A stretch of DNA of 64,000 nucleotides from Klenkia marina (GTDB taxonomy: Bacteria; Actinomycetota; Actinomycetes; Mycobacteriales; Geodermatophilaceae), in the NCBI RefSeq assembly GCF_900101025.1, contig NZ_FMUH01000006.1, forward strand, positions 1 to 64,000. Direction: 5' to 3'. The notes beneath the pieces were generated by a model. It saw only the letters and a program-made list of their open reading frames with translations, searched no databases and had not been told where the DNA came from. The translations under genes and the position numbers were made by a program. Shown one piece after another: positions 1 through 64,000 of the stretch (its first letter is position 1; the number at the start of each line of letters is the position of its first letter).

Positions 1-300
1 GTTCGCGAACGCGAAGAACAACGGCGTCGCGAAGAACAGCAGCATCACCGTGCCGTGCATGGTGAACAACTGGTTGTACTGCTCGTTGGACAAGAACTGC
101 AGACCCGGACGAGCCAGCTCACCACGCATGAGCATGGCCATCAGGCCACCGATCATGAACCAGGAGAACGACGTGGCCAGGTACATCAAGCCGATGGTCT
201 TGTGGTCCGTGGTCCGCAGCATCATCGAGAGCCGCGAACCCTTCTCGGCCACGTGAACCGGGGAAGGCCGGCTCACGATCGGAGCGGGGGCGATCGTCAC
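1..300 (-). CDS. ctaD: Cytochrome c oxidase subunit I, N-terminal part (gene runs off the left edge)
   Basis: Reverse-strand reading from a GTG at 300 gives about 100 residues with the hallmarks of haem-copper oxidase subunit I: the [13 protein letters not shown] stretch before the first membrane helix, then [13 protein letters not shown], the start of helix II with the low-spin haem-a His region. This is the catalytic, membrane-embedded subunit of aa3-type terminal oxidase. A GAGGA lies about nine bases before the GTG; a second in-frame GTG nine codons in is an alternative start. Only the N-terminus is in the window, so completeness cannot be judged. Confidence 0.95.
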
Positions 301-450
301 AGGGGAGCATCCTCGCGTGGGCAGAGCGTGGGCGGACGGGCGTACCGCCAGAGTAGGCGGGTGCACCGACAGCAACTCGTCGGTCCTCCGGGTGCCCCGC
401 GCCTCGGGGAGTGACCTGGGCCACGTCGGTGGCTAAGGTCCCCGGCGGAG

Positions 451-1776
451 GTGGTCGACGTGGCCCACGACCCGCTCGCGCACGTGCCCGGTGACCGGGG
501 GTGGCCGCTCGTCGGGCACACCCTGATGTTCCTGCGCGACGCCCGGGGGCTGACCGAGCGCAACCGGCAGCGCTACGGCGACGTCTACCGCAGCCGGGTG
601 CTCGGCCGCGACGGCGTCACCTTCCTCACCCCGCAGGCCACCCGCGAGGTGTTCCTCGACCCGGGCAAGGTGCTGTCCAGCCAGGGCGGGTGGTCCAACA
701 CCATCGGCGACCTGTTCCGCAACGGGTTGATGCTGCGCGACTTCGACGACCACCACCGGCACCGCCGGGTGATGCAGCAGGCGTTCAGCCGGGCCGCGCT
801 GACCGGGTACGTCGAGGCCATCCACGACGTGACCGACCGGCACCTGCGCGACCTGCCCGACGGCGACGTCGACGTCTACGTGCTCATGAAGCGGCTGACG
901 CTCGACATCGCCGCCGAGGTGTTCGTCGGGGTGTCGCTGGGGGCTGCCTCCGAGCGCGTCAACCGGGCCTTCCAGGACTCCGTCGCCGCCTCCATCACCC
1001 CGCTGCGGGTGGCGTTGCCGGGAACGCCGTGGCGGCGTGGGCTGCAGGGGCGGGCCGAGCTGGTTCGGGTCTTCGGCGATCTGGTGGCCGCCCGGCGACG
1101 CGAGGCGGAGCCGCGCACGGACCTGCTCTCGCGGCTCGCGCACGCCACCACCGACGACGGCGAGCTGCTCCCGGCCGACGACGTCGTCGACCACATGATC
1201 TTCCTGATGCTCGCCGCGCACGACACCACGACCTCCACGTTGGCGGTGCTGCTCTGGCAGCTGGCGCTGCACCCGGCCGAGCAGGACCGGGTGGCGGCCG
1301 AGGTGCGGGCGCTGGACGACGCCCCCGTCACCCCGGCAGACCACGGCGACCTGGTGCACACCACCCGGGCGATGCAGGAGGCGCTGCGGCTGAGCCCGCC
1401 GGTGCCGTTCTCGCCGCGGCGGGCGCTGGCCGACGTGGAGATCACCGGGGTGCGCGTGCCGGCCGGCACCGGGGTCAGCGTCTCGAGCCTGGCGCTGCAC
1501 CGGCACCCCGACTGGTGGACCCGCCCCGACGCGTTCGACCCCGACCGGTTCGCCCCCGGCCGCGAGGAGCACAAGCAGCACAGCCACCTGTTCGTGCCCT
1601 TCGGCGGCGGCGCGCACCTGTGCATCGGCAACCACGTCGCCGAGGTGATGGTGAAGGCGATCGTGGCCCGCCTGCTGGCCACCCGACGGGTCACCGCCGA
1701 CCCGAGGGCCGGCGTCGTCATCTCCCCGATCCCCATCCCCAAGCCCAAGGGGCCGATGCTGCTGACGGTGCGCTGA
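451..1776 (+). CDS. Cytochrome P450
   Basis: 441-residue haem monooxygenase of normal length for a soluble bacterial P450. The oxygen-activation motif of the I helix (AAHDTTTS, about 255-262), the ExxR pair (E310/R313) and the haem loop FGGGAHLCIGN with the proximal thiolate at Cys391 are all intact. It probably needs ferredoxin and ferredoxin reductase partners, none of which is next to it. Its substrate cannot be read from sequence; the following acyl-CoA dehydrogenase and ligase genes make a lipid or sterol-type substrate plausible but unproven. The GTG start at 451 has a weak ribosome-binding site. Confidence 0.93.
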   Translation: MVDVAHDPLAHVPGDRGWPLVGHTLMFLRDARGLTERNRQRYGDVYRSRVLGRDGVTFLTPQATREVFLDPGKVLSSQGGWSNTIGDLFRNGLMLRDFDDHHRHRRVMQQAFSRAALTGYVEAIHDVTDRHLRDLPDGDVDVYVLMKRLTLDIAAEVFVGVSLGAASERVNRAFQDSVAASITPLRVALPGTPWRRGLQGRAELVRVFGDLVAARRREAEPRTDLLSRLAHATTDDGELLPADDVVDHMIFLMLAAHDTTTSTLAVLLWQLALHPAEQDRVAAEVRALDDAPVTPADHGDLVHTTRAMQEALRLSPPVPFSPRRALADVEITGVRVPAGTGVSVSSLALHRHPDWWTRPDAFDPDRFAPGREEHKQHSHLFVPFGGGAHLCIGNHVAEVMVKAIVARLLATRRVTADPRAGVVISPIPIPKPKGPMLLTVR

Positions 1777-1794
1777 GCTGGTTCCATCGCGGGC

Positions 1795-2946
1795 ATGCCG
1801 TCGACGCTGACGCTCGCCCCCGCACCGCCGTCCGAGGCCGCCGAACGCGTACGCCTGGAGGTCCGGGAGTTCCTGGCCGCCGAGCTGGCGGCGGGCTCGT
1901 TCGAGACCCACGTGGACACCTGGCTGTCCGGTGTCGACCCCGCCTTCTCCCGCAAGCTCGGTGAGCGCGGCTGGCTGGGCATGACCTGGCCCAAGCAGTA
2001 CGGCGGGCACGAGCGCACCGCGATGGAGCGCTACGCCGTCACCGAGGAGCTGCTCGCCGCCGGCGCCCCGGTCGCCGCGCACTGGATCGCCGACCGGCAG
2101 TCCGGGCCCAACCTGCTGCGCTACGGCACCGAGGCCCAGCGGCGCGAGATCCTGCCGCGCATCGCCGCGGGCGAGTGCTACTTCGTGATCGGCATGAGCG
2201 AGCCCGACTCGGGCTCGGACCTCGCCTCGATCCGCACCAGGGCGGTGCGCAACGGCGACGGCGACTGGGTGGTCGACGGCGCCAAGGTCTGGACGTCGAA
2301 CGCCCACCACAGCCACTACGCCATCGTGCTCGTGCGCACCGCCCCGGCCGACCCCACCGCCCGGCACGCCGGCATGAGCCAGCTGCTGGTCGACCTGTCG
2401 CTGCCGGGCATCACGATCAACCCGATCCGCATCCTCGACGGCGGCCACCACTTCAACGAGGTGGTCTTCGACTCCGTGGTGGTGCCCGGCGACATGCTGC
2501 TGGGGGAGGAGGGCGCGGGCTGGCACCAGGTCACCGCCGAGCTGGCCTTCGAGCGCAGCGGCCCCGAGCGGATCCTGTCCACGTTCCCGCTGCTGGCCGC
2601 GTTCGCCCGCCGGGCGTCGTCGGAGGCCGAGCTCGCGACCCTGGGCCGGCTCTCCGCCCGGCTGCTGGCGCTGCGCCAGCTGTCGATCCGCATCGCCGCC
2701 GCGCTCGACCGGGGCGAGCTGCCCGACATCCCCGCAGCCCTGGTCAAGGACGTGGGGACGACGTTCGAGGCCGACGTCGCGGAGGAGATCCGTCGCGTGG
2801 TCGACGTCCCGGCGTCCCTGGACTCGCCCGACCCGCTGGGGAGGGCGTTGGCCGAGGCGCAGCTGCACCAACCGGGCTACACGCTGCGCGGGGGCACGAA
2901 CGAGATCCTGCGGGGGATCGTGGCGCGTGGGTTGGGTCTGCGATGA
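1795..2946 (+). CDS. Acyl-CoA dehydrogenase, catalytic-type subunit
   Basis: 383 residues with the whole acyl-CoA dehydrogenase fold: N-terminal helical domain, the FAD/substrate loop (FVIGMSEPDSGSDLAS, VVDGAKVWTSNAH) and the C-terminal helical bundle ending in the conserved GGTNEILRG segment. It would oxidise an acyl-CoA thioester at the alpha-beta bond, passing electrons to ETF. The ATG lies 18 nt after the P450 stop, and the gene overlaps the next acyl-CoA dehydrogenase by 4 nt (ATGA), so the two are translationally coupled. Such pairs often form alpha2-beta2 heteromers (FadE-type) in Actinobacteria; that is inference here. Confidence 0.92.
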   Translation: MPSTLTLAPAPPSEAAERVRLEVREFLAAELAAGSFETHVDTWLSGVDPAFSRKLGERGWLGMTWPKQYGGHERTAMERYAVTEELLAAGAPVAAHWIADRQSGPNLLRYGTEAQRREILPRIAAGECYFVIGMSEPDSGSDLASIRTRAVRNGDGDWVVDGAKVWTSNAHHSHYAIVLVRTAPADPTARHAGMSQLLVDLSLPGITINPIRILDGGHHFNEVVFDSVVVPGDMLLGEEGAGWHQVTAELAFERSGPERILSTFPLLAAFARRASSEAELATLGRLSARLLALRQLSIRIAAALDRGELPDIPAALVKDVGTTFEADVAEEIRRVVDVPASLDSPDPLGRALAEAQLHQPGYTLRGGTNEILRGIVARGLGLR

Positions 2947-3965
2947 GCGGCGGCGCGGACGACACCGACCTGGTCGTCGAGACCGTGCGGGACGTCCTGG
3001 CCGGGCACGAGCGGTCGACGCTGACCCCCGAGCGCCGGTGGGACGCCGAGCTGTGGGCGGAGCTGGCCCAGGCCGGGCTGACCGGGGTGGGGCTGCCCGA
3101 GGAGGCGGGTGGGTCCGGCGGCGAGCTGGCCGACGCCGTCGCCGTCGTCGGCACCCTGGCCGCGGGGGCCGGAGCCGTGCCGGTGGCCGAGCAGCTGCTG
3201 GTCGCCGGGCCCGCCGTCCTCGCCGCCGGGCTGACCCTGCCGCCGGTCGACCAGCCGCTGTCGGTCGGGGTGTCCGGAGCGCTGCGGGTCGAGGACGGTC
3301 GGCTGTCCGGCACCGCGACCGACGTCGCGTGGGCCGGGGTGGTGCGGCACCTGGTCGTGCCCGCCGCGGGCCCGGACGGCGAGGTGCTCGCGCTGGTCGA
3401 CCTCGGCGACCTGGCGGCGTCCGACGCCGCCAACCTGGCCGGGGAGCCGCGCGGGTCCTACGTCCTCGACGGGGTCCCGGCGCAGGTCGGACCGGTCGGC
3501 GAGCTGCGGGCGCGGTACGCGCTGGCCCGGGCCGTGCAGCTGAGCGCGGCGGCCGAGACGGTGCTGGCCTGGACCGTGCAGTACGCCGGCGAGCGGGTGC
3601 AGTTCGGCCGGCCGCTGGCCAAGTTCCAGGGCATCCAGGTGCAGCTGGCCCAGATGGCCGGTGAGGTCACCGCGGTGTCGGCCCTGGTCGACGCCGCGGT
3701 GCAGCGGCTCGAGCGCGGGGAGCCGGTGGAGCTGGCGGCCGCCGCGGCCAAGGTGCGGGCCGGTGCCGCCGTCGACGTCGTCGCGCGGCTGGCCCACCAG
3801 GTGCACGGGGCGATCGGCTTCACCCAGGAGCACCGGCTGCACCACCTGACCACCCGCATGTGGTCCTGGCGCGACGAGGCCGGCAACGAGACCACGTGGG
3901 CACGGGTGCTCGGCGCCGCAGTGGCCGGTGACGACCCGTGGCCGGCGCTCGTGGGGATCGTGTGA
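2943..3965 (+). CDS. Acyl-CoA dehydrogenase, second subunit
   Basis: 340 residues from the ATG at 2943, which overlaps the stop of the preceding dehydrogenase. The C-terminal bundle is clear (YAGERVQFGRPLAKFQGIQ, HQVHGAIGFTQEHRLHHLTTR), while the central beta domain is short and lacks the usual FAD-binding signature of the catalytic partner. This is the pattern of the divergent partner chain in heteromeric actinobacterial acyl-CoA dehydrogenases. The open frame continues far upstream, but the ATG at 2943 is chosen from the coupling and because residues before it have no dehydrogenase character. Confidence 0.9.
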   Translation: MSGGADDTDLVVETVRDVLAGHERSTLTPERRWDAELWAELAQAGLTGVGLPEEAGGSGGELADAVAVVGTLAAGAGAVPVAEQLLVAGPAVLAAGLTLPPVDQPLSVGVSGALRVEDGRLSGTATDVAWAGVVRHLVVPAAGPDGEVLALVDLGDLAASDAANLAGEPRGSYVLDGVPAQVGPVGELRARYALARAVQLSAAAETVLAWTVQYAGERVQFGRPLAKFQGIQVQLAQMAGEVTAVSALVDAAVQRLERGEPVELAAAAAKVRAGAAVDVVARLAHQVHGAIGFTQEHRLHHLTTRMWSWRDEAGNETTWARVLGAAVAGDDPWPALVGIV

Positions 3966-4111
3966 CCTGAGGGTCGGACGGGTCCTGGTTCGGCAGATTG
4001 CGCCAGCGACGGGCCTTCGGTTCGACGACGTCCGAGACGTGGCGTTCCGGAGATGAACCGTACGGTTTCGGAGCTGGCGATGGTCGTCGGCGCCACCACG
4101 GGGAGATTCAA

Positions 4112-4819
4112 GTGACCCAGCCGCCCTTCCACCCGCCAGCCGGTCAGCCGGACCCGCGAACTCCGTGGGGTCCCCCGATGCAGCCGCCGACCGGTCAGTG
4201 GGACCAGACCCAGCAGATCCCGCACCACGTCGCGCAGCCGTCCCCGACCGGTTCCACCGCACCATCCGCGCGCCCCTGGTTCAAGCGCAAGCGGATCGTC
4301 ATCCCAGCGGCGGTCCTCGCCGTCGGCATCATCGGTTCGGCTGCCGGCGGAGGCGCCTCATCGGACCGGGCGACGTCCGCCGCGGGGTCGTCCACCAGCT
4401 CGTCGGCCCCGATCTCGTCCGTGGTCCCGCCGCCGGTCGTCGCCGACGTCGTGGACGAAGCGGCCACCCCCGCTCCGACGACGCCGGCCCCCGTGGTGAC
4501 GACGCAGGCCCCGGCGCCGACCCCGGAGCTGACGGCGGGTCAGCAGAACGCTCAGCGGAAGGCTCAGGACTACCTGTCCTTCACGGCCTTCTCGAGGTCC
4601 AGCCTGATCGACCAGCTGGAGTACGAGGGCTTCTCCGTCGAGGACGCCACCTTCGCCGTCGACACCATCACCGTCGACTGGAACCAGCAGGCCGCGGAGA
4701 AGGCGGAGGAGTACCTCTCCTTCACGTCGTTCTCCCGGTCCGGGCTCGTCGACCAGCTGGTCTTCGAGGGGTTCACCGCGGAGCAGGCAGAGTTCGGGGT
4801 CAGTCAGACCGGCCTCTGA
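4112..4819 (+). CDS. Ltp-like membrane-anchored protein with two C-terminal repeats
   Basis: 235 residues from a GTG at 4112 that has a GGGGAGA ribosome-binding site; an ATG at 3998 in frame is less likely. Layout: Pro/Gln-rich cytoplasmic N-terminus, positive patch (KRKR), one membrane helix (about 55-75), a Ser/Thr/Pro linker, then two repeats of about 43 residues carrying the pattern KAxxYLSFTxFSRSxLxDQLxxEGF. This pattern matches the Ltp 'host cell surface-exposed lipoprotein' repeat, known from a Streptococcus phage superinfection-exclusion protein and common on actinobacterial surfaces. No lipobox cysteine is visible, so it is anchored by the helix. Function in this host is unknown. Confidence 0.82.
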   Translation: MTQPPFHPPAGQPDPRTPWGPPMQPPTGQWDQTQQIPHHVAQPSPTGSTAPSARPWFKRKRIVIPAAVLAVGIIGSAAGGGASSDRATSAAGSSTSSSAPISSVVPPPVVADVVDEAATPAPTTPAPVVTTQAPAPTPELTAGQQNAQRKAQDYLSFTAFSRSSLIDQLEYEGFSVEDATFAVDTITVDWNQQAAEKAEEYLSFTSFSRSGLVDQLVFEGFTAEQAEFGVSQTGL

Positions 4820-4850
4820 GCGAGGAGGTCCGTCGTCCTCGACCATGGGG

Positions 4851-4898
4851 GTCGTCGCCGGTGCGTCCGCACACCGCTGCGGATGCACCGGCGACGAC
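4851..4898. terminator. Long intergenic hairpin
   Basis: A perfect 14-nt inverted repeat (4851-4864 with 4885-4898) encloses a second 6-bp stem (4866-4871 with 4878-4883) and a 6-nt loop, so nearly the whole 48 nt can fold into one rod. It lies 31 nt after the Ltp-like gene and 31 nt before the GH13 start. There is no T tract, as is usual in high-GC actinobacterial terminators. It probably ends the upstream transcript. Confidence 0.65.
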
Positions 4899-4929
4899 TC
4901 CGTGACCGACGAGACGAGGTGGGCCGACC

Positions 4930-6174
4930 GTGCCGGACTGGGTGCAGGACGCGATCTGGTGGCAGGTGCACCCGCTGGGGTTCGTCGGCGCCGAGGCCGA
5001 GGCGGTCCAGACCGTCACGCACCGGTTGCCGCGGATCACCGGCTGGCTGGACCACCTGGTGGCGCTGGGCTGCAACGGTCTGGCGCTGGGGCCGGTGTTC
5101 GCCTCCAGCACGCACGGCTACGACACCGTCGACCACCGGCGCATCGACCCCCGCCTGGGTGACGACCAGGACTTCGACGGGCTGGTCGCCGCGGCCCGCG
5201 AGCGGGGGGTCCGGGTGCTGCTGGACGGCGTGTTCAACCACGTCGGCCGCCAGCACCCCGCGGTCTCCGACCCCGACCGCCGGCACTGGATCCGCTGGGA
5301 GGGCGACCGGCCCGGCACCTTCGAGGGCCACGACCTGCTGGTCGAGCTGGACCACACCCAGGACGACGTCGTGGCGCTGGTCGTCGACGTCATGTGCCAC
5401 TGGCTCGGGCGCGGGGTGGACGGGTGGCGGCTGGACGCGGCCTACGCCGTCCCGCCGGCGTTCTGGGCGCGGGTGCTGCCCGCCGTCCGGGAGCGGTTCC
5501 CCGACGTCTACGTCGTCGGGGAGGTGATCCACGGCGACTACGCCGGGGTCGTCGCCGAGTCGGGCATGGACGCCGTGACCCAGTACGAGCTGTGGCAGGG
5601 CGTCTGGCACGGCCTGGCCGAGGGCAACCTGTTCGAGACCGCGCACGCGCTGCAGCGGCACGACGGGTTCCTCGACGCGTTCGTGCCGTGGACCTTCGTC
5701 GGCAACCACGACGTGACCCGCATCGTCGACCAGGTGGGGGAGGCGCTGCTGCCGCACGCGCTGGTGCTGCTGCTGACCACGGGCGGGACGCCCGCGGTGT
5801 GGTCGGGCGACGAGTTCGGCTGGCACGGCATCAAGGAGCAGCGCGCCGGCGGGGACGACGCGATCCGGCCCGAGTTCCCGGCTGACCCGCTCGCCGTGGA
5901 GGGCGGTGCGACCTTCGCGCTGCACCAGGAGCTGATCGGGCTGCGCCGCCGGCACCGGTGGTTGCACCGCGCCCGCACCGAGCAGCTGCACCTCACCAAC
6001 GAGCAGCTGGTGTACCGGGTCGCTGCCGACCAGGACGCGCTCGTGGTGGCCCTCAACGTCGCCGGGGCGCCCGCCGTGGTCCCGGCACCGGGCGCGGTGC
6101 TGGCCGGCTCGGCCCGGTCGGTGGGTGGTGGGCTCGAGCTGCCGGCCCACGGGTGGGTCGTCCTCAGCTCCTAG
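4930..6174 (+). CDS. GH13 alpha-amylase family protein
   Basis: 414 residues, cytoplasmic (no signal peptide), a compact GH13 enzyme. The catalytic triad is in place: nucleophile Asp169 in GWRLDAAY, acid/base Glu198 in VVGEVIHGD, and Asp261 in FVGNHDVTRI; the DGVFNHVG motif is also present. Family members hydrolyse or transglycosylate alpha-glucans or related oligosaccharides; specificity is not readable. The C-terminal all-beta domain ends at the stop, and the next gene starts directly after it (TAG then GTG), so the two are probably co-transcribed. GTG start at 4930. Confidence 0.9.
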   Translation: MPDWVQDAIWWQVHPLGFVGAEAEAVQTVTHRLPRITGWLDHLVALGCNGLALGPVFASSTHGYDTVDHRRIDPRLGDDQDFDGLVAAARERGVRVLLDGVFNHVGRQHPAVSDPDRRHWIRWEGDRPGTFEGHDLLVELDHTQDDVVALVVDVMCHWLGRGVDGWRLDAAYAVPPAFWARVLPAVRERFPDVYVVGEVIHGDYAGVVAESGMDAVTQYELWQGVWHGLAEGNLFETAHALQRHDGFLDAFVPWTFVGNHDVTRIVDQVGEALLPHALVLLLTTGGTPAVWSGDEFGWHGIKEQRAGGDDAIRPEFPADPLAVEGGATFALHQELIGLRRRHRWLHRARTEQLHLTNEQLVYRVAADQDALVVALNVAGAPAVVPAPGAVLAGSARSVGGGLELPAHGWVVLSS

Positions 6175-7677
6175 GTGCAGGATGCAACGGTGGTCTTCGA
6201 GAACAGCGGGATCCAGCGGGACGACGACGGCGTCGCCCGGTACACCGACCTGCAGCCGAACGTCGTGCGCGGGTTGGCGGCCACCGTCCAGGCGCACCCC
6301 GACCGCACCGCGGTGGTCGAGCTGGGTGGGCCCAGCGCGACGTACCGCGAGCTCTGGGACGCCGCCCGCCGGGTGGCCGGGGGGTTGCGTGACGCCGGGG
6401 TCGCGCCCGGCGACCGGGTGGCGGTCAACCTGCCGAACGGGCTGGCGTGGATGCAGGCGTTCTGGGGGGCCCAGCTCGCCGGCGCTGTCGTCGTCCCGCT
6501 GAACACCCGGCTCGCGCCCGCCGAGGTGGCGTTCATCGTGGCCGACAGCGGGGCCGGGGTCGTGGTCGACTCGGTCGACCTGCCCGACGGCGACCCGGTC
6601 GACCCGGTGGATCCCGCCCCCGCCGACGTGGCCGCGCTGTTCTACACCTCGGGCACCACCGGTCGGCCCAAGGGCGCGATGCTCACCCAGGAGTGCCTGG
6701 TCAGCTCGGCGGAGAACGTGCAGCGCTGCCGCGAGCTCGACCCGGGCCAGAGCAACGTCTCGCTCATCTCCGTGCCGCTGTTCCACGTCACCGGCTGCTG
6801 CTCGCAGATGGTCACCCAGGTGCTCATGGCCGGCACCACGGTGCTGATGCCGAGGTTCTCACCCGCCGCGTTCCTGGCCGCCGTCGCGGAGCACCGGGTC
6901 ACGCTGCTCACCAGCGTGCCGACCATCTACGAGCTGGTGCTGCGCCACCCGGACCTCGCCAGCACCGACGTCTCCAGCGTGCGGGCGCTCTCCTACGGCG
7001 GTGCGCCGATGGCGCCCGAGCTGGTGCACCGGCTGCGTCGGGCCTTCCCGACCGCCCGGCTCGGCAACGGGTTCGGCATGAGCGAGACCAGCGCGCTGGC
7101 GACCTTCCTGCCCGACGCGTGGACCGACGAGCACGCCGACTCCGTGGGGTTCCCGGCGCCGGTGATCGACGTCCGCATCGACCGGCCCGACCCCGACACG
7201 GGGGTGGGGGAGCTGCTGGTGCGCGGCCAGAACGTCGCCGTGGGCTACTGGGGCGACCCGGCCCGGACGGCGGAGACCTTCCGCGACGGCTGGCTGCACA
7301 CCGGCGACCTGGCCACGATCGACGCCGAGGGCCTGGTGCGGATCGTCGACCGGGCCAAGGACATGATCAACCGGGGCGGGGAGAACGTGTACTCCGTCGA
7401 GGTCGAGAACGCGCTGGCCGAGCACCCCGGCGTGCTCGAGGTCGCGGTGGTCGGCGTCCCCGACGACGTGATGGGGGAGAAGGTCGGCGCGGTGCTGCTG
7501 GTGCGCGAGCCGCTCGACCTGGGCGAGTTCGCCGCCTTCGCGCGGGAGCGGCTGGCCGACTACAAGGTGCCGCAATTCGTGCGCGTGCTCGACGGGCCGC
7601 TGCCGCGCAACGCCGGCGGCAAGGTGCTCAAGGGCCCGCTGCGGACGGCGGAGGGCTGGACGCCGGTCCCGCGATGA
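6175..7677 (+). CDS. Class I adenylate-forming acyl-CoA ligase
   Basis: 500 residues of the ANL superfamily (fatty-acid or aryl-acid CoA ligase type). The phosphate-binding loop YTSGTTGRPKG is at 157-167; GFGMSE, the hinge/core GWLHTGDLATID with IVDRAKDMINRGGENVYS, and the catalytic lysine Lys483 in NAGGKVLKG are all present. It would activate a carboxylic acid with ATP and load it onto CoA. With the acyl-CoA dehydrogenases and thioesterases nearby it fits acyl-CoA metabolism. The GTG immediately follows the GH13 stop; the end overlaps a possible start of the next frame. Confidence 0.92.
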   Translation: MQDATVVFENSGIQRDDDGVARYTDLQPNVVRGLAATVQAHPDRTAVVELGGPSATYRELWDAARRVAGGLRDAGVAPGDRVAVNLPNGLAWMQAFWGAQLAGAVVVPLNTRLAPAEVAFIVADSGAGVVVDSVDLPDGDPVDPVDPAPADVAALFYTSGTTGRPKGAMLTQECLVSSAENVQRCRELDPGQSNVSLISVPLFHVTGCCSQMVTQVLMAGTTVLMPRFSPAAFLAAVAEHRVTLLTSVPTIYELVLRHPDLASTDVSSVRALSYGGAPMAPELVHRLRRAFPTARLGNGFGMSETSALATFLPDAWTDEHADSVGFPAPVIDVRIDRPDPDTGVGELLVRGQNVAVGYWGDPARTAETFRDGWLHTGDLATIDAEGLVRIVDRAKDMINRGGENVYSVEVENALAEHPGVLEVAVVGVPDDVMGEKVGAVLLVREPLDLGEFAAFARERLADYKVPQFVRVLDGPLPRNAGGKVLKGPLRTAEGWTPVPR

Positions 7678-7727
7678 GTTCCGGGTCGCTGCCCGGTCCT
7701 GCCCGGTACGCCGACCGAGGAGGAACC

Positions 7728-8114
7728 GTGCCGTTGCGCAACCTGCAGACCATCACCCTGTTCGTGGAGGACCTGGGCGCCGCCCGGCAGTTCTACGGCG
7801 CCGTGTTCGACGGCCGGGAGCTCTTCTCCGACGACGTGTCCACCGCGCTGTCGATCGGCAACGTGGTCGTCAACCTGCTGCAGGCCGACCAGGCGGGAGA
7901 ACTCGTCGAGCCCGGGGTCGTCGGTGCACCCGGGCCGGCCCGGTGCCTGCTCACGGTCGAGGTGCAGGACGTGGACGCGGTCTGCGCCGACCTCGCCGAC
8001 CTGGGTGTGCCGTTGCGCAACGGTCCCCAGGACCGCCCGTGGGGCGTGCGGACGGCGGCCTTCGCCGACCCGGCCGGCCACCTGTGGGAGATCGCCGCGC
8101 CGTTGCCCGGCTGA
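7728..8114 (+). CDS. VOC (glyoxalase/dioxygenase-fold) family protein
   Basis: 128 residues with the two beta-alpha-beta-beta-beta halves of the vicinal oxygen chelate fold: LFVEDLGAARQFYG at the start and FADPAGHLWEIA at the end, where the final Glu is the usual metal ligand. The GTG at 7728 is chosen because AGGAGGAA sits just before it; an in-frame ATG at 7674, which overlaps the ligase stop, would add 18 residues. Substrate unknown. Confidence 0.86.
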   Translation: MPLRNLQTITLFVEDLGAARQFYGAVFDGRELFSDDVSTALSIGNVVVNLLQADQAGELVEPGVVGAPGPARCLLTVEVQDVDAVCADLADLGVPLRNGPQDRPWGVRTAAFADPAGHLWEIAAPLPG

Positions 8115-8142
8115 GCCGCCCACCTCCTTCCCCGCCCACGTC

Positions 8143-8255
8143 GTGCTCTGCTGCCCCCAGCGGGCGCAGACCGTTCTGCGTGCCTCAAGTGAGCAGACAG
8201 TTCTGCGTACTCCAGGTGAGCAGAACGGTCTGCGTACTCCGGGTGCGCAGAGCAC
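8143..8255. repeat. Palindromic array of three 27-bp units between inverted arms
   Basis: Three tandem 27-bp units (8166-8192, 8193-8219, 8220-8246) each begin with a 14-mer of the form GCAGANNGNTCTGC. The 14-mer of unit 1 is the exact reverse complement of that of unit 3, and unit 2 sits at the centre. Outside these lie a 9-bp perfect inverted repeat (8143-8151 with 8247-8255), and similarity continues for about ten more bases on each side. The whole element is thus symmetric around position 8199. It lies between two convergent genes and may act as a bidirectional terminator or be a dispersed intergenic element. Confidence 0.75.
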
Positions 8256-8346
8256 GAGCTGGGGCGGGAACACCATCGAGTGGTCCGGGACGGTGGGCGC
8301 GGGCCGGCGCAGCGCGCCGACGACGCCGGACCGGTCAGCGGCAGCC

Positions 8347-8772
8347 TCAGTCGACGTCGCCGGGCACGTGCGGTGCGTCGTCGGACTGCGGGGCCACCGC
8401 CAGCTGGGCCAGCACCGACGCCACCGCGATCCCGCCGCTCACCGCGGCCGCCTGCCGGTAGCGCGGCCAGATCAGCCACGCCGGCAGCATGCTCGCCGCG
8501 TGCAGGGCGTCGACTGCGGCCCCGGCCTGCACGGCCGGGCGGGTGGGCGATGCGAGCAGCAGCGCGCTCTGCACGACGGTGCGGGCTCCGAGCACCCGTA
8601 CCAGCCAGTTCTTCGGGGCGCCGGGACCGGGAGCCAGGTGCGCCACCACCCACCGCGGCGCCGCCACCATCGCGACCCCGCCGAGGCCGAGCACGGCCGA
8701 CACCGCCCGGGTGCGGGCACGGCGCTGACTGCGGGCGGGCAGGCCGCTGCGGACCGGGCTGATCGACGTCAT
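8347..8772 (-). CDS. Small membrane protein, unknown function
   Basis: 141 residues from the ATG at 8772. A basic N-terminus (RSQRRARTRA) is followed by three or four hydrophobic segments (about 22-42, 60-75, 85-100, 112-130). No catalytic motif was recognised. It is convergent with the VOC gene, with the palindromic array in between. Confidence 0.6.
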   Translation of the reverse strand: MTSISPVRSGLPARSQRRARTRAVSAVLGLGGVAMVAAPRWVVAHLAPGPGAPKNWLVRVLGARTVVQSALLLASPTRPAVQAGAAVDALHAASMLPAWLIWPRYRQAAAVSGGIAVASVLAQLAVAPQSDDAPHVPGDVD

Positions 8773-8822
8773 GGTCGGCCGGTACCCCCGGCGCCCCGTC
8801 GGAACCGGCGATCTGCCGACCG

Positions 8823-9060
8823 TCAGCGGCCGAGCAGCTCGGCCTTGCCCGAGTTGGACTCGCTCTCCGTGAGGACGCCCTGGTCCCGGAGCTCTGCGAG
8901 GCGGGTCGGTCGACCGACGAGGTCGTCGTCGCCGAGTCCAGGAGCACCGACGGGGTCGGCTTGCTGAACTCGATGGCGACCACGGACGCCCACGGGACGT
9001 GGCGCGCCAGGTCGCGCATCCCGGGACGGTGCCACGCGGGGCGCGGTCGGCGGCCGGGAC
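8823..9060 (-). pseudogene. SHOCT-domain protein remnant, frameshifted
   Basis: Two overlapping reverse frames each hold half of what looks like one protein. The first frame (from about 9060) reads PGMRDLARHVPWASVVAIEF, like the PH-type domain found before SHOCT tails. Near 8930 the reading must shift to another frame, which ends with RLAELRDQGVLTESESNSGK then AELLGR and a stop at 8823, a typical SHOCT C-terminal module. A frame change of one or two bases and the absence of a normal N-terminus argue for a decayed gene. A sequencing error cannot be excluded. Confidence 0.6.
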
Positions 9061-9079
9061 GTGCGCTGGTGGATGGCGC

Positions 9080-9862
9080 TCAGCGACCCCGCACCAGGAG
9101 GGGCTGGGCCACCTGACCCAGCACGCCGGCGGCGTCGGAGATGGTCCCGGTGCACAGCCCGAGGCCGTTGTCGGCGATCGACGTGCGGCAGGCCAGGTGC
9201 ACCCACTCACCCTCGGCCTCCCGCACCAGGTGGGTGGTCATGCCCGGCGGGATGGACAGCCACGACTCGATGGGCAGCTCCACCGAGATGCCGTTGGCGG
9301 CGTCCGCGGCGACGAGGACCCGGTCGGTGCCGGTCAGCTCGGTCCCGGCGACCAACGGGATGCGCACGCGGGTCCACACGTCGGCCGGGCCCGGCTGCTC
9401 GGGCGAGCCTGCGGTGTACCGCCAGTCGAGCGCGTACTGGTAACCGAAGTCGGGCAGGTGCGGGAACACCACGGTGCTCTGCTCGGGCACCGGCGGCGGC
9501 AGCACGGCCGGGGCCACGACCGGCGGGGTCGGGCCCGGGGCCAGCGACCACACCCGGGCCGCCGCCACCGTGCGCCCGTCGACGGTCATCACCGCCTCGG
9601 TCAGGTCGATCCGCCGCCCGGGCCGCACGGGCGAGACCTCGACGGTCAGCTCGCGCCGGGGGAGGGCGCCGAAGAAGTCCACCGAGACCCGCACCTGCTG
9701 CTGCCCCGAGGACCCCGCGGCGCCCGCGGCCAACCGGGCCAGCAGCGCCGACGGCGGCCCGCCGTGCTGGGCCTCGCCCTCCCACGGGCTCTCCGTGGCG
9801 CGGGTCGGGGCGAACCGACCGTCCCCCAACGGCAGGTAGAAGGCCTCGGCGATCTCGTCCAC
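9080..9862 (-). CDS. TesB-like acyl-CoA thioesterase family protein
   Basis: 260 residues with two hotdog halves, as in acyl-CoA thioesterase II (TesB/4HBT_3). The N-terminal half carries the conserved QHGGPPSALLARLA segment on the hotdog helix; the C-terminal half carries WTRVRIPLV and ELPIESWLSIPPGM. It would hydrolyse acyl-CoA to the free acid and CoA. The gene lies 24 nt after another thioesterase gene on the same strand, so the two are probably co-transcribed. Confidence 0.83.
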   Translation of the reverse strand: MDEIAEAFYLPLGDGRFAPTRATESPWEGEAQHGGPPSALLARLAAGAAGSSGQQQVRVSVDFFGALPRRELTVEVSPVRPGRRIDLTEAVMTVDGRTVAAARVWSLAPGPTPPVVAPAVLPPPVPEQSTVVFPHLPDFGYQYALDWRYTAGSPEQPGPADVWTRVRIPLVAGTELTGTDRVLVAADAANGISVELPIESWLSIPPGMTTHLVREAEGEWVHLACRTSIADNGLGLCTGTISDAAGVLGQVAQPLLVRGR

Positions 9863-9886
9863 GACGCGGACGCTAACCCCGCGCCG

Positions 9887-10378
9887 TCAGGGGGTCGTCG
9901 TCCGGATCGCCTCGGAACGGGCGGCGAACTCCCGGCGCAGCTCCCGGCGGGCCACCGCGGCGGCGTGCCGACGCTGCTGGTCCCCGGTCACCAGCTCCAA
10001 CGGCGGGACGGCGACCGGGCGGCGGTCGGCACCCAGGGCCACCATCGTGAAGTAGCAGCTGTTGGTGTGCCGCACCACGCCCGCGCGCAGGTCCTCGGTC
10101 GTGACCCGGATGCCGATCTCCATCGACGTGCGGCCGGTGTAGTTCACGCTCGCCTGGAAGGTCACCAGCTCGCCGACGTGGATCGCCTCGCGGAACACCA
10201 CCTGGTCGACGCTCAGGGTCACCGCGTAGGTGCGGCTGTACCGCGAGGCGCACGTGTAGGCCACCTGGTCCAGCAGCTTGAGCAGCTGCCCGCCGTGCAC
10301 GTTGCCCGAGAAGTTGCTCATGTCCGGCGTCATCAGCACGGTCATGGACAGCCGGTGCAGTTCCTCGTCGCCGGTCAC
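9887..10378 (-). CDS. Hotdog-fold acyl-CoA thioesterase (YciA/BFIT-like)
   Basis: 163 residues from the GTG at 10378. The single hotdog domain has the conserved NFSGNVHGGQLLKLLDQVAY helix, in which the Asn and Asp positions are those used by YciA-type thioesterases, then FREAIHVGELV and HTNSCYFTMVA. The family forms hexamers and cleaves a range of acyl-CoAs. It is divergent from the exported nuclease gene and shares a short intergenic region of about 70 nt with it. Confidence 0.87.
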   Translation of the reverse strand: MTGDEELHRLSMTVLMTPDMSNFSGNVHGGQLLKLLDQVAYTCASRYSRTYAVTLSVDQVVFREAIHVGELVTFQASVNYTGRTSMEIGIRVTTEDLRAGVVRHTNSCYFTMVALGADRRPVAVPPLELVTGDQQRRHAAAVARRELRREFAARSEAIRTTTP

Positions 10379-10449
10379 GGCGGGTGATCCAACCAGAGCA
10401 GCGTGTCGGACGGGAACCCCGAGCGCACGGGCCCGCACCCTGGACGGCG

Positions 10450-11364
10450 ATGACCCGCGAACCGTTGCACCTGACCGCCACCCGGCTGCCCGGGGCCCGC
10501 ACCGGCCCCTCCCGCCGTGGCCGTCGCGCCCTGCTGGCCACGGTGGCGGCGCTCGCCGTGCTGCTCGGCGCCGGGTTCGGGGTGCTGGGCGGTGAGGACC
10601 CGGCACCGGTGCCCACCGCCGGGGCCGCCGTCACCGGTCCCGCTCCGGGCCCCACCACGGGTCCGGTCCCCGCTCCGCCGACGGCACCGTCCCCGAGCCC
10701 GTCGGTCCCGGGCCCCACGACGCCGTCGGCACCTCCCGCCGACCCGGCCACGCAGCCCCCCGGCCCCGTCGTCGCACCCACGGGTTCGGCGCTCGCGGCG
10801 CTGGCGGAGCTGCAGGTGCAGGGACGTGCCCCGAAGACCGGGTACGACCGCGACCAGTACGGCAACGGGTGGGTCGACACCGACCGCAACGGCTGCGACA
10901 CCCGCAACGACGTGCTCGCCCGCGACCTCACCGCCGAGCAGTTCCGCCCCGGCACGAACGACTGCGTGGTGACCAGCGGCGTGCTGCTGGACCCCTACTC
11001 CGGCGCCACCATCCTGTTCCAGCGCGGCCAGGGGACCAGCGAGCTCGTGCAGATCGACCACGTCGTCGCGCTGTCCAACAGCTGGCAGACCGGCGCCCAG
11101 GGCTGGGACGCCGAGCGCCGCGAGCAGTTCGCCAACGACCCGCTGAACCTGCTCGCCGTCGACGGGGCGCTCAACAACCAGAAGCGCGACGGCGACACCG
11201 CCACCTGGCTGCCGCCCGACCGCGGCTACCGCTGCGCCTACGTGGCCCGGCAGGTCGCGGTCAAGGTGTCCTACGGCCTCTGGACGACGCAGGCCGAGCA
11301 CGACGCCATGACCACCGTCCTGGCCACCTGCCCCGACCAACCGCTGCCGAGCGCCGTCGGCTAG
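10450..11364 (+). CDS. Exported HNH nuclease with DUF1524 domain
   Basis: 304 residues from the ATG at 10450. An Arg-rich N-terminus with one hydrophobic helix (about 28-48) acts as a signal anchor or signal peptide, followed by a Pro/Thr/Ser-rich linker to about residue 115. The C-terminal domain has the DUF1524 beta-beta-alpha metal signature: QIDHVVALSNSW, then NDPLNLLAVDGALNNQKRDG. The family cuts DNA non-specifically when secreted. The start is preceded closely by a CCCTGGACGGCG stretch, similar to the one before the gene at 11959, suggesting leaderless promoters. Confidence 0.85.
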   Translation: MTREPLHLTATRLPGARTGPSRRGRRALLATVAALAVLLGAGFGVLGGEDPAPVPTAGAAVTGPAPGPTTGPVPAPPTAPSPSPSVPGPTTPSAPPADPATQPPGPVVAPTGSALAALAELQVQGRAPKTGYDRDQYGNGWVDTDRNGCDTRNDVLARDLTAEQFRPGTNDCVVTSGVLLDPYSGATILFQRGQGTSELVQIDHVVALSNSWQTGAQGWDAERREQFANDPLNLLAVDGALNNQKRDGDTATWLPPDRGYRCAYVARQVAVKVSYGLWTTQAEHDAMTTVLATCPDQPLPSAVG

Positions 11365-11373
11365 ACAGTGCAC

Positions 11374-11907
11374 ATGACCGAGGCGACCACCCTGTCCGAC
11401 TCCGGCTGGCTCTCCCGCGAGGAGATGGACTCCGCCCGCGAGCGGCTGCCGATCCTCTACGTCGACGCACTGCCGGTGCGGGTCGACGACCACGGCGCGG
11501 TCACCAAGGTGGGCCTGCTGCTGCGGGTGGGCAGCGACGGCCAGATCAAGCGGGCGCTGGTCTCGGGGCGCGTGCTGTACCACGAGCGGGTGCGGGCGGC
11601 GCTGCTGCGGCACCTGGAGAAGGACCTCGGCCCGCTGGCCCTGCCGCGGGTGCCCCCGGCGCCGCAGCCGTTCACCATCGCCGAGTACTTCCCGACCCCC
11701 GGCGTCACCCCGTTCCACGACCCCCGCCAGCACGCCGTGTCGCTGGCCTACGTCGTCCCCGTCGAGGGTGACTGCGAGCCCCAGCAGGACGCCCTCGAGC
11801 TGACCTGGTTCAGCCCCGACGAGGCCCGCGACCCCGGGGTGCTCGCCGAGCTCGCCAACGGGCAGAGCGCGCTGGTGGTGCAGGCCCTCGCCCATCTGGG
11901 GGTCTGA
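11374..11907 (+). CDS. Nudix-fold protein of the DUF4916 type
   Basis: 177 residues from the ATG at 11374; a GTG two codons upstream is also possible. It starts with GWLSREEMDSARERLPILYVD and contains LLLRVGSDGQIKRALVSGRV and FTIAEYFPTPGVTPFHDPRQHAVSLAYVV, the pattern of actinobacterial DUF4916 proteins with a Nudix-like fold. The classic Nudix box is not obvious, so hydrolase activity should not be assumed. It follows the exported nuclease by 9 nt. Confidence 0.72.
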   Translation: MTEATTLSDSGWLSREEMDSARERLPILYVDALPVRVDDHGAVTKVGLLLRVGSDGQIKRALVSGRVLYHERVRAALLRHLEKDLGPLALPRVPPAPQPFTIAEYFPTPGVTPFHDPRQHAVSLAYVVPVEGDCEPQQDALELTWFSPDEARDPGVLAELANGQSALVVQALAHLGV

Positions 11908-11958
11908 GCACGGCGGGGCGTCGCCCCCGCTCGCCCGCGCACCGGACACTGGACGGCG

Positions 11959-12882
11959 ATGGACCACGACCAGCAACCGGCCCCCGGGGTGCCCGCGTAC
12001 CCCTACGCGCCCCCGGCCTGGCCCCCACCCCAGCCCCCGCTCCAGCAGTACCCACCGGTGCCCCCGCGGCGGCGGCACCGGGTGCTGCGCAGCCTGCTCG
12101 TGCTGGTCGCCGTCGTCGGCCTGGTCGCCGCCGGGTGGTGGCTGCGCAGCGGTGAGCCACCGGCGCTGCCGCTGGTCACCCAGCCCACCACGGCCCCGGT
12201 CGAGGCGCCGCGCACCGTGCCCACGCCGGGGTTCCAGGAGTCCGACGAGCCGCTGGGCACCCCGCCGCCGGCTCCGGACAGCGACTCCTTCGCGTTCATC
12301 GCCCGCCAGGACGACGACACCACCCCGGTCGCCTACGACCCGTGCCGGCCGGTCGACGTCGTGCTGTCCACCGACGGCGCACCCGAGGGCGCCGAGGCGA
12401 TGCTCACCGACGCGCTGACCCGCATGACCGAGGTGACCGGCCTGCAGTTCCGCTACGCCGGCCCCACCGACGAGGCGCCCGGCGGCGGCCGCGCGGCCTA
12501 CCAGCCCGACCGCTACGGCGACCGCTGGGCGCCGGTGCTGGTCGGCTGGCGCACCCCCGAGCAGGAGCCGGGCCTGGCCGGCGACGTCGCCGGGTTGGGC
12601 GGCAGCGCCTCGGCCGGGCCGCAGGGCGGTCCGCTGGTCTACGTGACCGGCAGCGTGACCCTCGACGGCCCGGAGTACGCCACCCTGCTCGTGGACGGCG
12701 ACGCCGAGCTGGCCCGCGCGATCCTGCTGCACGAGCTCGGCCACGTCGTCGGCCTCGCCCACGTCTGGGACGACACCCAGCTCATGGCCTCCACCACCAG
12801 CGGCGGCGTGCTGGACTTCGCCGACGGCGACCTCGCCGGGCTGGCCCGCCTGGGCGCGGGGGAGTGCGTCCCCGAGCTCTGA
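11959..12882 (+). CDS. Exported or membrane-anchored matrixin-like zinc protease
   Basis: 307 residues. The Pro/Gln-rich cytoplasmic N-terminus and RRRHR patch precede one membrane helix (about 40-60); a Pro/Thr linker leads to an extracellular domain. The zinc site HELGHVVGLAH (about 258-268) is the full HExxHxxGxxH consensus of metzincins, and the Met-turn candidate LMAS follows about 14 residues later. Such actinobacterial proteins are usually annotated as matrixin family; substrates are unknown. Its N-terminal layout resembles the exported nuclease two genes upstream. Confidence 0.85.
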   Translation: MDHDQQPAPGVPAYPYAPPAWPPPQPPLQQYPPVPPRRRHRVLRSLLVLVAVVGLVAAGWWLRSGEPPALPLVTQPTTAPVEAPRTVPTPGFQESDEPLGTPPPAPDSDSFAFIARQDDDTTPVAYDPCRPVDVVLSTDGAPEGAEAMLTDALTRMTEVTGLQFRYAGPTDEAPGGGRAAYQPDRYGDRWAPVLVGWRTPEQEPGLAGDVAGLGGSASAGPQGGPLVYVTGSVTLDGPEYATLLVDGDAELARAILLHELGHVVGLAHVWDDTQLMASTTSGGVLDFADGDLAGLARLGAGECVPEL

Positions 12883-12919
12883 ACCGATGAGTGCGGCGCG
12901 CGGTGGCAGTCTCCCCGGC

Positions 12920-13720
12920 ATGACCACGCACACCCTCGACGCCCCGGGCGCCGTGCTGTCCTACGAGGTGCTCGGCAGCGGCCCGGTGCTGGCGCTCATC
13001 GGGCACCCCATGCCCGCCGGCGGCTTCCGGGCGCTGGCCGACCAGCTCACCGACCGGTTCACCGTCGTGCTGCACGACCCCCGCGGCACCGGCGCCAGCA
13101 CCCTGACCGACCCGGGCGAGCTGCCCGACGCCGGCGTGCTCGCCGACGACCTGTCGCGGGTGCTGGCCGCGGTGACCGACGTCCCGGCCGACGTGTTCGG
13201 CTCGAGCGGCGGCGGGATCACCGCCCTCGAGCTCGCCGCGACCCACCCCGGTCAGGTGCGCACCGTCGTCGCCCACGAGCCGCCGCTGGTCGAGTACCTC
13301 GAGCCCGAGGACGCCGCCGTGCAGCGGGCCAACGCCGACCAGGTGCAGCGGACCCACCGCGAGCACGGGCTGCTGGCCGCCATGGGCCTGTTCGCCCAGC
13401 AGAACGGCTTCGCCCCGCCGCCCGGCGCGCCCTCGCCGCCGCCGCCGTCGGAGGACGACCTGCGCTCGATGTCCCGCATGGTGCTCGGCCTGGGCACGCT
13501 GATCGTCCACCGGGTCGGCGCGCTGCCGGCCGGGCAGGTCGTGGTCGGGGTCGGGGCCTGGTCGGCAGGCGCGATGACCGGCCGGACGGCGGCCGCCGTC
13601 GCCGCCGCGCACGACCTGCCGCTGGTCACGTTCCCCGGCGGGCACGGCGGGTTCCACCCGGGCCAGGGCGGCGACCCGGTCGCCTTCGCCGTCGCCCTGG
13701 AGCAGACCCTCAGGCGGTGA
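12920..13720 (+). CDS. Alpha/beta hydrolase
   Basis: 266 residues from the ATG at 12920; an in-frame ATG at 12887 would add 11 residues of poor character. The fold is clear: strand beta3 and oxyanion region (ALIGHPMPAGG), LHDPRGTGAS, nucleophile elbow GSSGGGITALELAA with the catalytic Ser, and a C-terminal FPGGHGGFHP carrying the catalytic His. The reaction is not specified by sequence. It is convergent with jetC, with only 3 nt between the stops. Confidence 0.88.
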   Translation: MTTHTLDAPGAVLSYEVLGSGPVLALIGHPMPAGGFRALADQLTDRFTVVLHDPRGTGASTLTDPGELPDAGVLADDLSRVLAAVTDVPADVFGSSGGGITALELAATHPGQVRTVVAHEPPLVEYLEPEDAAVQRANADQVQRTHREHGLLAAMGLFAQQNGFAPPPGAPSPPPPSEDDLRSMSRMVLGLGTLIVHRVGALPAGQVVVGVGAWSAGAMTGRTAAAVAAAHDLPLVTFPGGHGGFHPGQGGDPVAFAVALEQTLRR

Positions 13721-13734
13721 CCCTCAGGCGGTGA
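13707..13734. repeat. 14-bp tandem duplication covering two convergent stop codons
   Basis: The 14-mer CCCTCAGGCGGTGA occurs twice head to tail (13707-13720, 13721-13734). The first copy holds the stop of the rightward hydrolase; the second holds the last codons and stop of the leftward jetC gene. The duplicated junction may mark where the two genes were joined. Confidence 0.8.
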
Positions 13735-16700
13735 CCGACCGGGCCAGGGCGCGCCGGGTGCGGTAGTCCTCGACGGTCAGGCACTGCAGCCGCGACTCGT
13801 CGCCCTGCTGGTTGTCCACGTAGGCCAGCGAGGCCACGAACGGCTCGATGACGTGGATCTTCTGCAGCGGGGTGACCACGAGCAGCTGCAGGCCCAGCCG
13901 GCCGAAGAGGTCCAGGGCGAACCGGGTCGAGTCGTCGGAGCTGCGCCCGAAGGCCTCGTCGACGACCACGAACCGGAAGTCGCGGGCCAGCGGGGCCGCC
14001 GGGTCGATGCCGAACTGGTAGGCCAGCGACGCCGCCAGCACCGTGTAGGCCAGCTTCTCCCGCTGCCCGCCGGACTTGCCGCCGGCGTCGGTGTGCGTCT
14101 CGTGCTCGGCGTCGTCGTGCCGCCACCGCTCGGTGGCGGTGAACACGAACCAGTTGCGGACGTCGGTCACCAGCCGGGCCCAGCGGCGGTCCTCGGCGAC
14201 GTGGCCGGACCGGCCGCGCAGCCGGTGCACCACGCGGGCGACGCGGGCGAAGCGCTCCTCGGGGTCGGTGCCGTCGGCCTCGGCGCAGGCGCGCAGGTCG
14301 GCGCGGAAGTCCTCGATCTCCGGGGCGTCGGCGCGCCGGGCGTCCAGGGCCAGGTACCGGCCGGGGTGGTAGTCGATGTCGTGCAGCGAGCCGTTGATCA
14401 GCTCGACCCGCTCGGTCACCTGCGCGGCCCGCCGCTCGAGCTCGGCCAGGAACCCGGCGATGTCGCGCACGGTGTCCTGCTCCAGCAGGGCGGTGAAGGT
14501 GGCCTCGGCCTGCGGCAGCCGGGCGGTGCGCAGGTGCTCGTGCAGTTCGCGGAAGGCGTCGGTGGCCGTGCGCGAGGCGTCGAGGGACGCCGCGACCGAG
14601 GGGTGCGCGGCCCGGAAGGCGGCCATCGCGCGGACCATGCGGGCCTCGACCTCGGCGCGCACCGAGGTCTGGGTGGTGCGCTCGCGCTCGAGCACCGCAC
14701 GCATGTTCCGCTCGCGCTCGTCGACGTCGTCCAGGTCGGTCAGCGGCACCGAGGCCACCAGCGCCCGGCGGTCCAGCCGCTCGGGGGCGGTCAGCGAGCG
14801 GTCGATGCGCAGGGCGCGGGCCACCGCCGAGCCGTCGTCCACGGCGACGCGGGCGGCCACCGGGTCGATCCGGTCGTCCTGGTCGATGCCCGCGGCCAGG
14901 CGGCCGCGCACGCCCTCCAGCACCCGGAACGTCTCGCCGAGCGCGTGCGCGGCCGCACCGCGGCGCTGCTGCAGCGTCGCCTGGGCGGTGGCCAGCCCGA
15001 CGATGTCTCGGCGGAGGTCCTCCATCGCGCCGTCGAGGCCGAACAGCACGCCGGAGGCGGCGACCAGCAGGTCGCGCTCGCGGCCGAGCTCGGCGATCTG
15101 CCGGATGGCGCCCTGCCAGTCCAGGGCCCGCCAGCTGTCGTGCGCCGACAGGGTGGCCAGGTCACGGCCGCGGGCCACGGTGCGGGCCCGCTCGGCCCGG
15201 ACGGCGTCGCGGGCGGCGGTGAGCTCGGTCAGCTGCGGGAGCAGGGCGCTCTCCGCAGCCGTCAGCGCGCGCACCTTGCCGGCGTTGTCCCAGCCGAGCA
15301 CCTGGTGCAGCGGGTCGCCGACGGGGAACCGGTCGTCGAGCACGTGCCGGCCGGTGCGGTCCTTGACCTGCCCGCAGCGGGTGACCGCGACCGGGGTGCG
15401 GCGGAACTCCTCGACGTCGTCGACCCGCAGGTGCGCCGCGCGCTGCGCCAGCTGGGTCTCCAGCCAAGCGGCGAGGGGGGTGGACCGCACCTCCAGGGTG
15501 GCGGCCAGCGACTGCGGGGCCGGCATGGGCGAGGCGGCGGGCAGCGTGGCCGGCAGCGGCAGGTAGGCCAGCTGCTCACCGCCCGCGCGCTCCTCGACCC
15601 AGGCACTCACGGCGGCGTAGTGCTCGTGCGGCACGAGCACGGTGAGCGCGAAGTCGCGCAGCACCCGCTCGGCGGCACCGGACCACTCGGCGTGCACGGG
15701 GGAGACCCGCACGAGCTCGCCGGCGAAGGGCAGCGTCGTCGGATCGACGCCCAGTGCCGCGGCCAGCCGGTCGCGCAGCCGCACCGAGGCCCGCGGGACG
15801 ACGCCCGTGCGCCCGCGCAGCCCGGTGAGCTCGTGGCCGATCTCGGCCGCCCGCGAGCGCAGCCCGGCCAGGGCGACCTCGACCTCGGCGAGCCGCTCGT
15901 CGACCTCGCCCTCGCCCTCCACCGCACGGGCCAGCGCCTCGGCGACCTCGGTCCGCCGGACGACGAAGTCCTCGCCGTCGGCCACCGGGTCCATGCCGGT
16001 GGCCTCCAGCAGCGCGGCGAACGTGCCGGCCCGGGTGCGCCGCTCGCGGCGGGCCTCCTCGAGCTCGAGCAGCTGCTCGTCGATGTAGCGCAGCCGCTCG
16101 CCGCCGTTGCCGGTGCGCTGCATGGTCAGCGAGAGCTCGCGGGCGCGGGCCAGGTCCAGGCTGGTGATGCCCTGGGTCAGCGCGCGGTCGGCGGCGGCGA
16201 CCTCGGCCCGCTGGGTGGTCGCACGGGCCGAGAGCAGCTTCTCCCGCAGCTCGTCGGCCCAGCGGGGCAGGGCGGCGAGGTCGGCGTCGACGGTGGCGAT
16301 CTGCTCGGTGAGCACGGCGTGCCGGTCGGCGTCGGCCAGCACCGGGGCCAGCTCGGCCAGCTGCTGGCGGCCGGTGACGACCGCGTCGTGGGCGTCGGTG
16401 AGCTGGTCGACGTGGCCCAGCAGGCGGTCGACCCAGCGCTGCGGATCGGCGGGTTCGAGCAGGTGGCTGCGCACGAAGGCGTTGAGGTCGCCGACGCTCT
16501 TCATCGAGACGGTCTGGTGGAACAGGTCCATCGCCTGCTCGTTCGCGATGCCCAGCCGGTTGCGGAAGACCCGGCCGTACTCGGTGAAGGTGCTGAACAC
16601 CTCGACGTCGGGGCGGGCGGCCAGTCGGCGGCGCAGCGCGGCGGGGTCGCTGCCGAACTCGGCGAGGTCGCCGGCGATCGACAGGTCGCGGTCGGCGACG

Positions 16701-17185
16701 AGGTGGAAGCGGTCGGGCTGGCCGACCTCACCGGCGCGCAGCCAGAACACCTGGCCGAGGGTGACGGTCTCGCCCAGGCCCTCGTTGCGGAAGACGGCCA
16801 GCAGCGCGGTCCACGTGCTGCCCGGGCGCAGCCCGACCTGACGGGTGCCGCCGGTGCTGCCGCTGCGCTCGGCCCGCCAGTGGCCCTGCACGTAGGAGCG
16901 CAGGTCGCGCTCGCGGGTGGGCGCGCCGGCGGCCTCGTTGAACGACACCCGGGACGCCGGCAGCAGCAGGGTGCTCAGGGCGTCGACGATGGTGGACTTG
17001 CCCGAGCCGATGTCGCCGGTGAGCAGGGTGTTCTGGCCGTCGGCGCGCAGGGTCCACACCCGGCGGTCGAAGGTGCCCCAGTTGAGCAGCTCGAGCCGGT
17101 CCAGCCGGAACCCCGCGGCGGGGGTGGGGCCCCCGTCGTCCTCGGTGGTGAGCAGCAGGTGCGGCACGGGCGGGGCGCTGGTCAC
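13724..17185 (-). CDS. jetC: Wadjet SMC-like ATPase JetC
   Basis: 1153 residues from the GTG at 17185, which overlaps the jetB stop by 4 nt. The N-terminal ATPase half has Walker A GDIGSGKST (57-65). Long helical and coiled-coil stretches with a hinge-like middle follow. The C-terminal half has the signature-like KSGGQREKL (about 1037-1045) and Walker B VVVDEAFGRSS (about 1073-1083). This is the SbcC/MukB-like chain of the JetABC complex, which extrudes DNA loops to recognise small circular DNA in Wadjet systems. The frame stays open upstream through jetB, but only this start gives a proper N-terminus. Confidence 0.9.
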   Translation of the reverse strand: MTSAPPVPHLLLTTEDDGGPTPAAGFRLDRLELLNWGTFDRRVWTLRADGQNTLLTGDIGSGKSTIVDALSTLLLPASRVSFNEAAGAPTRERDLRSYVQGHWRAERSGSTGGTRQVGLRPGSTWTALLAVFRNEGLGETVTLGQVFWLRAGEVGQPDRFHLVADRDLSIAGDLAEFGSDPAALRRRLAARPDVEVFSTFTEYGRVFRNRLGIANEQAMDLFHQTVSMKSVGDLNAFVRSHLLEPADPQRWVDRLLGHVDQLTDAHDAVVTGRQQLAELAPVLADADRHAVLTEQIATVDADLAALPRWADELREKLLSARATTQRAEVAAADRALTQGITSLDLARARELSLTMQRTGNGGERLRYIDEQLLELEEARRERRTRAGTFAALLEATGMDPVADGEDFVVRRTEVAEALARAVEGEGEVDERLAEVEVALAGLRSRAAEIGHELTGLRGRTGVVPRASVRLRDRLAAALGVDPTTLPFAGELVRVSPVHAEWSGAAERVLRDFALTVLVPHEHYAAVSAWVEERAGGEQLAYLPLPATLPAASPMPAPQSLAATLEVRSTPLAAWLETQLAQRAAHLRVDDVEEFRRTPVAVTRCGQVKDRTGRHVLDDRFPVGDPLHQVLGWDNAGKVRALTAAESALLPQLTELTAARDAVRAERARTVARGRDLATLSAHDSWRALDWQGAIRQIAELGRERDLLVAASGVLFGLDGAMEDLRRDIVGLATAQATLQQRRGAAAHALGETFRVLEGVRGRLAAGIDQDDRIDPVAARVAVDDGSAVARALRIDRSLTAPERLDRRALVASVPLTDLDDVDERERNMRAVLERERTTQTSVRAEVEARMVRAMAAFRAAHPSVAASLDASRTATDAFRELHEHLRTARLPQAEATFTALLEQDTVRDIAGFLAELERRAAQVTERVELINGSLHDIDYHPGRYLALDARRADAPEIEDFRADLRACAEADGTDPEERFARVARVVHRLRGRSGHVAEDRRWARLVTDVRNWFVFTATERWRHDDAEHETHTDAGGKSGGQREKLAYTVLAASLAYQFGIDPAAPLARDFRFVVVDEAFGRSSDDSTRFALDLFGRLGLQLLVVTPLQKIHVIEPFVASLAYVDNQQGDESRLQCLTVEDYRTRRALARSVTA

Positions 17186-17859
17186 GGGAGGTCCTCCACG
17201 GCGGGCTGGGTCTGCTGGGTGGCGGCGTACTCGGCGAGCTTGGTGTCGAAGTCGGCCAGCCACTGGGCGTCGACGAAGGCCTTGAGCACGCGGCGCACCT
17301 CGAACCGGCCGTCGGACCCGCCGGCACCGCCGGGCATGCGGCGCAGGAAGCCGAGCTCGACGACCTTGGCGATGTGCCCGTCGACCTGCTCCAGCAGCCG
17401 GTTGCGCCGGCCGGGGTCGGGCAGCAGGTCGGCGACGAGGTCGACGATCTCCAGCCGGCTGAGCACCAGCCGGCCGCCGGTGTCCCCGGTGTCGGCGACC
17501 GCGAGGCGGCGGCGCAGCAGCGCCAGCAGCAGGCTGACCGGGTAGGACAGCGACCGGCGGGCCACCAGCCGCGGAATGGCCGGGCCGCCCTCGGCCGGCT
17601 CCTCGGGGCGCTGGCGCAGGAAGGCGTAGCCCTCGGCCTCGTCGACCACCGCGACCAGGCCCATCGTGGCGACGTGGTCGCGCAGGTCGGGCTGCAGGGC
17701 GACCAGGTGGCGCCACACCTCCGGCGCGGCCTCGCGGTAGACCACGCCGCGCATGAGCGAGGTGACCACCAGGGGGAGGCTGAGCTCGGCGCGCGGCGAG
17801 GTGGGCGACGTGGTGGACGACGAGGTGGACGACGTGGCCTCGGGCAGGAGCGCGGTCAT
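17182..17859 (-). CDS. jetB: Wadjet protein JetB (DUF4194)
   Basis: 225 residues. An acidic Ser/Thr-rich N-terminus precedes winged-helix-like segments (VWRHLVALQPDLRDHVATMG, SYPVSLLLALLRRRL, VDLVADLLP, VELGFLRRM) typical of DUF4194, the MukE-like kleisin-associated subunit of Wadjet. It overlaps jetA by 4 nt (ATGA) and jetC by 4 nt, so the three are translated as one unit. Identification rests on sequence pattern plus operon context. Confidence 0.87.
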   Translation of the reverse strand: MTALLPEATSSTSSSTTSPTSPRAELSLPLVVTSLMRGVVYREAAPEVWRHLVALQPDLRDHVATMGLVAVVDEAEGYAFLRQRPEEPAEGGPAIPRLVARRSLSYPVSLLLALLRRRLAVADTGDTGGRLVLSRLEIVDLVADLLPDPGRRNRLLEQVDGHIAKVVELGFLRRMPGGAGGSDGRFEVRRVLKAFVDAQWLADFDTKLAEYAATQQTQPAVEDLP

Positions 17860-19340
17860 CGGGGGGTGTCCTCTGCGGTGTCTGCGGCGGCGGTGTCGTC
17901 GACGGCGGCGGCGGTGGGTCGGGCGCGGCGGCCGGCGGGGTGGGTGCTGCCGGCGCGGGGCCCGGCGTCCCGGCGGGCGAAGACCACCCGGGGCAGGGTC
18001 GCCGAGCGGGTGCGGCCGTCGGGGTCGGTCCAGCAGACGGTGTCGTCGTCCGCGGGGTGGTGGTCCTCGGGGTGGTCGTCGGCCGGCGGCGGGAAGACGA
18101 CGTCGAAGGCGTCGTCCCGCAGCGAGAGGTAGGCCATGAGCTCGGCCAGGCCGTGCTCGAGCGGGTGCTGCTCGAGCACGGTGACCAGCTCGACGCGCGG
18201 GCGCTGGAGCAGGGCGCGGCGCACGTGGGCGGTCAGCGGCACCGGGTCCACCTGCACCTGGTCGAACAGGGCGGCCGCGGCGAAGTCCTCGTCACCGGCC
18301 TCGGGCCGGGCGCTGTCGACGGTGGCCCGCCGCGGCGGGGCGTAGAGGTGGCGCTCCATCGGCAGCACGACCGTGGGGGCCAGGTCGTCGAGCTCGACGG
18401 CGAAGCCGTCCAGGTCGGCCAGACCCGCGGCCAGCCGGGCGGCGCGCGCCTCGATGCCGTCCAGCAGCTCGAGCACCCGCCGGTTCTCCCGCACCACGCG
18501 GTCGTCCAGGCCGGTGCGCAGGGCGTCGGCGAGCCCGCGCAGCACCTGCCGGGTGTGCTCGACCGCGGTGACCAGGTCGTGCTGCAGGCGCGGCAACCGG
18601 GGGTCGGTGCAGGTGCGCACCGCGGGCAGGGCGTGCACCCGGGCGAGGAGGTCGGCCAGCTCCTCCTGCAGGCGGGGGGAGAGCAGCCGGTCGTAGCAGG
18701 CGTGGAAGCTGCGGCCCTGGTCGGAGTCGGCGATGCCGCGGCGCCCGGCGGCGACGTCGCGGGCCAGTGCCTGGTCCCCGCCGGCGATGCGGTCGCGCAG
18801 CTCGCGGTCGCGCCGGCGGAACACCGCCTCCACCGCGCGCAGGTCGGCGAGCAGCCCGCGGGCGGTGCGCGCCAGGTGCAGGTAGCGGTCGCGCTGCAGC
18901 GCGGGCTCGGCCGGCGGCTCGGTGGCCAGGGCGCGCAGCAGGTCCACGACGGAGTCCAGCCGGGCCGAGGTGTCGACGAACGGGCGGGGGGCCAGGCCCG
19001 CGACCCAGGCGATGGCCAGCTCGGCGGCGGGCGTGGCGTCCATGAGCGGCTCGTCGGCACCCGGCGGGTACCAGGCGCGCAGCCAGCCGCCGTCCGGGCC
19101 GGCCCAGCCGTCGAGGTAGCCGCGCGCGTCGACCGGGGCGCGGGTGGTGCCGTCGAGCTCGGCCAGCAGGTCGCCGAGCCGGTCGGCCAGCTCGCCGGCG
19201 GGCAGCCCGTGCGCGCCGCCGGTGACGAACACGCGCGACAGGAAGCTGAGCACCAGCGGGGCGTCGTCGGCCCGCAGCAGCCGCCAGGCGGCGTGCTGCT
19301 GGAGGGCGACGACGTCGTCGACGGGCAGGTCGAGCTGCAC
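17856..19340 (-). CDS. jetA: Wadjet protein JetA (DUF3375)
   Basis: 494 residues from a GTG at 19340. The N-terminal part (ALQQHAAWRLLRADDAPLVLSFLSRVF) and the long helical centre (RDRELRDRIAGG, HACYDRLLSPRLQEEL) match DUF3375, the MukF-like kleisin subunit. The C-terminal 60 residues are low-complexity (Asp/His/Pro then Arg/Ala), beyond the usual domain. It is the first gene of the jetABC operon. About 95 nt separate it from the divergently placed end of the GGDEF-EAL gene. Confidence 0.87.
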   Translation of the reverse strand: MQLDLPVDDVVALQQHAAWRLLRADDAPLVLSFLSRVFVTGGAHGLPAGELADRLGDLLAELDGTTRAPVDARGYLDGWAGPDGGWLRAWYPPGADEPLMDATPAAELAIAWVAGLAPRPFVDTSARLDSVVDLLRALATEPPAEPALQRDRYLHLARTARGLLADLRAVEAVFRRRDRELRDRIAGGDQALARDVAAGRRGIADSDQGRSFHACYDRLLSPRLQEELADLLARVHALPAVRTCTDPRLPRLQHDLVTAVEHTRQVLRGLADALRTGLDDRVVRENRRVLELLDGIEARAARLAAGLADLDGFAVELDDLAPTVVLPMERHLYAPPRRATVDSARPEAGDEDFAAAALFDQVQVDPVPLTAHVRRALLQRPRVELVTVLEQHPLEHGLAELMAYLSLRDDAFDVVFPPPADDHPEDHHPADDDTVCWTDPDGRTRSATLPRVVFARRDAGPRAGSTHPAGRRARPTAAAVDDTAAADTAEDTPR

Positions 19341-19433
19341 GGCACCGCCTCGGGTCGACGTCGGGTGGACGGCGAGACAGTAGGTCCACCGAGCGCGACA
19401 TCCCGCGCAGCGCTCCGGTGTGTGACCAGTGAG

Positions 19434-21641
19434 CTACGTGGGGTTGCCGACCGCGGTGCCGAGCTGCTCGGCGGGCACCGGGCGGCCGAACAGCCAGCCC
19501 TGGCCGGCGTCCACCCCGAGGGCGGCGAGCCGGGCGCACTGCGCGTCGTCCTCGATGCCCTCGGCCAGGACGTCGACGCCGAGCGCGGCGGCCAGCGCGA
19601 CCAGCCCGCCCAGCAGCGCACCGGCGGCATCGGAGCCGGTGATCGAGCGGTCGAGCTTGAGCACGGTGACCGGGTAGCGCTGCAGGTAGGCCACCGAGGT
19701 GTAGCCGGTGCCGAAGTCGTCGAGGCTCACCCCGACGCCGAGCGCGGCCAGCTCGTGCAGGGCGTCGACGCCGGCGTCGGGCGGCAGCTGGTCGTGCTCG
19801 GTGATCTCCAGCCGCAGCCGGTGCGGGGGCAGCCCCGTGCCGGCCAGCGTCGCCCGCACCCCGTCGGCCAGCCCCGGGTCGACCATCGAGGTGCGGCCGA
19901 GGTTGACGCTGACCGTCCACTGCTCCGGCCAGGTGGTGGCCGAGCGGCACGCGGTGCGCAGCACCCAGGCGTCGAGCAGGGCGCCGTGGCCCTGCTCCTC
20001 GGCGACGGGCAGGAAGGTGTCGGGGGCCAGCAGACCGCGGGTGGGGTGCTGCCAGCGCACGAGCGCCTCGCAGCCCAGCACGGTGCGGCTGGGCAGGGCG
20101 ACCAGCGGCTGGTGGAGCAGCACCAGCTCGCCGACGTCGTCCTCACCGGCGGCGAGCCGGCGGACGTCGTCGGCCAGCGCCAGGCTGCCGAGCACCTCCT
20201 CGCGCTGCTCGGCGGCGAAGCGGGTGGCTCCGCCGCGGGTGGTGCCCTTGCTGGCGTAGAGGGCGACGTCGGCGTCGGCGAGGGCCAGGGGGAGGCTGCT
20301 GTCCGCGGTGAGCTCGACCCACCCCGCGCTGCAGCGCACGGGGAACGAGCGCCCGTCGAGCTCCACCGGTTCGGCGAACGCCCCGCGCAGCAGGTCGTCG
20401 ACGTCCGGGCCGCCGGGCGGGAGCAGCAGCACGAACTCGTCGCCGCCCGAGCGGGCCACGGTGGCGCCGCCGCCGACGCCGGCCAGCAGGCGCAGCGCCA
20501 CCGACACCAGCAGGTGGTCCCCGGCCTCGTGGCCGTAGGTGTCGTTGACGTGCTTGAAGTCGTCGAGGTCCAGCAGCGCGAGCCGGCCGACGACGGCGTC
20601 GGGCGCGGTGACCCCGACGGTGCCGGGGCCCACCAGGTCGTCGAAGGCGACCCGCAGGCCCCGCCGGTTGGCCAGCCCGGTGAGGGGGTCGCGGCGGGCC
20701 TGCTCCTCGCTGCCGCGGATGGTCTGCGCGCCCCGGACGATGGCCAGCGCGCTGACCACCGCGGCGCTGCTCAGGTGGACGGTGGCGGGCAGCATGCGTC
20801 CGCTGCCCAGCAGCGAGAGGGCGACGGGCACGAGCACCAAGGGGGTGAGCCCGACCAGCCGGGCGGACTCCGACCGCAACCGGCCCAGCACGTGCGGGTC
20901 GAAGGCGGCGCGCATGCTCGGGTGCAGCGACCCGGCGAGGAAGGCGCACATCGCCGCCGTCCAGAGCACCGCGGTCGGGTGCTGCGGGCCGGGGATGCGG
21001 TCGCCGGAGTCGTTGGCCAGGCAGTCGTAGACCGCGGCGCCGACGCCACCGGCGACCAGCAGCACCATGCCCGGGCCGAGCCCGCCGCGGGAGGCGACGA
21101 AGCGCAGCAGCAGGCAGACCAGCACGAGGTCGAAGGGCGCGACGGGCACCGGCCACGCGACGCCGGGGGTCAGCGCCGCGGCGGCGGACTGCCCGACGGC
21201 GAGGGTGACGACGACCACGACCACGAGCTGGTCCGTGCGCCGTCCCCAGGTGGCCCGCCCGAGGCGGCGCCGCTCGACAGGTCCGCGTCGCCACCACCGG
21301 CCGAACAGGACGGCGAACAGCCCCACGGCCACCGCGATGCCGACGGCCTGCAGCGCGAGGGCCGGCCCGGGGGCGGTGTCGGCCAGCCCCATCGCCAGGC
21401 CCCAGCAGGCCAGCATCGCCGCGACGGCCAGCCACGGGTGGTGCCAGGGGGGTCGGTGCAGCCGCACGCCCACCAGCGGGGCGAGGGCGGCCAGCGCGGT
21501 GGCCACCAGCACGGCCGGGGTGCGGGTGGGCGGCCAGGCGGTCAGCGGCAGCAGCACGAGGGCGCACAGCAGGGGCACGACCACCGTGCCCCTGGCCGAT
21601 CCCACCTCGGCATCCTGCGGCACGGAGCGCCGGGTGGTCAC
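19434..21641 (-). CDS. Membrane-bound GGDEF-EAL protein (copy 1)
   Basis: 735 residues from a GTG at 21641 that overlaps the stop of the paralogue upstream (GTGA). The N-terminal third has about eight hydrophobic helices forming a membrane sensor. Then comes a diguanylate cyclase domain (RDPLTGLANRRGL, LDLDDFKHVNDTYGHEAGD, active loop SGGDEF) and a phosphodiesterase domain with EALVRW, SVNLG, LEITEHD, DDFGTGYTS, LKLDRS and GQGWLFGRP. Both catalytic loops look intact; no RxxD inhibitory site precedes GGDEF. It should make and/or break cyclic di-GMP; the net activity is not predictable. Confidence 0.9.
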   Translation of the reverse strand: MTTRRSVPQDAEVGSARGTVVVPLLCALVLLPLTAWPPTRTPAVLVATALAALAPLVGVRLHRPPWHHPWLAVAAMLACWGLAMGLADTAPGPALALQAVGIAVAVGLFAVLFGRWWRRGPVERRRLGRATWGRRTDQLVVVVVVTLAVGQSAAAALTPGVAWPVPVAPFDLVLVCLLLRFVASRGGLGPGMVLLVAGGVGAAVYDCLANDSGDRIPGPQHPTAVLWTAAMCAFLAGSLHPSMRAAFDPHVLGRLRSESARLVGLTPLVLVPVALSLLGSGRMLPATVHLSSAAVVSALAIVRGAQTIRGSEEQARRDPLTGLANRRGLRVAFDDLVGPGTVGVTAPDAVVGRLALLDLDDFKHVNDTYGHEAGDHLLVSVALRLLAGVGGGATVARSGGDEFVLLLPPGGPDVDDLLRGAFAEPVELDGRSFPVRCSAGWVELTADSSLPLALADADVALYASKGTTRGGATRFAAEQREEVLGSLALADDVRRLAAGEDDVGELVLLHQPLVALPSRTVLGCEALVRWQHPTRGLLAPDTFLPVAEEQGHGALLDAWVLRTACRSATTWPEQWTVSVNLGRTSMVDPGLADGVRATLAGTGLPPHRLRLEITEHDQLPPDAGVDALHELAALGVGVSLDDFGTGYTSVAYLQRYPVTVLKLDRSITGSDAAGALLGGLVALAAALGVDVLAEGIEDDAQCARLAALGVDAGQGWLFGRPVPAEQLGTAVGNPT

Positions 21642-23848
21642 CTCCGGGGGGAGCTGGCCGCGGGCAGCTGGTCGGCGGGCACCGGCTGCCCGTAGAGCCA
21701 GCCCTGGCCGGCGTCGATGCCGAAGGAGACCAGCCGGGCGTGCTGCGCCTCGCACTCCACGCCCTCGGCGAGCACCTCGATGCCCAGGGCGCCGGCCAGG
21801 CTGGTGATGCCCGAGATGAGCTCGGCGCTGGTGTCGTGGCCGGTCACCGAGCGGTCCAGCTTGAGCATGCTGACCGGGTAGCGGTGCAGGTAGGCCAGCG
21901 AGGTGTAGCCGGTGCCGAAGTCGTCGAGGCTGACCCGCACGCCCAGCTCGGCCAGCTCGTGCAGCTGGGCGACGCCGGCCTCGGCGGGCAGCTGGTCGTG
22001 CTCGGTGATCTCCAGGTGCAGCCGTCCCGGTGGCAGGCCGGTCGACCGCAGGGCCCGGCGCACCCGGACCGACAGGCCCGGGTCGATCATCGACGAGCGG
22101 CCCAGGTTGACGCTGACGGTGCGCTCGAGGCCCTGCTCGGCCCAGGTCGCGGCGACCGCGCAGGCCCGGTCGAGCACCCAGGTGTCCACGGCTGCGCCCT
22201 GGCCCTGCAGCTCGGCGACGGGCAGGAAGGTGTCCGGGCCGAGCAGGCCGCGCGTGGGGTGCTGCCAGCGCACGAGCGCCTCGCAGCCCAGCACCGCGCG
22301 GGTGCGCATGTCGACCAGCGGCTGGAACAGCAGGAACAGGGACCCGACGGCGGGGTCGCCGGCGACCAGTCGGCGCAGGTCCTCGCCGAGGCCGAGCTGG
22401 CCCAGCACCGCCTCGCGCTGCTGCGGGGCGAACTCGGTGGCGGCACCGCGGTGCGCGCCCTTGCTGGCGTACAGGGCGATGTCGGCGTCGGCGAGGGCCA
22501 GCGGCAGCTCGCTGGCGGGGCTCAGCGGCACCCAGCCGGCGCTGCACCGCACGGGGACGCTGCGCCGGGCCAGGCCGGCCAGCTGCACGGGGCTGCCGAA
22601 CGCCGTGCTCAGCAGCTGCTGCACCGACGGTGCCCCGGGCCGCAGCACCAGCACGAACTCGTCCCCGCCCGAGCGGGCCACGGTGCCGTCGCCCCCGACG
22701 GCGGCCGACAACCGCTCGCCGACCGCGCACAGCAGCAGGTCGCCGGTCTCGTGGCCGTGGGTGTCGTTGACGGCCTTGAAGTCGTCGAGGTCCAGCAGCG
22801 CCACCCGTCCGACCTCGGCGTCGCCGGGGCGGGCGTCGACCAGGAGCTGGTCGAAGGCGATCTGCAGGCCCCGCCGGTTGGCCAACCCCGTGAGGGGGTC
22901 GCGGGCGGCGTGGCCCTCGCTGGAGAGGAGGGCCTGTGCGCCGCGCACGATGGCCAGCGCGGACACGGCCGTGCCGGCGGCGACGTGCACGATGAGCGGG
23001 AGCCGCCCGGGGGCCGGCAGCAGGGCCAGGGCCAGCGGCACGGGGGCCAGCGCCACCAGCCCCAGCACCCGGCCGGACTCCGGGCGCAGGCGGCGCAGGG
23101 TGGCGCTGCTGAAGGCGGTGGTCATGCTCGGGTGCAGGGCGGCGAGCACCACCAGGGCCATGGCCAGCGCCCAGACCATCGAGACCGGGGCGTGCAGCGG
23201 CTGCAGGCGCAGGCCCGAGGACGACGCCACGGCGTCGTAGACCGCGGCCGCGACGCAGGCGGCGATGAACAGCCGGAGGCTCGTGGTCAACCCCGCACGG
23301 GAGAACAGCAGGCGCAGCACGAGCGCGACGAGCATGACGTCGATCGGTGCCCAGAAGGCGCTGGGCGGGGCGTCGGGGGCGTGCGCGGTGGTGACCACCT
23401 GGGCCGCCGCCAGCCCGAACAGGACGACGAGGACGGCGAGGTCGGCGCGCCGGCCCCAGACGGCGCGCTCGCGGGTGCGCCGGTCGGTGGGCAGCGAGCG
23501 CACGTGCCGGGTGAAGAGGTAGAGCGCCAGGCCCAGGCCGAACACGGTGCCGGCGTCCTGCGCGCGCTCGCCGAACCCGGGCCAGCGGGTGCCGAAGGTG
23601 ATCGAGAGGGTCCAGCCGACGAGCATGCCGGTGACCACGACCCAGGGCAGCAGCCCGACGGCGCGGTGCCGCAGGGCGCCGACGGCGGGGGCGACGGTGG
23701 CCAGCACGCTGATGACGACGACCGCGGTGGGCCGGGTGGCGGGGACGAGGGCGGCCGGGAGCGCCAGGCCGGTGCCGATCCCGAGGGCTGTGGCCAGTGC
23801 ACGGGGCAGCCGGCCGGACGCGGGGATCACGTGGGCCTTCTCGACCAC
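21638..23848 (-). CDS. Membrane-bound GGDEF-EAL protein (copy 2)
   Basis: 736 residues from a GTG at 23848. Same layout as its downstream neighbour: about eight membrane helices, RDPLTGLANRRGLQIAFDQL, LDLDDFKAVNDTHGHETGD, SGGDEF, then EALVRW, LEITEHDQLP, DDFGTGYTSLAY and GQGWLYGQP. The two proteins share long identical runs in the cytoplasmic domains and less in the membrane part, so they are tandem duplicates that have diverged in the sensor. They are coupled by a 4-nt overlap. Confidence 0.9.
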   Translation of the reverse strand: MVEKAHVIPASGRLPRALATALGIGTGLALPAALVPATRPTAVVVISVLATVAPAVGALRHRAVGLLPWVVVTGMLVGWTLSITFGTRWPGFGERAQDAGTVFGLGLALYLFTRHVRSLPTDRRTRERAVWGRRADLAVLVVLFGLAAAQVVTTAHAPDAPPSAFWAPIDVMLVALVLRLLFSRAGLTTSLRLFIAACVAAAVYDAVASSSGLRLQPLHAPVSMVWALAMALVVLAALHPSMTTAFSSATLRRLRPESGRVLGLVALAPVPLALALLPAPGRLPLIVHVAAGTAVSALAIVRGAQALLSSEGHAARDPLTGLANRRGLQIAFDQLLVDARPGDAEVGRVALLDLDDFKAVNDTHGHETGDLLLCAVGERLSAAVGGDGTVARSGGDEFVLVLRPGAPSVQQLLSTAFGSPVQLAGLARRSVPVRCSAGWVPLSPASELPLALADADIALYASKGAHRGAATEFAPQQREAVLGQLGLGEDLRRLVAGDPAVGSLFLLFQPLVDMRTRAVLGCEALVRWQHPTRGLLGPDTFLPVAELQGQGAAVDTWVLDRACAVAATWAEQGLERTVSVNLGRSSMIDPGLSVRVRRALRSTGLPPGRLHLEITEHDQLPAEAGVAQLHELAELGVRVSLDDFGTGYTSLAYLHRYPVSMLKLDRSVTGHDTSAELISGITSLAGALGIEVLAEGVECEAQHARLVSFGIDAGQGWLYGQPVPADQLPAASSPRR

Positions 23849-23919
23849 CGGCGGCCCGGTCTTGACGCCGATCGGCGCGGGTCACCCTCCCGGGTGGTCG
23901 ACCGGCGCGGTGCGGGTGG

Positions 23920-24780
23920 TCAGGCGGTGAGGTCGGCGCACCCGGTCTCGTCGGGCAGCAGCGGGCGGAAGGTGATCGCCCAGGTGCTCGTGCCGTCGGT
24001 CCAGGGGGTGAGCGCGTCGGCGCCCTGCGCGGCCGCGACGACGGCGGCGGCCTGCTCGCCGGTGGCCACCGTGCAGCCCACCCCGACGCCGAGGTCCTCC
24101 CCGGGCAGCGCGGGCCCGGGCCAGGCCACCGGCTCGCGCGCGATGGACGGGTCCGGGCTGTACGGGCCGGTGAGCGCCGCGACGGCGGTCGGGGTCCAGG
24201 GGCCCAGCGCCTCGGTGGCGGTGAGGTCGGTGAGGCGCTCGACCAGGTCGGCCAGCCGCTCGCGGGCCGCGGTCTGCTCGGCGCTCAGGGCGGGGTCGCC
24301 GATCGCCTCGGTCAGCGCGTAGACCGTGCGGTCGGTGGTGCCCTCGGCCGTGCCCAGGGTGACGGTCGTGGTGCGGGCGTCGGCGATCGAGGGGTCGCCG
24401 AGGTCGGCGGTGTCGGTGACGCCGGCGTCCTGCGCGGCCTGCACCAGCTCGGTCAGGGTGGCCTCGTCGACCCGGTTGACCTGCACGTCGGGCCACGCCG
24501 GCGCGGGGTGGATCGCCACGACCGGTCCGTTGCTCAGCACCCGGCCGTCGCGGTAGACGCTGACCAGGGGGAGCAGGGCGATGTCGGCGCCGGCCGGGGT
24601 GAAGCCGCCGTCCTGGGTCACCCGCAGCACGAGCGCGTCGCCGTCCGTCGGCAGCTCGGGCGCGGTGGCCTCCGCGCCCGTGCTGCCCGTGCTGCCCGAG
24701 CCCCCGGTCCCGCCCGGCTGCGCGCAGCCGGCCAGCACCAGCAGGGCCCCGGCGACGGCGAGGGCAGCTCGGGTGCGCAT
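23920..24780 (-). CDS. Lipoprotein of unknown function
   Basis: 286 residues from the ATG at 24780. A signal peptide with lipobox LAGC (Cys about 19) is followed by a Gly/Ser/Thr linker, so the mature protein is tethered outside the membrane. The body has no motif I recognise (LPLVSVYRDGRVLSNG, DRTVYALTEAIGD). It ends 72 nt before the GGDEF-EAL pair on the same strand. Confidence 0.78.
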   Translation of the reverse strand: MRTRAALAVAGALLVLAGCAQPGGTGGSGSTGSTGAEATAPELPTDGDALVLRVTQDGGFTPAGADIALLPLVSVYRDGRVLSNGPVVAIHPAPAWPDVQVNRVDEATLTELVQAAQDAGVTDTADLGDPSIADARTTTVTLGTAEGTTDRTVYALTEAIGDPALSAEQTAARERLADLVERLTDLTATEALGPWTPTAVAALTGPYSPDPSIAREPVAWPGPALPGEDLGVGVGCTVATGEQAAAVVAAAQGADALTPWTDGTSTWAITFRPLLPDETGCADLTA

Positions 24781-24859
24781 GCCCCGAGCGTCCCCCATGC
24801 GTTGATCGTCGTCACCCGGCGCCCGCCCGCGGCGTGTCGCGCGTCCCCCGCCCCCCGCC

Positions 24860-24938
24860 GGCGTTGATCTTGCACGTGGGCAACGGTGACACGCCGGCAG
24901 CCCGCGCGTCGCCGTTGCCGAACTGCAAGATCAACGCC
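24860..24938. terminator. Long inverted repeat overlapping a stop codon
   Basis: A perfect 15-nt inverted repeat (24860-24874 with 24924-24938) encloses a second pair, GGCAACGG/CCGTTGCC, giving a long interrupted stem. The right arm includes the stop codon of the FAD monooxygenase (24931-24933). It probably terminates that gene. The start of the left arm (GCGTTGATC) recurs at about 24799, so it may be a dispersed element. Confidence 0.7.
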
Positions 24939-26115
24939 AGGACGGCAGCTCGTACTGGTCGGCGGGCGGGGTGCCGAACCGGCCGGCGATGCCGCCGAGC
25001 TTCGTCGCCACCGGACTGGCGGCCAGCTTGAGCGCCGTCCCCAGGAGCGTGCGGCCCAGGTCGGTCTGCGGGTTGGCCAAGCCCGGGGTGCCCGGTGGCA
25101 GCGATTGGCCCTTCTCGACGAAGGGGCGCATGCGGGCGTCGTAGTCGGCGAAGGCGGCGCGGTGGTCGTCGTGCGCAGCCAGGCACGCAGCCAGCGTGTA
25201 CGCGCCGGACAGGGCCAGCGTGGTGCCGATGCCGCTGACCGGGGTGGCGCACCAGGCGGCGTCCCCGGTGAGGACGACGCGGCCCACCGACCAGCGGTCG
25301 AGGTGCACCTGGTTGAGGTCCTCGAGGTACATCGGGGCGTCGTCGAGGGCGTCGAGGACGCGGTCGGTCTGCCAGCCGGCGCCGGCGAAGGCCCGTCGCA
25401 GCAGGGTGGCCTGGGCGGTGCGGTCCAGGGCGTCGATGCCGCGGACGTCGGTCATCAGGTTGAGCATCGCGCGGGTGGTGCCGACGTCGTCCGGGCGCAG
25501 GTTGACCCCGCGGCCGCGGCCGGCGACGTACCAGCGCCACCAGTCGGTGTCCTCCTCGGTGCGCGGGATGGTCAGGTAGGCGATGATCATGCCGAGGTAG
25601 CGGCGCGGGGCGTCGGGCAGCACGAGCTCGCGGCTGCGGGAGTTGACGCCGTCGGCGAGGACGACGAGGTCGTAGCGCTCCTGCGTCCCCGACAGGAACG
25701 TGACGTCGACGCCGTCGGGGTCCTGGTCGAGGGCGGTGACCTGGTCGCCGAAGCGGTGCGCGACGGCGTCCCCGGTGTGCTCGAACAGCAGCTGGGCGAG
25801 CCGGCCGCGCAGGATCTCCAGCTCGGCGGTGGGCCCGGAGGTGTCGTCGGTGCTGGCGGGGAAGCGGGCCAGCTCGCGGCCGCCCGCGCCGAGGAAGACG
25901 GTGCCCATCTCGCCGGTGCCGTGCGCGAGCGCGGCGTCCTCCAGGCCCATGCGGCGCAGCACCTCGCGGGCGGCGCCGCGGACGTCGATGTTCTGCCCCT
26001 CGTCGCGCAGTGCGTCGGCGCGCTCGACGACGGTGACGTCGAAGCCGGCGCGGGCGAGCCACCAGGCGGTGGTGGGTCCGGCGATGCTCGCACCGGAGAC
26101 GAGCACGGAGGTCAT
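24931..26115 (-). CDS. FAD-dependent monooxygenase (PHBH-like)
   Basis: 394 residues. The N-terminal Rossmann motif SGASIAGPTTAWWLARAGFD binds FAD ADP; DGVNSRSR is the DG motif, and LTGDAAWCATPVSGIGTTLALSGAYTLA is the GD motif that binds FAD ribityl. This is the group A flavoprotein aromatic hydroxylase layout, used on aromatic acids and on polyketide or antibiotic substrates. Substrate unknown. Its stop lies within the right arm of the hairpin at 24860-24938. Confidence 0.88.
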   Translation of the reverse strand: MTSVLVSGASIAGPTTAWWLARAGFDVTVVERADALRDEGQNIDVRGAAREVLRRMGLEDAALAHGTGEMGTVFLGAGGRELARFPASTDDTSGPTAELEILRGRLAQLLFEHTGDAVAHRFGDQVTALDQDPDGVDVTFLSGTQERYDLVVLADGVNSRSRELVLPDAPRRYLGMIIAYLTIPRTEEDTDWWRWYVAGRGRGVNLRPDDVGTTRAMLNLMTDVRGIDALDRTAQATLLRRAFAGAGWQTDRVLDALDDAPMYLEDLNQVHLDRWSVGRVVLTGDAAWCATPVSGIGTTLALSGAYTLAACLAAHDDHRAAFADYDARMRPFVEKGQSLPPGTPGLANPQTDLGRTLLGTALKLAASPVATKLGGIAGRFGTPPADQYELPSWR

Positions 26116-26139
26116 GGGTCCGAGTCTGGGTGCGCGGCC

Positions 26140-26156
26140 CGGCTCGCGCCGAGCCG
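26140..26156. terminator. Short GC-rich hairpin
   Basis: A 7-bp perfect stem (CGGCTCG/CGAGCCG) with a 3-nt loop lies 8 nt beyond the stop of the 26165-26677 gene and 24 nt before the next gene start on the same strand. It is suitable as a terminator of the two-gene operon upstream. Confidence 0.45.
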
Positions 26157-26164
26157 ACGCCCCG

Positions 26165-26677
26165 TCAGTCGTCGAGGGTGATCACCATGTTGACCCCGTT
26201 GTCGGGGTGGTAGCTCCAGCTGTAGGTGACCCCGTCCTGGTCGTCGTCCTGGACGCCCATCAGGGAGGTCGTCCGGCCGATGGCCGCGATCGTGGACTGC
26301 GGAGTGGACAGCTCCCGCAGGACGCAGTCCATCCCAGCCGTGCTGCCGTACTTGCTGCCGGTGTCGACGACGATCGTTCGGCCCTGGTCCGACAGGGTCA
26401 GCGTTCCCGTGCTGTCGTCGCCCTCGCACGCCTCGTACGCCGTGGACAGACGGGCGTCGTCCTCTGCCGCGGCGGCTGCGGCGGCGACCGACGAGGCCTC
26501 CGCAGCGTCGCCCGTGCCGGCCTGGTGCCCCAGGACGTACCCCAGCCCGCCCGCCGCGAGGATCCCCGCCGCGACGGCGACGTGCGCGCGACTGAAGCGG
26601 TAGGCGCGGCGACCGGCCGACTGCTCCTCGACGGGCGCCGGCTCGGGCGCGGGCTCGGCGCTGATCGGCGCGGTCAC
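26165..26677 (-). CDS. Membrane-anchored protein of unknown function
   Basis: 170 residues. A Pro/Glu-rich cytoplasmic N-terminus is followed by one membrane helix (about 33-50), an Ala-rich stretch and a small extracytoplasmic domain with two cysteines (EACEGDD, GMDCVLREL) that could form a disulphide. No family recognised. The start overlaps the stop of the PASTA-like lipoprotein gene by 4 nt, so they are coupled. Confidence 0.7.
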   Translation of the reverse strand: MTAPISAEPAPEPAPVEEQSAGRRAYRFSRAHVAVAAGILAAGGLGYVLGHQAGTGDAAEASSVAAAAAAAEDDARLSTAYEACEGDDSTGTLTLSDQGRTIVVDTGSKYGSTAGMDCVLRELSTPQSTIAAIGRTTSLMGVQDDDQDGVTYSWSYHPDNGVNMVITLDD

Positions 26678-27168
26678 GGGCAGGTCTCCTCACGCTTGAC
26701 GACGCCGAAGTCGATTGAGCCCTCGACCGCGCCGGTGACCTGCTGGCCGGCGGGGACGTTCTGGTCGCAGACGATCCAGTTGGAGTCGAGCACCTGGTTG
26801 CGTGAGCCGAGCAGGTCGTGGGAGACCGAGTAGAAGACGCCGTAGGTCTGGACCGTGTTCTGCGCGGTCTGCAGGTCGGTGCCGACCAGGTCGGGCATCG
26901 TGAAGTCGACGACCGGCGCGGCCACGGTGGTCGGGGTGGCAGCGGGGGCGGGTGCCGGCGCGGGGACCGGGGTGGTCGGCGCGGCCTCGGTGGTCGGGGC
27001 GGCGGCTGCGACCGTGCTGGCGGAAGTAGCAGCCCCGGCGGCGGGCTCGTCGCTGCCGCACCCGCCGAGGCCACCCGCGGCCAGGACCGCGGCGATCGCC
27101 CATGCGGTGGGGCGCGCGCGGAACGGCGTGGTCGGCTGTCGGTCCTGCTGGTGAGCTCGTTGCGTCAT
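26674..27168 (-). CDS. PASTA-like lipoprotein
   Basis: 164 residues. A signal peptide ends in a lipobox-like LGGCGSDEP (Cys about 37), then a long Ala/Pro/Thr linker, then one C-terminal domain beginning FTMPDLVGTDLQTAQNTVQ. The MPDLVG...A start is the signature of PASTA repeats, which bind peptidoglycan fragments in Ser/Thr kinases and PBPs. A single PASTA-like unit on a lipoprotein suggests a cell-wall location. Two cysteines (WIVCDQN, ETCP) may pair. Confidence 0.75.
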   Translation of the reverse strand: MTQRAHQQDRQPTTPFRARPTAWAIAAVLAAGGLGGCGSDEPAAGAATSASTVAAAAPTTEAAPTTPVPAPAPAPAATPTTVAAPVVDFTMPDLVGTDLQTAQNTVQTYGVFYSVSHDLLGSRNQVLDSNWIVCDQNVPAGQQVTGAVEGSIDFGVVKREETCP

Positions 27169-27315
27169 GGTGGTTCCCCCGTTGATCGGTCCTGCGGCAC
27201 GGTGCTGAGGACGTCATCGGCTCAGACGGCATCGTCCGGTACCGCCGGGTGTCGATTCGGTCTCGCCCGCCACACGCGGCACGGCTGACCCGGCGGCCCA
27301 TGTCGAGGACGGGCC

Positions 27316-27589
27316 GTGCGGGTGGCCAGGGCGTGGCGGTTCCTGACCTGCCACGTGCTCGTCGAGTGGGACGAGCTGCACCCGGTCACCGCCGGACAGG
27401 TGCCCGAGCTCGACGCCGAGCTGCTGGCCACGCTGCGGCCCTCGTACCGTTCCTCGGGCCCGGGTGCGGCGGGGCGTCGCCCTCGACCGCGGGCTGCTCG
27501 GCGACGACCGCTGGGACGACCTGGTCGCCTTCCACGCCCGCGAGGACGCCTGGCTGGCCGGCGCCGGGGAGCGCGACGACCCGACCTGA
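27316..27589 (+). pseudogene. Possible frameshifted small gene
   Basis: From a GTG at 27316 the frame reads MRVARAWRFLTCHVLVEWDE with strong coding codon use to about 27450 (...RPSYRSS). Past that point another frame carries the coding character (GVALDRGLLGDDRWDDLVAF ... AGERDDPT) and ends at 27589. A single-base change near 27455 would join them into a protein of about 90 residues. No family recognised; a sequencing error is possible. Confidence 0.4.
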
Positions 27590-27598
27590 CCGGGCCGG

Positions 27599-28153
27599 TC
27601 AGCGTGCGCGGGTGCCGTCGGCCCGGAACCCGGCCCGGCGGCCGACCATGGCCAGCAGCCGCACGACCGGCGCGGCCACCACCTGCGCGGCCGGCGAGGG
27701 CAGTTGGAACTCGTCGCGGTGGGCGTCGAGCAGCACGGCGAACTGCAGCGGGTTCTTCGGCAGCCCGGCCTTGTTGGCCCGGCCCTCGCTGGCGATCCGG
27801 CAGAACGCGGCGAAGTACTCGTCGGCCAGCTTGGACGGGGTGAGCCGGACCCGGACGTGGGCCGGCTCGTCTGTGGGGTTGCCCCAGGTGTGCGCGGCCC
27901 CGACCGGGACGACGAGCTCCTCGCCGGCCTCCACCACCCGGGCCACCCCGTCGACCCGGGAGTGCAGCCGACCCGACAGCACGGAGAACGCCTCGAGCTG
28001 GCCGGGGTGGCGGTGCGCGACGGCCAGCTTCGCGGCTGGGGACAGGTGCAGGTCGAACTCGCAGTACGCGCCGCCGGTGGAGGAGTTCGTGGCCAACCAC
28101 GTGAACCGCTCGCCGGTGACGGCGTTCTCGAAGGTGTCGCCGACGTCGACCAT
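27599..28153 (-). CDS. Cupin-domain protein
   Basis: 184 residues. The double-stranded beta-helix core shows cupin motif 1 (AHRHPGQLEAFSVLSGRLHS) and motif 2 (VPVGAAHTWGNPTDEP), with His and Glu residues placed to bind a metal. The C-terminal 80 residues are helical (PSKLADEYFAAFCRIASEG, NPLQFAVLLDAHRDEF). Enzyme or sensor role cannot be decided. Confidence 0.82.
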   Translation of the reverse strand: MVDVGDTFENAVTGERFTWLATNSSTGGAYCEFDLHLSPAAKLAVAHRHPGQLEAFSVLSGRLHSRVDGVARVVEAGEELVVPVGAAHTWGNPTDEPAHVRVRLTPSKLADEYFAAFCRIASEGRANKAGLPKNPLQFAVLLDAHRDEFQLPSPAAQVVAAPVVRLLAMVGRRAGFRADGTRAR

Positions 28154-28298
28154 GCGTGCTCCGTTCCTCCCGCGGGCCCAGCCGCGCTGGTGGCCAACCT
28201 AGGCAGTCTTCCGCTCGACGATGTCGAGATGGACGCTGCGGTTCCGTCCCCCGGGTGGATGCGGCGAGGATGGCCGCACGGACGCGAGGAGAAACCCG

Positions 28299-28706
28299 AT
28301 GCCCAAGTACCTGATGCTCAAGCACTACCGCGGCGCCCCGGCCCCCACCAACGACGTGCCGCTGGACCGCTGGACGCCGCAGGAGTGGACCGACCACGTG
28401 CGATACATGCGCGACTTCGCCGCCCGGCTGCAGGACACCGGCGAGTTCGTCGCCGCCGACGCCGTCGCGCCCGAGGGCACGTGGGTGCGCTTCGACGGCG
28501 AGGGTCGGCCGCCGGTCACCGACGGCCCGTTCGCCGAGACCAAGGACCTGATCGCCGGCTGGATGATGATCGACGTCGACAGCCACGACCGGGCGGTCGA
28601 GCTGGCCGGTGAGCTGTCCGCCGCACCGGGCGCCGGGGGACGGCCGCTGGGGGAGTGGCTGGAGCTGCGGCCGGTGATGAGCGAGCCGCCGACCGTCACC
28701 GAGTGA
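28299..28706 (+). CDS. YCII-related (DGPF) domain protein
   Basis: 135 residues from the ATG at 28299, which has an AGGAG ribosome-binding site. MPKYLMLKHYRG at the N-terminus and VTDGPFAETKDLIAGWMMID carry the YCII/DGPF motif. These small proteins accompany ECF group 42 sigma factors in many Actinobacteria; here the sigma gene follows with a 4-nt overlap. Biochemical role unknown. Confidence 0.9.
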   Translation: MPKYLMLKHYRGAPAPTNDVPLDRWTPQEWTDHVRYMRDFAARLQDTGEFVAADAVAPEGTWVRFDGEGRPPVTDGPFAETKDLIAGWMMIDVDSHDRAVELAGELSAAPGAGGRPLGEWLELRPVMSEPPTVTE

Positions 28707-29824
28707 CCGACGACCTGCGGGCCGCGGTGCCGCAGGTGCTGGCGGCGCTCGTCCGCCGGGGTGCGGACTTCGCCGCCGCGGAGGACGCCGTCCAGGATGC
28801 GCTGGTCGAGGGCCTGCGCACCTGGACGGCGGACCCGCCCCGCGACGTCCGGGCCTGGTTGGTGACCGTCGCGTGGCGGCGGTACCTGGACGCCGTCCGC
28901 TCCGACGTCGCCCGCCGGCGCCGGGAGGAGGTGCCCGAGGAACCCGTCGAGGTGCCGGGCCGGGACGACTCGTTGCAGCTGTACTTCCTGTGCGCGCACC
29001 CGTCGCTCACCCCGTCCTCGGCGGTCGCGCTGACGCTGCGGGCGGTCGGCGGGCTGACCACCCGGCAGATCGCCGAGGCCTACCTGGTGCCCGAGGCCAC
29101 GATGGCGCAGCGGATCAGCCGGGCGAAGAGGACGATCTCCGGGGTCGGTCTCGGCGAGCCCGGTGACGTCGCGACCGTGCTGCGCACGCTGTACCTGGTG
29201 TTCAACGAGGGCTACGGCGGGGACGTCGACCTGCTCGCCGAGGCGGTGCGGCTCACCCGCCAGCTGCACCGTGGGTTCGACCACCCCGAGGTCGCCGGGC
29301 TGCTGGCGCTGATGCTGCTGCACGCGGCCCGCCGTCCGGCCCGGTTCTCGGCGGACGGCGCGCTCGTGCCGCTGGCGTCGCAGGACCGGTCGCTGTGGGA
29401 CGCCCGGCTCATCACCGAGGGGGTGTCGCTCCTGCAGGCCGCGCTGGGCCGGGACCAGCTGGGGGAGTACCAGGCGCAGGCGGCGATCGCGGCGCTGCAC
29501 TGCGACGCCGCGTCGGCCGCCGAGACCGACTGGGTGCAGGTCGTGGAGTGGTACGACGAGCTGGTCGCGCTCACCGGGTCGCCGGTGGCCCGCCTCAACC
29601 GGGCGGTGGCAGTGGGCGAGGCCGACGGCCCGCGCGCCGGCCTTGCCGCGCTCGCCGACCTGGACCCCGGGCTGCCGCGGTGGGCCGCGGTAGCGGCGCA
29701 CCTGCACGAGGCGGACGGCGACCTGGCCCGCGCCGCCGAGCTCTACGCGCAGGCTGCGGCTGCCGCCACCAACGCCGCCGAGCGCGCCCACCTGCTGCGC
29801 CAGGCCTCCCGGCTCAGCGCCTGA
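28703..29824 (+). CDS. ECF42-type RNA polymerase sigma factor
   Basis: 373 residues from the GTG at 28703 (GTGA overlap with the DGPF gene). Region 2 (FAAAEDAVQDALVEGLRTW) and region 4 (LTTRQIAEAYLVPEATMAQRISRAKRTI) are followed by the roughly 200-residue C-terminal extension with TPR-like helices (NEGYGGDVDLLAEAVRLTRQL, LGEYQAQAAIAALH, GSPVARLNRAVAVGE) that defines the ECF42 group. No anti-sigma gene is present, as is usual for this group, where the extension itself controls activity. Confidence 0.92.
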   Translation: MTDDLRAAVPQVLAALVRRGADFAAAEDAVQDALVEGLRTWTADPPRDVRAWLVTVAWRRYLDAVRSDVARRRREEVPEEPVEVPGRDDSLQLYFLCAHPSLTPSSAVALTLRAVGGLTTRQIAEAYLVPEATMAQRISRAKRTISGVGLGEPGDVATVLRTLYLVFNEGYGGDVDLLAEAVRLTRQLHRGFDHPEVAGLLALMLLHAARRPARFSADGALVPLASQDRSLWDARLITEGVSLLQAALGRDQLGEYQAQAAIAALHCDAASAAETDWVQVVEWYDELVALTGSPVARLNRAVAVGEADGPRAGLAALADLDPGLPRWAAVAAHLHEADGDLARAAELYAQAAAAATNAAERAHLLRQASRLSA

Positions 29825-29837
29825 CCGTCGAACTCCG

Positions 29838-29868
29838 GCGGCCCGCTCGGGGGCCTGTTCCGGGCCGC
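29838..29868. terminator. GC hairpin between convergent genes
   Basis: An 8-bp perfect inverted repeat (GCGGCCCG/CGGGCCGC) with a 15-nt loop starts 14 nt after the sigma-factor stop and lies before the convergent small membrane protein. Its location fits a bidirectional terminator; the long loop lowers confidence. Confidence 0.4.
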
Positions 29869-29902
29869 GGAGGTGCATCGGGGCACGCCGAGGCCACCGT
29901 GG

Positions 29903-30184
29903 TCAGGTCGGGCCGGTGCCGACGTCCCGGTCCGGGCGCCGGTGGCGCTGGTCGAGGCGGTCGGCCCAGGCGAACAGCAGGACGCCGACGACCATGGCGA
30001 GCAGGGTCGACCCGAAGACGTAGAAGACGAGCCCACCGGTCAGGGCATCGCGGGCGAACAGCCACAGAAGGGCCAGGGCGACGACCCAGATCAGCGGGCT
30101 GGCCATGCCGACGGCGCCGACGGCGCCGAGCACCCGGACGACGGGGGACCGGTGCCGGGGTGGGTCGGACGGCGGCTGGGGCAC
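29903..30184 (-). CDS. Small two-helix membrane protein
   Basis: 93 residues with two predicted membrane helices (SPLIWVVALALLWLFAR about 28-45, FYVFGSTLLAMVVGVLLFAW about 53-72) and charged tails. No family recognised. Coding status rests on the coherent hydrophobic pattern and high third-position GC. Confidence 0.55.
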   Translation of the reverse strand: MPQPPSDPPRHRSPVVRVLGAVGAVGMASPLIWVVALALLWLFARDALTGGLVFYVFGSTLLAMVVGVLLFAWADRLDQRHRRPDRDVGTGPT

Positions 30185-30255
30185 GTCTGCAGCGTAGGAG
30201 GTGGAGCTGCGCCGCCGGCTGCGACGCCGACGTCGCGGCCGGGTTGACTGGGGGC

Positions 30256-30801
30256 GTGGACGACGTGGTGGCTGCTCTCTGCTCGACGCCCGTGCCGGTG
30301 CCGGAGGCGCCCGACGCCGTCCCGAAGGCGCCGGGGCTCTACGCCTGGTGGGGCCGGTTCGGCGCGCTGCCGGGCATCTCGGGCCCCAAGCACCCGGCCG
30401 CCCCGGCGCAGCTGCTCTACGTCGGCATCGCGCCCAACGGGACGACGTCCAGCACGACCCTGCGGTCGCGGGTGGTGGGCGACCACATCCGCGGGACGAC
30501 GGGCTCGTCGACCCTGCGGCGGTCGCTGGCGGCGCTGCTCACCGACCAGCAGGGCTGGCACAGCCGGTGGACGACGCGGCCCGTGCTGGTCAACCGCGAC
30601 GAGGTGGCGCTCTCGGCGTGGATGGCGGAGCGGCTGCAGGTCACCTGGGCCGAGCACCCGACCCCGTGGACCGTCGAGGCCGACGTCATCGCCGAGCTGG
30701 AGCCGCCGCTGAACCAGGCGGAGAACCGCGGCCACCCCATGCACGCTGTGGTGTCCGAGGCGCGGCGGCGCTGGCGCGAGGCGGCCAAGGCCGCTCGCTA
30801 G
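30256..30801 (+). CDS. GIY-YIG-like protein
   Basis: 181 residues from a GTG at 30256. PGLYAWWG (about 28-35) and LLYVGIA (about 54-60) are the paired strands that give the GIY-YIG fold, followed by LRSRVVGDHIRG with the usual Arg of the active site, and ELEPPLNQAENRGHP near the C-terminus with a possible Glu/Asn site. It could be a nuclease of the GIY-YIG catalytic-domain family. The stop TAG overlaps that of the convergent gene within CTAG. Confidence 0.65.
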   Translation: MDDVVAALCSTPVPVPEAPDAVPKAPGLYAWWGRFGALPGISGPKHPAAPAQLLYVGIAPNGTTSSTTLRSRVVGDHIRGTTGSSTLRRSLAALLTDQQGWHSRWTTRPVLVNRDEVALSAWMAERLQVTWAEHPTPWTVEADVIAELEPPLNQAENRGHPMHAVVSEARRRWREAAKAAR

Positions 30802-32006
30802 GGCTGCAGGACGTAGACCCGGTCCTGCAGCAGTCCGGCGTCGTTGCACTCGGCGGCGATGAGCACGCCCGCGCCGTCCGGGGTCAGGCGCGGTGGGTCG
30901 AGGTAGCCCTCGGCGCACAGCTGGACCGGGGACGACGCGGCGCCCGAGGCGAGGTCGATCGCCCGCACCTGCATCGGGAAGTCACCGGCGTCGGTGAGGT
31001 CGCTGGTGCCCGCGAGGTAGAGGAAGGTGCCGGCGCGGTCGGCGACCATCCCGGCGAACTGGAACACGCCGGCGGGGACCTGGCCGACGGTCTCCACCTC
31101 GGTGCTGCCGGCGCGCACCGCGAGCACCGGGGCACCGGCGATGTCCTCTCCGACGGGCACCGCGTCGACGGCGTACACGGTGCCGGCGGCGTCCGTGCTG
31201 ATCCAGCCCGAGCCCGTGCCGAGCTGCACAGGGTCGCCGACCAGCTGGAAGGCGGTGTCGAAGCGCAGCAGCTGCCAGCTGCCGTCGGCGAGGGTGACCG
31301 TGACGGCGCCGCTGCCGTCGGGGGCCAGTGCGACCGGCCCGAGGGTGACCGGTGGGGTGGTGCCCGGGACGTCGGCGACCGGGTCGCTGAAGCGGATGCC
31401 CAGGTAGCCGGTGGAGACGCCGCTGGTCGTGTCGACCATCGAGAGCTGGAGGATGCCCTGCAGCTCGGGGAACCCCTGGTCGTAGGAGACGGGGATGTCC
31501 GGGAGCAGCACCCGCGAGGCGTCCGGGGTGAAGACGATCCCGGTGGACGACAGCGAGGTGATGGGGTCGGCGTCCGACAGCTGCAGGGGGACGGCGGTCT
31601 CGGTGCCGTCGGGGGCGACCCGGATGACCGCCGACGTCCCGATGACGCCGGGGGTCTCGGCGTCGCCGAGCATGACCACCGTGTCGTCCGGGGCGATCGC
31701 GGCGGCCGAGATCGTGCCGGTGGCCGCGGCGACGGGGACCGCCTCGTCACCGGTGCCGTACCGGACGAGCCGGATGGTGCTGTCGACCCCGGCGCCGGAG
31801 GTCACCGCGACCGCCTCGCCAGCGCTGTCGAGCATCGTGGCGACCACGCGGTCGGTGTTCCCGGTGCCGTCGTACCCGGTGTCGACGTCGGCGACGACCT
31901 CCAGCGCGGCCCCGGCCGGGAAGCCCTGACCCTCGACGTCGGTGCTGCGGGCGGCCAGCGTCAGCAGCGGGACGGCGAGGAGGGCGACGGCCCGGGGACG
32001 CGGCAT
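30798..32006 (-). CDS. Exported protein with beta-propeller-like repeats
   Basis: 402 residues from the ATG at 32006. A short signal peptide (MPRPRAVALLAVPLLTLAA) is followed by repeated blades of the type VVMLGDAE...IRVAPDG, FTPDASRVLLPD, VALAPDGSGAVTVTLADGSW, which suggest a WD40/YVTN-like propeller outside the membrane. Two cysteines lie near the C-terminus. Function unknown. It is convergent with the GIY-YIG-like gene, the two stops sharing the palindrome CTAG. Confidence 0.68.
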   Translation of the reverse strand: MPRPRAVALLAVPLLTLAARSTDVEGQGFPAGAALEVVADVDTGYDGTGNTDRVVATMLDSAGEAVAVTSGAGVDSTIRLVRYGTGDEAVPVAAATGTISAAAIAPDDTVVMLGDAETPGVIGTSAVIRVAPDGTETAVPLQLSDADPITSLSSTGIVFTPDASRVLLPDIPVSYDQGFPELQGILQLSMVDTTSGVSTGYLGIRFSDPVADVPGTTPPVTLGPVALAPDGSGAVTVTLADGSWQLLRFDTAFQLVGDPVQLGTGSGWISTDAAGTVYAVDAVPVGEDIAGAPVLAVRAGSTEVETVGQVPAGVFQFAGMVADRAGTFLYLAGTSDLTDAGDFPMQVRAIDLASGAASSPVQLCAEGYLDPPRLTPDGAGVLIAAECNDAGLLQDRVYVLQP

Positions 32007-32150
32007 GCGCACATCCCACCAGCACCCGCTCGGCGTGTCCGGACGCGGGCACTGCACTGTTGCGTGTCAGATCGGTTCCGCTGGTCCGAACACGGGGGTC
32101 CCCATGCGCAGCACCGTCGTCCGTCCCCACCGCGCCGTCGCGGCGGCCCG

Positions 32151-32822
32151 GTGACCGCGAACCGTCCCGGTCGCGGGGTCTGGTACCTGCTGCTCGCCGT
32201 CCTGTCGTTCGGGTTCCTGGCGTGCGTGCCGTTCTGGCACGCGGCGCAGCGTCTGCAGCGGGCCGACGTGCGCCGCTGGGCCGTCGCCTTCACCGCGGTC
32301 ACCGGGTACCTGGTGGTGCTGGCGGTGCTGACCCCGCGGCCGGCCGCCGACGGCACCCCGGTCGACTCGGCCGTCAGCACGCTCGGCGGGTTCTCCGCGC
32401 TGATCGCGATGGTGGTGGCGGCGGTGCGCCTCAACGGGCTGCGCCGCGAGGTCTACGCCGCTCCTGCACCCGTACCGGCCCCGCCGGTGCCCGCCGACCC
32501 GGCCGTCGCCGCCGTGCTCGCGGGGCGGCAGAAGCGTGCGGACGCCCGTGACCTGCTGGCCCGCGACCGCTCGATGGCCCGCGAGCTGGGGATCGGCCGG
32601 CCGGACCTCGGGCGCGGCTACGACGACGGCGGCCTGGTGGACATCAACACGGCACCGGTGCAGGTCATCGCACAGCGCTGCGACCTGACGCCCGAGCAGG
32701 CCGCTGCGGTCGTCGCGGCGCGGGAGGCCCGGGCGGGGTTCTTCAACGTGGACGAGATGCTGATCGACGTCCCGCTGCCCGCCGACGTCGGGGACCGCAT
32801 CCGCGAGCGCGCCTTCGTCTGA
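32151..32822 (+). CDS. Membrane protein with ComEA-like helix-hairpin-helix end
   Basis: 223 residues from a GTG at 32151. Two or three membrane helices in the first 100 residues (WYLLLAVLSFGFLACVPFW, VTGYLVVLAVL, STLGGFSALIAMVVAAV) are followed by a charged linker. The C-terminal LVDINTAPVQVIAQRCDLTP...AGFFNVDEML is the helix-hairpin-helix pattern seen in ComEA-type DNA-binding tails. A DNA or protein contact role at the membrane is possible. It is convergent with the next gene, 4 nt apart. Confidence 0.72.
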   Translation: MTANRPGRGVWYLLLAVLSFGFLACVPFWHAAQRLQRADVRRWAVAFTAVTGYLVVLAVLTPRPAADGTPVDSAVSTLGGFSALIAMVVAAVRLNGLRREVYAAPAPVPAPPVPADPAVAAVLAGRQKRADARDLLARDRSMARELGIGRPDLGRGYDDGGLVDINTAPVQVIAQRCDLTPEQAAAVVAAREARAGFFNVDEMLIDVPLPADVGDRIRERAFV

Positions 32823-32826
32823 GCTC

Positions 32827-33687
32827 TCAGCCGAAGGTCGAGGTGACCGGGATGCCGGCCAGCGCCTGCAGGGTGAGCAGGACGACGACCACCGCGTAGC
32901 CCGCCGCTGCGACCGCGACGACCCCGAACCGGGTGCGCGAGCTCTGCAGGGCCGGCACGCGGCGGCGCAGCGCCTCGAGGGCGAAGGCGAGCAGCGGGAG
33001 CACCTGCAGGGCGTGCATGCCGACGAAGTGCGGCACCCGCAGGTCGCCGCCCACGGTCGACCAGCCCAGCAGCGGAAGGCCCGCACCGCCGTCGGGGACG
33101 CCGACGGTGTGGGCGCCGGCGATGCCGGAGAAGCTGTCGAGCTGGCCGGGCGTGGGGGAGGTCATGAAGAAGGCCACCGCCATGCCGGCCAACCCGATCA
33201 CCAACCCGGCCCGGACGGCGAGCCGGCGGGCGGCGTCGTCCGAGGCACGCCACAGCAGGACGCCCAGCACCAGGGTGACCAGCCAGACCGCGGCGATCGC
33301 GGTGCCCATCGACGCCCAGACGGCGGTGTGCAGCGGGGTGGACACGTTGAAGTGGCTGGTGGTGCCGGCTGCGGCGGCGCCGACGATGGCGACCATCTCC
33401 ACCACCATCCCGACCACGACCACCCAGGCGATGCCGCGGCCCAGCTTCTGCCGCCGGGCGGGCAGCAGGGTGAGCAGCCAGGCGATGGTCACCGCGTAGA
33501 GCGCGATGGAGAGGGAGAACTTCAGCGGCTTGAGCCAGCCGTTCGTGCCGGTGATGGTCACCGGGTCGACCACGGCGAGGACGGCGGTGACCACCGCGGT
33601 GACGCCCATCAGCGCGGCGAGGGCCAGCAGCGGGCGGTTCAGCGTCGGCGTCGTGCGGGTGGTGGGGCGGTCGAGGACGGCGGTCAT
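32827..33687 (-). CDS. Polytopic membrane protein coupled to a MerR regulator
   Basis: 286 residues with seven or more hydrophobic helices and conserved-looking His/Trp in loops (HFNVSTPLHTAVWASMG, VPHFVGMHALQVLPLLAF). No family name can be given with confidence. The ATG overlaps the stop of the MerR gene by 4 nt (33684-33687), so it is translated with, and probably controlled by, that regulator. Confidence 0.72.
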   Translation of the reverse strand: MTAVLDRPTTRTTPTLNRPLLALAALMGVTAVVTAVLAVVDPVTITGTNGWLKPLKFSLSIALYAVTIAWLLTLLPARRQKLGRGIAWVVVVGMVVEMVAIVGAAAAGTTSHFNVSTPLHTAVWASMGTAIAAVWLVTLVLGVLLWRASDDAARRLAVRAGLVIGLAGMAVAFFMTSPTPGQLDSFSGIAGAHTVGVPDGGAGLPLLGWSTVGGDLRVPHFVGMHALQVLPLLAFALEALRRRVPALQSSRTRFGVVAVAAAGYAVVVVLLTLQALAGIPVTSTFG

Positions 33688-34322
33688 GACGGGTTCCCGG
33701 GGACGTGGCCGAAACGGCGGACGGATTCGTTGGCCTGCGCCATGCGGCGCAGCCCCGCGAGGAGGGCGTCGCCCAGCACGGTGCCGACGACGACGGTCTG
33801 GGCGGCGGTCGCGGGGCCGGCGTCCAGGTTCTTGGTGACGGTGTCGAGGTCGGCCTCGGCGACCACCTCGGCGGCACGGGCGTAGGCGGGCAGGGTCGCG
33901 GCGAGGTCGTCGCGACCCAGGGCGTGGTACCGGTCGAGGACGGTGGCGGCGGCGGTGATGCCGGGGCCGTCCTCGGTGAACGTCCACCCCTGGCGGCGGG
34001 CGACGTCGGCGATCCGCTGCACCGACTCCGCCGACGGGGGGTGGGTGACGGTGGGCAGCGAGGCCTGGGCGATGCCCAGGGTGTTGCCGAACGGGTGGGC
34101 GGGGTCGTCGGCCGCGGCGAGGACGTTCTTCGCGGCGGCGACGCTGAGACCGCCGACCTCGACGAGCGACCGGATCAGCCGGAGCCGGGCGAGGTGCTGC
34201 TCGCCGTACTCGGTCTGGTTGTAGCCGGTGCGTTCGCCAGGGGGCAGCAGGCCCTCGCTCACGTACCACTTGATGGATGTCGCGCTGACGCCGCTCTCGC
34301 GGGCCAGCTCGGCGATGCGCAT
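33684..34322 (-). CDS. MerR-family transcriptional regulator
   Basis: 212 residues. The winged-helix MerR start is typical (MRIAELARESGVSATSIKWYVSEGLLPPGERTG with YNQTEYGEQHLARLRLI). The rest is a longer helical effector domain without a metal-binding cysteine pair, so the ligand is probably organic. The gene has almost no leader: its start is next to a promoter with the palindrome described at 34322-34359, suggesting autoregulation. Confidence 0.88.
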   Translation of the reverse strand: MRIAELARESGVSATSIKWYVSEGLLPPGERTGYNQTEYGEQHLARLRLIRSLVEVGGLSVAAAKNVLAAADDPAHPFGNTLGIAQASLPTVTHPPSAESVQRIADVARRQGWTFTEDGPGITAAATVLDRYHALGRDDLAATLPAYARAAEVVAEADLDTVTKNLDAGPATAAQTVVVGTVLGDALLAGLRRMAQANESVRRFGHVPGNPS

Positions 34323-34359
34323 GTCGACAGCATCACTATCGATAGCTTCGCTGTCAACA
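34322..34359 (-). promoter_or_regulatory. Promoter/operator of the merR operon
   Basis: Reading leftward, a perfect TTGACA -35 box (34357-34352) is followed by the 10-bp palindrome CTATCGATAG (34336-34345) in the spacer, where MerR-type activators bind. TGTYGACA occurs at both ends of the region (34322-34329 and 34352-34359). The -10 is not clear-cut. Confidence 0.55.
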
Positions 34360-34364
34360 GGTGG

Positions 34365-34781
34365 TCAGAAGAGCCAGGGGAGGAACCACGCCCCGAGGGC
34401 CACGAGTGAGCCCAGCGCCGCGAGCCCGGACACGAGGGGTGCGACCCACCGGACGACGCCGCGCAGCCCGACGGCGCCGAACACGGTGGCCGCGACGAAG
34501 CAGCTGGCGGCCCCGGCGGTGATGACCAGGCCGAACAATCCGACGAAGGCCTGACCGGCCACCTCGGCCAACGGGTCGTCGGCCTCCACCTGGCGGGCCT
34601 GCACGGCGAAGCCGTGACCGAGCACGAGCATCAGCGACCCGACCGCCCAGGCAATGGCGAACCCGATCCACCACCCAGCCGTCGACCGACGGACCGGAGG
34701 GCGCGCGGTCGCCGGGGGCATGGGTGGCCACGGGGGCGTGCACTGCGACAGGGCGGGGTCGGCGGGAGGCACGTCCGCCAT
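34365..34781 (-). CDS. Small membrane protein, unknown function
   Basis: 138 residues from the ATG at 34781. A Pro-rich N-terminus (PPWPPMPPATARPP) is followed by three membrane helices (WWIGFAIAWAVGSLMLVLGH, FVGLFGLVITAGAASCFVAA, LVSGLAALGSLVALGAWFLP). No family recognised. It ends about 40 nt before the merR start on the same strand. Confidence 0.62.
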   Translation of the reverse strand: MADVPPADPALSQCTPPWPPMPPATARPPVRRSTAGWWIGFAIAWAVGSLMLVLGHGFAVQARQVEADDPLAEVAGQAFVGLFGLVITAGAASCFVAATVFGAVGLRGVVRWVAPLVSGLAALGSLVALGAWFLPWLF

Positions 34782-34865
34782 CGTCTGCGCCGGAGGGGCT
34801 GCCGGGACCCGTAGCGCTACCCAGATCGGTTTCCCGAGCCGTGATGGTGGGGACGGGCAACCACC

Positions 34866-35903
34866 ATGGAGATGCGCACGCTCGGCCGCACCGGCGTCAA
34901 GGTCAGCCCGCTCTGCCTCGGGGCGATGATGTTCGGCCAGTGGGGCAACCCCGACCACGACGAGTCGGTGCGGATCATCCACGCCGCGCTGGACGCCGGG
35001 ATCAACTTCGTGGACACCGCGGACGTGTACTCGGCGGGGGAGTCTGAGGAGATCGTCGGCAAGGCCCTCGCCGGGGGCCGGCGGGAGAACGTGGTGCTGG
35101 CGACCAAGGCGCACGGCGCGATGGGGGAGGACCCCAACCAGCAGGGCAACAGCCGGCGCTGGTTGGTGACCGAGGTGGAGAACAGCCTGCGGCGGCTGCA
35201 GACCGACCACATCGACCTGTACCAGATCCACCGGCCTTCACCCGAGACGGAGATCGAGGAGACCCTCGACGCTCTGACCGACCTGCAGCGGGCGGGCAAG
35301 ATCCGCTACTTCGGCTCCTCGACGTTCCTGCCCTCGCAGGTGGTGCAGGCGCAGTGGGCTGCTGCCGATCGACGGAGCGGACGGTTCGTGACCGAGCAGC
35401 CGCCGTACTCGATGCTGGTGCGCGGGATCGAGCGGGAGCTGCTGCCGGTGACCCAGGAGTACGGCATGGGCACGCTGGTGTGGAGCCCGCTGGCGGGCGG
35501 GTGGCTGTCGGGCAAGTGGCGCAAGGGCGCCGACGCGCCGGAGACCCACCGCGCCTCGGCGATGGGTGGCCGGATGGCCTCGCGCTACGACCTCTCGGAC
35601 CCGATCAACCAGCGCAAGCTGGACGCCGCCGACGCGCTGGCCGGGGTGGCCGAGCAGGCCGGGGTGAGCCTGCCGCAGCTGGCGATCGCGTTCACGATCC
35701 GGCACCCGGGGGTGACGTCGTCGATCATCGGACCGCGCACGATGGAGCAGCTGACCAGCCAGCTGCCGGCGGTCGACGTCGAGCTGTCGGACGACGTCCT
35801 GGACGCCATCGACGCGATCGTGCCGCCGGGCACCAACATCCGTGCGGATGACGCCGGCTACGCCCCGCCCGCGCTCACCGACGCCTCGCTGCGTCGCCGC
35901 TGA
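34866..35903 (+). CDS. Aldo/keto reductase
   Basis: 345 residues of the AKR (beta/alpha)8 barrel, the group often called YghZ/Kvbeta-like. The tetrad is visible: Asp and Tyr in FVDTADVYSAGE, Lys in VLATKAHG, His in LYQIHRPSP; the NADPH-binding end shows IIGPRTMEQL. It reduces aldehydes or ketones with NADPH; substrate unknown. A second ATG two codons on (34872) is an alternative start. Confidence 0.93.
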   Translation: MEMRTLGRTGVKVSPLCLGAMMFGQWGNPDHDESVRIIHAALDAGINFVDTADVYSAGESEEIVGKALAGGRRENVVLATKAHGAMGEDPNQQGNSRRWLVTEVENSLRRLQTDHIDLYQIHRPSPETEIEETLDALTDLQRAGKIRYFGSSTFLPSQVVQAQWAAADRRSGRFVTEQPPYSMLVRGIERELLPVTQEYGMGTLVWSPLAGGWLSGKWRKGADAPETHRASAMGGRMASRYDLSDPINQRKLDAADALAGVAEQAGVSLPQLAIAFTIRHPGVTSSIIGPRTMEQLTSQLPAVDVELSDDVLDAIDAIVPPGTNIRADDAGYAPPALTDASLRRR

Positions 35904-35936
35904 CCCACCATCCCTTTCGACGACAGGAGGCGGTCG

Positions 35937-37166
35937 ATGGCGACCGTGGTTCTGCTGGGCACGCTCGACACCAAGGGCGAGGAGTACGGCTGGCTGCGCG
36001 CGCAGCTGGAGTCCGACGGGTGCGCGGTGGTGACGGTCGACGTCGGCAGCTTCACGGAGGGCCCGCCGGCCGACGTCCCGTCGGCCGAGGTCGCCGGGCG
36101 GTCGGGGGTGGACGTCGGGCCGATGCTGGCGGCGCGGGACCGCGGGGCGGTGGTGGACGCGATGGGCCGGGGCGCGGCGGCCGTCGTCCGGGAGCTGTTC
36201 GAGCAGGGGCGGCTGCACGCGGTGCTGGCCGTCGGCGGGTCGGGTGGTTCGTCGATCGCGGCGCCGGCGATGCAGGCGCTACCGGTCGGGGTGCCCAAGC
36301 TGCTGGTGTCGACGATGGCGTCGGGGGACGTGTCGCCCTACGTGGGGCAGTCCGACGTGACGCTGATGTACTCCGTCGTCGACATCTCGGGGCTGAACTC
36401 GATCTCGCGGGCGGTGCTCGGCAACGCGGCGGCCGCCGCGGCCGGCATGGCGGCGGCCTACCAGCGACGGACGGCGGAGCCGGCGGCCGACGAGAGGCCG
36501 CTGGTCGGCGCGAGCATGTTCGGGCTGACGACGCCCGCGGTTGACGAGGCCCGGGCCCGGCTGACCGAGCTGGGCTACGAGGTGCTGGTCTTCCACGCCA
36601 CCGGCGCCGGCGGGCGGGCGATGGAGGGCCTGGCCGACGCGGGGCTGCTCGCCGGGGTGCTCGACCTGACGACGACCGAGCTGGCCGACGACCTGGTGGG
36701 CGGGGTGCTCACCGCGGGGCCGCACCGGCTGGAGGCGGCCGGGAGGCGCGGAATCCCGCAGGTGGTGAGCGTTGGGGCGTTGGACATGGTCAACTTCGGC
36801 GGCCGGGAGACGTTGCCCGCCGAGTTCGGCGACCGGCAGTTCCTGGTGCACAACCCCACCGTGACGCTGATGCGCACCACGCCTGCAGAGAGCGCGGAGC
36901 TGGGACGGCGGGTCGCGGCCAAGGTCGCCGCGGCCACCGGTCCGGCCGAGGTGCTGCTGCCGGCGGGCGGGGTGTCGGGGATCGACGTCCCCGGTGGGCC
37001 GTTCGCCGACCCCGCTGCCGACGAGGCGCTGTTCGGCGCCGTCCGGGAGGGGCTGGCCGGCACCGGCGTGCCGGTGACCGACTGGGACGGCGCGATCAAC
37101 GACCCCGGCTTCGGCCGGCTGGCCGCCGAGCGGCTGCACGCCCTGATCACCACTGGAGGGAACTGA
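35937..37166 (+). CDS. Tm-1-like ATP-binding domain protein (UPF0261)
   Basis: 409 residues with [19 protein letters not shown] at the N-terminus and [20 protein letters not shown], both signatures of the Tm-1-like/UPF0261 family, named after the tomato protein that inhibits tobamovirus RNA replication. A clear AGGAGG lies 7 nt before the ATG. It overlaps the next gene (TGATG). In plants both halves are one protein; here, as in many bacteria, they are two adjacent genes. The bacterial role is not established. Confidence 0.88.
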
Positions 37167-38002
37167 TGGACGCCGCGACCGCACGAGCGCGCCTGCAGGA
37201 GACCGCCGCCGCGGGCCGACCGATCATCGGCGCGGGCGCCGGCACGGGCCTGTCGGCGAAGGCGGCGGAGGACGGCGGGGTCGACCTGCTGATCATCTAC
37301 AACTCGGGGCGCTACCGGATGGCCGGCCGAGGGTCGCTGGCCGGGCTGATGCCCTACGGCGACGCGAACGCGATCGTGGTCGACATGGCCCGCGAGGTGC
37401 TGCCGGTCGTGCGGGACACCCCGGTGCTGGCCGGGGTGTGCGGCACCGACCCGTTCCGGCTGATGGGTCCGTTCCTCGACGAGCTGGTGCGGATCGGCTT
37501 CGCAGGGGTGCAGAACTTCCCGACGGTCGGGCTGATCGACGGGACCTTCCGGGCCAACCTCGAGGAGACCGGGATGGGCTTCGACCTCGAGGTCGAGATG
37601 ATCCGCGCCGCGCACGAGCGCGGCCTGGTGACGGCGCCCTACGTGTTCGACGCCGAGCAGGCGGTGGCGATGACCGAGGCGGGGGCCGACGTGCTGGTGC
37701 CGCACATGGGGCTGACGACGAGCGGGACCATCGGCGCGCAGACGGCGATGACCCTGGACGACGCGGTCGCGCGGGTGCAGGAGCTGCGCGACGCCGCGGT
37801 GGCGGTGCGCCCCGATGTGCTGGTGCTGTGCCACGGCGGGCCGATCGCCGAGCCTGCCGATGCGCAGTACGTGCTGGAGCGCACCACCGGAGTGGCCGGG
37901 TTCTTCGGGGCGTCGTCGATGGAGCGGCTGCCGACGGAGAAGGCGATCGCCGCTCAGGCGGCCGAATTCAAAGCGCTGCGGCTGAGGTCAGCCGGCGCGT
38001 GA
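37166..38002 (+). CDS. Phosphoenolpyruvate hydrolase-like TIM-barrel protein (Tm-1 C-terminal type)
   Basis: 278 residues matching the TIM-barrel domain annotated as phosphoenolpyruvate hydrolase family: [69 protein letters not shown] and [12 protein letters not shown]. With the preceding gene it reconstitutes the two-domain Tm-1 architecture. A GGAGG ribosome-binding site precedes the ATG. It is the last intact gene before the decayed island edge. Confidence 0.88.
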
Positions 38003-38309
38003 ACAATCCATCGCATATTGCCCGGCCATCTATACCGTCCCGTCGGATCAATTTCCTCCTGGCCCCGCGGGTCGAAGGGTGATGGGCCGGGTACTGGTCC
38101 GGGGCGGCGGGGCCAGGTGGCGAACGCGGCGATCGGCCAGCCGATTGGTCGGGCGACTGCCGACGCCAAGCTGCCGTGCTCTGCACGCCGATGACGATTG
38201 TCTCCCGCGCCTGGTCAGTCGCCGCGGCCGTGGCCAAGGATGCGCTGGTCGGTCCGAGCATGACGCGGATTCGGCACTGACGACGACACAGGAAGACCGC
38301 GGCGCGCCA
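38003..38309. other. Gene-free stretch at the left edge of the defence island
   Basis: No convincing gene is seen. The first 60 nt are markedly AT-richer than the genome around it (AATCCATCGCATATTG), after which composition rises again. There is a 6-bp inverted repeat ATCGGC/GCCGAT at 38132-38145. No tRNA, integrase or direct-repeat attachment site was recognised. Confidence 0.5.
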
Positions 38310-38670
38310 ACGTATGGCTTAATCGGGGTGGGCTTCGGTGGCATGGGTAGCGCGGCCGCCGCGCCGGAAGCAGCGGGTGCTCGGCCTGGAGCGGTTCGGC
38401 CCGGCGCACGACCGGGTCTCCAGCTACGGCGGCTCCCGGATCACCCGGCAGTCCTACTTCGAGGACCCGGCCTACGTGCCGCTGCTGCTGCGGGCCTACG
38501 AGCTGTAGGACCAGCTGGCCGACGACTCCGGCGCCGACGTGATCACGCTGACCGGCGGGGTGTTTCTCGGCCGCCCGGACAGCCTTACCGTCGCCGGCAG
38601 CCTGCGCGCCGCCAGGGATTGGGGGCTGCCGCACGAGCTGCTGGACGCCGGGGAGATCCGGCGCCGGTTG
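38310..38670 (+). pseudogene. Sarcosine/N-methyl-amino-acid oxidase remnant
   Basis: The reading [15 protein letters not shown] (FAD Rossmann start) shifts frame near 38360 and continues [44 protein letters not shown], then an in-frame TAG (38506-38508) where relatives have Trp, and goes on DQLADDSGADVITLTGG to GEIRRRL. This is the N-terminal third of a monomeric sarcosine oxidase/N-methyltryptophan oxidase. Frameshift, stop and loss of the C-terminal two thirds make it a clear pseudogene. Confidence 0.85.
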
Positions 38671-39091
38671 ACGGGTATCAGGCCAAGCACAAGGTGCAGG
38701 CGGTGGAGGTTGCTCAGGCCCGCGCGATAGGTGAAGCAGCGAAGGCTGACGCCGAAGCGGGCGCGAACGAGCTGGCCGTCATGGCAGAAACGATTGCCGG
38801 CCTCGAAGCGGCGCTACAAGCACAACGTAACGCCCAACGGCGCAGCTTCACCGACGAGTATCTTGATCTTGGGGCAGGCGACGTCTGGCCCGTAGCGCCG
38901 CCGACACGCGTCCTGCGCTTACTCGGCCACGTCCGCGACCTTACGACCCGGACGCGACGGATCTCCTGTCCAACGAGTACGGCGCGGTCGCGGTCCAGAT
39001 GGCTGAACGGTGGCGCGAGTTCTTTCCGCACGGTGGCAACATCCACCTCAGTCGCGTCGGCCAGGCTGTCGCCCCGGTGAACGGAACGTGA
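38671..39091 (+). pseudogene. Unidentified frameshifted remnant
   Basis: A helical, Ala/Glu-rich stretch (YQAKHKVQAVEVAQARAIGE ... MAETIAGLEAALQAQRNAQR) is joined directly to the sarcosine-oxidase remnant. After about 38890 the coding character moves to another frame (DPDATDLLSNEYGAVAVQMA ... FPHGGNIHLSRVGQ) ending at 39091. It looks like the tail of a truncated gene from another source; no family recognised. Confidence 0.4.
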
Positions 39092-39150
39092 CCTATCTTG
39101 GCTCACTCGGCGACTGGTCGGCCGAAGAACATCTTGACGGGGTGGTGTGA

Positions 39151-41040
39151 GTGGAAGCCAAGACCTGGGCGCTCGGAGAGATCCTCAAGCCTGAACGCCG
39201 ATACATCATTCCGACGTTCCAGCGCAGCTACGAGTGGACCGAAGAGAAGCAGTGGCGCCTGCTCTTTGCAGATCTGGTGGCCACAGCGGACAGGCTCCTC
39301 CAGAGGCGGCTGTTCGCCAAGATGACCGATTCGCAACCGGACGAGGCGTCGGTCTCGCCGCACTTTCTCGGGGCAATCGTCTGTGATTCCTTGCCGTACC
39401 CGGCGGGAGGTGTCGCCCTCAGGTCGGTCATCGACGGTCAGCAGCGACTGACCACCCTTCAGCTCCTGCTTCGCGGGCTCCTCGACGTCGTGCAGGAAGA
39501 GGACGTCGACGGTGAACTGAAGGGCAAGGCCAAGTCCCTGTCGAAGATGATCAGCAACGACGAGGACAGCGGGGCCTCCCCTGAGGACGTCTACAAGCTG
39601 TGGCCCCGCAGGGACGACCGGGTGTTGTGGCCCATGGTCATCTCCGATCACGTTCCGGCGTACGGCAAGAGCGATCACCTGTACCTACAGGCTCGCTGCT
39701 ACTTCGCCGAGGCCGCTCGCGAGTCGCTCAGCCAATCCGTCGGGGAGGAGCGAGGCGAACGAGTCCGCTCGCTCGTCGATGCCGCCGACACGCTCTTCAA
39801 GCTTGTCGTCATCGACCTGGAGAAGAATGACGACGCCCAGGTGATCTTCGAGGTACTCAACGGTCGGCAGACGGCACTGTCGGCGTCCGACCTCGTCAAG
39901 AACCTAATCTTCCTCCGTGCCGAGTTCGCGAAGGCCGAGCACCTCGAGTTGATGTACGACCGGTACTGGGCTGGATTCGACGACCCGTGGTGGAAGAAGA
40001 AGGTCGGCACCGGCCACGCTGCCCGCGGTCGGCGCGACGTGCTCCTGTCCGTCTGGCTCACGGCGACCACCGCAACCGACGCATCGGTGGGAAACCTCTA
40101 CGGCGAGGTGCGCGCCTACCTCGACCGGGAGAAGCCGAAGACCGAGGAGCTGCTTGCAGGCCTCAAGGCGTTCGCCGAGGCGTATCGAGAGGTCTATGCC
40201 GAGCGGCAGGTTGAGGATGAGGTGCTGCGTCGGGCGTACGACCATCTGATCCAGCTCGGCAACCTGACCGCTATACCGCTCCTGACCTGGCTCCGAACCC
40301 TCCCAGACACCTTCGTCGGCTCAGATGAGCACCGCGACGCAGTGCAGGCCGTCGAGTCGTTCACCGTCCGAAGAATGATGGCCGGGTCCGGCTGGGGCAC
40401 GCGCAACTACGGTCAGATCTTCGTCAAGGTGATGGCCGACGCCAAGGCCGCCCCGCTTGGTGGCGTGCGCGACGCCATCGTCGCCGCGCTCCACGAAGCA
40501 GGCTGGCCAACCGACGACGAGCTGCGGACAGCCATGCTGGGCAACAACTTCTACGGACAGAATCAGAAGCGCCAGCGACTCGTCCTGGGAGCAATGGACA
40601 GTCGTCTTCGCGCCGACGACCCGAAGCAGGCGCCGGCCGCCGTGGACTACAGCAAGCTCCAGATCGAGCATGTCCTGCCAGGCAAGTGGGAGAAGCACTG
40701 GCCGCTGGACGAGTCGCTGGGTGAGGTCGAACGGATCAAGGCGATGGACGCACGAAACCTCGCCAAGAACACGATCGGCAATCTGACCCTGGTGACTCGG
40801 TACTTCAACGGCTCAGTCTCCAACCTTGGCTGGGCCGACAAACAGCCGGAGTTCGCAAAGCAGAGCTCCATCCTTCTCAACCTCGGCATCGCCGCTGTAC
40901 CGCAGTGGGGAGAAGTCTCGATCGAGGAGCGGGGGATCGCACTTGCCGCGATCGCAGCGAAGGTCTGGCCCTCGGCGGAGGCTCTCGGCCACGTCCCGTC
41001 GACTCCCGAGTCAGCGGAGGGAGCGCCGGGTGTCGGTTGA
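39151..41040 (+). CDS. GmrSD-type restriction protein (DUF262 + DUF1524)
   Basis: 629 residues. The N-terminal DUF262 has the nucleotide-binding DGQQR motif (IDGQQRLTTLQ, D95-R99) with the upstream PTFQRSYEWTEEKQW. The C-terminal DUF1524 has the HNH-type motif IEHVLP (505-510) followed by NLAKNTIGNLTLV. Fused GmrSD proteins are type IV, modification-dependent restriction enzymes; some cut phage DNA with glucosylated hydroxymethylcytosine. GTG start. It overlaps the next gene by 11 nt. Confidence 0.92.
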   Translation: MEAKTWALGEILKPERRYIIPTFQRSYEWTEEKQWRLLFADLVATADRLLQRRLFAKMTDSQPDEASVSPHFLGAIVCDSLPYPAGGVALRSVIDGQQRLTTLQLLLRGLLDVVQEEDVDGELKGKAKSLSKMISNDEDSGASPEDVYKLWPRRDDRVLWPMVISDHVPAYGKSDHLYLQARCYFAEAARESLSQSVGEERGERVRSLVDAADTLFKLVVIDLEKNDDAQVIFEVLNGRQTALSASDLVKNLIFLRAEFAKAEHLELMYDRYWAGFDDPWWKKKVGTGHAARGRRDVLLSVWLTATTATDASVGNLYGEVRAYLDREKPKTEELLAGLKAFAEAYREVYAERQVEDEVLRRAYDHLIQLGNLTAIPLLTWLRTLPDTFVGSDEHRDAVQAVESFTVRRMMAGSGWGTRNYGQIFVKVMADAKAAPLGGVRDAIVAALHEAGWPTDDELRTAMLGNNFYGQNQKRQRLVLGAMDSRLRADDPKQAPAAVDYSKLQIEHVLPGKWEKHWPLDESLGEVERIKAMDARNLAKNTIGNLTLVTRYFNGSVSNLGWADKQPEFAKQSSILLNLGIAAVPQWGEVSIEERGIALAAIAAKVWPSAEALGHVPSTPESAEGAPGVG

Positions 41041-42259
41041 AATGTCGGGGGAAGTCGAACTTTTCAGTGACGGCGAAGGAGTCGTGGTCGCGGGAGATCC
41101 GTCGGCTGTCGAAAGATTCCTCGGCCATGCCGGTCTCCTGGAGCAGGCTCAGCAGTTCGACTTGAGCAGGCTCAGCACCGTCGTCAAAGCCGGGGCTGAC
41201 GCCGTCACAACTGTCTCCGGGATAGTCGAACAGTCCGCGATGTACCTGAAGCTGACGCCCGAGTCGGCGCAGCGGCTCAAGGACGCGGGCGGTCTCATGA
41301 AGAGCAAGACCAAGGGCATCAGCCACGCCATGCTCGGCGAGACGGGCAAGAAGTCACTCAAGTGGCTCCAGGTGGAAGATGGTCCGAGGTCCCTGCTGTT
41401 TAACCCCGCCGTGCTCTCGGGTGTGGGCGGCCTCATGAGTCAGTTCGCTCAGCATTCCGAGGCACACGAGCTGAGGGCACTGCTTCTTCGCATCGACGAG
41501 AAGCTCGACGATGTGCGCCGCGCACAGCGGGACGCCGTACTCGCCAGGATGACGGGCGCGGCAGCTGCCATTGACGAAGCGATGACCATCCGGGGCCAGG
41601 GCGGCGATCCGAAGACCCTCTGGGACAAGGTAAGCGGCGTGTCCGACACGATCTTGAACGTGCAGGATGAGGCGCTGCTAGAACTGCGTGCACTCGTTGA
41701 CAAGGTCGATGGCAAGAGCAGGACGGGGCAGCTGAAGCGGGCCGTTCAGGAGATTGAGCGTGAGGTTGCGGTTCAACTTGCGATCCTGGCTCGTTCCTTC
41801 GAGCTGCAGGATGAGTTCAGGGTGGTCGAGCTCGACCACGTACTTGCCACAGCGCCGGAGAAGCTCGAAAGTCACCGCCTTGGCCTTTCTATTGCTCGAG
41901 AGAAGCGGCGGGCCGGCGTCGTGGAGTGCACGATGCAGCTGATGTCCCGAGTGGATGCTGCGGGTGTGATCGCCAACGGCAACATCGTCCTCCACGCGCG
42001 AGCCGCCAGAGCCGTTATCGACTCCGTCAACGCGACGGCAGTGATTGTTGACGACTTTCACGCCCCTCTCGGGGTCGAGTCGGCTCGTGCGTCGCTGGCT
42101 GTCATTCCATGGGGGGAGGCGCTGGGCGACCCACGGCAGCGCCGGGCCGCCGCCAAGGAAGCCGGTCAGAAGGTGCTGGTCGGCGCTGGCGCGGTCATCA
42201 CCGTCGCCGCTTCCGGCTACGGGTTGGCCACGAAGAACGGTTCCAAGCCCAGTTCATAA
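41030..42259 (+). CDS. Uncharacterised partner of the GmrSD-like gene
   Basis: 409 residues from a GTG at 41030, chosen because GGAGGGA sits 8 nt upstream; it overlaps the GmrSD-like gene. Mostly helical, with likely coiled coil at about 145-180 (ELRALLLRIDEKLDDVRRAQ) and 215-255, and a C-terminal hydrophobic segment (VLVGAGAVITVAASGYGLA) that may be a membrane helix or buried helix. No known domain recognised. The tight overlap implies a joint function with the restriction protein, perhaps as a sensor or membrane tether; this is inference. Confidence 0.8.
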   Translation: MSVEMSGEVELFSDGEGVVVAGDPSAVERFLGHAGLLEQAQQFDLSRLSTVVKAGADAVTTVSGIVEQSAMYLKLTPESAQRLKDAGGLMKSKTKGISHAMLGETGKKSLKWLQVEDGPRSLLFNPAVLSGVGGLMSQFAQHSEAHELRALLLRIDEKLDDVRRAQRDAVLARMTGAAAAIDEAMTIRGQGGDPKTLWDKVSGVSDTILNVQDEALLELRALVDKVDGKSRTGQLKRAVQEIEREVAVQLAILARSFELQDEFRVVELDHVLATAPEKLESHRLGLSIAREKRRAGVVECTMQLMSRVDAAGVIANGNIVLHARAARAVIDSVNATAVIVDDFHAPLGVESARASLAVIPWGEALGDPRQRRAAAKEAGQKVLVGAGAVITVAASGYGLATKNGSKPSS

Positions 42260-42738
42260 TCTGGATTGCGGACGGGTCTGCTTGGTGCGGCCGCCGGACC
42301 GCACGAGGCCGCCGGGCACCAAGGGGGGACTCACTGATCCAGTCTTCGGTATTAAGGCTCTGTTTTGAGAGCTGGGTTTGGGAGGCGGCCCTTCGGCGGC
42401 GTGCCGACGGCGGCCCGGCGGCCAAAATGTTCGAGGACTGTGCTCTGCGGGTGATGATCGCTGGCACCGGGGAACGGTCCACCTGCCGGCCTTAGCGCCG
42501 CCGCCCCGCCGCTTCCGGTCATCGGCGCCCCGCGACCCCTCGCGCCGCCCTGCATCTGCAGGCGCGAGGCGGCGACGCGAACAGGGACAGCCCGGCGTTG
42601 CGCCCGCCACCTGCATCCCATCTGTCATTCTGGCGACCCCTTGGTGCTGCAGTAGACACGGCGACTAGGTCCTCCCCAGGAAGGGTCGTTTGCCGCTTTC
42701 CCGCGTGCCTGCGTCAACTCAGCCGCTAAACTCCAGCC
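42260..42738. other. Gene-free stretch with one hairpin
   Basis: About 480 nt with no coding pattern I trust on either strand. It contains a 9-bp perfect inverted repeat CCTCGCGCC/GGCGCGAGG (42538-42546 with 42561-42569) with a 14-nt loop. Composition swings from GC-rich in the centre to AT-richer near 42720, where the next gene starts. Confidence 0.5.
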
Positions 42739-43476
42739 GTGGCAGCTCCGTTTGCGCAGCGACTTTATGGTTGGCGTCCTAATGGATATCCCAATGTCTC
42801 CGATAAGAACAATCCGACTAGTGTCGAGCTAGCTGCTGGCGTGAACCATTCCCTCGAGGTGACCCGCGTCAGTCATGAGAAGGGGCAGACGCTCGGGAGC
42901 AACCTCGAGGCGGCGGTTTGGGTGGATCTTCGCGCCGAACTCCAGGAAGCTGACAAGTCACGCAAGTGGCGGGTCAGTCGAAATGTAGTCATTAGCGACT
43001 TTGATCAGTTCGCCCACTTGGCGGAAGCTCAGAATGCTGTCGATCGCTATCCAGTGTTGCGAACAGCCCTGGGTATGGATTACCTCATCAAACTTGATGT
43101 TGCAGTGTCTGTTGCGAGCCCTCGGCCGCACGCCGCGCGAGATATGCTTCATGCCGCTATCTCCTGCAAGTGGTCCATCCGGTCCGACCGGGTGCAGAAC
43201 ACGCGCCACGAGTTCCTGAAGATGGTCCACAACCGACGCGCACGGACCCCTCACTTGATATGCGTGACCGCAGAGCCCTTGCCCAGCCGTCTTGCGGCTA
43301 TTGCTCGCGGCACAGGAGAGGTAGATGCGACGTACCACATCGCTTTCTGGGAGCTCCACAAGGAAGCGATGGCCCTGCCTTCCGGGAATCCCGAGCGTGG
43401 TATCTGGCAGGAGTTGACCCTTCAGGGGCGTTTGCTTCCGTACGAGAACCTCGTAGATACCTTGCTCTACTCCTAG
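42739..43476 (+). CDS. NgoMIV-family type II restriction endonuclease
   Basis: 245 residues from a GTG. The catalytic core is that of NgoMIV: Glu57 (SNLEAAV), Asp120 (LIKLDVAVS), Ser142-Cys143-Lys144 (AISCKWSIRSDR) and Glu158 (NTRHEFLKM); the Lys-to-Glu spacing of 14 equals that in NgoMIV (K187/E201). VTAEPLPSRLAAIARGTGEVDATYH is also diagnostic. The protein is shorter than NgoMIV (286 aa), mainly between Asp120 and SCK. NgoMIV cuts G^CCGGC; this protein probably reads the same site. Codon use is AT-richer than the neighbourhood, indicating transfer. No methyltransferase is adjacent; the only one in the island is at 54797. Confidence 0.9.
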   Translation: MAAPFAQRLYGWRPNGYPNVSDKNNPTSVELAAGVNHSLEVTRVSHEKGQTLGSNLEAAVWVDLRAELQEADKSRKWRVSRNVVISDFDQFAHLAEAQNAVDRYPVLRTALGMDYLIKLDVAVSVASPRPHAARDMLHAAISCKWSIRSDRVQNTRHEFLKMVHNRRARTPHLICVTAEPLPSRLAAIARGTGEVDATYHIAFWELHKEAMALPSGNPERGIWQELTLQGRLLPYENLVDTLLYS

Positions 43477-43493
43477 CCTGGTTGCTTTATCCG

Positions 43494-44516
43494 CTAGGAA
43501 CTGGGAGATGGCGAGGCGTGCGGCTTTCGCGGCACCTCGGGGGCTTCTTCTGCGACGTCGCCAGGGAGGGCGACGGCGTAGTATCGACCCGAAATTTCCG
43601 CTGCAGGCCTTGACGCAGTCGGACCGTCGATTTGGACTACCCTAGCCGCGACAAACTCTCCCTTCCGCGGCCTGGGAAGGCCGAGGGCGTCTGCCACCAA
43701 CGGATCGTTGTCTTGATGCCCCAGCACGAGGATGCCCTCGGGCCGGAGCTTGTCGCGGGCGCCTCCGTTCCCACGTGCCCGCTTGAGGGGATCGTCGGCT
43801 CCGTGTGCGACGGTCTCCAACACCGAACGACGGATGATCCGTCCCTGCACCTCACGGAACAGCTGGTTGACGCGTGCCTGTACCGGGTTCGCGCGCCGAG
43901 TTCGCCCGGTCGCCGTCATGATCCGGTCGCGGACCTCAGGGCTGAGATGCAGCAGGAGGTTCTCTGCCAGGCGACCGTGGTCCGGCCACAGCCACTGGAT
44001 CTGGCTCATGCCGAGGTCGTTGAGTCGCCTCTTGGCATCCCGGTTGGTCGTCTCGCGCAGCGCGTCTGCGGACGCCCGTACGAGGCCGGCCCGCCACGAG
44101 CTCTCTCGGTCCGAGCACCGGACGACAAGACACAGTTGGTCGAGCATCTCCGGCCCCAGTTCCCAGCCGCCGATCCGCTGGGAGAACTTGCAGTCGACGT
44201 CGATGTCGGCGATCGAGTAGTCGGTGACGTCGCCGTCGTTGAAGTCGAACGCCCGCTGGAGATTGATCTCCACCAAGGTCCCCATGTACGTCTTCTCGGT
44301 CTTGTAGAGGTTCCGGTAGTCAAACCGTCCTCGTCGTCGACCATCCAGGAGCTGGTCCAGCGTGTCTCGAAGGACGGAAGCGAAGCGATCGCCGTGTGGG
44401 TCTAGCTCTTCAAGCCTTCGGCGGACAAGGTGTAGGTCGGGGTCGCCCGCCCCGTGCTCCACCACCGGCTCGTACTCGATCCCCAGCTGTGCTGGGGGCC
44501 AGATCATGTCCTGCAT
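43494..44516 (-). CDS. NaeI-family type II restriction endonuclease
   Basis: 340 residues. The start at 44516 is fixed by GGAGA 6 nt upstream. Glu83, Asp99, Asp108 and Lys110 (DVDCKFS) align with the NaeI active site E70/D86/D95/K97 at a constant offset of 13, and Leu56 in LDQLLDG matches NaeI Leu43, the ligase-like position whose change to Lys makes NaeI a topoisomerase. The C-terminal CAP-like effector DNA-binding half (RRSVLETVAHG, GILVLGHQDNDP) is present. NaeI cuts GCC^GGC and needs two sites. It is the last gene of the leftward helicase operon, only 2 nt after the preceding stop. Confidence 0.93.
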   Translation of the reverse strand: MQDMIWPPAQLGIEYEPVVEHGAGDPDLHLVRRRLEELDPHGDRFASVLRDTLDQLLDGRRRGRFDYRNLYKTEKTYMGTLVEINLQRAFDFNDGDVTDYSIADIDVDCKFSQRIGGWELGPEMLDQLCLVVRCSDRESSWRAGLVRASADALRETTNRDAKRRLNDLGMSQIQWLWPDHGRLAENLLLHLSPEVRDRIMTATGRTRRANPVQARVNQLFREVQGRIIRRSVLETVAHGADDPLKRARGNGGARDKLRPEGILVLGHQDNDPLVADALGLPRPRKGEFVAARVVQIDGPTASRPAAEISGRYYAVALPGDVAEEAPEVPRKPHASPSPSS

Positions 44517-44518
44517 CG

Positions 44519-45541
44519 TCAATCTCCAACGGAAGCTATTGCGGATGAATCGGTGGCCTGCCACTGCGGTGGGTCGCTGGACTGGCCGGTGGCCTTACGC
44601 CGCCGAATCCGCATGACTCGTACTCGGTGGCCGACCAGTTCCTGTAAGCCCTCACCGCGCATGTTCGACACCCATGCCGAGCCAGTCCCGTTCTGCACCA
44701 GGAGGGCAGTACGTCCGTTCTCCGCTGTTTGGGCGCGCAGCAGCTGACCTTCGAGACCGTCTGCGTCCTCCCATGCCCGGAGAGCGATCCAGTGCGGGTC
44801 GCATCCGGGTCGTCGGGTGCAGTGTCTGCAGGCCTCTGGCGATGGCAACGCGGGACGGTCGTTTGCCATCCAGGCGGAGCGGCTTTCGTCCAGCAGGCCG
44901 AGCAACATCGAGTCGTCTGACTGGGACACAGGCATTTGTTTAGCGCCCTGACGCAGACTGAAGACCCCCATCCAGGTCGGCGCCCTCCCGTGAACTGCCG
45001 TGACGAGGTGGCTGTAGATCATCAGCTGGCTCCGGATGACCGCCGGGAGCAGCGACTGCGCAGCATCCATCCCCGACTTCAAGTCGATGAGCCAGACACC
45101 ACGCTCTGAGGTGACGAGAAGATCCAGCGTTCCCCACAGCCGGCGCTCATTGTCGTGCAGGGTGACCTCCGCCTTTGCCGTCGCGTCGGCGCCCGCCTGC
45201 CGCATGAGCTCGCCGAGCGAACTCGCCCTCTGCTCAAGGCGCGCCTCCGTAACGCGCCCGTCCATGACTGCGGCAACAGCGACCTTGCGATCCTTGGCCA
45301 CAGCGTGAAAGTGGTCGATCAGCACACCATCGCGGTCGCCGTACCTCCAGTCATCGGCCATGACCCAACGCTGCAGAGCCGCGTGCGCCAGGACGCCAGC
45401 GGACGTGCGCGTCGACGGTGCGGGGCTTCGGGGCGGAGCCCCTGTCATCAGCCCGACCACCGACGCGGGGCACGTCAGAAGACGCGCTGCCGACGTTGGG
45501 GAGAGCCACGGGACGCCGAATTGCCGGACGCCTTCCTTCAT
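44519..45541 (-). CDS. PD-(D/E)XK nuclease, RecB/Cas4-like
   Basis: 340 residues. WLSPTSAARLLTCPASVVGL at the N-terminus, then WGTLDLLV...GVWLIDLKSG and the following RSQLMIYSHLV give the GxxD/DxK/QxxxY pattern of RecB-type nucleases. Cysteines at CRHCTRRPGC plus an earlier TCPAS Cys may hold an iron-sulphur cluster, as in Cas4/AddB. It overlaps the helicase gene by 4 nt (ATGA) and is followed 2 nt later by the NaeI-type gene. This coupling implies it works with the helicase. Confidence 0.85.
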   Translation of the reverse strand: MKEGVRQFGVPWLSPTSAARLLTCPASVVGLMTGAPPRSPAPSTRTSAGVLAHAALQRWVMADDWRYGDRDGVLIDHFHAVAKDRKVAVAAVMDGRVTEARLEQRASSLGELMRQAGADATAKAEVTLHDNERRLWGTLDLLVTSERGVWLIDLKSGMDAAQSLLPAVIRSQLMIYSHLVTAVHGRAPTWMGVFSLRQGAKQMPVSQSDDSMLLGLLDESRSAWMANDRPALPSPEACRHCTRRPGCDPHWIALRAWEDADGLEGQLLRAQTAENGRTALLVQNGTGSAWVSNMRGEGLQELVGHRVRVMRIRRRKATGQSSDPPQWQATDSSAIASVGD

Positions 45542-48500
45542 CGGCCACCGGTGGCCGCGCGGATGGACTTGATTACGCCCCCCGGGTCGCGGTCCAGCGT
45601 GAAGGTGTCGGCGAAGACGATCGCGTCCGCGGGCGGCTCCGTGGCCTCTGCGGCAGCGAGCGCGCTGGCGAGACGGGGTGCGATCAAGGTGGTCTCGCTT
45701 GCCTCGAGAGGGTGCCTGGCGACAACGATGGCCCGTCCGTAGAGCGGACTGTCCAGGACGGCTGCCGCGTACGGCAGCTCGTCGATCAGCTCAGCGCCGT
45801 ACGCCTCAGCCCAGCTGGTGATGGCCCGTCGCTCCCGGTCGGGATCAATGGGTAGTTGGCCGGTCTGGAGGACGGAGACCAGGTCTCGTGCCAGTCGCCA
45901 GTCCAGCAATGCGTGGTAGGCCATGTTGGAGTAGTCCCGCAAGCAGCGGTAGCAGGAAGCCAAGCACTCGGTCGCATGAGCTGGTTCCTCGAGACTGGCG
46001 AGGTACTCGCGCACCTGACCGTCCATGAGCTTGTCGAAGACATCTGGCGAGCCGAGATGTGTGCTAAAGCCGGCGCCGTTCTCGAGGGTGTCCGCGAGGA
46101 AGGCCATCATGGTGGGGGAGTCGTCCACCAGGCCGTTGTAGATGCCGGCACTGAGTTCGAGCGTCTGGACGTCCAGGTAGGTCGCTGCGGCGGTCCTGAG
46201 GAGGAACGCGAGCGAGTACCAGGCGGCCTTCCTGGCGTTGGCGCTCTCCGGGGCACCGCTCAGCTGCATCGCGCTGGTGTCGAGGTCCAGGCGCAATCCG
46301 AGATCGCTCATCACGGGACGGCGGGAGCCGACGAACAGGAAGTCCGTGGGCTGAACTGCGCCCAGGGCTACCGAGATCGCGTCTCCCGTCGCGAACGACG
46401 AAGGCAGGAGTCCCTTCTCGACGGCTTCCACCGACACGTACCCGCCCCAGGGAGACGGGCCAGACGAGCGGAAGCGGTGGAGGTTGCCGCCGTTGTCGTT
46501 GATGACGTAGCGCGTGCCTGGCCCGCTGAAGGCGGTCACGCCCGCCTCCTCCGTGCGCGTCAGCTTGGACAGGTCCGTCATGGCCCGGGCCGCCATGGCG
46601 CGTGCGGACCATGAGAAGTTGCCGTCGAAGTCCTTCGGGCGGCCGGCCCTGAAGCCCAGCGGTTCCCGGAGCTGGAGTCCCTGGTAGATGCCGGGAGGGG
46701 CGCTGCAGCGGGGGCACGGGTCCTCGTCCCCGACGGCGCTGCCGTTGGACTCGGCCAGGTGCGCGCATGACCGGCAGACAGCGAGGTGCCGCGTGGATCC
46801 CAGGGGCTCGGCCTCCGCAACGGGCTTGTTCCCCACTGGCTTGAACGCGGCCACTCCGACGACGGGGTAGACCTGTCCGTCGCGGACGATCTCACTGAGC
46901 GGAGCGAACTGTGAGACGGCCATCCCCAGGTCGCGGTCGATGACGCCGGGCGGCGGCCAAGGCCGGGAGTTCTGTGGCGGGTTGAGGTGGAGATAGCGCA
47001 CGTGGGTGGGGAAGCCGAACATCGGCAGCGCGCCAGCCTCGGCCAGCCGCTGGCTGAGCTCGACGTGGGCGCCATCGGGATTGCAGGCATGGTCGATGGT
47101 CGCCACCAGGTCGTCGCCGACCCACTCCGCCCAGTTCTGCGTGGAGACGTCGGCCGGAGCGAACGTGCACAGAGCCTGGGCTGCCGCCTCGACCTGGTCG
47201 CGCCTCTCGTCGATCCACCTCTGCACGAGGTGTCTGACCGCTGGCCACTCCGCGGTCAAACCGAACTGACCGTGCGGGTTGTTGGTGAGGTCGGACAAGA
47301 TCTTTGTCCTGATGAGCTGTGGGCCCAGTTCGGCGAATGCCATCCGCAGCACTTCGCTCCGGAGCGCCCGCCGCAGGATCTCGGTGCGATCGAGCGCGAG
47401 GTACGGCTTGGGCGTCGGCTCGTTGGTGATCGAGTGGGGCCTGGCGAAGTAGTACTCGTCGTGACTACGCCCGCGGCAAACCGTCAGTGCGACAGCCACC
47501 GGTGAAGTCCGGCGGCCCGCGCGGCCGACCCGTTGCTGATAGTTGAACCGCGTGGGCGGCATGTTGCCCAGCACGACGAGCTCGAGGGCGCCGATGTCGA
47601 CACCCGCCTCGAGCGTCGTGGTCACCGAGAGCAAGTCGATGCCATCGGCCAGGCGGCTCTCCCGTCCGCCCTCATCGAGGAAAACTCCCTGAAACCGTGC
47701 CTGGCGAGATTGGGCGTCCACCTTGTCCGTCTGGCCGGTCAACTCGGCGCTGTTCAGCCGGAAGCGCCCCTGACGCTCCGTGGCCTTCCAGGAGTAGTAG
47801 TCCTGTCCGCGACGGGTCGGCGAGCCCTGAACCGGCAGAAGCTGACGGCACCGGGTACAGATGCCGGAACCTCGATGCAGGTGCTGGCGACGGCAGTTCC
47901 CGCAGATCCAGGCCTCTTGCCCGGCTTGCCGCATCGTGACTCGAGCGGGGTCGATGAGGTAGTCGCGGACAGCGTCGGACCAGAACGCGCGGACGCCGCT
48001 GGCAACCTCGGCGGAGTCAAGTCCGTGCGTGCGCGCGACCGCATCCCAGTAGGCCGTGAGTCGTGCGTGGGCCTTGTCTCGGGGATCCCGAAGCCCGAAG
48101 AAGCGCCGTAGATCGCCGAGGACCCGGAGGCTCGACCGGGCGATCGCTGGCATGGATGCCGGTTCCGGGTCCGTCCGAGCCTGGTCAGAGTCAAGGGTGA
48201 GCCAGCCCAGGCCCAGGGACTCGAAGTCCCTCCCGGCGCCGGAGAACAGGCCCTCGATGACCTCTGACTTCAGGTTGTCGTCGATACGGCCCAGAAGCTC
48301 TAGCTCAGTCAGCCCGAGTCCCGGGCGAGGGTGAGGGGGAGTGGTCGTCCAGTCGAACAGCGCAGACCACGGGGTGGGGTAATGCCTGCCGTTGTGTGCC
48401 GAGTTCAAGGAAGGGCTGGGACCCCCCGGGTTCACGCCCAGGCTGAGCAGGGTCTCGCCGACTTGATTGGCGACGTCGCTGAGGGGAGTGGCAGCTGCAA

Positions 48501-51021
48501 GTTCCGATTCCAGCTGCGCCAGTTCCCCGGTGTGCGCCTCGTCGTCTTCATCCCGCCACAACTCGGCGGCGCGGTCGTACTTCGCGTCGAAGCGCTGCTT
48601 GAGCCGCTTGGTTGCCTGGCGCGTCTCCTCGGTGCGGTCGCGGTCTACGAAGAATCGCTTAGCGGCTGCGACGTCGTCCGCGGCATCGGTGGCTGCGGCG
48701 ACACGCTCATGCACGAGGAGGCGGAGGAGGTCCTGGTAGTGCCGTAGCCCCATGCCCGCCGAGAGCTTCGCGGCGTCCTGCCGGCTGTCGGTGAACACGA
48801 TTGCCTTGCGCTGCTCGTCGACCAGCCCTTCGACGAGTTCGGTGACGAGGACCTGGTTGATCTTCTCGAAGCCGGTGCGCATGCCCCGGATGGGGCTCCG
48901 CTGGCGCAAGGGATCGGTGTGCGGGACTGTCCCGGCCTTTGTGTGGCGGATCTCCCAGTCGTCCGCGCAGTTGGGACAGCGGGTCGGAAAAGGGGAGAGT
49001 GACGTGAGGTCGCGCTGAGGCCTGCCGGTCTTCCGGTCGATCTTCGACGTCACGTGGAAGGTCCAGCCGGTTGGCTGTTTGCCCTGCACGGCGTTGCGCA
49101 CCTCGCCGCTCGGGGGGATCAGGATGCTGGGCCGGTATGCGTAGTCGACCTTCTTCTGGTCCGCGTCCCAGGTGAGGTCATCCAACTCTGGCTTCGTCGT
49201 GCGCGGCCAGTAGACGAGGAAGTTGTCAGCTGTCCGCTCGAGCGAGACCTGGTCGGGCATCTTCGCCAGGTCAGGCACGTCGGCGAGCATGAGGCTCTTG
49301 AAGGGGCTCAACTGGGTCTCGCCAGCGGGCACGAACCCCCCGAGCAGGACGTCGCCGCAGTTCTGGCAGTAGAGCAGCTCGAGTACCCGTGCCCCGCACG
49401 TACACCGCGTTGTCGGCTCGGCGAAGAGCCGGCCCACAGTAGGAACCTCCGTCGTGCGTGACGGCGCGTCCGGGCAGCGCGGATCGGTGCACGCCCACAT
49501 CCCGGGGACGTTGCGGAAGAACAGGTGCGCGCGCAGACGAGGCCAGCCCGGTCGATCCTCGCTCAACGGGACGGCCGCGAGGAGATTCGTTAGGGCGGCC
49601 TTGGCGACGGAGCTGTCGGCCTGCCCGAACAGAAGGGCCTCGAGCTGACGCTCGTCTTTGGCCTCGGGGGCGGGAAGGGCGCCACCGTCCGCGCCAAGGT
49701 GAAAGGCGCTTCGCAGCGCCGTGGGAGCGCCGGACACTTCTGCCACTCGCAGTGCTTCTCCGGCATCGGATGCTCCCGCCAGGTCCTCAGCGGCGTGGGA
49801 GATGTCGGCACGAAGGGGGTTGGGCTGGACCGTGTCGCCCTGCAGGAATTCGAAGGTGCCCTCGTCCAAACCGAAGAAGTCCTGGATGTATTTGCGATCC
49901 CGAGCAGGGTCCAGGCTGGCCGAGGCGGCAAGGACCCGCAGTTGTCCGGGGGATTCGATGAGACCAAGTCGGTTCCGGAGGTTCCGGATAAGGAAGGCGA
50001 CCTCAGTTCCCGCGGTTCCACGGTAGGTGTGCAACTCGTCGATGACGAGCGTGAACCGGTGCGAGTTGTCCGACTGGAGCCACTGACGTGTTTGCTCGAA
50101 GAAGGCGCTCTCGCGGTCCCGGAGGAGCATGACGTTCAACATGCTGTAGTTGGTGATGAGGACGTCCGGCGGCGCATCCAGCATGTCCCACCTGCTGCGC
50201 ATCTCTGCACCGCCCAGTCGCGGCATGAAGTACTGCGTCTCGCCGCTGAGCGCTTGCGCCTTCGCGGATCGGCCGTCCAGGTCGCGGAGCAGGCGGCGGA
50301 GATCCCTAACCGCTCGGTTATCGTCGGGGCTGCCCGTCACAGGTGTCGCCCCGGTGTAGCGACCGAAGAAGAAGCGGTGTCCGTTGCGATTGGCGTCCAG
50401 CCAGGCCCTGGAGTGGTCGCTGTCGAGGGCCTTCCTCAATCTGATGAGCTGATCGTCCACGAGGGCGTTCATCGGGTAGAGGATCATTGCCCGCACCGCT
50501 TGTGGGCGCCCCACCTCGCCCCTGCGCTGTGGGACGAAAGCGCCGTTCTCGTCCTGCCACCAGCTACTTGCCGGCCCGCGGGTCCCCGTCCATGAGCGCG
50601 ACTCCTCGAGAAGTGAATCGAGGATGGGCAGCAGGAACGACTCCGTCTTACCCGATCCGGTGCCCGCGGTGATGACCATGTTGCGGTCTGCGCGCCGCCC
50701 GACGGCGAGGGCCTCTTCCTGGTGTCGATACAGCTGACGTCCCGCGGGGATCAGGCCCGCGGCCGCGAAGTCAGCCAGCTCTGGGGCAGCGCCCGCGACG
50801 GCCGCCGATGCGGCCAGGTCGTGGCCAGCCAGGGTGTACTCCGGGCGGAGCTCGATCAAGGGACGTCGGTAGACGCCGTTGTCCCGGTCGAGGAGGTCCC
50901 GCCGTTCGCGCTGCAGCTCTTCATCAGCGAGCCCGAACGGGGTGTTGTAGTACCTGAAGAAGGCGTCTCGCAGCCGCTCAAAGCTGCCTACGACATCCAG
51001 CCCGGTGCTCGGCTCTTCCAC
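45538..51021 (-). CDS. Giant DEAD/DEAH helicase with DUF1998 (DruE-like)
   Basis: 1827 residues from a GTG with AGGAG upstream. Motor: YRHQEEALAVG, Walker A AGTGSGKTES, VLITNYSMLNVML, DELH box (LVIDELHTYRGTAGTE), FTDSRQDAAKLSAGMG, TTLEAGVDIG and QQRVGRAGRR. Several Cys pairs (CQNCGD, CPNCADDWE, CGNCRRQ/CTRCRQLL, CRSC/CPRC) are spread through the middle, and the DUF1998-type end reads CYRCLRDYSNMAYHALLDWR. Size and layout fit DruE of Druantia; MrfA- or DpdJ-like helicases are smaller alternatives. It couples to the nuclease gene downstream by 4 nt. Confidence 0.88.
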   Translation of the reverse strand: MEEPSTGLDVVGSFERLRDAFFRYYNTPFGLADEELQRERRDLLDRDNGVYRRPLIELRPEYTLAGHDLAASAAVAGAAPELADFAAAGLIPAGRQLYRHQEEALAVGRRADRNMVITAGTGSGKTESFLLPILDSLLEESRSWTGTRGPASSWWQDENGAFVPQRRGEVGRPQAVRAMILYPMNALVDDQLIRLRKALDSDHSRAWLDANRNGHRFFFGRYTGATPVTGSPDDNRAVRDLRRLLRDLDGRSAKAQALSGETQYFMPRLGGAEMRSRWDMLDAPPDVLITNYSMLNVMLLRDRESAFFEQTRQWLQSDNSHRFTLVIDELHTYRGTAGTEVAFLIRNLRNRLGLIESPGQLRVLAASASLDPARDRKYIQDFFGLDEGTFEFLQGDTVQPNPLRADISHAAEDLAGASDAGEALRVAEVSGAPTALRSAFHLGADGGALPAPEAKDERQLEALLFGQADSSVAKAALTNLLAAVPLSEDRPGWPRLRAHLFFRNVPGMWACTDPRCPDAPSRTTEVPTVGRLFAEPTTRCTCGARVLELLYCQNCGDVLLGGFVPAGETQLSPFKSLMLADVPDLAKMPDQVSLERTADNFLVYWPRTTKPELDDLTWDADQKKVDYAYRPSILIPPSGEVRNAVQGKQPTGWTFHVTSKIDRKTGRPQRDLTSLSPFPTRCPNCADDWEIRHTKAGTVPHTDPLRQRSPIRGMRTGFEKINQVLVTELVEGLVDEQRKAIVFTDSRQDAAKLSAGMGLRHYQDLLRLLVHERVAAATDAADDVAAAKRFFVDRDRTEETRQATKRLKQRFDAKYDRAAELWRDEDDEAHTGELAQLESELAAATPLSDVANQVGETLLSLGVNPGGPSPSLNSAHNGRHYPTPWSALFDWTTTPPHPRPGLGLTELELLGRIDDNLKSEVIEGLFSGAGRDFESLGLGWLTLDSDQARTDPEPASMPAIARSSLRVLGDLRRFFGLRDPRDKAHARLTAYWDAVARTHGLDSAEVASGVRAFWSDAVRDYLIDPARVTMRQAGQEAWICGNCRRQHLHRGSGICTRCRQLLPVQGSPTRRGQDYYSWKATERQGRFRLNSAELTGQTDKVDAQSRQARFQGVFLDEGGRESRLADGIDLLSVTTTLEAGVDIGALELVVLGNMPPTRFNYQQRVGRAGRRTSPVAVALTVCRGRSHDEYYFARPHSITNEPTPKPYLALDRTEILRRALRSEVLRMAFAELGPQLIRTKILSDLTNNPHGQFGLTAEWPAVRHLVQRWIDERRDQVEAAAQALCTFAPADVSTQNWAEWVGDDLVATIDHACNPDGAHVELSQRLAEAGALPMFGFPTHVRYLHLNPPQNSRPWPPPGVIDRDLGMAVSQFAPLSEIVRDGQVYPVVGVAAFKPVGNKPVAEAEPLGSTRHLAVCRSCAHLAESNGSAVGDEDPCPRCSAPPGIYQGLQLREPLGFRAGRPKDFDGNFSWSARAMAARAMTDLSKLTRTEEAGVTAFSGPGTRYVINDNGGNLHRFRSSGPSPWGGYVSVEAVEKGLLPSSFATGDAISVALGAVQPTDFLFVGSRRPVMSDLGLRLDLDTSAMQLSGAPESANARKAAWYSLAFLLRTAAATYLDVQTLELSAGIYNGLVDDSPTMMAFLADTLENGAGFSTHLGSPDVFDKLMDGQVREYLASLEEPAHATECLASCYRCLRDYSNMAYHALLDWRLARDLVSVLQTGQLPIDPDRERRAITSWAEAYGAELIDELPYAAAVLDSPLYGRAIVVARHPLEASETTLIAPRLASALAAAEATEPPADAIVFADTFTLDRDPGGVIKSIRAATGGR

Positions 51022-51030
51022 GTCCTGCTC

Positions 51031-51945
51031 CTAGATCGTTTCGAGGTGCTGCCCGAGCGAGGACGCGACGGCGTCGGCGATCGAGCGAGGCACGTTGTCA
51101 TAAATGCCCGTGAAGGCGCTGTCGGAGAAGCGTGGAGAGAATCCGCTGCAGAGGACCAGGCAACGCTGGTGGAGCGTCGGCAATGGGGCTCCCCAGTCGG
51201 CGTACAGGGAGCCGACATCCCGCCCGTTGGCATCAGGACGCCACCTGAGCGTGGATGCGTTGATCTCCCGGAGAGTAGTGAAGACGGCGGAGGCCATGTC
51301 CGCATGCCGCCACCCGTCGCTCCCCAGGAACAGGTGGTGCTTACGGCCGAAGTGCTCATAGCGATAGGCGCCCTCCTGAGGACCCGTGCGGTCGGCTGGA
51401 CCCCAGCGGAGCGACCGCGGATTGAAGCGCTCGAGAGTTTGATGCTGGTAACTGGGCGGGGTAGCCGGCTCACCAAGCTGAGGCGGCATCAGTCTCTGGC
51501 TGAGTTGCTCGGCCGCGCACGGCACGTACTCGGCGCTCAGCGCCTTGCTGACGGCATCGAGGTCGTCTGGCCCGCCGTACTGCAGGAGGACGACGGACGG
51601 ACGGGTGAGGCCTTGCGTCTGCGAGATCTGATCAAGCTGGAGAACCTCGACGTCGAGGTCGGAAATCGCCTGCAGCGTGACGGCTGTTTTGCAACCCACC
51701 AGCAACGCGAGGCCATCACTCTTCGGGAGACGAGTCACCACCATTGGTGTGGTGGACCAGCGGCCGCGCTCCCAATCGACCTCGATGTGGCCGAGCGCCG
51801 ACGTGTCGCGGAGCCAACGTCCAGCTCCGGAGGTGGGAGCCATGATGTCTGCTGACCGGGCGATCCAATCGTGAGTTCGCCGGAACTGGTCGATGGATCC
51901 CGAGCCCTTCACAGCAAGCCATTCAGCCAGGAGGTCACCGAGCAC
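51031..51945 (-). CDS. Unknown protein of the helicase operon (DruG position)
   Basis: 304 residues from a GTG at 51945 with GGGAGGG upstream; it overlaps the preceding gene by 11 nt and ends 9 nt before the helicase start. Mixed alpha/beta content, with stretches such as SDGLALLVGCKTAVTLQAI, PSVVLLQYGGPDDLDAVSKA and RYEHFGRKHHLFLGSDGWRH. No domain recognised. By position and size it matches the third gene of Druantia type II (druG), but sequence identity to that family could not be tested. Confidence 0.75.
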   Translation of the reverse strand: MLGDLLAEWLAVKGSGSIDQFRRTHDWIARSADIMAPTSGAGRWLRDTSALGHIEVDWERGRWSTTPMVVTRLPKSDGLALLVGCKTAVTLQAISDLDVEVLQLDQISQTQGLTRPSVVLLQYGGPDDLDAVSKALSAEYVPCAAEQLSQRLMPPQLGEPATPPSYQHQTLERFNPRSLRWGPADRTGPQEGAYRYEHFGRKHHLFLGSDGWRHADMASAVFTTLREINASTLRWRPDANGRDVGSLYADWGAPLPTLHQRCLVLCSGFSPRFSDSAFTGIYDNVPRSIADAVASSLGQHLETI

Positions 51946-54034
51946 GGCTCTTGCCCTCCCATGCGCTGATGTACCGATCCAGAATCGGGTCAGTCCCTCG
52001 CCATGTCGCTGCGATGTCGGCCCATAGACCATCACTGGTCGTGTCGAGCTCGGTGATGTGGGGCTCGATCCATCCGAGACGGTGCGGCTTCCGCGCCTGC
52101 TGGGTCCGGCGGTCCACCTCGAGGACCCACATCGCTTCTGTTGGCGGGAGCAGTTCCCAGAACTGAGACGGTGGAAGGTCGTGTCGTGCGTACACGGCGG
52201 ACGGCGGCGGAGGGGTGACACCCCATGCACGCCCGTCGCGACCAATCAGCCAGAAGTCCCTGCGGCCTCGCCGCAAGAGCAGCGGCTCAAGGACGTCCCC
52301 TGGTACAAGCGCGCCGGCCAGGCCATCGGAGCTCCGCTCGTCACGAATCAATCTGTAAGTTGCCGCGACCGGATGGCCGAACGTCACGTCCCAGGTCAAC
52401 GGATCCCGACGAGCCGGAGGGATCTCATCTGCGCGGCAGATGCGGAACGTGAGCTTGATGCCGTCGACCTCGAGCGTGTGGTCCCCCGGTTCCAAGTCGA
52501 GTTTTCGAAGCGGAATGGGGAAGCCGGTTGCCGCGAAGGGGTGTTTCTGCTCGACGCCGTCGAGCGCCGCGCGTACCTGCCGCGGCTTGTCGGAGGCGGG
52601 AAGGAGCAGGTCGGGCGCTCCGCCTTCGAGATAGTGGCCGCGGCCCATCGCCTGCGCGACTGGCAGCCCGTTCTTCAGTTGCGGACGAGGGCCGGGGTCC
52701 GGGCGAAGGAGGGACACCAACTCCGGTTGGATGCCGTTCACTGCTGACTCGAAGGCGTGCGCGTCGGTGAGGACGACGTCCGTAAAGATGATCCGCCCGC
52801 GGATCAGTGCCTTGTCTGGGTTCTGACGGAGCTGGCGAAATGAAGAGTCAGCTGCCGCGGTCAACACTGACTCGACCGTCTCGCGATGCTGCGGGAGCAC
52901 TGCGAGGACGTGCTTCTCGTACGGGAGCATCGAGTCGACGCTGATCCATCCGGCGTCCGGATGGCCTCGGAAGGCGACCAGCGGAGAGAAGCGAAAAGAG
53001 CCTTCGTATCGTTCACTGGAGACGCTCACAGTGGTGTCCATCAGTGAGCTGACGTTGGGCAGCTGCCCTTCGATGTCGTACAGGCCACCCCAGTCCGGAG
53101 CACGCAGGGTGAGCGTGCTCGGTCCGCAGGCGAGGGTGAGCTCAGGAATGCCCTCGATCACCGGAATGGCCCATCCGGCTGTCATCTCGTCGAGATCGAG
53201 CGTCACCCGCAGGTCTAGTTGCTGTCGTCCGCGCGCTGTGAGGACCACGCCGTCCCAGGAATGAGCCAGCCGATCGACATGCTCGCAGATCAGCAGCCGG
53301 AGATCTTCGTGCCTGAGCGCCCGGGTGAAGGCGTCGGAGAGGCCGCGAGGGCGACTCGCCCAAAGACAGAGGTGGCGAACGAGCTGCGGCCGCGGTGGCA
53401 CGCCGAGATGGTGGATGTTGAGGGCTGCGAAAAAGTGCGTCAGGCGCATTCTGTCCGACAAGCGGACGAGCGATTGCGACAGCGGGTACCCGATCCGTGT
53501 CAGGGTCGGGTGAGGCCGGATGGTGCTCTCTCCGAACTCATCCGCCCTGGCCGCGATCCAGGCCGCCAGGTCCTTCCACCATCCCGCGACGGTGTCGAAG
53601 TTCTGTGCGAGCCGATCCTTCGCGCGGACGAGTTCATCACCCGTCAGCTCCGGCCTCAGCAGCTGGGCGAGGCGCAGGAAGTAGGCGTTGGAATTGGCGA
53701 CCGCGTCCCGGTGCATGGCGGCGGCTGCGAGTACGGAGACTGCGAGGACAGGGAGGTTCGGCGGCGGAGCGCTGCTGTGCAACCGCCACTGCGACCACGG
53801 AGTCGCAAGGCTCTCGAACAGGCCGGTTGGGGACTGCCATCGCAGGCGGGCGTTCACGCACTGCGCCAGCTGCTGGGCAGGTCGGTCCAGCCTCGGCCAG
53901 AGGCGACTCGCCTCAGCCTCATCGAGGAAGAACGCCCAGGGCGTCGAGGGCGTCGAGGGCGAGGGCTGCAAATAGGCAGCAGTCAGCTCGGCCTGCCATT
54001 GGTCCCAGCCCCAGGTTTGCCCCTCGTCGGGCAT
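51935..54034 (-). CDS. Unknown protein of the helicase operon (DruF position)
   Basis: 699 residues from the ATG at 54034, preceded by GGGGGCGAG. The N-terminal 330 residues are helical (LPVLAVSVLAAAAMHRDAVA, LTHFFAALNIHHLG); the C-terminal half is beta-rich with repeated strands (DLRVTLDLDEMTAGWAIPV, SVSSERYEGSFRFSPLVAF). No catalytic motif recognised. By order (first of unknown-unknown-DruE) and size it corresponds to druF in Druantia type II. The assignment is by context only. Confidence 0.75.
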   Translation of the reverse strand: MPDEGQTWGWDQWQAELTAAYLQPSPSTPSTPWAFFLDEAEASRLWPRLDRPAQQLAQCVNARLRWQSPTGLFESLATPWSQWRLHSSAPPPNLPVLAVSVLAAAAMHRDAVANSNAYFLRLAQLLRPELTGDELVRAKDRLAQNFDTVAGWWKDLAAWIAARADEFGESTIRPHPTLTRIGYPLSQSLVRLSDRMRLTHFFAALNIHHLGVPPRPQLVRHLCLWASRPRGLSDAFTRALRHEDLRLLICEHVDRLAHSWDGVVLTARGRQQLDLRVTLDLDEMTAGWAIPVIEGIPELTLACGPSTLTLRAPDWGGLYDIEGQLPNVSSLMDTTVSVSSERYEGSFRFSPLVAFRGHPDAGWISVDSMLPYEKHVLAVLPQHRETVESVLTAAADSSFRQLRQNPDKALIRGRIIFTDVVLTDAHAFESAVNGIQPELVSLLRPDPGPRPQLKNGLPVAQAMGRGHYLEGGAPDLLLPASDKPRQVRAALDGVEQKHPFAATGFPIPLRKLDLEPGDHTLEVDGIKLTFRICRADEIPPARRDPLTWDVTFGHPVAATYRLIRDERSSDGLAGALVPGDVLEPLLLRRGRRDFWLIGRDGRAWGVTPPPPSAVYARHDLPPSQFWELLPPTEAMWVLEVDRRTQQARKPHRLGWIEPHITELDTTSDGLWADIAATWRGTDPILDRYISAWEGKSRAR

Positions 54035-54159
54035 TGCTCGCCCCCATGTTCTTCGTGACGCTCGGCACACTAAGCGCCAGAGGGGGGCGACCTGGCCAAT
54101 GACCGGGGATTTGAGCCATATGGGTGAGACGAGGCTGGTGGGGCGACCTAGACGTCTGG

Positions 54160-54696
54160 CTACGGCAGACGGGACGCGGCTGGAGCGGCTTGGGCAGTCG
54201 GGCGGTCGGCAACGACGCCGGAACTGTCAGACCTGTCTCGTACCGTCGGGGCGTGTTCAACCGCCGTGAGGACTGCCTGGATGGCTTCCTCGAGCCCTGC
54301 GTGCTCCCACACCCTGACGACGCTCCAGCCGGCCTCCTGAAGCGCGGCGTTGGCTCGCTGATCGCGCTCGATGTTCCGGCGGAGCTTGGGAGTCCAGTAC
54401 CACTCGTTGCGGGTGGGCTGCCGTCCGTGCACCGGACACACGTGCCAGAAGCACCCGTCGACGAACACCGCGACCTTGCGCCGGGTGAACACGATGTCTG
54501 GCCTGACCCTGGCGGCGGGCAAGTCGAGACGGTGGTCTTTCCTGAAGCGGAGGCCGCGAGCGTGCAGTGCGGAGCGGAGCCTGATCTCGGGCTTCGAGTC
54601 CACGCGGCGGTTGGCCTGCATGTTGCGGGACCGGCCCGGACTGAGCGCCTGGGGTCGGGGCTGGTCCCTTGTCGCATCGCCGTTGGGTTGTGGCAC
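54160..54696 (-). CDS. vsr: Very short patch repair endonuclease (Vsr)
   Basis: 178 residues from a GTG at 54696 (an ATG giving MQANRRVDSKPE is an alternative). MQANRRVDSKPEIRLRSALH, RPDIVFTRRKVAVFVDGCFW then HVCPVHG, and YWTPKLRRNIERDQRAN with GWSVVRVWEHAG are the Vsr signatures: catalytic Asp in PDIV, zinc-binding Cys/His. Vsr nicks at T:G mismatches caused by deamination of 5-methylcytosine, so it accompanies a C5 methyltransferase, here the divergent gene 100 nt away. The C-terminal 35 residues are an unrelated-looking Ala/Arg-rich tail. Confidence 0.92.
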   Translation of the reverse strand: MPQPNGDATRDQPRPQALSPGRSRNMQANRRVDSKPEIRLRSALHARGLRFRKDHRLDLPAARVRPDIVFTRRKVAVFVDGCFWHVCPVHGRQPTRNEWYWTPKLRRNIERDQRANAALQEAGWSVVRVWEHAGLEEAIQAVLTAVEHAPTVRDRSDSSGVVADRPTAQAAPAASRLP

Positions 54697-54796
54697 AGGT
54701 CGAGTGTGCGCGCCGTGGGAGGACCGAAGCAGTTGGTGAGTCAAGATGTCCTGGGCGAGCGCGGCGTCCGACGAGGCAAGTGATGAGGGGAAGAGC

Positions 54797-56092
54797 GTGA
54801 GCGACTTCAACGTCGTTGAGATCTGCGCAGGCGCTGGCGGACAGTCTCTGGGACTGCATCTGGCCGGCTTCCGGCACCGGTTGGCGGTGGAGCTTGATCC
54901 CACGGCGGCAGAGACCCTCCGCACCAACATGGGTCGACTGCATCCCGACGAGGACATGACGTCGCTGGTCGCCGTCGGCGATGTGGCCAGCGAGGCTGTG
55001 TGGCAGCCGGAGGCCCACCGCGGAGAGGTCACTCTGCTCGCCGGTGGAGTTCCGTGCCCTCCCTTCAGCGTTGCTGGCAAGCAGCTGGGCTCCAGTGACG
55101 AGCGAGACCTCTTCGCCTGGGCTGTCAACTTGGCTGGTCGGATCCAACCGGAAGCCGTCCTGCTGGAGAACGTCCGCGGACTGAACGACGCCCGTTTCGG
55201 TGGGTATCGCCAGGCGGTGGTCGATCAGCTCGCGGCGTACGGCTATGTGGCTGACTGGAAACTGCTGGAGGCCCGCGACTACGGCGTTCCGCAGCTTCGC
55301 CCTCGGATGGTGCTGGTGGCCCTGCGCAAGGAGTACGTCGACTACTTCGAATGGCCGGAGCCCAAGCCCACCAGCGCGACGGTCTCTTCAACCATCGCCG
55401 GCCTGATGGGGGCGAACGGCTTTCCCTACCTCGATGAGTGGGTCGAGCGAGCCGACAAGATTGCGCCGACCATCGTTGGCGGCAGCAAGAAGCACGGTGG
55501 AGCCGACCTCGGCCCGACGCGGGCAAAGCGCGCCTGGGAAGCGATGTGGGTCGACGCTCACGGACTGGCTAACGAAGCTCCCGGCCCGGATTGGGCCAGA
55601 GACACCAATCCGCGGGGGCCGAAGCTCACCGTGGGCATGGTGAAGCGGTTGCAAGGTTGGTTGGACGAGCCGTCCTATGAGTGGAACTTCACTGGACGGA
55701 AGACCAGTCGCTACCGGCAGATTGGGAATGCCTTTCCGCCGCCCGTAGCAAGAGCGGTCGGCGACAGCATCGCCAGGGCGCTGCGAAAGGACAAGGCGTC
55801 AGGTGCACCGCGGGGCGACTTGCGGATGCACGATGAGGTCTACCACGTCATGCGGGACCGCGCGGAGTACATGACCGCTTATCGCATTAGCAATCTGCTG
55901 GGCGGCCGCATCTCCGTCGAGGACGTGGAGAAGCGCATCACGCTGATTCAGCACGATTTCCACGTCGAGCATCGGGGTCCTTCGAGTCGGCGCTCATACC
56001 TGCTCGGTGAGTGGAAGGCTTTCCAGGGGCAGGCCGATCACATCCGCCATGAGGCGTTCGCAGAACGAAAGCGTCGCGGCCGGATCAGTTGA
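54797..56092 (+). CDS. DNA (cytosine-5) methyltransferase
   Basis: 431 residues from a GTG at 54797 with GAGGGGAA upstream; an ATG at 54746 would add 17 residues. Motifs I (VVEICAGAGGQSLGLHLAGF), IV with catalytic Cys87 (GGVPCPPFSVAG), VI (LLENVRG), VIII (QLRPRMVLVAL) and X (RQIGNAFPPPVARAVG) are intact. About 90 C-terminal residues form a winged-helix-like extension (AYRISNLLGGRISVEDVEKR) like that of NaeI-type methyltransferases. It is the only methyltransferase in the island, so it probably protects GCCGGC against both restriction enzymes, and it occupies the DruM position of Druantia type II. Confidence 0.93.
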   Translation: MSDFNVVEICAGAGGQSLGLHLAGFRHRLAVELDPTAAETLRTNMGRLHPDEDMTSLVAVGDVASEAVWQPEAHRGEVTLLAGGVPCPPFSVAGKQLGSSDERDLFAWAVNLAGRIQPEAVLLENVRGLNDARFGGYRQAVVDQLAAYGYVADWKLLEARDYGVPQLRPRMVLVALRKEYVDYFEWPEPKPTSATVSSTIAGLMGANGFPYLDEWVERADKIAPTIVGGSKKHGGADLGPTRAKRAWEAMWVDAHGLANEAPGPDWARDTNPRGPKLTVGMVKRLQGWLDEPSYEWNFTGRKTSRYRQIGNAFPPPVARAVGDSIARALRKDKASGAPRGDLRMHDEVYHVMRDRAEYMTAYRISNLLGGRISVEDVEKRITLIQHDFHVEHRGPSSRRSYLLGEWKAFQGQADHIRHEAFAERKRRGRIS

Positions 56093-56242
56093 GTCTTGAG
56101 GGTCGGACTCGGACTGCGTCGCGGTGGCGGAAAGGTGTTGGACCGCCCGGTCGCCGGCCAGTCCAAGCCGGACCCTACATTTGCGGTCGAGGCCACTGGC
56201 TGGAGCGTATGGGGGGTGTGAGGGACGGCATTCGCTAAGCCC

Positions 56243-57097
56243 TCAGCTGGCCGCGCCAGTAGTCAGAAAGGGTGTCAGGTGGTCAAGGAGATGCGCCCTT
56301 GCCGCCTGGCTTACGAGCGGCAATCCAGTAGTGTACCTGGTTGTTATGACTTTGCCCTGCAACTCCTCGCCTGCCGCGAGTCGTTCAAGTGCATGGATTA
56401 CGGCCCGCAGGCGTCGCTCGCGCATGTCGAAGAAAGACTTAGTCGGAACAAACCAGTTGAGTTGATCGGGATCGATCGGCTGGATAGAGATCGAGGGCTC
56501 TGGCAGTGAAGACCAGCTCTTCTCGACCCGGCACTGCAACCTCGCATTGACCGGCGCACTTCTGTAGATCGCCCAAGACATCGCCTGGAAGGTTCGCTGG
56601 ACGTGGCTACCTTCGCGATCGGTTAGTTTGGCGATTTGGCGAGGCAGCCAAGCCAGGTTAGGAGTGAAAGAGTTGAGCTCCGGCAACCGACTTGCGAGCA
56701 CCTCGGTATGTGGCAATCTCCGCCAAACGTGAGCGGCGACGAAATCGGTACCTAGTCGGGCGCTGCGCAGCCCGGAAGAGCGGGGGCCATGGATGGACAA
56801 GGCGCGAGGCAAGCTCTTTATCAGCGAATTGTCGTCGCGCAGGTATCCGTCGGCATCTGGGCTGGCCCATGAGTCCGGGAGTCCGCTCCTCCGGTTTCCC
56901 CGGCAGGACGGATCCCGGACGACCCACGGAAGCAAGATGGGCCACTCGGCATAGATCTCCATCGGAAGCCAGACGGCCATTCGCGCAAGTAGCTGTTGAG
57001 CGAGTCCAAAGTCCTTACGCCCCTCGCCTTCGAGCGAATCTCGAAAGAACCGGTAGAGAAGATCGTCGCCGTGAATGATGCGAGGTTTTCCTGCCAC
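56243..57097 (-). CDS. Uncharacterised island protein
   Basis: 284 residues from a GTG at 57097; the frame stays open further upstream and the start is uncertain. Helical protein with SLEGEGRKDFGLAQQLLARM, RSARLGTDFVAAHVWRRL, LNSFTPNLAWLPRQIAKLTD and QLNWFVPTKSFFDMRERRLR. No motif recognised. It is convergent with the methyltransferase gene and AT-richer than the flanks, in keeping with the island. It could be a stand-alone defence gene. Confidence 0.65.
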   Translation of the reverse strand: MAGKPRIIHGDDLLYRFFRDSLEGEGRKDFGLAQQLLARMAVWLPMEIYAEWPILLPWVVRDPSCRGNRRSGLPDSWASPDADGYLRDDNSLIKSLPRALSIHGPRSSGLRSARLGTDFVAAHVWRRLPHTEVLASRLPELNSFTPNLAWLPRQIAKLTDREGSHVQRTFQAMSWAIYRSAPVNARLQCRVEKSWSSLPEPSISIQPIDPDQLNWFVPTKSFFDMRERRLRAVIHALERLAAGEELQGKVITTRYTTGLPLVSQAARAHLLDHLTPFLTTGAAS

Positions 57098-57467
57098 GCT
57101 TCCATCATTACACCAGCGGCATGTTTGCCTGCCGCCGACGCGCTCGCCCGGCGCAGCCAGTTCCGCAAAATTACCTGAGGGAGCCGTTCCCCAGATGGGC
57201 GGGTGGCACGCCAACCTGTCACTGACCGGCAGCCGTCAGTGCCCCGCCTGGGCTGATACAGCATGTCGTGACGTTCATTTAGCTGACCCGACACCATTCT
57301 GTACGAGAGTGAGCGGCTCGCCGATGCCGTGCTGCGTGCGCTGGCCGGCAGGACCGGGCTGCGGGGACGACGCCGCGGCAGCTGAACGAGTCCAACGATT
57401 CGCAGCGTGGCCATTGGTATCGGGTGCTCTCGGTTGCGCAGCGTGATAGTGGTGCCCGAGTGAGTGG
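57098..57467. other. Gene-free stretch at the right edge of the island
   Basis: About 370 nt with no convincing coding pattern, mixed composition and no tRNA or clear repeat. It separates the last island gene from the return to high-GC sequence. Confidence 0.45.
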
Positions 57468-57818
57468 TCAAGCCTCGCCGGGATGCATTACCTCAGCAGG
57501 GCGTACTTCGCCACCGTCCCTGCAGATCGCGCGGATCGCCTCGCAATTTCGCTCAATGACCGGAATTCGCGATCGGGCCAGGGTTCTGCTGACGTTGGTC
57601 GCCGCGACGAGCTCGGCCATGGTCTGCTCGTACCCCTCGGCTACCCAATTGTGCAGCAGGCCCAGCGTGGCGGCCGGTCGACCGGATCTCCGTCGGCCGT
57701 CGCACTTCTCCAGTTCCGCGCCATGCTCGTCGCGGGCACCGTGCGCCCCAGCAACAACTCCTCGGCTCGGGCGTCCTTCGTCGAGCCCACGTCCGGTGGC
57801 GCGATCGACCTTGTCCAT
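57468..57818 (-). CDS. Doubtful small gene or gene remnant
   Basis: 116 residues from an ATG at 57818. The last 65 residues look protein-like (TLGLLHNWVAEGYEQTMAEL, NVSRTLARSRIPVIERNCEA), the first 50 are Arg/Gly-rich and less convincing. It may be the tail of a decayed gene at the island edge. No family recognised. Confidence 0.3.
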   Translation of the reverse strand: MDKVDRATGRGLDEGRPSRGVVAGAHGARDEHGAELEKCDGRRRSGRPAATLGLLHNWVAEGYEQTMAELVAATNVSRTLARSRIPVIERNCEAIRAICRDGGEVRPAEVMHPGEA

Positions 57819-57826
57819 GCGCTGTG

Positions 57827-59212
57827 TCAGTGCACGCGCTCGAGCGCGGCGGTGAAGCTGTCGTTCCACCGGCTCAGGTGCGGCCACCTGCCTGCGACCG
57901 TGTCCGTTGCCTGCTGCGCGGTCAAGCCCTGGCTGCGTCGCAGCCACGCCCGCAGCACGAGTCCGGTCCGCGACTGGCCGGCGTGGCAGTGCACCAGCAC
58001 CGGTCGGCCCTCGGCCCGCAGCGCCTCTATGTCGTCGAGGACATCGGCCAGGACGGCGTCCAGCTCGCTGTTGGCGTCGTCGTCGGTCAGGTAGGCGAAC
58101 CGCTGCACCGGGTGGCCGAACGGCTCGCCGACGCGGCACAGCGAGATGACGGCGAAGTCGCGCGAGCTGTGCCGGGCGCCGTCCAGGTCGCTGGCCCACA
58201 CCCCGTCGGCGACCTCCCGCGGCTCGAGCCCCGGGGTGGACGGAGGGCGGTGCCGGGCGAACCGTGACCCGGTCAGCGCCGCCGCGAGCGCGTGCAGGTC
58301 GGCCAGGTCCCAGCGCCGGTCGCCGTCCCCGGGCACGCGGCCGTGCACGACCGACGTCCACCGCATCGGGATGCCCGCGATGCCGAACACGGCGCCGGCC
58401 AGCCCGCCGGCGACGGCGGCCACCGTGTCGGTGTCCCCGCCCAGGTCGATGACCCGCCGCATGACCTCGGCGAACGAGGTCGCCCCGCGCAGCGCCCAGA
58501 CCGCCTGGCCCAGCGTCGGCCACACGGCGCCGTTGGACTCGGTCGCGTCGGCCGGCGTCCATTCCGGTGCGAGCACCGTCGCCCAGCGCCCGCGGTGCTC
58601 GGTCGGGACGGCGGCGAGCGCGTCGTCGACCGCGGCGAGGGGGTCGCCGCCGTCCAGGGCGACGCGGACGAGCTCGTGGAAGACCGCGCAGCCCTCACCG
58701 GCGGACGGGTCGCCGTGGGTCAGTGCCGAGATGCGGCGCGCGGCGTCCATCGTCCCCTCCCGGCCCTGAGGGGCGAAGAAGACGGCGGCGGGTGTCGTCC
58801 GCATCAGCGAGCCGTTGCCGGCTGCGTGCCCGGAGCGGGCGAAGTGCTCGGCCGCGGCGCGGTCCCACGGCAGGCCGGAGCCGAGGACGGCGCGGGTCTG
58901 GTTGCCGATGTCCGGCGGGTTCGCGTCGGCCCAGCGGCGGAACCGGTCGAACACGTCGGCCTCGTCCAGCCCGCCGCGCTCGACGAGCGACTGTGCCAGC
59001 AGCAGCGCCATCTGGGTGTCGTCGGTGAACTCACCGGGCGCCCACCGCAGCGCGCCGCCGCCGCACATCTCGGTGGCGGCGCCGCGGGCGTCGGTCGGGA
59101 ACCGGGCGCTGAACTGCCCGGCGGGGCCGAACTCGAAGGGTGCGCCGAGGGCGTCGCCGACGGCGGAGCCGATGACCGCGCCGGCGACACGGTGGGAGCG
59201 GGGCATGGTCAT
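57827..59212 (-). CDS. ADP-ribosylglycohydrolase fused to dual-specificity phosphatase
   Basis: 461 residues. Residues 1 to about 310 are a DraG/ARH domain: GAVIGSAVGDALGAPFE, the Mg-binding FTDDTQMAL, GNGSLMRT and the second metal site GGDTDTVAAVAGGLAGA. Residues about 330-461 are a DSP/PTP domain with the P-loop VHCHAGQSRTG (HCx5R type). The first would remove ADP-ribose from proteins or nucleic acids, the second may dephosphorylate ADP-ribose-1''-phosphate-like products. The ATG overlaps the stop of the ARPP-1-like gene by 4 nt. Confidence 0.92.
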   Translation of the reverse strand: MTMPRSHRVAGAVIGSAVGDALGAPFEFGPAGQFSARFPTDARGAATEMCGGGALRWAPGEFTDDTQMALLLAQSLVERGGLDEADVFDRFRRWADANPPDIGNQTRAVLGSGLPWDRAAAEHFARSGHAAGNGSLMRTTPAAVFFAPQGREGTMDAARRISALTHGDPSAGEGCAVFHELVRVALDGGDPLAAVDDALAAVPTEHRGRWATVLAPEWTPADATESNGAVWPTLGQAVWALRGATSFAEVMRRVIDLGGDTDTVAAVAGGLAGAVFGIAGIPMRWTSVVHGRVPGDGDRRWDLADLHALAAALTGSRFARHRPPSTPGLEPREVADGVWASDLDGARHSSRDFAVISLCRVGEPFGHPVQRFAYLTDDDANSELDAVLADVLDDIEALRAEGRPVLVHCHAGQSRTGLVLRAWLRRSQGLTAQQATDTVAGRWPHLSRWNDSFTAALERVH

Positions 59213-60063
59213 GACGCCTCCAGGACGGGGTGGGTGAGGTCGATGGCGGTCAGGTGGGCGGTGCGGTCGCGCCAGCGGACGTCGTCCACCCGGATGCGTC
59301 CGCCACCGCTGAGGCGTCGTCCCGCCCCGGCTGCGCGGATCGGCACCAGGTCGGTGGACTGCACGCGCTCGGCGAAGCCGCGGGCAAGTGCTGCCGAGGT
59401 GCGGATCGACGGCCGGCCCAGCGCGTCGAGGACGGCGGCCTCGAGCAGCGCCGTCCAGTGCGCCGCGAGCGCACGGCGGGAGCCGAACAGCTCGAGCGCC
59501 ATCGGGCGTCCGGCGATGCCGATCAGCACGCCGCTCTGCCCGGCCAGGGGAGCGAGACCGTCGACGAGGCCGTGCCGGCGGGACCGGTCGAGCCGGTCGA
59601 CCAGGGAGTCGGTGGGGGAGGGGCCGGCGACCGCTCCGTACCCGGACACCCGCCGCCACACCTCGTGCTGCGCGTCGGCCCGCTCGAGGTGCGGGCGCAG
59701 GGCGACGGGCGCGCGCCGGGCCCGCCGGCGGTGCTGCTGGTCGCCGCCCCAGCGGCCCTGCTCGACGCAGAGCACGGGCAGCACCGTGGGGACGGCGGGT
59801 TCCAGGACGGTGGTGGCGGTCAGCGTGCGGTTCTGCCAGCCGCCCTCGAGCAGTTCGCCGGCCAGCAGGAGCGCCGGACGGTCGGCCCGGTTGGTGACGA
59901 CGAGCTGGTCGACGGCGGGGGACCCGGCCCGCTCGGCGACGTCGACCGCGGCCGAGGCGCCGGTGAGCAACCCGGAGAGGGTGGGGGCGTCGGTCCACAC
60001 GGGGAAGACCGTGAGCGGGCCGCGGTGCGTGCCCTGCCCGACGTGGATGCGGAGACGAACCAT
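59209..60063 (-). CDS. ARPP-1-like protein
   Basis: 284 residues. LTVFPVWTDAPTLSGLLTGA, RADRPALLLAGELLEGGWQN and VLPVLCVEQGRWGG match the ARPP-1 domain (ADP-ribosylglycohydrolase and phosphatase associated protein), defined by its genomic linkage with such enzymes and with NrtR-like Nudix regulators in NAD/ADP-ribose systems. Exactly this linkage is seen here. Its biochemistry is unknown. It is divergent from the regulator at 60140. Confidence 0.82.
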   Translation of the reverse strand: MVRLRIHVGQGTHRGPLTVFPVWTDAPTLSGLLTGASAAVDVAERAGSPAVDQLVVTNRADRPALLLAGELLEGGWQNRTLTATTVLEPAVPTVLPVLCVEQGRWGGDQQHRRRARRAPVALRPHLERADAQHEVWRRVSGYGAVAGPSPTDSLVDRLDRSRRHGLVDGLAPLAGQSGVLIGIAGRPMALELFGSRRALAAHWTALLEAAVLDALGRPSIRTSAALARGFAERVQSTDLVPIRAAGAGRRLSGGGRIRVDDVRWRDRTAHLTAIDLTHPVLEAS

Positions 60064-60139
60064 GACGACCACCCCGTTCGGATTAGCGCACATCTGCGCT
60101 GATCAAAACATAGACGGGTTCTGCGTTAATGTCAAGGGC
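60064..60139. promoter_or_regulatory. Divergent promoter region, probable NrtR-like operator
   Basis: The 76-nt gap is the only AT-rich patch in this neighbourhood. It holds the inverted repeat AGCGCA-CATC-TGCGCT (60085-60100) and two similar half sites, TCTGCGCTGAT and TCTGCGTTAAT, about 28 nt apart. Position between the regulator and the ARPP-1 operon suggests that the regulator binds here and controls both. Confidence 0.5.
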
Positions 60140-60787
60140 GTGTACCGGGACTCGTCGGGCAAGGCCCTCAGCGACTACGAGCAGCCGTCGGTCGCGGTGG
60201 ACACCGCCGTCCTCACCGTCGGGCCGACGTCCGGGGCGCTCGAGGTGGTGCTGGTCCGCGGGGAGGGGGCGTGGGCGCTGCCCGGCACGTTCGTTCATGC
60301 CCGCGAGCGGTTGGCCGAGGCGGTGCAGCGCAGCCTGGTCGACAAGGTCGGGCTGCGCGGGCGGTCGCCGGCTCAGCTGCAGGTGCTCGACGCGCCGGAG
60401 CGCGACGACCGCGGGTGGGTGCTCAGCGTCGCGCACGTCGACGTCGTGCCGTGGGCCGAGCTGGCGCCGGTGCTGGAGCGCCGTCCGGACGACGTCGCGG
60501 TGCGGCCGTGCGCCGAGGCACGGGGTCTGGCGTTCGACCACGACGCGATCGTCGAGCTTGCCGCCGAGCACGTCCGGGCCGGCTACCGGGATCGGCCCGA
60601 CCCGGCCGGGCTCGTGGCCGAGCCGTTCACCCTGCGCGAGCTGCGCGTGGTGCACGCGGCCGTGCTGGGCGGGTTGCCGCACTCGGCGGACACGTTCCGG
60701 CGCTCGGTGCTGCCGTTCCTGGTCGAGGTGCCCGGGGTGCGGGAAGGCACGGTCGGGAAGCCGGCCCAGCTGTACCGACGCAGCTGA
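60140..60787 (+). CDS. NrtR-like Nudix-fold transcriptional regulator
   Basis: 215 residues from a GTG at 60140. The N-terminal Nudix-fold domain (VAVDTAVLTV, EVVLVRGEGAWALPGTFVHA) has a degenerate Nudix box: where REUxEExGU is expected it reads RSLVDKVGL, so the catalytic glutamates are gone. The C-terminal winged helix FTLRELRVVHAAVLGGLPHS with FRRSVLPFL is that of NrtR repressors. It should bind a nucleotide such as ADP-ribose or NAD as a signal rather than cut it, and control the divergent operon. Confidence 0.87.
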   Translation: MYRDSSGKALSDYEQPSVAVDTAVLTVGPTSGALEVVLVRGEGAWALPGTFVHARERLAEAVQRSLVDKVGLRGRSPAQLQVLDAPERDDRGWVLSVAHVDVVPWAELAPVLERRPDDVAVRPCAEARGLAFDHDAIVELAAEHVRAGYRDRPDPAGLVAEPFTLRELRVVHAAVLGGLPHSADTFRRSVLPFLVEVPGVREGTVGKPAQLYRRS

Positions 60788-60788
60788 C

Positions 60789-60823
60789 CCGGGTGGTGGG
60801 CGGTGCGCTCGCCCACCACCCGG
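60789..60823. terminator. Bidirectional hairpin terminator
   Basis: A perfect 13-bp inverted repeat (60789-60801 with 60811-60823; CCGGGTGGTGGGC arm) with a 9-nt loop starts 2 nt after the regulator stop and ends 7 nt before the end of the convergent small gene. It is well placed to stop both transcripts. Confidence 0.8.
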
Positions 60824-60829
60824 ACGCGC

Positions 60830-60997
60830 TCAGTCGCGCTCGTCCCGGTCGCCGAGGTCGCCGCGCCGGACGCGACGGACCTTGCCGATCGTGCGCAGGT
60901 CGCGGAACGGCTCGCGACGGGCGCGGCCGAGACGACGGTCCTTCCAGGGCCGACAGACGCGGCAGCCCTTCCACTGGCGGTGCGGGGAGTGAGCCAT
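60830..60997 (-). CDS. Small basic CxxC protein
   Basis: 55 residues from an ATG at 60997 with CAGGAGC upstream. MAHSPHRQWKGCRVCRPWKD contains a single CxxC; the rest is Arg-rich (RRLGRARREPFRDLRTIGK). Similar tiny actinobacterial proteins with GCxxCxPxK are known but uncharacterised. The ribosome-binding site, the terminator at its end and coding codon use support it as real. Confidence 0.68.
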   Translation of the reverse strand: MAHSPHRQWKGCRVCRPWKDRRLGRARREPFRDLRTIGKVRRVRRGDLGDRDERD

Positions 60998-61105
60998 GAC
61001 AGCTCCTGTCCGTGACTACACCCGCCACGGAGGGCGGGGTAGCCGTCGCCTCTCCATCGCCGCACCGTAGCCGCCCACCAGCGTTCCGAGGATTGTCGGA
61101 CCCCC

Positions 61106-61777
61106 GTGCGACGGTGCCCCTCCGGCCATCGCGGGGTGGCCACAGCGGGGGTGTGCGTGGACGAGGTCGGGGTGGTGCGCGGGCAGGTCTGCCCGCAGTG
61201 CGGGGTGGAGGACGCCGTCCCCGTCGTGCTGGGGATGCCGGACGCCGCCCTCGCCGCGGCCGCGGAACGCGGGCTCGTCGTGCTCGCCGGGTGCGTGGTG
61301 CTCGACGAGCGCGGCGCCTTCCACTGCCGCGGGTGTTCCCACGAGTGGGGCGCCGCCGGCGACCCCACCACCGACGAGCAGCAGCTCGCCGACCTGCTCG
61401 GGGTGCGCCACCGCGAGCTCGCCCACGCCGTCGGCACGGGCTGGCGTCGGCTCGGGTCCGACCTGGCCGACGTCGTCTGGTTCGCCAGTGGCGAGCCGCC
61501 CCAGGTGGCCGTCGGCGTCGTGCCGGGCATGCTGACGCTGGCTCCGGTCGGGGCGGTCGACGACCCCTTCGCGGCCTGGGAGACCGGGCGGTCGTTCACG
61601 CGTGACGACGTCCTCTGCTCGCCCGCTCTGCTGGCCCGGACCGCCGACGACATCGCCCGGGCGCGACGGCGGAGCTTCCGGTGGTGCGGGCGGTGTCGTC
61701 GACCGTTCGCGCCCGAGGACTTCGCCGGGTACCGCGGTACATGTGCGTCGTGCGCCGAGACCGACCGGCGCGAGTAG
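61106..61777 (+). CDS. Zinc-ribbon protein of unknown function
   Basis: 223 residues from a GTG at 61106. Cysteine pairs occur in three places: VRRCPSGH/QVCPQCG at the N-terminus, FHCRGCSHEW about residue 75, and WCGRCRRPF/GTCASCAE at the C-terminus, which suggests two or three zinc ribbons. The middle is plain alpha/beta. No family recognised; a nucleic-acid-binding role is possible. It precedes the NERD-helicase by 76 nt. Confidence 0.65.
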   Translation: MRRCPSGHRGVATAGVCVDEVGVVRGQVCPQCGVEDAVPVVLGMPDAALAAAAERGLVVLAGCVVLDERGAFHCRGCSHEWGAAGDPTTDEQQLADLLGVRHRELAHAVGTGWRRLGSDLADVVWFASGEPPQVAVGVVPGMLTLAPVGAVDDPFAAWETGRSFTRDDVLCSPALLARTADDIARARRRSFRWCGRCRRPFAPEDFAGYRGTCASCAETDRRE

Positions 61778-61853
61778 TGACCGCCGCCGTCGTGGTCGTG
61801 GGTGCGACTGCGATGCTGTCCGGAACAGTTCCGATGGTGGCGGGGGAGCGGGC

Positions 61854-63488
61854 ATGACGGCGCGGATGGTCCCTGCGGACCCGGGCTTCGAGTCGAGTGC
61901 CGAGGCGCTGTTCGCCACGGCGCTGCGCGAGCAGCTGCCCGACGACGCCGTGATGATCTGCAACCAGCGGTTCACCGACCGGACCGCCGACCGGGAGGCC
62001 GACGTCATCGTGGCCTGGCCCGGGCGCGGTGTCGCCGTCCTCGAGGTCAAGGGCGGCAGCGTCTCGCTGCGCGACGGCCAGTGGTGGCAGACCGGTGGCG
62101 CCAGCAAGCCAATCCACCCGGTCGAGCAGGCGCTGAAGTGCAAGTACGCCCTGCGCGACTACCTGTACCGCGCGCCGCGCTGGTCGCGGGGCAACCCGCG
62201 GCTGGTGCACATGGTGGCGCTGCCGACCACCACGCTGCCCAGCGACTTCACCGCCCCGGACGCACCGCGGTGGGCGGTGATCGACAAGACCGAGATCCCG
62301 GAGGCCGCCGCCCGCATCGCGTCGGCGCTGCGGCAGGCCGAGCGCCAACCGGAGGCACCCACCGCCGACGAGGTCGAGCTGCTGGTCGACTGCCTGGTGG
62401 GCACGCTCATCCCGCAGGCCGACCTCGTCGCGCAGCTGGGCGAGCGGGAGGCCGCCGTCGAGCTGCTCACCCGCGAGCAAGCTCGGCTGCTGGACTTCCT
62501 CGAGTCCCACGACCGGGTCGAGATCCGCGGGGGTGCCGGGTCCGGCAAGACCTGGCTCGCCGTCGAGAAGGCTCGTCGACTGACCGCGGCCGGCTACCGG
62601 GTCGCCCTGCTCTGCTACTCGCGCGGGCTCGCCGAGTTCCTCCGCCGGCGCGTCGCGTCGCTGAAGGACCGCCACCGCCCCGCGTACGTGGGGGAGTTCC
62701 ACGAGCTCGGCATCGCCTGGGGCGTCGAACGCGGGGCGGACGACGACAGCTCGTACTGGGAACGCGAGCTCCCCCAGCAGATGGTCGCCCGCGCCTCGCA
62801 GCTCCCGCCCGCCGAGCTGTTCGACGCCGTGGTCATCGACGAGGCGCAGGACTTCGACCAGTCGTGGTGGCCGGCCGTGCTCGCCGCGCTGCGCGACCCG
62901 GAGAAGGGCTGCCTCTACGTCTTCTCCGACGAGGGGCAACGGGTGTTCACGCGCCAGGGGCGGTCGCCCGTGCCGTTGGAGAGCTACGACCTGAAGCAGA
63001 ACCTGCGCAACACCAAGCAGATCGGCGGCACGTTCTCCAGCCTGACCACCGCGCAGATGCAGCTCCTCGGTGGCGAGGGCGTGCCCGTGCGGTTCGTGCC
63101 CTGCGCGACGGACGACGCGCTCGACGCCGCGGATGACGTCGCCGACGGTCTGCTCGACGCCGGCTGGCCCACCCAGTCGGTCGCGCTGCTCACCACCTAC
63201 CGCAGACACCCGGTGCAGATCGAGCGGCAGGCCGAGGGGCAGGACGCCTACTGGTCCTCCTACTGGGACGACGAGGACCTCTTCTACGGGCACGTCCTCG
63301 GGTTCAAGGGCCTGGAGCGGCCGGCCGTGGTTCTCGCGATCAACGGGTTCCGCGACGAAGCGCGAGCGCGGGAGATGCTCTACGTCGGGCTGTCCCGGGC
63401 GCGGGACCTACTGGTCGTCTGCGGCGACCTCGACCTCATCCAGCGGGTCGGTGGCGATGCCGTTGCCTGTCGCCTGCAACGAGGGTGA
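61854..63488 (+). CDS. NERD nuclease-domain protein with UvrD-like helicase
   Basis: 544 residues from the ATG at 61854 with GGGGGAG upstream. The N-terminal NERD domain (TADREADVIVAWPGRGVAVLEVKGGSV split as Asp in EADV and ExK in LEVKGG) is PD-(D/E)XK-like. The SF1 motor follows: Walker A IRGGAGSGKTWLA, VVIDEAQDFDQSWW, LLTTYRR, GFKGLERPAVVLAI and MLYVGLSRARDLLVV. Both halves appear active. Roles in repair or defence are known for NERD-helicase fusions, but none is proven here. The 3' end overlaps the convergent DUF6308 gene by about 81 nt. Confidence 0.9.
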   Translation: MTARMVPADPGFESSAEALFATALREQLPDDAVMICNQRFTDRTADREADVIVAWPGRGVAVLEVKGGSVSLRDGQWWQTGGASKPIHPVEQALKCKYALRDYLYRAPRWSRGNPRLVHMVALPTTTLPSDFTAPDAPRWAVIDKTEIPEAAARIASALRQAERQPEAPTADEVELLVDCLVGTLIPQADLVAQLGEREAAVELLTREQARLLDFLESHDRVEIRGGAGSGKTWLAVEKARRLTAAGYRVALLCYSRGLAEFLRRRVASLKDRHRPAYVGEFHELGIAWGVERGADDDSSYWERELPQQMVARASQLPPAELFDAVVIDEAQDFDQSWWPAVLAALRDPEKGCLYVFSDEGQRVFTRQGRSPVPLESYDLKQNLRNTKQIGGTFSSLTTAQMQLLGGEGVPVRFVPCATDDALDAADDVADGLLDAGWPTQSVALLTTYRRHPVQIERQAEGQDAYWSSYWDDEDLFYGHVLGFKGLERPAVVLAINGFRDEARAREMLYVGLSRARDLLVVCGDLDLIQRVGGDAVACRLQRG

Positions 63489-64000
63489 CCGGACCAACCC
63501 GTCTGCTGACCTGCCGCCAACTCGCCAGGCAATGATGTCGATTAGGCGCACTCGACTAATCGGTCCTTCCTCGCCGACTGCCAGCTCCAGACGGTCCCAT
63601 GCACTGCTCTGGTCGCGCAGGTCTCGGGCTACGGCCGACGACAGCTCGATCATGTAGTCCGCCGAAGATCGGCCCTTGGTCGGAATGTGGAGCATCCCGC
63701 GGTAGCAGTTCTGCACCTGCTTGTCGTGCAGTACGAGGAAGTGCGGCCGTTTTCGGTGAAGCACCTTCGACAGCGTCGTTTCCCGCACGCCCCAGGGACG
63801 GTCACGCGGAGAGTCCAGCAGTACGTACAGCGGGCCGACGAGCTCGCGAATGGTGTCGGGGCCAGCATTCTGCAGGCATAGGTCGACAGGGATGGCCCGG
63901 AGGTGTTCCTCGAGTTGGTCAGTTATGTTCTGAAGGCCGTAGAAGGAGCGGATCGACAGACCGACGTTCAGCAGCGCCGGTGCGAGTAGATCTGCATCCA
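63408..64000 (-). CDS. DUF6308-like protein, C-terminal part (gene runs off the right edge)
   Basis: About 196 residues, open to the window end on the reverse strand. LNVGLSIRSFYGLQNITDQL, KVLHRKRPHFLVLHDKQVQN, YRGM and SSADYMIELSSAVARDLRDQ fit the actinobacterial DUF6308 pattern (LHRKRP...LHD). The gene is convergent with the NERD-helicase and its last 27 codons overlap it. The function of the family is unknown. Confidence 0.72.
   Translation of the reverse strand, partial: DADLLAPALLNVGLSIRSFYGLQNITDQLEEHLRAIPVDLCLQNAGPDTIRELVGPLYVLLDSPRDRPWGVRETTLSKVLHRKRPHFLVLHDKQVQNCYRGMLHIPTKGRSSADYMIELSSAVARDLRDQSSAWDRLELAVGEEGPISRVRLIDIIAWRVGGRSADGLVRSPSLQATGNGIATDPLDEVEVAADDQ

What the first reader, a model, noticed from the sequence alone, without database searches (positions are those of the whole stretch)
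13724..19340. Wadjet jetABC operon without jetD
JetA, JetB and JetC are intact and coupled by 4-nt overlaps, but no JetD (DUF3322/DUF2220 Toprim nuclease) follows; jetC ends 3 nt from a convergent hydrolase. JetD is the cutting subunit in characterised Wadjet, so the operon is either disarmed, uses a nuclease elsewhere, or does something other than plasmid cleavage.
Basis: partly seen in the sequence, partly recalled or inferred. Interest (0 to 1): 0.68.

Follow-up and report, generated by a model that had tools for sequence, protein, structure and literature searches.

The report
Wadjet motor without its DNA cutter
A group of soil bacteria (Klenkia) keeps the DNA-looping engine of a plasmid-destroying system, but its ancestor lost the part that cuts DNA and the engine's linker protein was rebuilt, so the machine now probably handles DNA without cutting it; similar cutter-less engines were already known, but this remodelled version appears to be new.

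Summary
JetA, JetB and JetC are type-I Wadjet proteins, overlap by 4 nt, and no jetD follows. No JetD profile matches anywhere in this genome or in eight other Klenkia genomes.

The operon is not a recent accident. Six Klenkia species share it at one chromosomal site (JetC 86-87% identical, ATPase motifs kept, dN/dS about 0.3). Relatives in the family carry jetABCD near the same NUDIX gene; in one, jetD lies exactly between jetC and NUDIX. So jetD was very probably lost in a Klenkia ancestor. The six also share a deletion of exactly one JetA helix and have lost 20% of JetA's near-universal residues, almost all in its middle domain. Another Klenkia genome (G080) has gone further: JetB is lost and JetC lacks ATPase motifs.

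JetD loss is not unique: Oerskovia/Cellulosimicrobium, Gordonia and a divergent actinobacterial MksBEF group also lack it, and the literature already describes nuclease-less MksBEF/MukBEF as condensins. Best reading: a JetD-independent, MksBEF-like loop extruder derived from a defence system. Its role in the cell is inferred, not shown. New variant of a known kind.

The parts
17856..19340 (-). jetA / mksF: kleisin (DUF3375), 494 aa; N- and C-terminal winged-helix domains kept, middle domain remodelled
   Evidence: Pfam 2.9e-92, PADLOC JetA1 4.9e-121; Foldseek best hits are JetA of E. coli and P. aeruginosa, then MukF
18903..18917 (-). site of the 33-residue deletion in jetA: one helix plus linker present in all other type-I JetA examined
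   Evidence: DUF3375 match splits into 3-131 and 168-474; spacing of 66 residues (64 in one) elsewhere; helix 146-168 of the JetD+ model is missing in the Klenkia model
17182..17859 (-). jetB / mksE: KITE subunit (DUF4194), 225 aa
   Evidence: Pfam 7.1e-40, MksE 3.2e-10, PADLOC JetB1 1.4e-75
13724..17185 (-). jetC / mksB: SMC ATPase, 1153 aa
   Evidence: PADLOC JetC1 1147 bits; phmmer to PDB JetC 8dk2 3.6e-51
16991..17017 (-). JetC Walker A, GDIGSGKST
   Evidence: invariant in six Klenkia and in JetD+ relatives
14063..14077 (-). JetC ABC signature, KSGGQ
13949..13969 (-). JetC Walker B with catalytic glutamate, VVDEAFG
15302..15682 (-). JetC hinge region (residues 502-628): 10 of the 21 near-universal JetC residues lost in Klenkia lie here, four of them basic in JetD+ relatives (R538, R543, K616, R625)
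   Evidence: placed on the E. coli JetC hinge by the alignment
13721..13723 (.). 3-nt gap downstream of jetC, where jetD stands in JetD+ relatives; no remnant
   Evidence: G028 has NUDIX(+) jetD(-) jetC(-) here
11368..11907 (+). NUDIX/DUF4916 gene: landmark shared with the jetABCD loci of G028, G025 and G010

Best explanation
This is a former type-I Wadjet system (JetABCD) whose nuclease gene jetD was lost in an ancestor of Klenkia, and which was kept as a JetD-independent SMC complex of the MksBEF kind. JetC (SMC ATPase), JetA (kleisin) and JetB (KITE) should still form a ring that loads on DNA and extrudes loops with ATP. With no Toprim nuclease, extrusion should end without cleavage. The middle domain of the kleisin (in C. 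glutamicum the kleisin is the subunit that binds the nuclease) was rebuilt after or with the loss: one helix is gone. The most likely cellular role is an accessory condensin acting beside canonical Smc (chromosome organisation or segregation). Shown by sequence: the components, the ATPase motifs, the absence of JetD, the shared locus, purifying selection and the helix deletion. Inferred: complex assembly, loop extrusion, and the chromosomal role.
For: Six species with JetC 86-87% identical. dN/dS 0.33 for JetC and 0.35 for JetA and JetB; flanking genes range from 0.14 to 0.72. Walker A, signature and Walker B kept in all six. JetD absent genome-wide. JetD+ relatives near the same NUDIX gene. 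The tree sets Klenkia with JetD+ Geodermatophilaceae and apart from the other jetD-less clades. JetA has a fixed helix deletion and 26/132 conserved sites changed, against 0/132 in the JetD+ sister clade. Canonical Smc is present in all nine. Precedent: the P. [quoted passage not shown] MksF (JetA) is the subunit that binds MksG in C. glutamicum (10.1093/nar/gkad130).
Against: No direct evidence of a chromosomal role or of loop extrusion. The system is dispensable: G079 lacks it and G080 has a version without ATPase motifs. dN/dS at about 98% GC3 is imprecise. Oerskovia and Gordonia lost JetD without remodelling JetA, so the remodelling is not a simple consequence of losing JetD. The middle-domain and hinge changes could partly reflect relaxed constraint.
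Confidence: 0.58

Rival explanations
1. Non-cutting immunity: JetABC still recognises plasmids or phage DNA and compacts or silences it without cleavage, as Smc5/6 does to viral episomes.
For: Close kinship to type-I Wadjet. Patchy presence (intact in six of nine Klenkia genomes) resembles an accessory defence trait. Smc5/6 restricts viral DNA by compaction (discussed in 10.1042/BST20221395).
Against: No defence genes recognised around it; the neighbours scanned are mostly metabolic and signalling genes. The site is fixed across species, and four conserved basic hinge residues are lost.
Confidence: 0.17
2. Nuclease in trans: JetABC recruits an unrelated nuclease, for example the GmrSD_C/HNH protein at 10384-11364, which sits at the locus in all six jet-positive Klenkia.
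For: The HNH gene is found at the locus in all five other Klenkia with intact jetABC and not at the loci of G079, G080 or G082; GmrSD_C nuclease domain 1.7e-23.
Against: It has an N-terminal hydrophobic segment followed by a Pro-rich linker, so it is probably secreted. It is on the opposite strand and not in the operon, and the co-occurrence is also explained by common descent of the six. No JetD-type Toprim nuclease in the genome.
Confidence: 0.1
3. Disarmed relic in slow decay with no function.
For: G080 shows an advanced stage of decay or conversion at the same locus, and G079 has none. Klenkia JetA has lost 20% of near-universal residues.
Against: All three frames and the ATPase motifs are intact in six species; dN/dS about 0.33. 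Neutral simulation puts several stops in jetC after only 0.1 substitutions per site. The helix deletion is in frame and fixed.
Confidence: 0.15

Closest known systems
Wadjet type I (JetABCD; MksBEFG of C. glutamicum, EptABCD of M. smegmatis)
   Same: JetA, JetB and JetC families, gene order and tight coupling; JetC ATPase motifs; the JetC tree places Klenkia among JetD+ type-I systems
   Different: No JetD anywhere in the genome; JetA lacks one conserved helix; conserved hinge residues changed
Nuclease-less MksBEF (P. aeruginosa; divergent actinobacterial jetD-less group)
   Same: SMC, kleisin and KITE operon without MksG/JetD, alongside canonical Smc
   Different: Independent origin: the actinobacterial group is separated by a very long, fully supported branch; Klenkia is much closer to JetD+ type I
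MukBEF of E. coli
   Same: MukB-like SMC with MukF-like kleisin and MukE-like KITE, no nuclease (10.1016/j.cell.2025.02.032)
   Different: Klenkia retains Smc, whereas MukBEF replaced it; distant in sequence
jetD-less type-I JetABC of Oerskovia/Cellulosimicrobium and of Gordonia
   Same: Same type-I clade, jetD missing next to intact jetABC
   Different: Separate losses on the tree; JetA and JetC keep nearly all conserved residues. In G. hydrophobica the jetD-less set lies in tandem with a jetABCD set

Membership tests
Wadjet type I defence system (JetABCD) | JetA (DUF3375), JetB (DUF4194) and JetC (SMC) in one operon | tested here: met
Wadjet type I defence system (JetABCD) | JetD (DUF3322/DUF2220 Toprim nuclease), needed for plasmid restriction | tested here: not met
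   absent from operon and genome
Wadjet type I defence system (JetABCD) | Cleavage or restriction of circular plasmids | not testable with these tools
   needs an experiment; it is not filed here as a Wadjet defence system because JetD is absent
MukBEF/MksBEF (MukBEF-like SMC, wider Wadjet group) | MukB-like SMC with intact ATPase motifs, MukF-like kleisin and MukE-like KITE | tested here: met
MukBEF/MksBEF (MukBEF-like SMC, wider Wadjet group) | Nuclease-less operon | tested here: met
MukBEF/MksBEF (MukBEF-like SMC, wider Wadjet group) | Role in chromosome organisation or segregation | not testable with these tools
   inferred from P. aeruginosa only (10.1128/mSphere.00238-20)
Divergent actinobacterial jetD-less MksBEF clade | Common descent with that clade | tested here: not met
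   JetC tree, separating branch 2.08 substitutions per site, support 100

The most novel reading that the evidence does not exclude
Klenkia records the conversion of a plasmid-cutting SMC defence machine into a non-cutting DNA-organising machine, at one chromosomal site and within one family: a jetABCD state (G028, G025, G010), a JetD-less state with a rebuilt kleisin (six Klenkia species), and an ATPase-motif-less, JetB-less derivative kept as a long open frame (G080). The deleted JetA helix would then be a part of the kleisin that serves JetD coupling or cleavage control and not loop extrusion itself.
Probability: 0.33. Interest if true: 0.62.

Novelty: new variant of a known kind. Interest (0 to 1): 0.43.

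Why it matters
How the same SMC architecture serves both plasmid cutting and chromosome folding is an open question, and MukBEF/MksBEF are thought to be ex-defence systems. Klenkia offers a traceable case within one family, with JetD+ relatives at the corresponding locus. It points to a specific JetA helix and to specific JetC hinge residues as candidate differences between cutting and non-cutting SMC complexes, testable by helix deletion in the E. coli or C. glutamicum systems. Practically, tools that call Wadjet from JetABC alone would overcount plasmid-cutting defence in Actinomycetes, since more than half of the JetA-positive genomes in the class sample have no detectable JetD.

Tried and rejected
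JetB IFDR motif as a JetD-contact test: no recognisable IFDR in this subtype, JetD+ or JetD-, so uninformative. Shared loss of conserved sites across the three jetD-less type-I clades as a map of the JetD interface: almost no overlap (one site each for JetA and JetC, two for JetB), so no interface could be mapped. The idea that the JetA helix deletion is a general result of JetD loss: rejected, Oerskovia and Gordonia JetA keep all 66 residues. tblastn hits of JetD to Klenkia and Oerskovia loci: artefacts of stop-to-stop ORFs whose 5' part reads the jetC region in another frame; the JetD profile finds nothing. Replacement of canonical Smc: rejected, Smc is present in all nine Klenkia. A common fourth gene replacing jetD in the divergent jetD-less group: none found. 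YN00 dN/dS failed; NG86 used instead. The JetABCD structure papers were not in the library, so JetA-JetD contacts in 8q72 could not be read.

Full report
What is there. Three genes on the minus strand, jetA 17856-19340, jetB 17182-17859 and jetC 13724-17185, match DUF3375, DUF4194 and the SMC/SbcC-type ATPase, and the PADLOC type-I JetA/JetB/JetC models. They overlap as ATGA and GTGA. jetC stops 3 nt from a convergent alpha/beta hydrolase. JetC keeps Walker A (GDIGSGKST), the signature (KSGGQ) and Walker B with its catalytic glutamate (VVDEAFG). By fold, JetA is nearest to E. coli and P. aeruginosa JetA and then MukF (the model is of middling confidence, mean pLDDT 78, pTM 0.47).

No JetD. PF09983 gives nothing in the own genome or in the nine genomes of the genus, while it finds JetD in 22 of 115 genomes of the family. 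DUF3322 gives nothing. A profile of 13 JetD proteins, including those of the nearest relatives, gives nothing in nine Klenkia genomes (best E 0.11 over 45 residues). No fragment of 30 residues or more remains at the locus.

The loss is old and shared. JetC is found in the own genome and five other Klenkia at 86-87% identity, always without JetD and in the same gene neighbourhood. In G028, a relative of another genus in the family, the order is NUDIX(+), jetD(-), jetC(-), that is, jetD sits where Klenkia has two small genes and no jetD. In G025 and G010 the jetABCD operon lies about 5 and 12 kb from the same NUDIX gene in the same relative orientation. The JetC tree puts the Klenkia group on one side of a fully supported branch with JetD+ Geodermatophilaceae; with a distant outgroup the order of Klenkia, those relatives and the rest is unresolved. 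Because JetD accompanies the family broadly and stands at the corresponding locus in relatives, loss in a Klenkia ancestor is the economical reading. This is inference from distribution and synteny.

The rest is kept. NG86 dN/dS among the six is 0.33 for jetC and 0.35 for jetA and jetB; neighbouring genes run from 0.14 (NUDIX) to 0.72. All of this divergence postdates the loss if the loss preceded the split of the six. GC at third positions is 98%, so these values are rough and probably too high. A neutral simulation from the window's jetC gives a mean of 3.8 stops after 0.1 substitutions per site, so open frames in six species are not chance.

The kleisin is rebuilt. In every other type-I JetA that could be aligned, from Actinomycetota, Pseudomonadota, Nitrospirota and others, the stretch from TESRL to RDRYQQ is 66 residues (64 in one); the six Klenkia lack 33 of them, and the gap-free match of the same stretch to E. 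coli and P. aeruginosa JetA shows it is ancient. Predicted models show what is missing: helices 124-140, 146-168 and 177-218 in the JetD+ Micromonospora JetA, but 124-140 and 146-186 in Klenkia, that is, one whole helix and its linker are gone. Of residues conserved in at least 90% of JetD+ sequences, Klenkia has lost 26 of 132 in JetA, 2 of 47 in JetB and 21 of 291 in JetC; the JetD+ sister clade lost 0, 0 and 5, Oerskovia/Cellulosimicrobium 1, 2 and 2, and Gordonia 4, 2 and 7. JetA is hit harder than JetC (Fisher p 0.0003). The JetA losses lie almost wholly between residues 123 and 304, the middle domain; the winged-helix ends are spared. Ten of the JetC losses lie in residues 502-628, which align to the E. 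coli JetC hinge, including four basic residues. In E. coli Wadjet, hinge-channel charge matters for obstacle bypass (10.1038/s41467-025-65408-5); the Klenkia residues are not the same positions as those mutated there, so the link is suggestive only. A divergent JetD+ subclade (Gd3) also loses many conserved sites, but in JetA and JetC about equally (14 of 132 and 31 of 291), so divergence alone can produce such counts; the JetA bias is what is special.

How it probably works. JetA, JetB and JetC are the motor; JetD is the cutter. The C. glutamicum work places MksG on MksF, the JetA equivalent (10.1093/nar/gkad130). With JetD gone, the motor should load and extrude without cleavage. In P. aeruginosa, MksBEF beside Smc shapes and segregates the chromosome (10.1128/mSphere.00238-20), and a review holds that it likely arose from JetABCD by losing JetD (10.1042/BST20221395). 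Klenkia also has canonical Smc in all nine genomes, so an accessory condensin role is the best guess. It is not essential: G079 has no copy.

How common is it. Among the 80 nearest type-I loci in GTDB, jetD is also missing beside intact jetABC in four Oerskovia, one Cellulosimicrobium and three Gordonia. No JetD exists anywhere in the Oerskovia genomes or in two of the Gordonia. On the tree these and Klenkia are three separate changes. In a sample of 395 genomes of the class, DUF3375 was above cut-off in 66 and JetD_C in 40, and only 30 of the JetA-positive genomes were also JetD-positive (the overlap counted from the tables). Of 33 such loci read, none showed JetD by a separate profile and no common fourth gene followed jetC; two (L235, L237) could not be judged. 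The 14 of these put on the tree are a divergent MksBEF group far from Klenkia. A 2025 study of the Wadjet group likewise listed operons lacking MksG (10.1016/j.cell.2025.02.032); its tables were not available here, so Klenkia may be among them.

Verdict. The most surprising reading (a unique Wadjet without its nuclease) is not: nuclease-less relatives are known and frequent. What seems new is a locus-traceable conversion inside one family with a specific kleisin helix deletion, and a further ATPase-motif-less derivative in G080.

Noticed in passing
L074:9023-12981 (G080, Klenkia): At the related locus G080 has a shortened JetA (267 aa, no N-terminal domain, but with the 66-residue stretch), no JetB, and a 1092-aa JetC-like frame in which Walker A (GDLGTGSTA), the signature and the Walker B glutamate are lost, yet the frame is open; neutral simulation predicts stops. 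Possibly a repurposed SMC protein without ATPase activity.
   Followed up: partly
L097, L099, L100, L104, L113: Oerskovia and Cellulosimicrobium carry jetD-less type-I jetABC in a conserved order: LysR-type gene, secreted protease-like gene, jetABC, with topA about 4 kb downstream.
   Followed up: partly
L114:1255-13411: Gordonia hydrophobica has a jetABCD (jetC apparently split in two frames) directly followed by a second, jetD-less jetABC; the two may share one JetD.
   Followed up: no
window 10384-11364 (+): Gene for a GmrSD_C/HNH nuclease with an N-terminal hydrophobic segment (probably secreted), at this locus in all six Klenkia with intact jetABC and not at the G079, G080 or G082 loci.
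   Followed up: partly
L208-L240: About 30 actinomycete loci with a divergent jetABC and no jetD or common fourth gene; within one genus code (f29 g58) some members have jetD and some do not.
   Followed up: partly
window 19434-23848 (-): Two consecutive GGDEF-EAL genes upstream of jetA, conserved at the locus in Klenkia but evolving fast (dN/dS about 0.66 for one of them).
   Followed up: no

Follow-up and report, generated by a model that had tools for sequence, protein, structure and literature searches.

A predicted ADP-ribose-responsive operon of ARPP-1 and an ADP-ribosylglycohydrolase-phosphatase fusion under an NrtR-type regulator in Klenkia

Predicted systems that combine an ADP-ribosylglycohydrolase (ARG) with ARPP, a phosphatase of the R-P superfamily and a regulator of the Nudix or WYL type have been described in section 3.8 of a survey by Iyer, Burroughs, Aravind and co-workers (2022, Viruses 14:1977; PMC9503650). 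According to the text on these systems, they occur in actinobacteria among others, REases and helicases are sometimes linked to them, peptide-binding chaperones are also named, and the screen behind them required that no ARTs or sirtuins be coupled (PMC9503650). The proposal made there is that ADP-ribose releases the repressor and that phage-made ADP-ribosylation is then removed (PMC9503650). The NrtR regulators, whose typical target is reported to be NAD metabolism, include MsNrtR of Mycobacterium smegmatis. The Nudix motif of MsNrtR is degraded, and hydrolase activity could not be detected; the protein acts as a repressor of its own gene, and ADP-ribose, at 50 mM, was observed to detach it from DNA (PMC6800001). 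Other pathways are possible for NrtR-family proteins, as reported for AraR, which controls L-arabinose use (PMC4666351). In the literature searched, subscription journals and preprints apart, we found no experimental work on the combination of ARG, ARPP and NrtR.

Here, we compare with these systems a cluster located in a stretch of 64,000 nucleotides (hereafter, the window), which is the start of contig C13 in the 4.2 Mb genome of a Klenkia-like soil bacterium (Geodermatophilaceae). The same locus was found in named relatives, which are Klenkia species, and diverged copies were found in other genera of Geodermatophilaceae. The cluster consists of a regulator gene and, divergent from it, an operon of two enzyme genes (Table 1). 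Judged by its sequence, it belongs to the published predicted ARG-ARPP systems against phage ADP-ribosylation: the active-site residues of the ARG are intact, an R-P phosphatase is fused to it, and a Nudix HTH regulator and ARPP lie nearby. Both the gene content and the anti-ADP-ribosylation role that the original prediction proposed for it agree with the prediction published in PMC9503650.

Table 1. Predicted features of the cluster and its surroundings, in positions of the window.
Feature	Position	Strand	Basis
NrtR-family repressor (predicted), 215 aa, dead Nudix domain and winged helix	60140-60787	+	Pfam, sequence and profile matches
ARPP-1, 284 aa, putative enzyme	59209-60063	-	PF20208 6e-60
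ARG (residues ~1-317) fused to DSP-type phosphatase (~330-461)	57827-59212	-	PF03747 2.7e-67, DSPc 3.7e-12
Operator copy 1, TTAGCGCACATCTGCGCTGA, 1 mismatch to TTAGCGCN6GCGCTAA	60083-60102	unstranded	Dyad search, shuffles
Degraded operator copy 2 with 5 mismatches and TGCGTTAA as its right half site, inside the promoter spacer	60110-60129	unstranded	
Sigma-70-type promoter of the ARPP-ARG operon, TTGACA-N17-TATGTT	60107-60135	-	Promoter scan, 1 found vs 0.0 expected
Possible -10 element (TAATGT) for leaderless expression of the regulator, 7 nt upstream of its GTG	60127-60132	+	Sequence reading
Neighbouring NERD-UvrD helicase gene, whose true start may lie downstream of 61602	61602-63485	+	
Druantia-like island adjoining the cluster, outside it	43494-57214	unstranded	Protein matches

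The regulator showed the two domains of the NrtR family and, as described below, a palindromic operator at a divergent promoter. Its Pfam matches to NrtR_WHD (1.2e-7) and NUDIX (1.8e-4) were both above the curated cut-off, and a profile search matched it to 2fml (1e-37), Shewanella oneidensis NrtR (3gz5, 4e-36) and AraR (5bs6, 5e-30), the match to 3gz5 spanning both domains. A search with the single sequence also recovered 3gz5 and AraR, far more weakly than with the profile, and the NCBIfam model NF050029 gave 72.7 bits, below its cut-off of 400. The original prediction had described a Nudix fold without its catalytic glutamates, and this was borne out: the Glu pair of the REUxEE box is replaced by S65 and K69. 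Among the aligned homologues, the Nudix Arg was retained in 28/28, position 65 was Ser, Ala or Thr in 28/28 and Glu in 0/28, and Lys occupied position 69 in 28/28. Because the Arg is kept and both Glu residues are lost, the regulator should bind and not cleave, and Nudix catalysis by the regulator itself appears unlikely from its sequence.

In the operon, the TGA of ARPP-1 and the ATG of the fusion gene overlap (ATGA), so the two genes are probably translationally coupled, as originally predicted; the Pfam matches in Table 1 likewise uphold the proposed identity of both products. In ARPP-1, C99, Q77, E101, R104, W105 and Q132 were invariant in the alignment; since the 37-row alignment takes in 11 of the 29 phylum loci chosen by a script that used the Cys motif, the invariance of C99 is better judged on the 27-row alignment. 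The AlphaFold2 model of ARPP-1 had a pLDDT of 92.9. Foldseek searches of PDB and BFVD returned nothing at E ≤ 0.001, which does not show a new fold; the best VIA Z score was 2.4 over 66 residues, and a comparison of the sequence profile with the PDB gave nothing meaningful. In the fusion protein (AlphaFold2 pLDDT 88.2), ARG residues D64, D65, T66, D260 and D262 and phosphatase residues H408, C409 and R415 were found in 22/22 aligned sequences, and the phosphatase motif H-C-x5-R is present, i.e., by sequence the active-site residues of both halves are intact. The ARG half (residues 1-318) matched 6drh, an ART toxin/immunity structure (VIA Z 38.3), DraG (2woc, 38.2) and also ARH3, with VIA Z scores of about 35-38 over this structure set, and the phosphatase half (about 330-461) matched DUSPs (about 19-20). 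From these sequences, both enzyme genes probably serve to strip ADP-ribose off cell components.

The gap between the divergent genes had been described as the only AT-rich patch nearby, with repeated half sites. Its GC content is indeed low (0.56 at 60050-60149, whereas the flanking genes have about 0.70-0.85), but it is not the only such patch, as several 100-bp windows at 56.25-57.6 kb have GC contents of 0.55-0.62. The half sites were confirmed: the best dyad in the gap has 1 mismatch of 14 to TTAGCGCN6GCGCTAA, and none of 5000 dinucleotide shuffles was as good. This consensus was derived from the same alignment that was scored, and it was present in 6/9 loci outside its derivation. The two operator copies are 27 bp apart. 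TTGACA-N17-TATGTT was the sole promoter-like match in 59900-60300, and the position and 17-nt spacing of this minus-strand promoter recur in the other five Klenkia loci, where the hexamers are weaker. Operator copy 1 lies over the likely start site of this promoter. Leaderless -10 elements follow the rule TANNNT, and the candidate for the regulator gene is listed in Table 1.

To compare relatives, we used 44 loci that remained after 14 duplicates were removed, some of them with short flanks. In the 11 loci outside Geodermatophilaceae, the best site had on average 1.55 mismatches of 14 (5.97 in shuffles, 0/300), and in the 19 Geodermatophilaceae loci 3.53 (6.09 in shuffles, 0/300). Sites with ≤ 2 mismatches numbered 28, and all 28 lay in the gap upstream of ARPP, their positions relative to ARPP being compared by eye; they came from 22/44 loci, and the other 22 had no such site. 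The operator code is not universal among relatives, because the best site of one Klenkia locus (L013) has 5 mismatches and eight of the nine relatives whose NrtR bears a C-terminal extension (Modestobacter, several Blastococcus and L017) have only sites with 4-7 mismatches, L017 having one with 2. In three of these extended proteins, Pfam matched only NUDIX-type and NrtR_WHD models. Three f95 loci (L147, L152 and L153), which are among the six with a site outside the derivation of the consensus, have no adjacent NrtR detected, and yet the palindrome in them is perfect and lies about 44 bp before ARPP. This pattern points to ARPP as the core target, on which NrtR may act from another locus. In the genome that contains the window, the operator is the only site with ≤ 1 mismatch, and one site with 2 lies at C8:765979. 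A wider NrtR regulon was considered and rejected: a genome scan at ≤ 3 mismatches found 35 places and the reversed pattern 48, which leaves the site in the window as the only one that stands out.

A divergent NrtR was found in 37 of the 44 loci, a downstream ARG in 33 and a NERD-UvrD helicase near ARPP in 26; the 7 loci with no adjacent NrtR and the 11 with no adjacent ARG include some with short flanks. The ARG-ARPP-NrtR cluster and the NERD-UvrD helicase are common to 6/9 Klenkia genomes. The homology between the window and the five other Klenkia loci stops at 57792-57831, directly after the ARG stop (57827). Beyond it, the Druantia-like island encodes a type II REase-like protein, DruK, DruE, DruF, Vsr, a DruM-like C5 methylase and one unknown ORF, and among the six Klenkia loci compared it adjoins the cluster only in the window; in relatives, the same slot holds a macro-SIR2 gene, HNH, a DruE-like helicase or other genes. 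This end of homology and the differing neighbours indicate, at the level of sequence, that the cluster is conserved genus backbone and that the slot beside ARG is a hotspot. The placement at the edge of a defence island therefore stands insofar as Druantia proteins begin past the ARG stop, but the cluster itself does not belong to the island. The NERD helicase co-occurs with ARPP in 17/19 family genomes; as proof of a functional link it is weakened by its presence in 32/93 family genomes without ARPP.

We consider it fairly probable that the cluster is a self-contained, ADP-ribose-inducible eraser operon, a model that rests on its sequence and on analogy. Its sequence basis is the gene order, the coupling, the active-site residues, the lost Nudix residues, and the conserved operator and promoter; what we infer, as follows, is the ligand and the direction of control, which substrates are used, what ARPP-1 catalyses, and what the cell gains under attack by phages or NADases. 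When there is little free ADP-ribose, the NrtR repressor would occupy both operator copies, and with copy 2 in the promoter spacer and copy 1 over the start site, ARPP-ARG would be repressed. NrtR would probably repress its own gene too, because both copies lie between the divergent genes. A rise in ADP-ribose, whether released from ADP-ribosylated macromolecules or produced by NADases or through NAD loss, would fill the dead Nudix pocket, and the repressor would leave the DNA, which would allow the coupled production of ARPP-1 and ARG-phosphatase. The ARG would then take off ADP-ribose, and the phosphatase and ARPP-1 would process the product. The original idea of a Nudix-derived sensor that controls the two enzymes is supported by sequence and published precedent in the form of an NrtR-type ADP-ribose sensor acting through an operator in the gap.

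It is possible, although we consider it unlikely, that the operon is a companion of resident NADases, i.e., that it clears ADP-ribose or ADP-ribosylated self made by SIR2-type defence enzymes that share the locus in relatives, the partner having been lost or replaced by Druantia in the window. In 11/44 loci, which come from Klenkia, other Geodermatophilaceae, Pseudonocardia, Arthrobacter and G854, ARPP has a macro-SIR2 gene no more than about 7 kb away, and the orientation of this gene differs. It converges with ARG in all of these groups except Arthrobacter (L040), where it follows downstream on the same strand, and G854 (L146), where it is found on the NrtR side. Its N-terminal domain is macro-like by a profile match to macroH2A1.1 (2.9e-7), with no Pfam macro match, and its SIR2 half matches the ThsA models of PADLOC (1.9e-21 to 6e-25) and DSR2 in the PDB (3e-15). 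With the catalytic N295 and H334 in 16/16 aligned sequences, it is a predicted NAD-consuming enzyme related to anti-phage NADases. The 19 Geodermatophilaceae genomes with ARPP contain 20 SIR2_2 matches, of which 7 lie within 10 kb of ARPP, compared with 0.08 expected under uniform placement, a statistic that takes no account of common ancestry or of the tendency of defence genes to cluster. The same proximity, in 7/19 genomes with ARPP, contrasts with 0/32 NERD loci without ARPP (Fisher p 4e-4, ignoring relatedness), a count that was read by eye and in which several helicases are near contig ends. In G505, a second ARG copy is convergent with another SIR2 gene. However, a profile search found no SIR2_2 in the genome of the window, no macro-SIR2 was present in 33/44 loci (some with short flanks), and the macro-SIR2 genes have no upstream operator site at ≤ 2 mismatches. 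Furthermore, defence genes cluster anyway, the Klenkia cases partly reflect one inheritance, and a family-wide core macro-SIR2 is unlinked. In the SIR2 tree, 11 linked rows fall on one side of the branch from 29 unlinked rows, which were drawn from the 30 SIR2_2 loci listed; because its root is unknown and long branches meet, with the unlinked rows nearly one orthologue set and L154 and L097 left out, it shows only that the linked SIR2s, by their sequences, are not the core copy. Ten further SIR2_2 loci comprised seven that were not or marginally macro-SIR2-like (L192-L196, L198 and L199), two of the core type, and another SIR2 beside a second ARG (L197). The original suggestion that the set could counter NAD-depleting defence gains indirect support from the macro-SIR2 neighbours in relatives, but not from the genome of the window, in which SIR2_2 had no match. 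The link suggests NADase-made ADP-ribose as an inducer, as an alternative to phage toxins. In a stronger form of this reading, which we consider unlikely, the cluster would sense ADP-ribose and serve a macro-SIR2 NADase defence module as its clean-up or immunity arm; NADase-made ADP-ribose would induce it to limit self-damage or reset the cell, and it would have been retained after the effector slot was swapped for Druantia.

The cluster could also be a local NrtR regulon for housekeeping, recycling ADP-ribose in NAD turnover with no role in conflict. The stable backbone locus in 6/9 Klenkia genomes, its ordinary conservation (77-93% identity) and the typical control of NAD metabolism by NrtR would fit this explanation, but ARPP is patchy (19/112 Geodermatophilaceae genomes), we saw no NAD-synthesis gene in the cluster, and the slot beside ARG repeatedly holds defence-type genes; we regard it as improbable. 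For the inducible eraser operon that we favor, the defined operator and promoter, the isolated operon, the single best genomic target and macro-SIR2 as a candidate ligand source in relatives mean that the sensor-eraser idea can be tested. Should the SIR2 link be real, NADases of the host itself would replace phage toxins as the proposed trigger.

Compared with known NADases, the SIR2 half of the relatives' neighbor gene matches those of Thoeris ThsA and DSR2, whereas its N-terminal domain is macro-like and a SLOG domain was not detected; no SIR2_2 match, and so no SIR2 effector gene of a Thoeris-like system, was found in the genome of the window. With DraG, ARH and the ADP-ribosylarginine hydrolase Tri1, the ARG shares the fold and the metal-binding Asp motifs, and it differs from them in its fusion to a DSP phosphatase; no ADP-ribosyltransferase partner was noticed among the genes described here. 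The regulator resembles MsNrtR and S. oneidensis NrtR in its dead Nudix and winged-helix domains, divergent promoter and palindromic operator; however, the operator of the window is TTAGCGC-N6-GCGCTAA, whereas that reported for Mycobacterium NrtR is GTTTTCGA-N7-TCGAAAAC (PMC6800001), and the predicted target is ARPP-ARG instead of nadABC. The closest likeness is to the systems of PMC9503650, which share with the window the ARG fused to an R-P phosphatase, ARPP, the Nudix-HTH one-component regulator and the proposed induction by ADP-ribose. Those systems are described as having no coupled sirtuins by the screen, whereas relatives of the cluster often have macro-SIR2 nearby, and section 3.8 of PMC9503650 gives no operator, whereas that of the window is defined by sequence. 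What our sequence analysis adds is the operator, with its degraded copy, and the promoter, the operator recurring in distant actinobacteria; the distinction between backbone and island; and the recurrent macro-SIR2 neighbor, which is not necessarily new relative to PMC9503650.

Extended forms of NrtR, with about 150 additional amino acids at the C-terminus that match no known family, were found in relative loci including L017, L030 and L029, and are mostly accompanied by a changed operator. A perfect operator palindrome also lies upstream of ARPP-1 at three loci (L147, L152 and L153) where neither NrtR nor the ADP-ribosylglycohydrolase (ARG) was detected adjacent; L147 also has a phosphatase-like ORF.

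In Geodermatophilaceae, a gene for a macro-SIR2 protein is widespread and mostly unlinked (most of L155–L183). The main cluster in one genome of this family (G505) is separated by about 24 kb from a second ARG-phosphatase gene, which is convergently oriented with a further SIR2 gene whose N-terminal half differs. In four Klenkia, a small protein of 128 amino acids, which is missing from the window and gave no match in a Pfam search, is encoded directly downstream of ARG on the same strand. In one Klenkia, a PD-(D/E)XK nuclease gene with a match to Pfam REase-ARP adjoins the NERD helicase gene.

Coordinates of the features in the window and in relative loci
Feature	Locus	Position
Extended NrtR	L017	7981-9177
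Extended NrtR	L030	4764-5909
Extended NrtR	L029	4721-5872
Operator palindrome	L147	9451-9470
Operator palindrome	L152	1710-1729
Operator palindrome	L153	3088-3107
Phosphatase-like ORF	L147	11015-11551
Second ARG-phosphatase gene, convergent with a SIR2 gene	L197	6829-10432
128-aa protein	L011	7382-7765
PD-(D/E)XK nuclease	L013	14940-15833
Druantia-like island	Window	43494-57214
Island ORF	Window	56246-57214

The Druantia-like island comprises a type II REase-like protein, DruK, DruE, DruF, Vsr, a DruM-like C5 methylase and one ORF, for which a family search gave no match; the DruE match reached 2571 bits.
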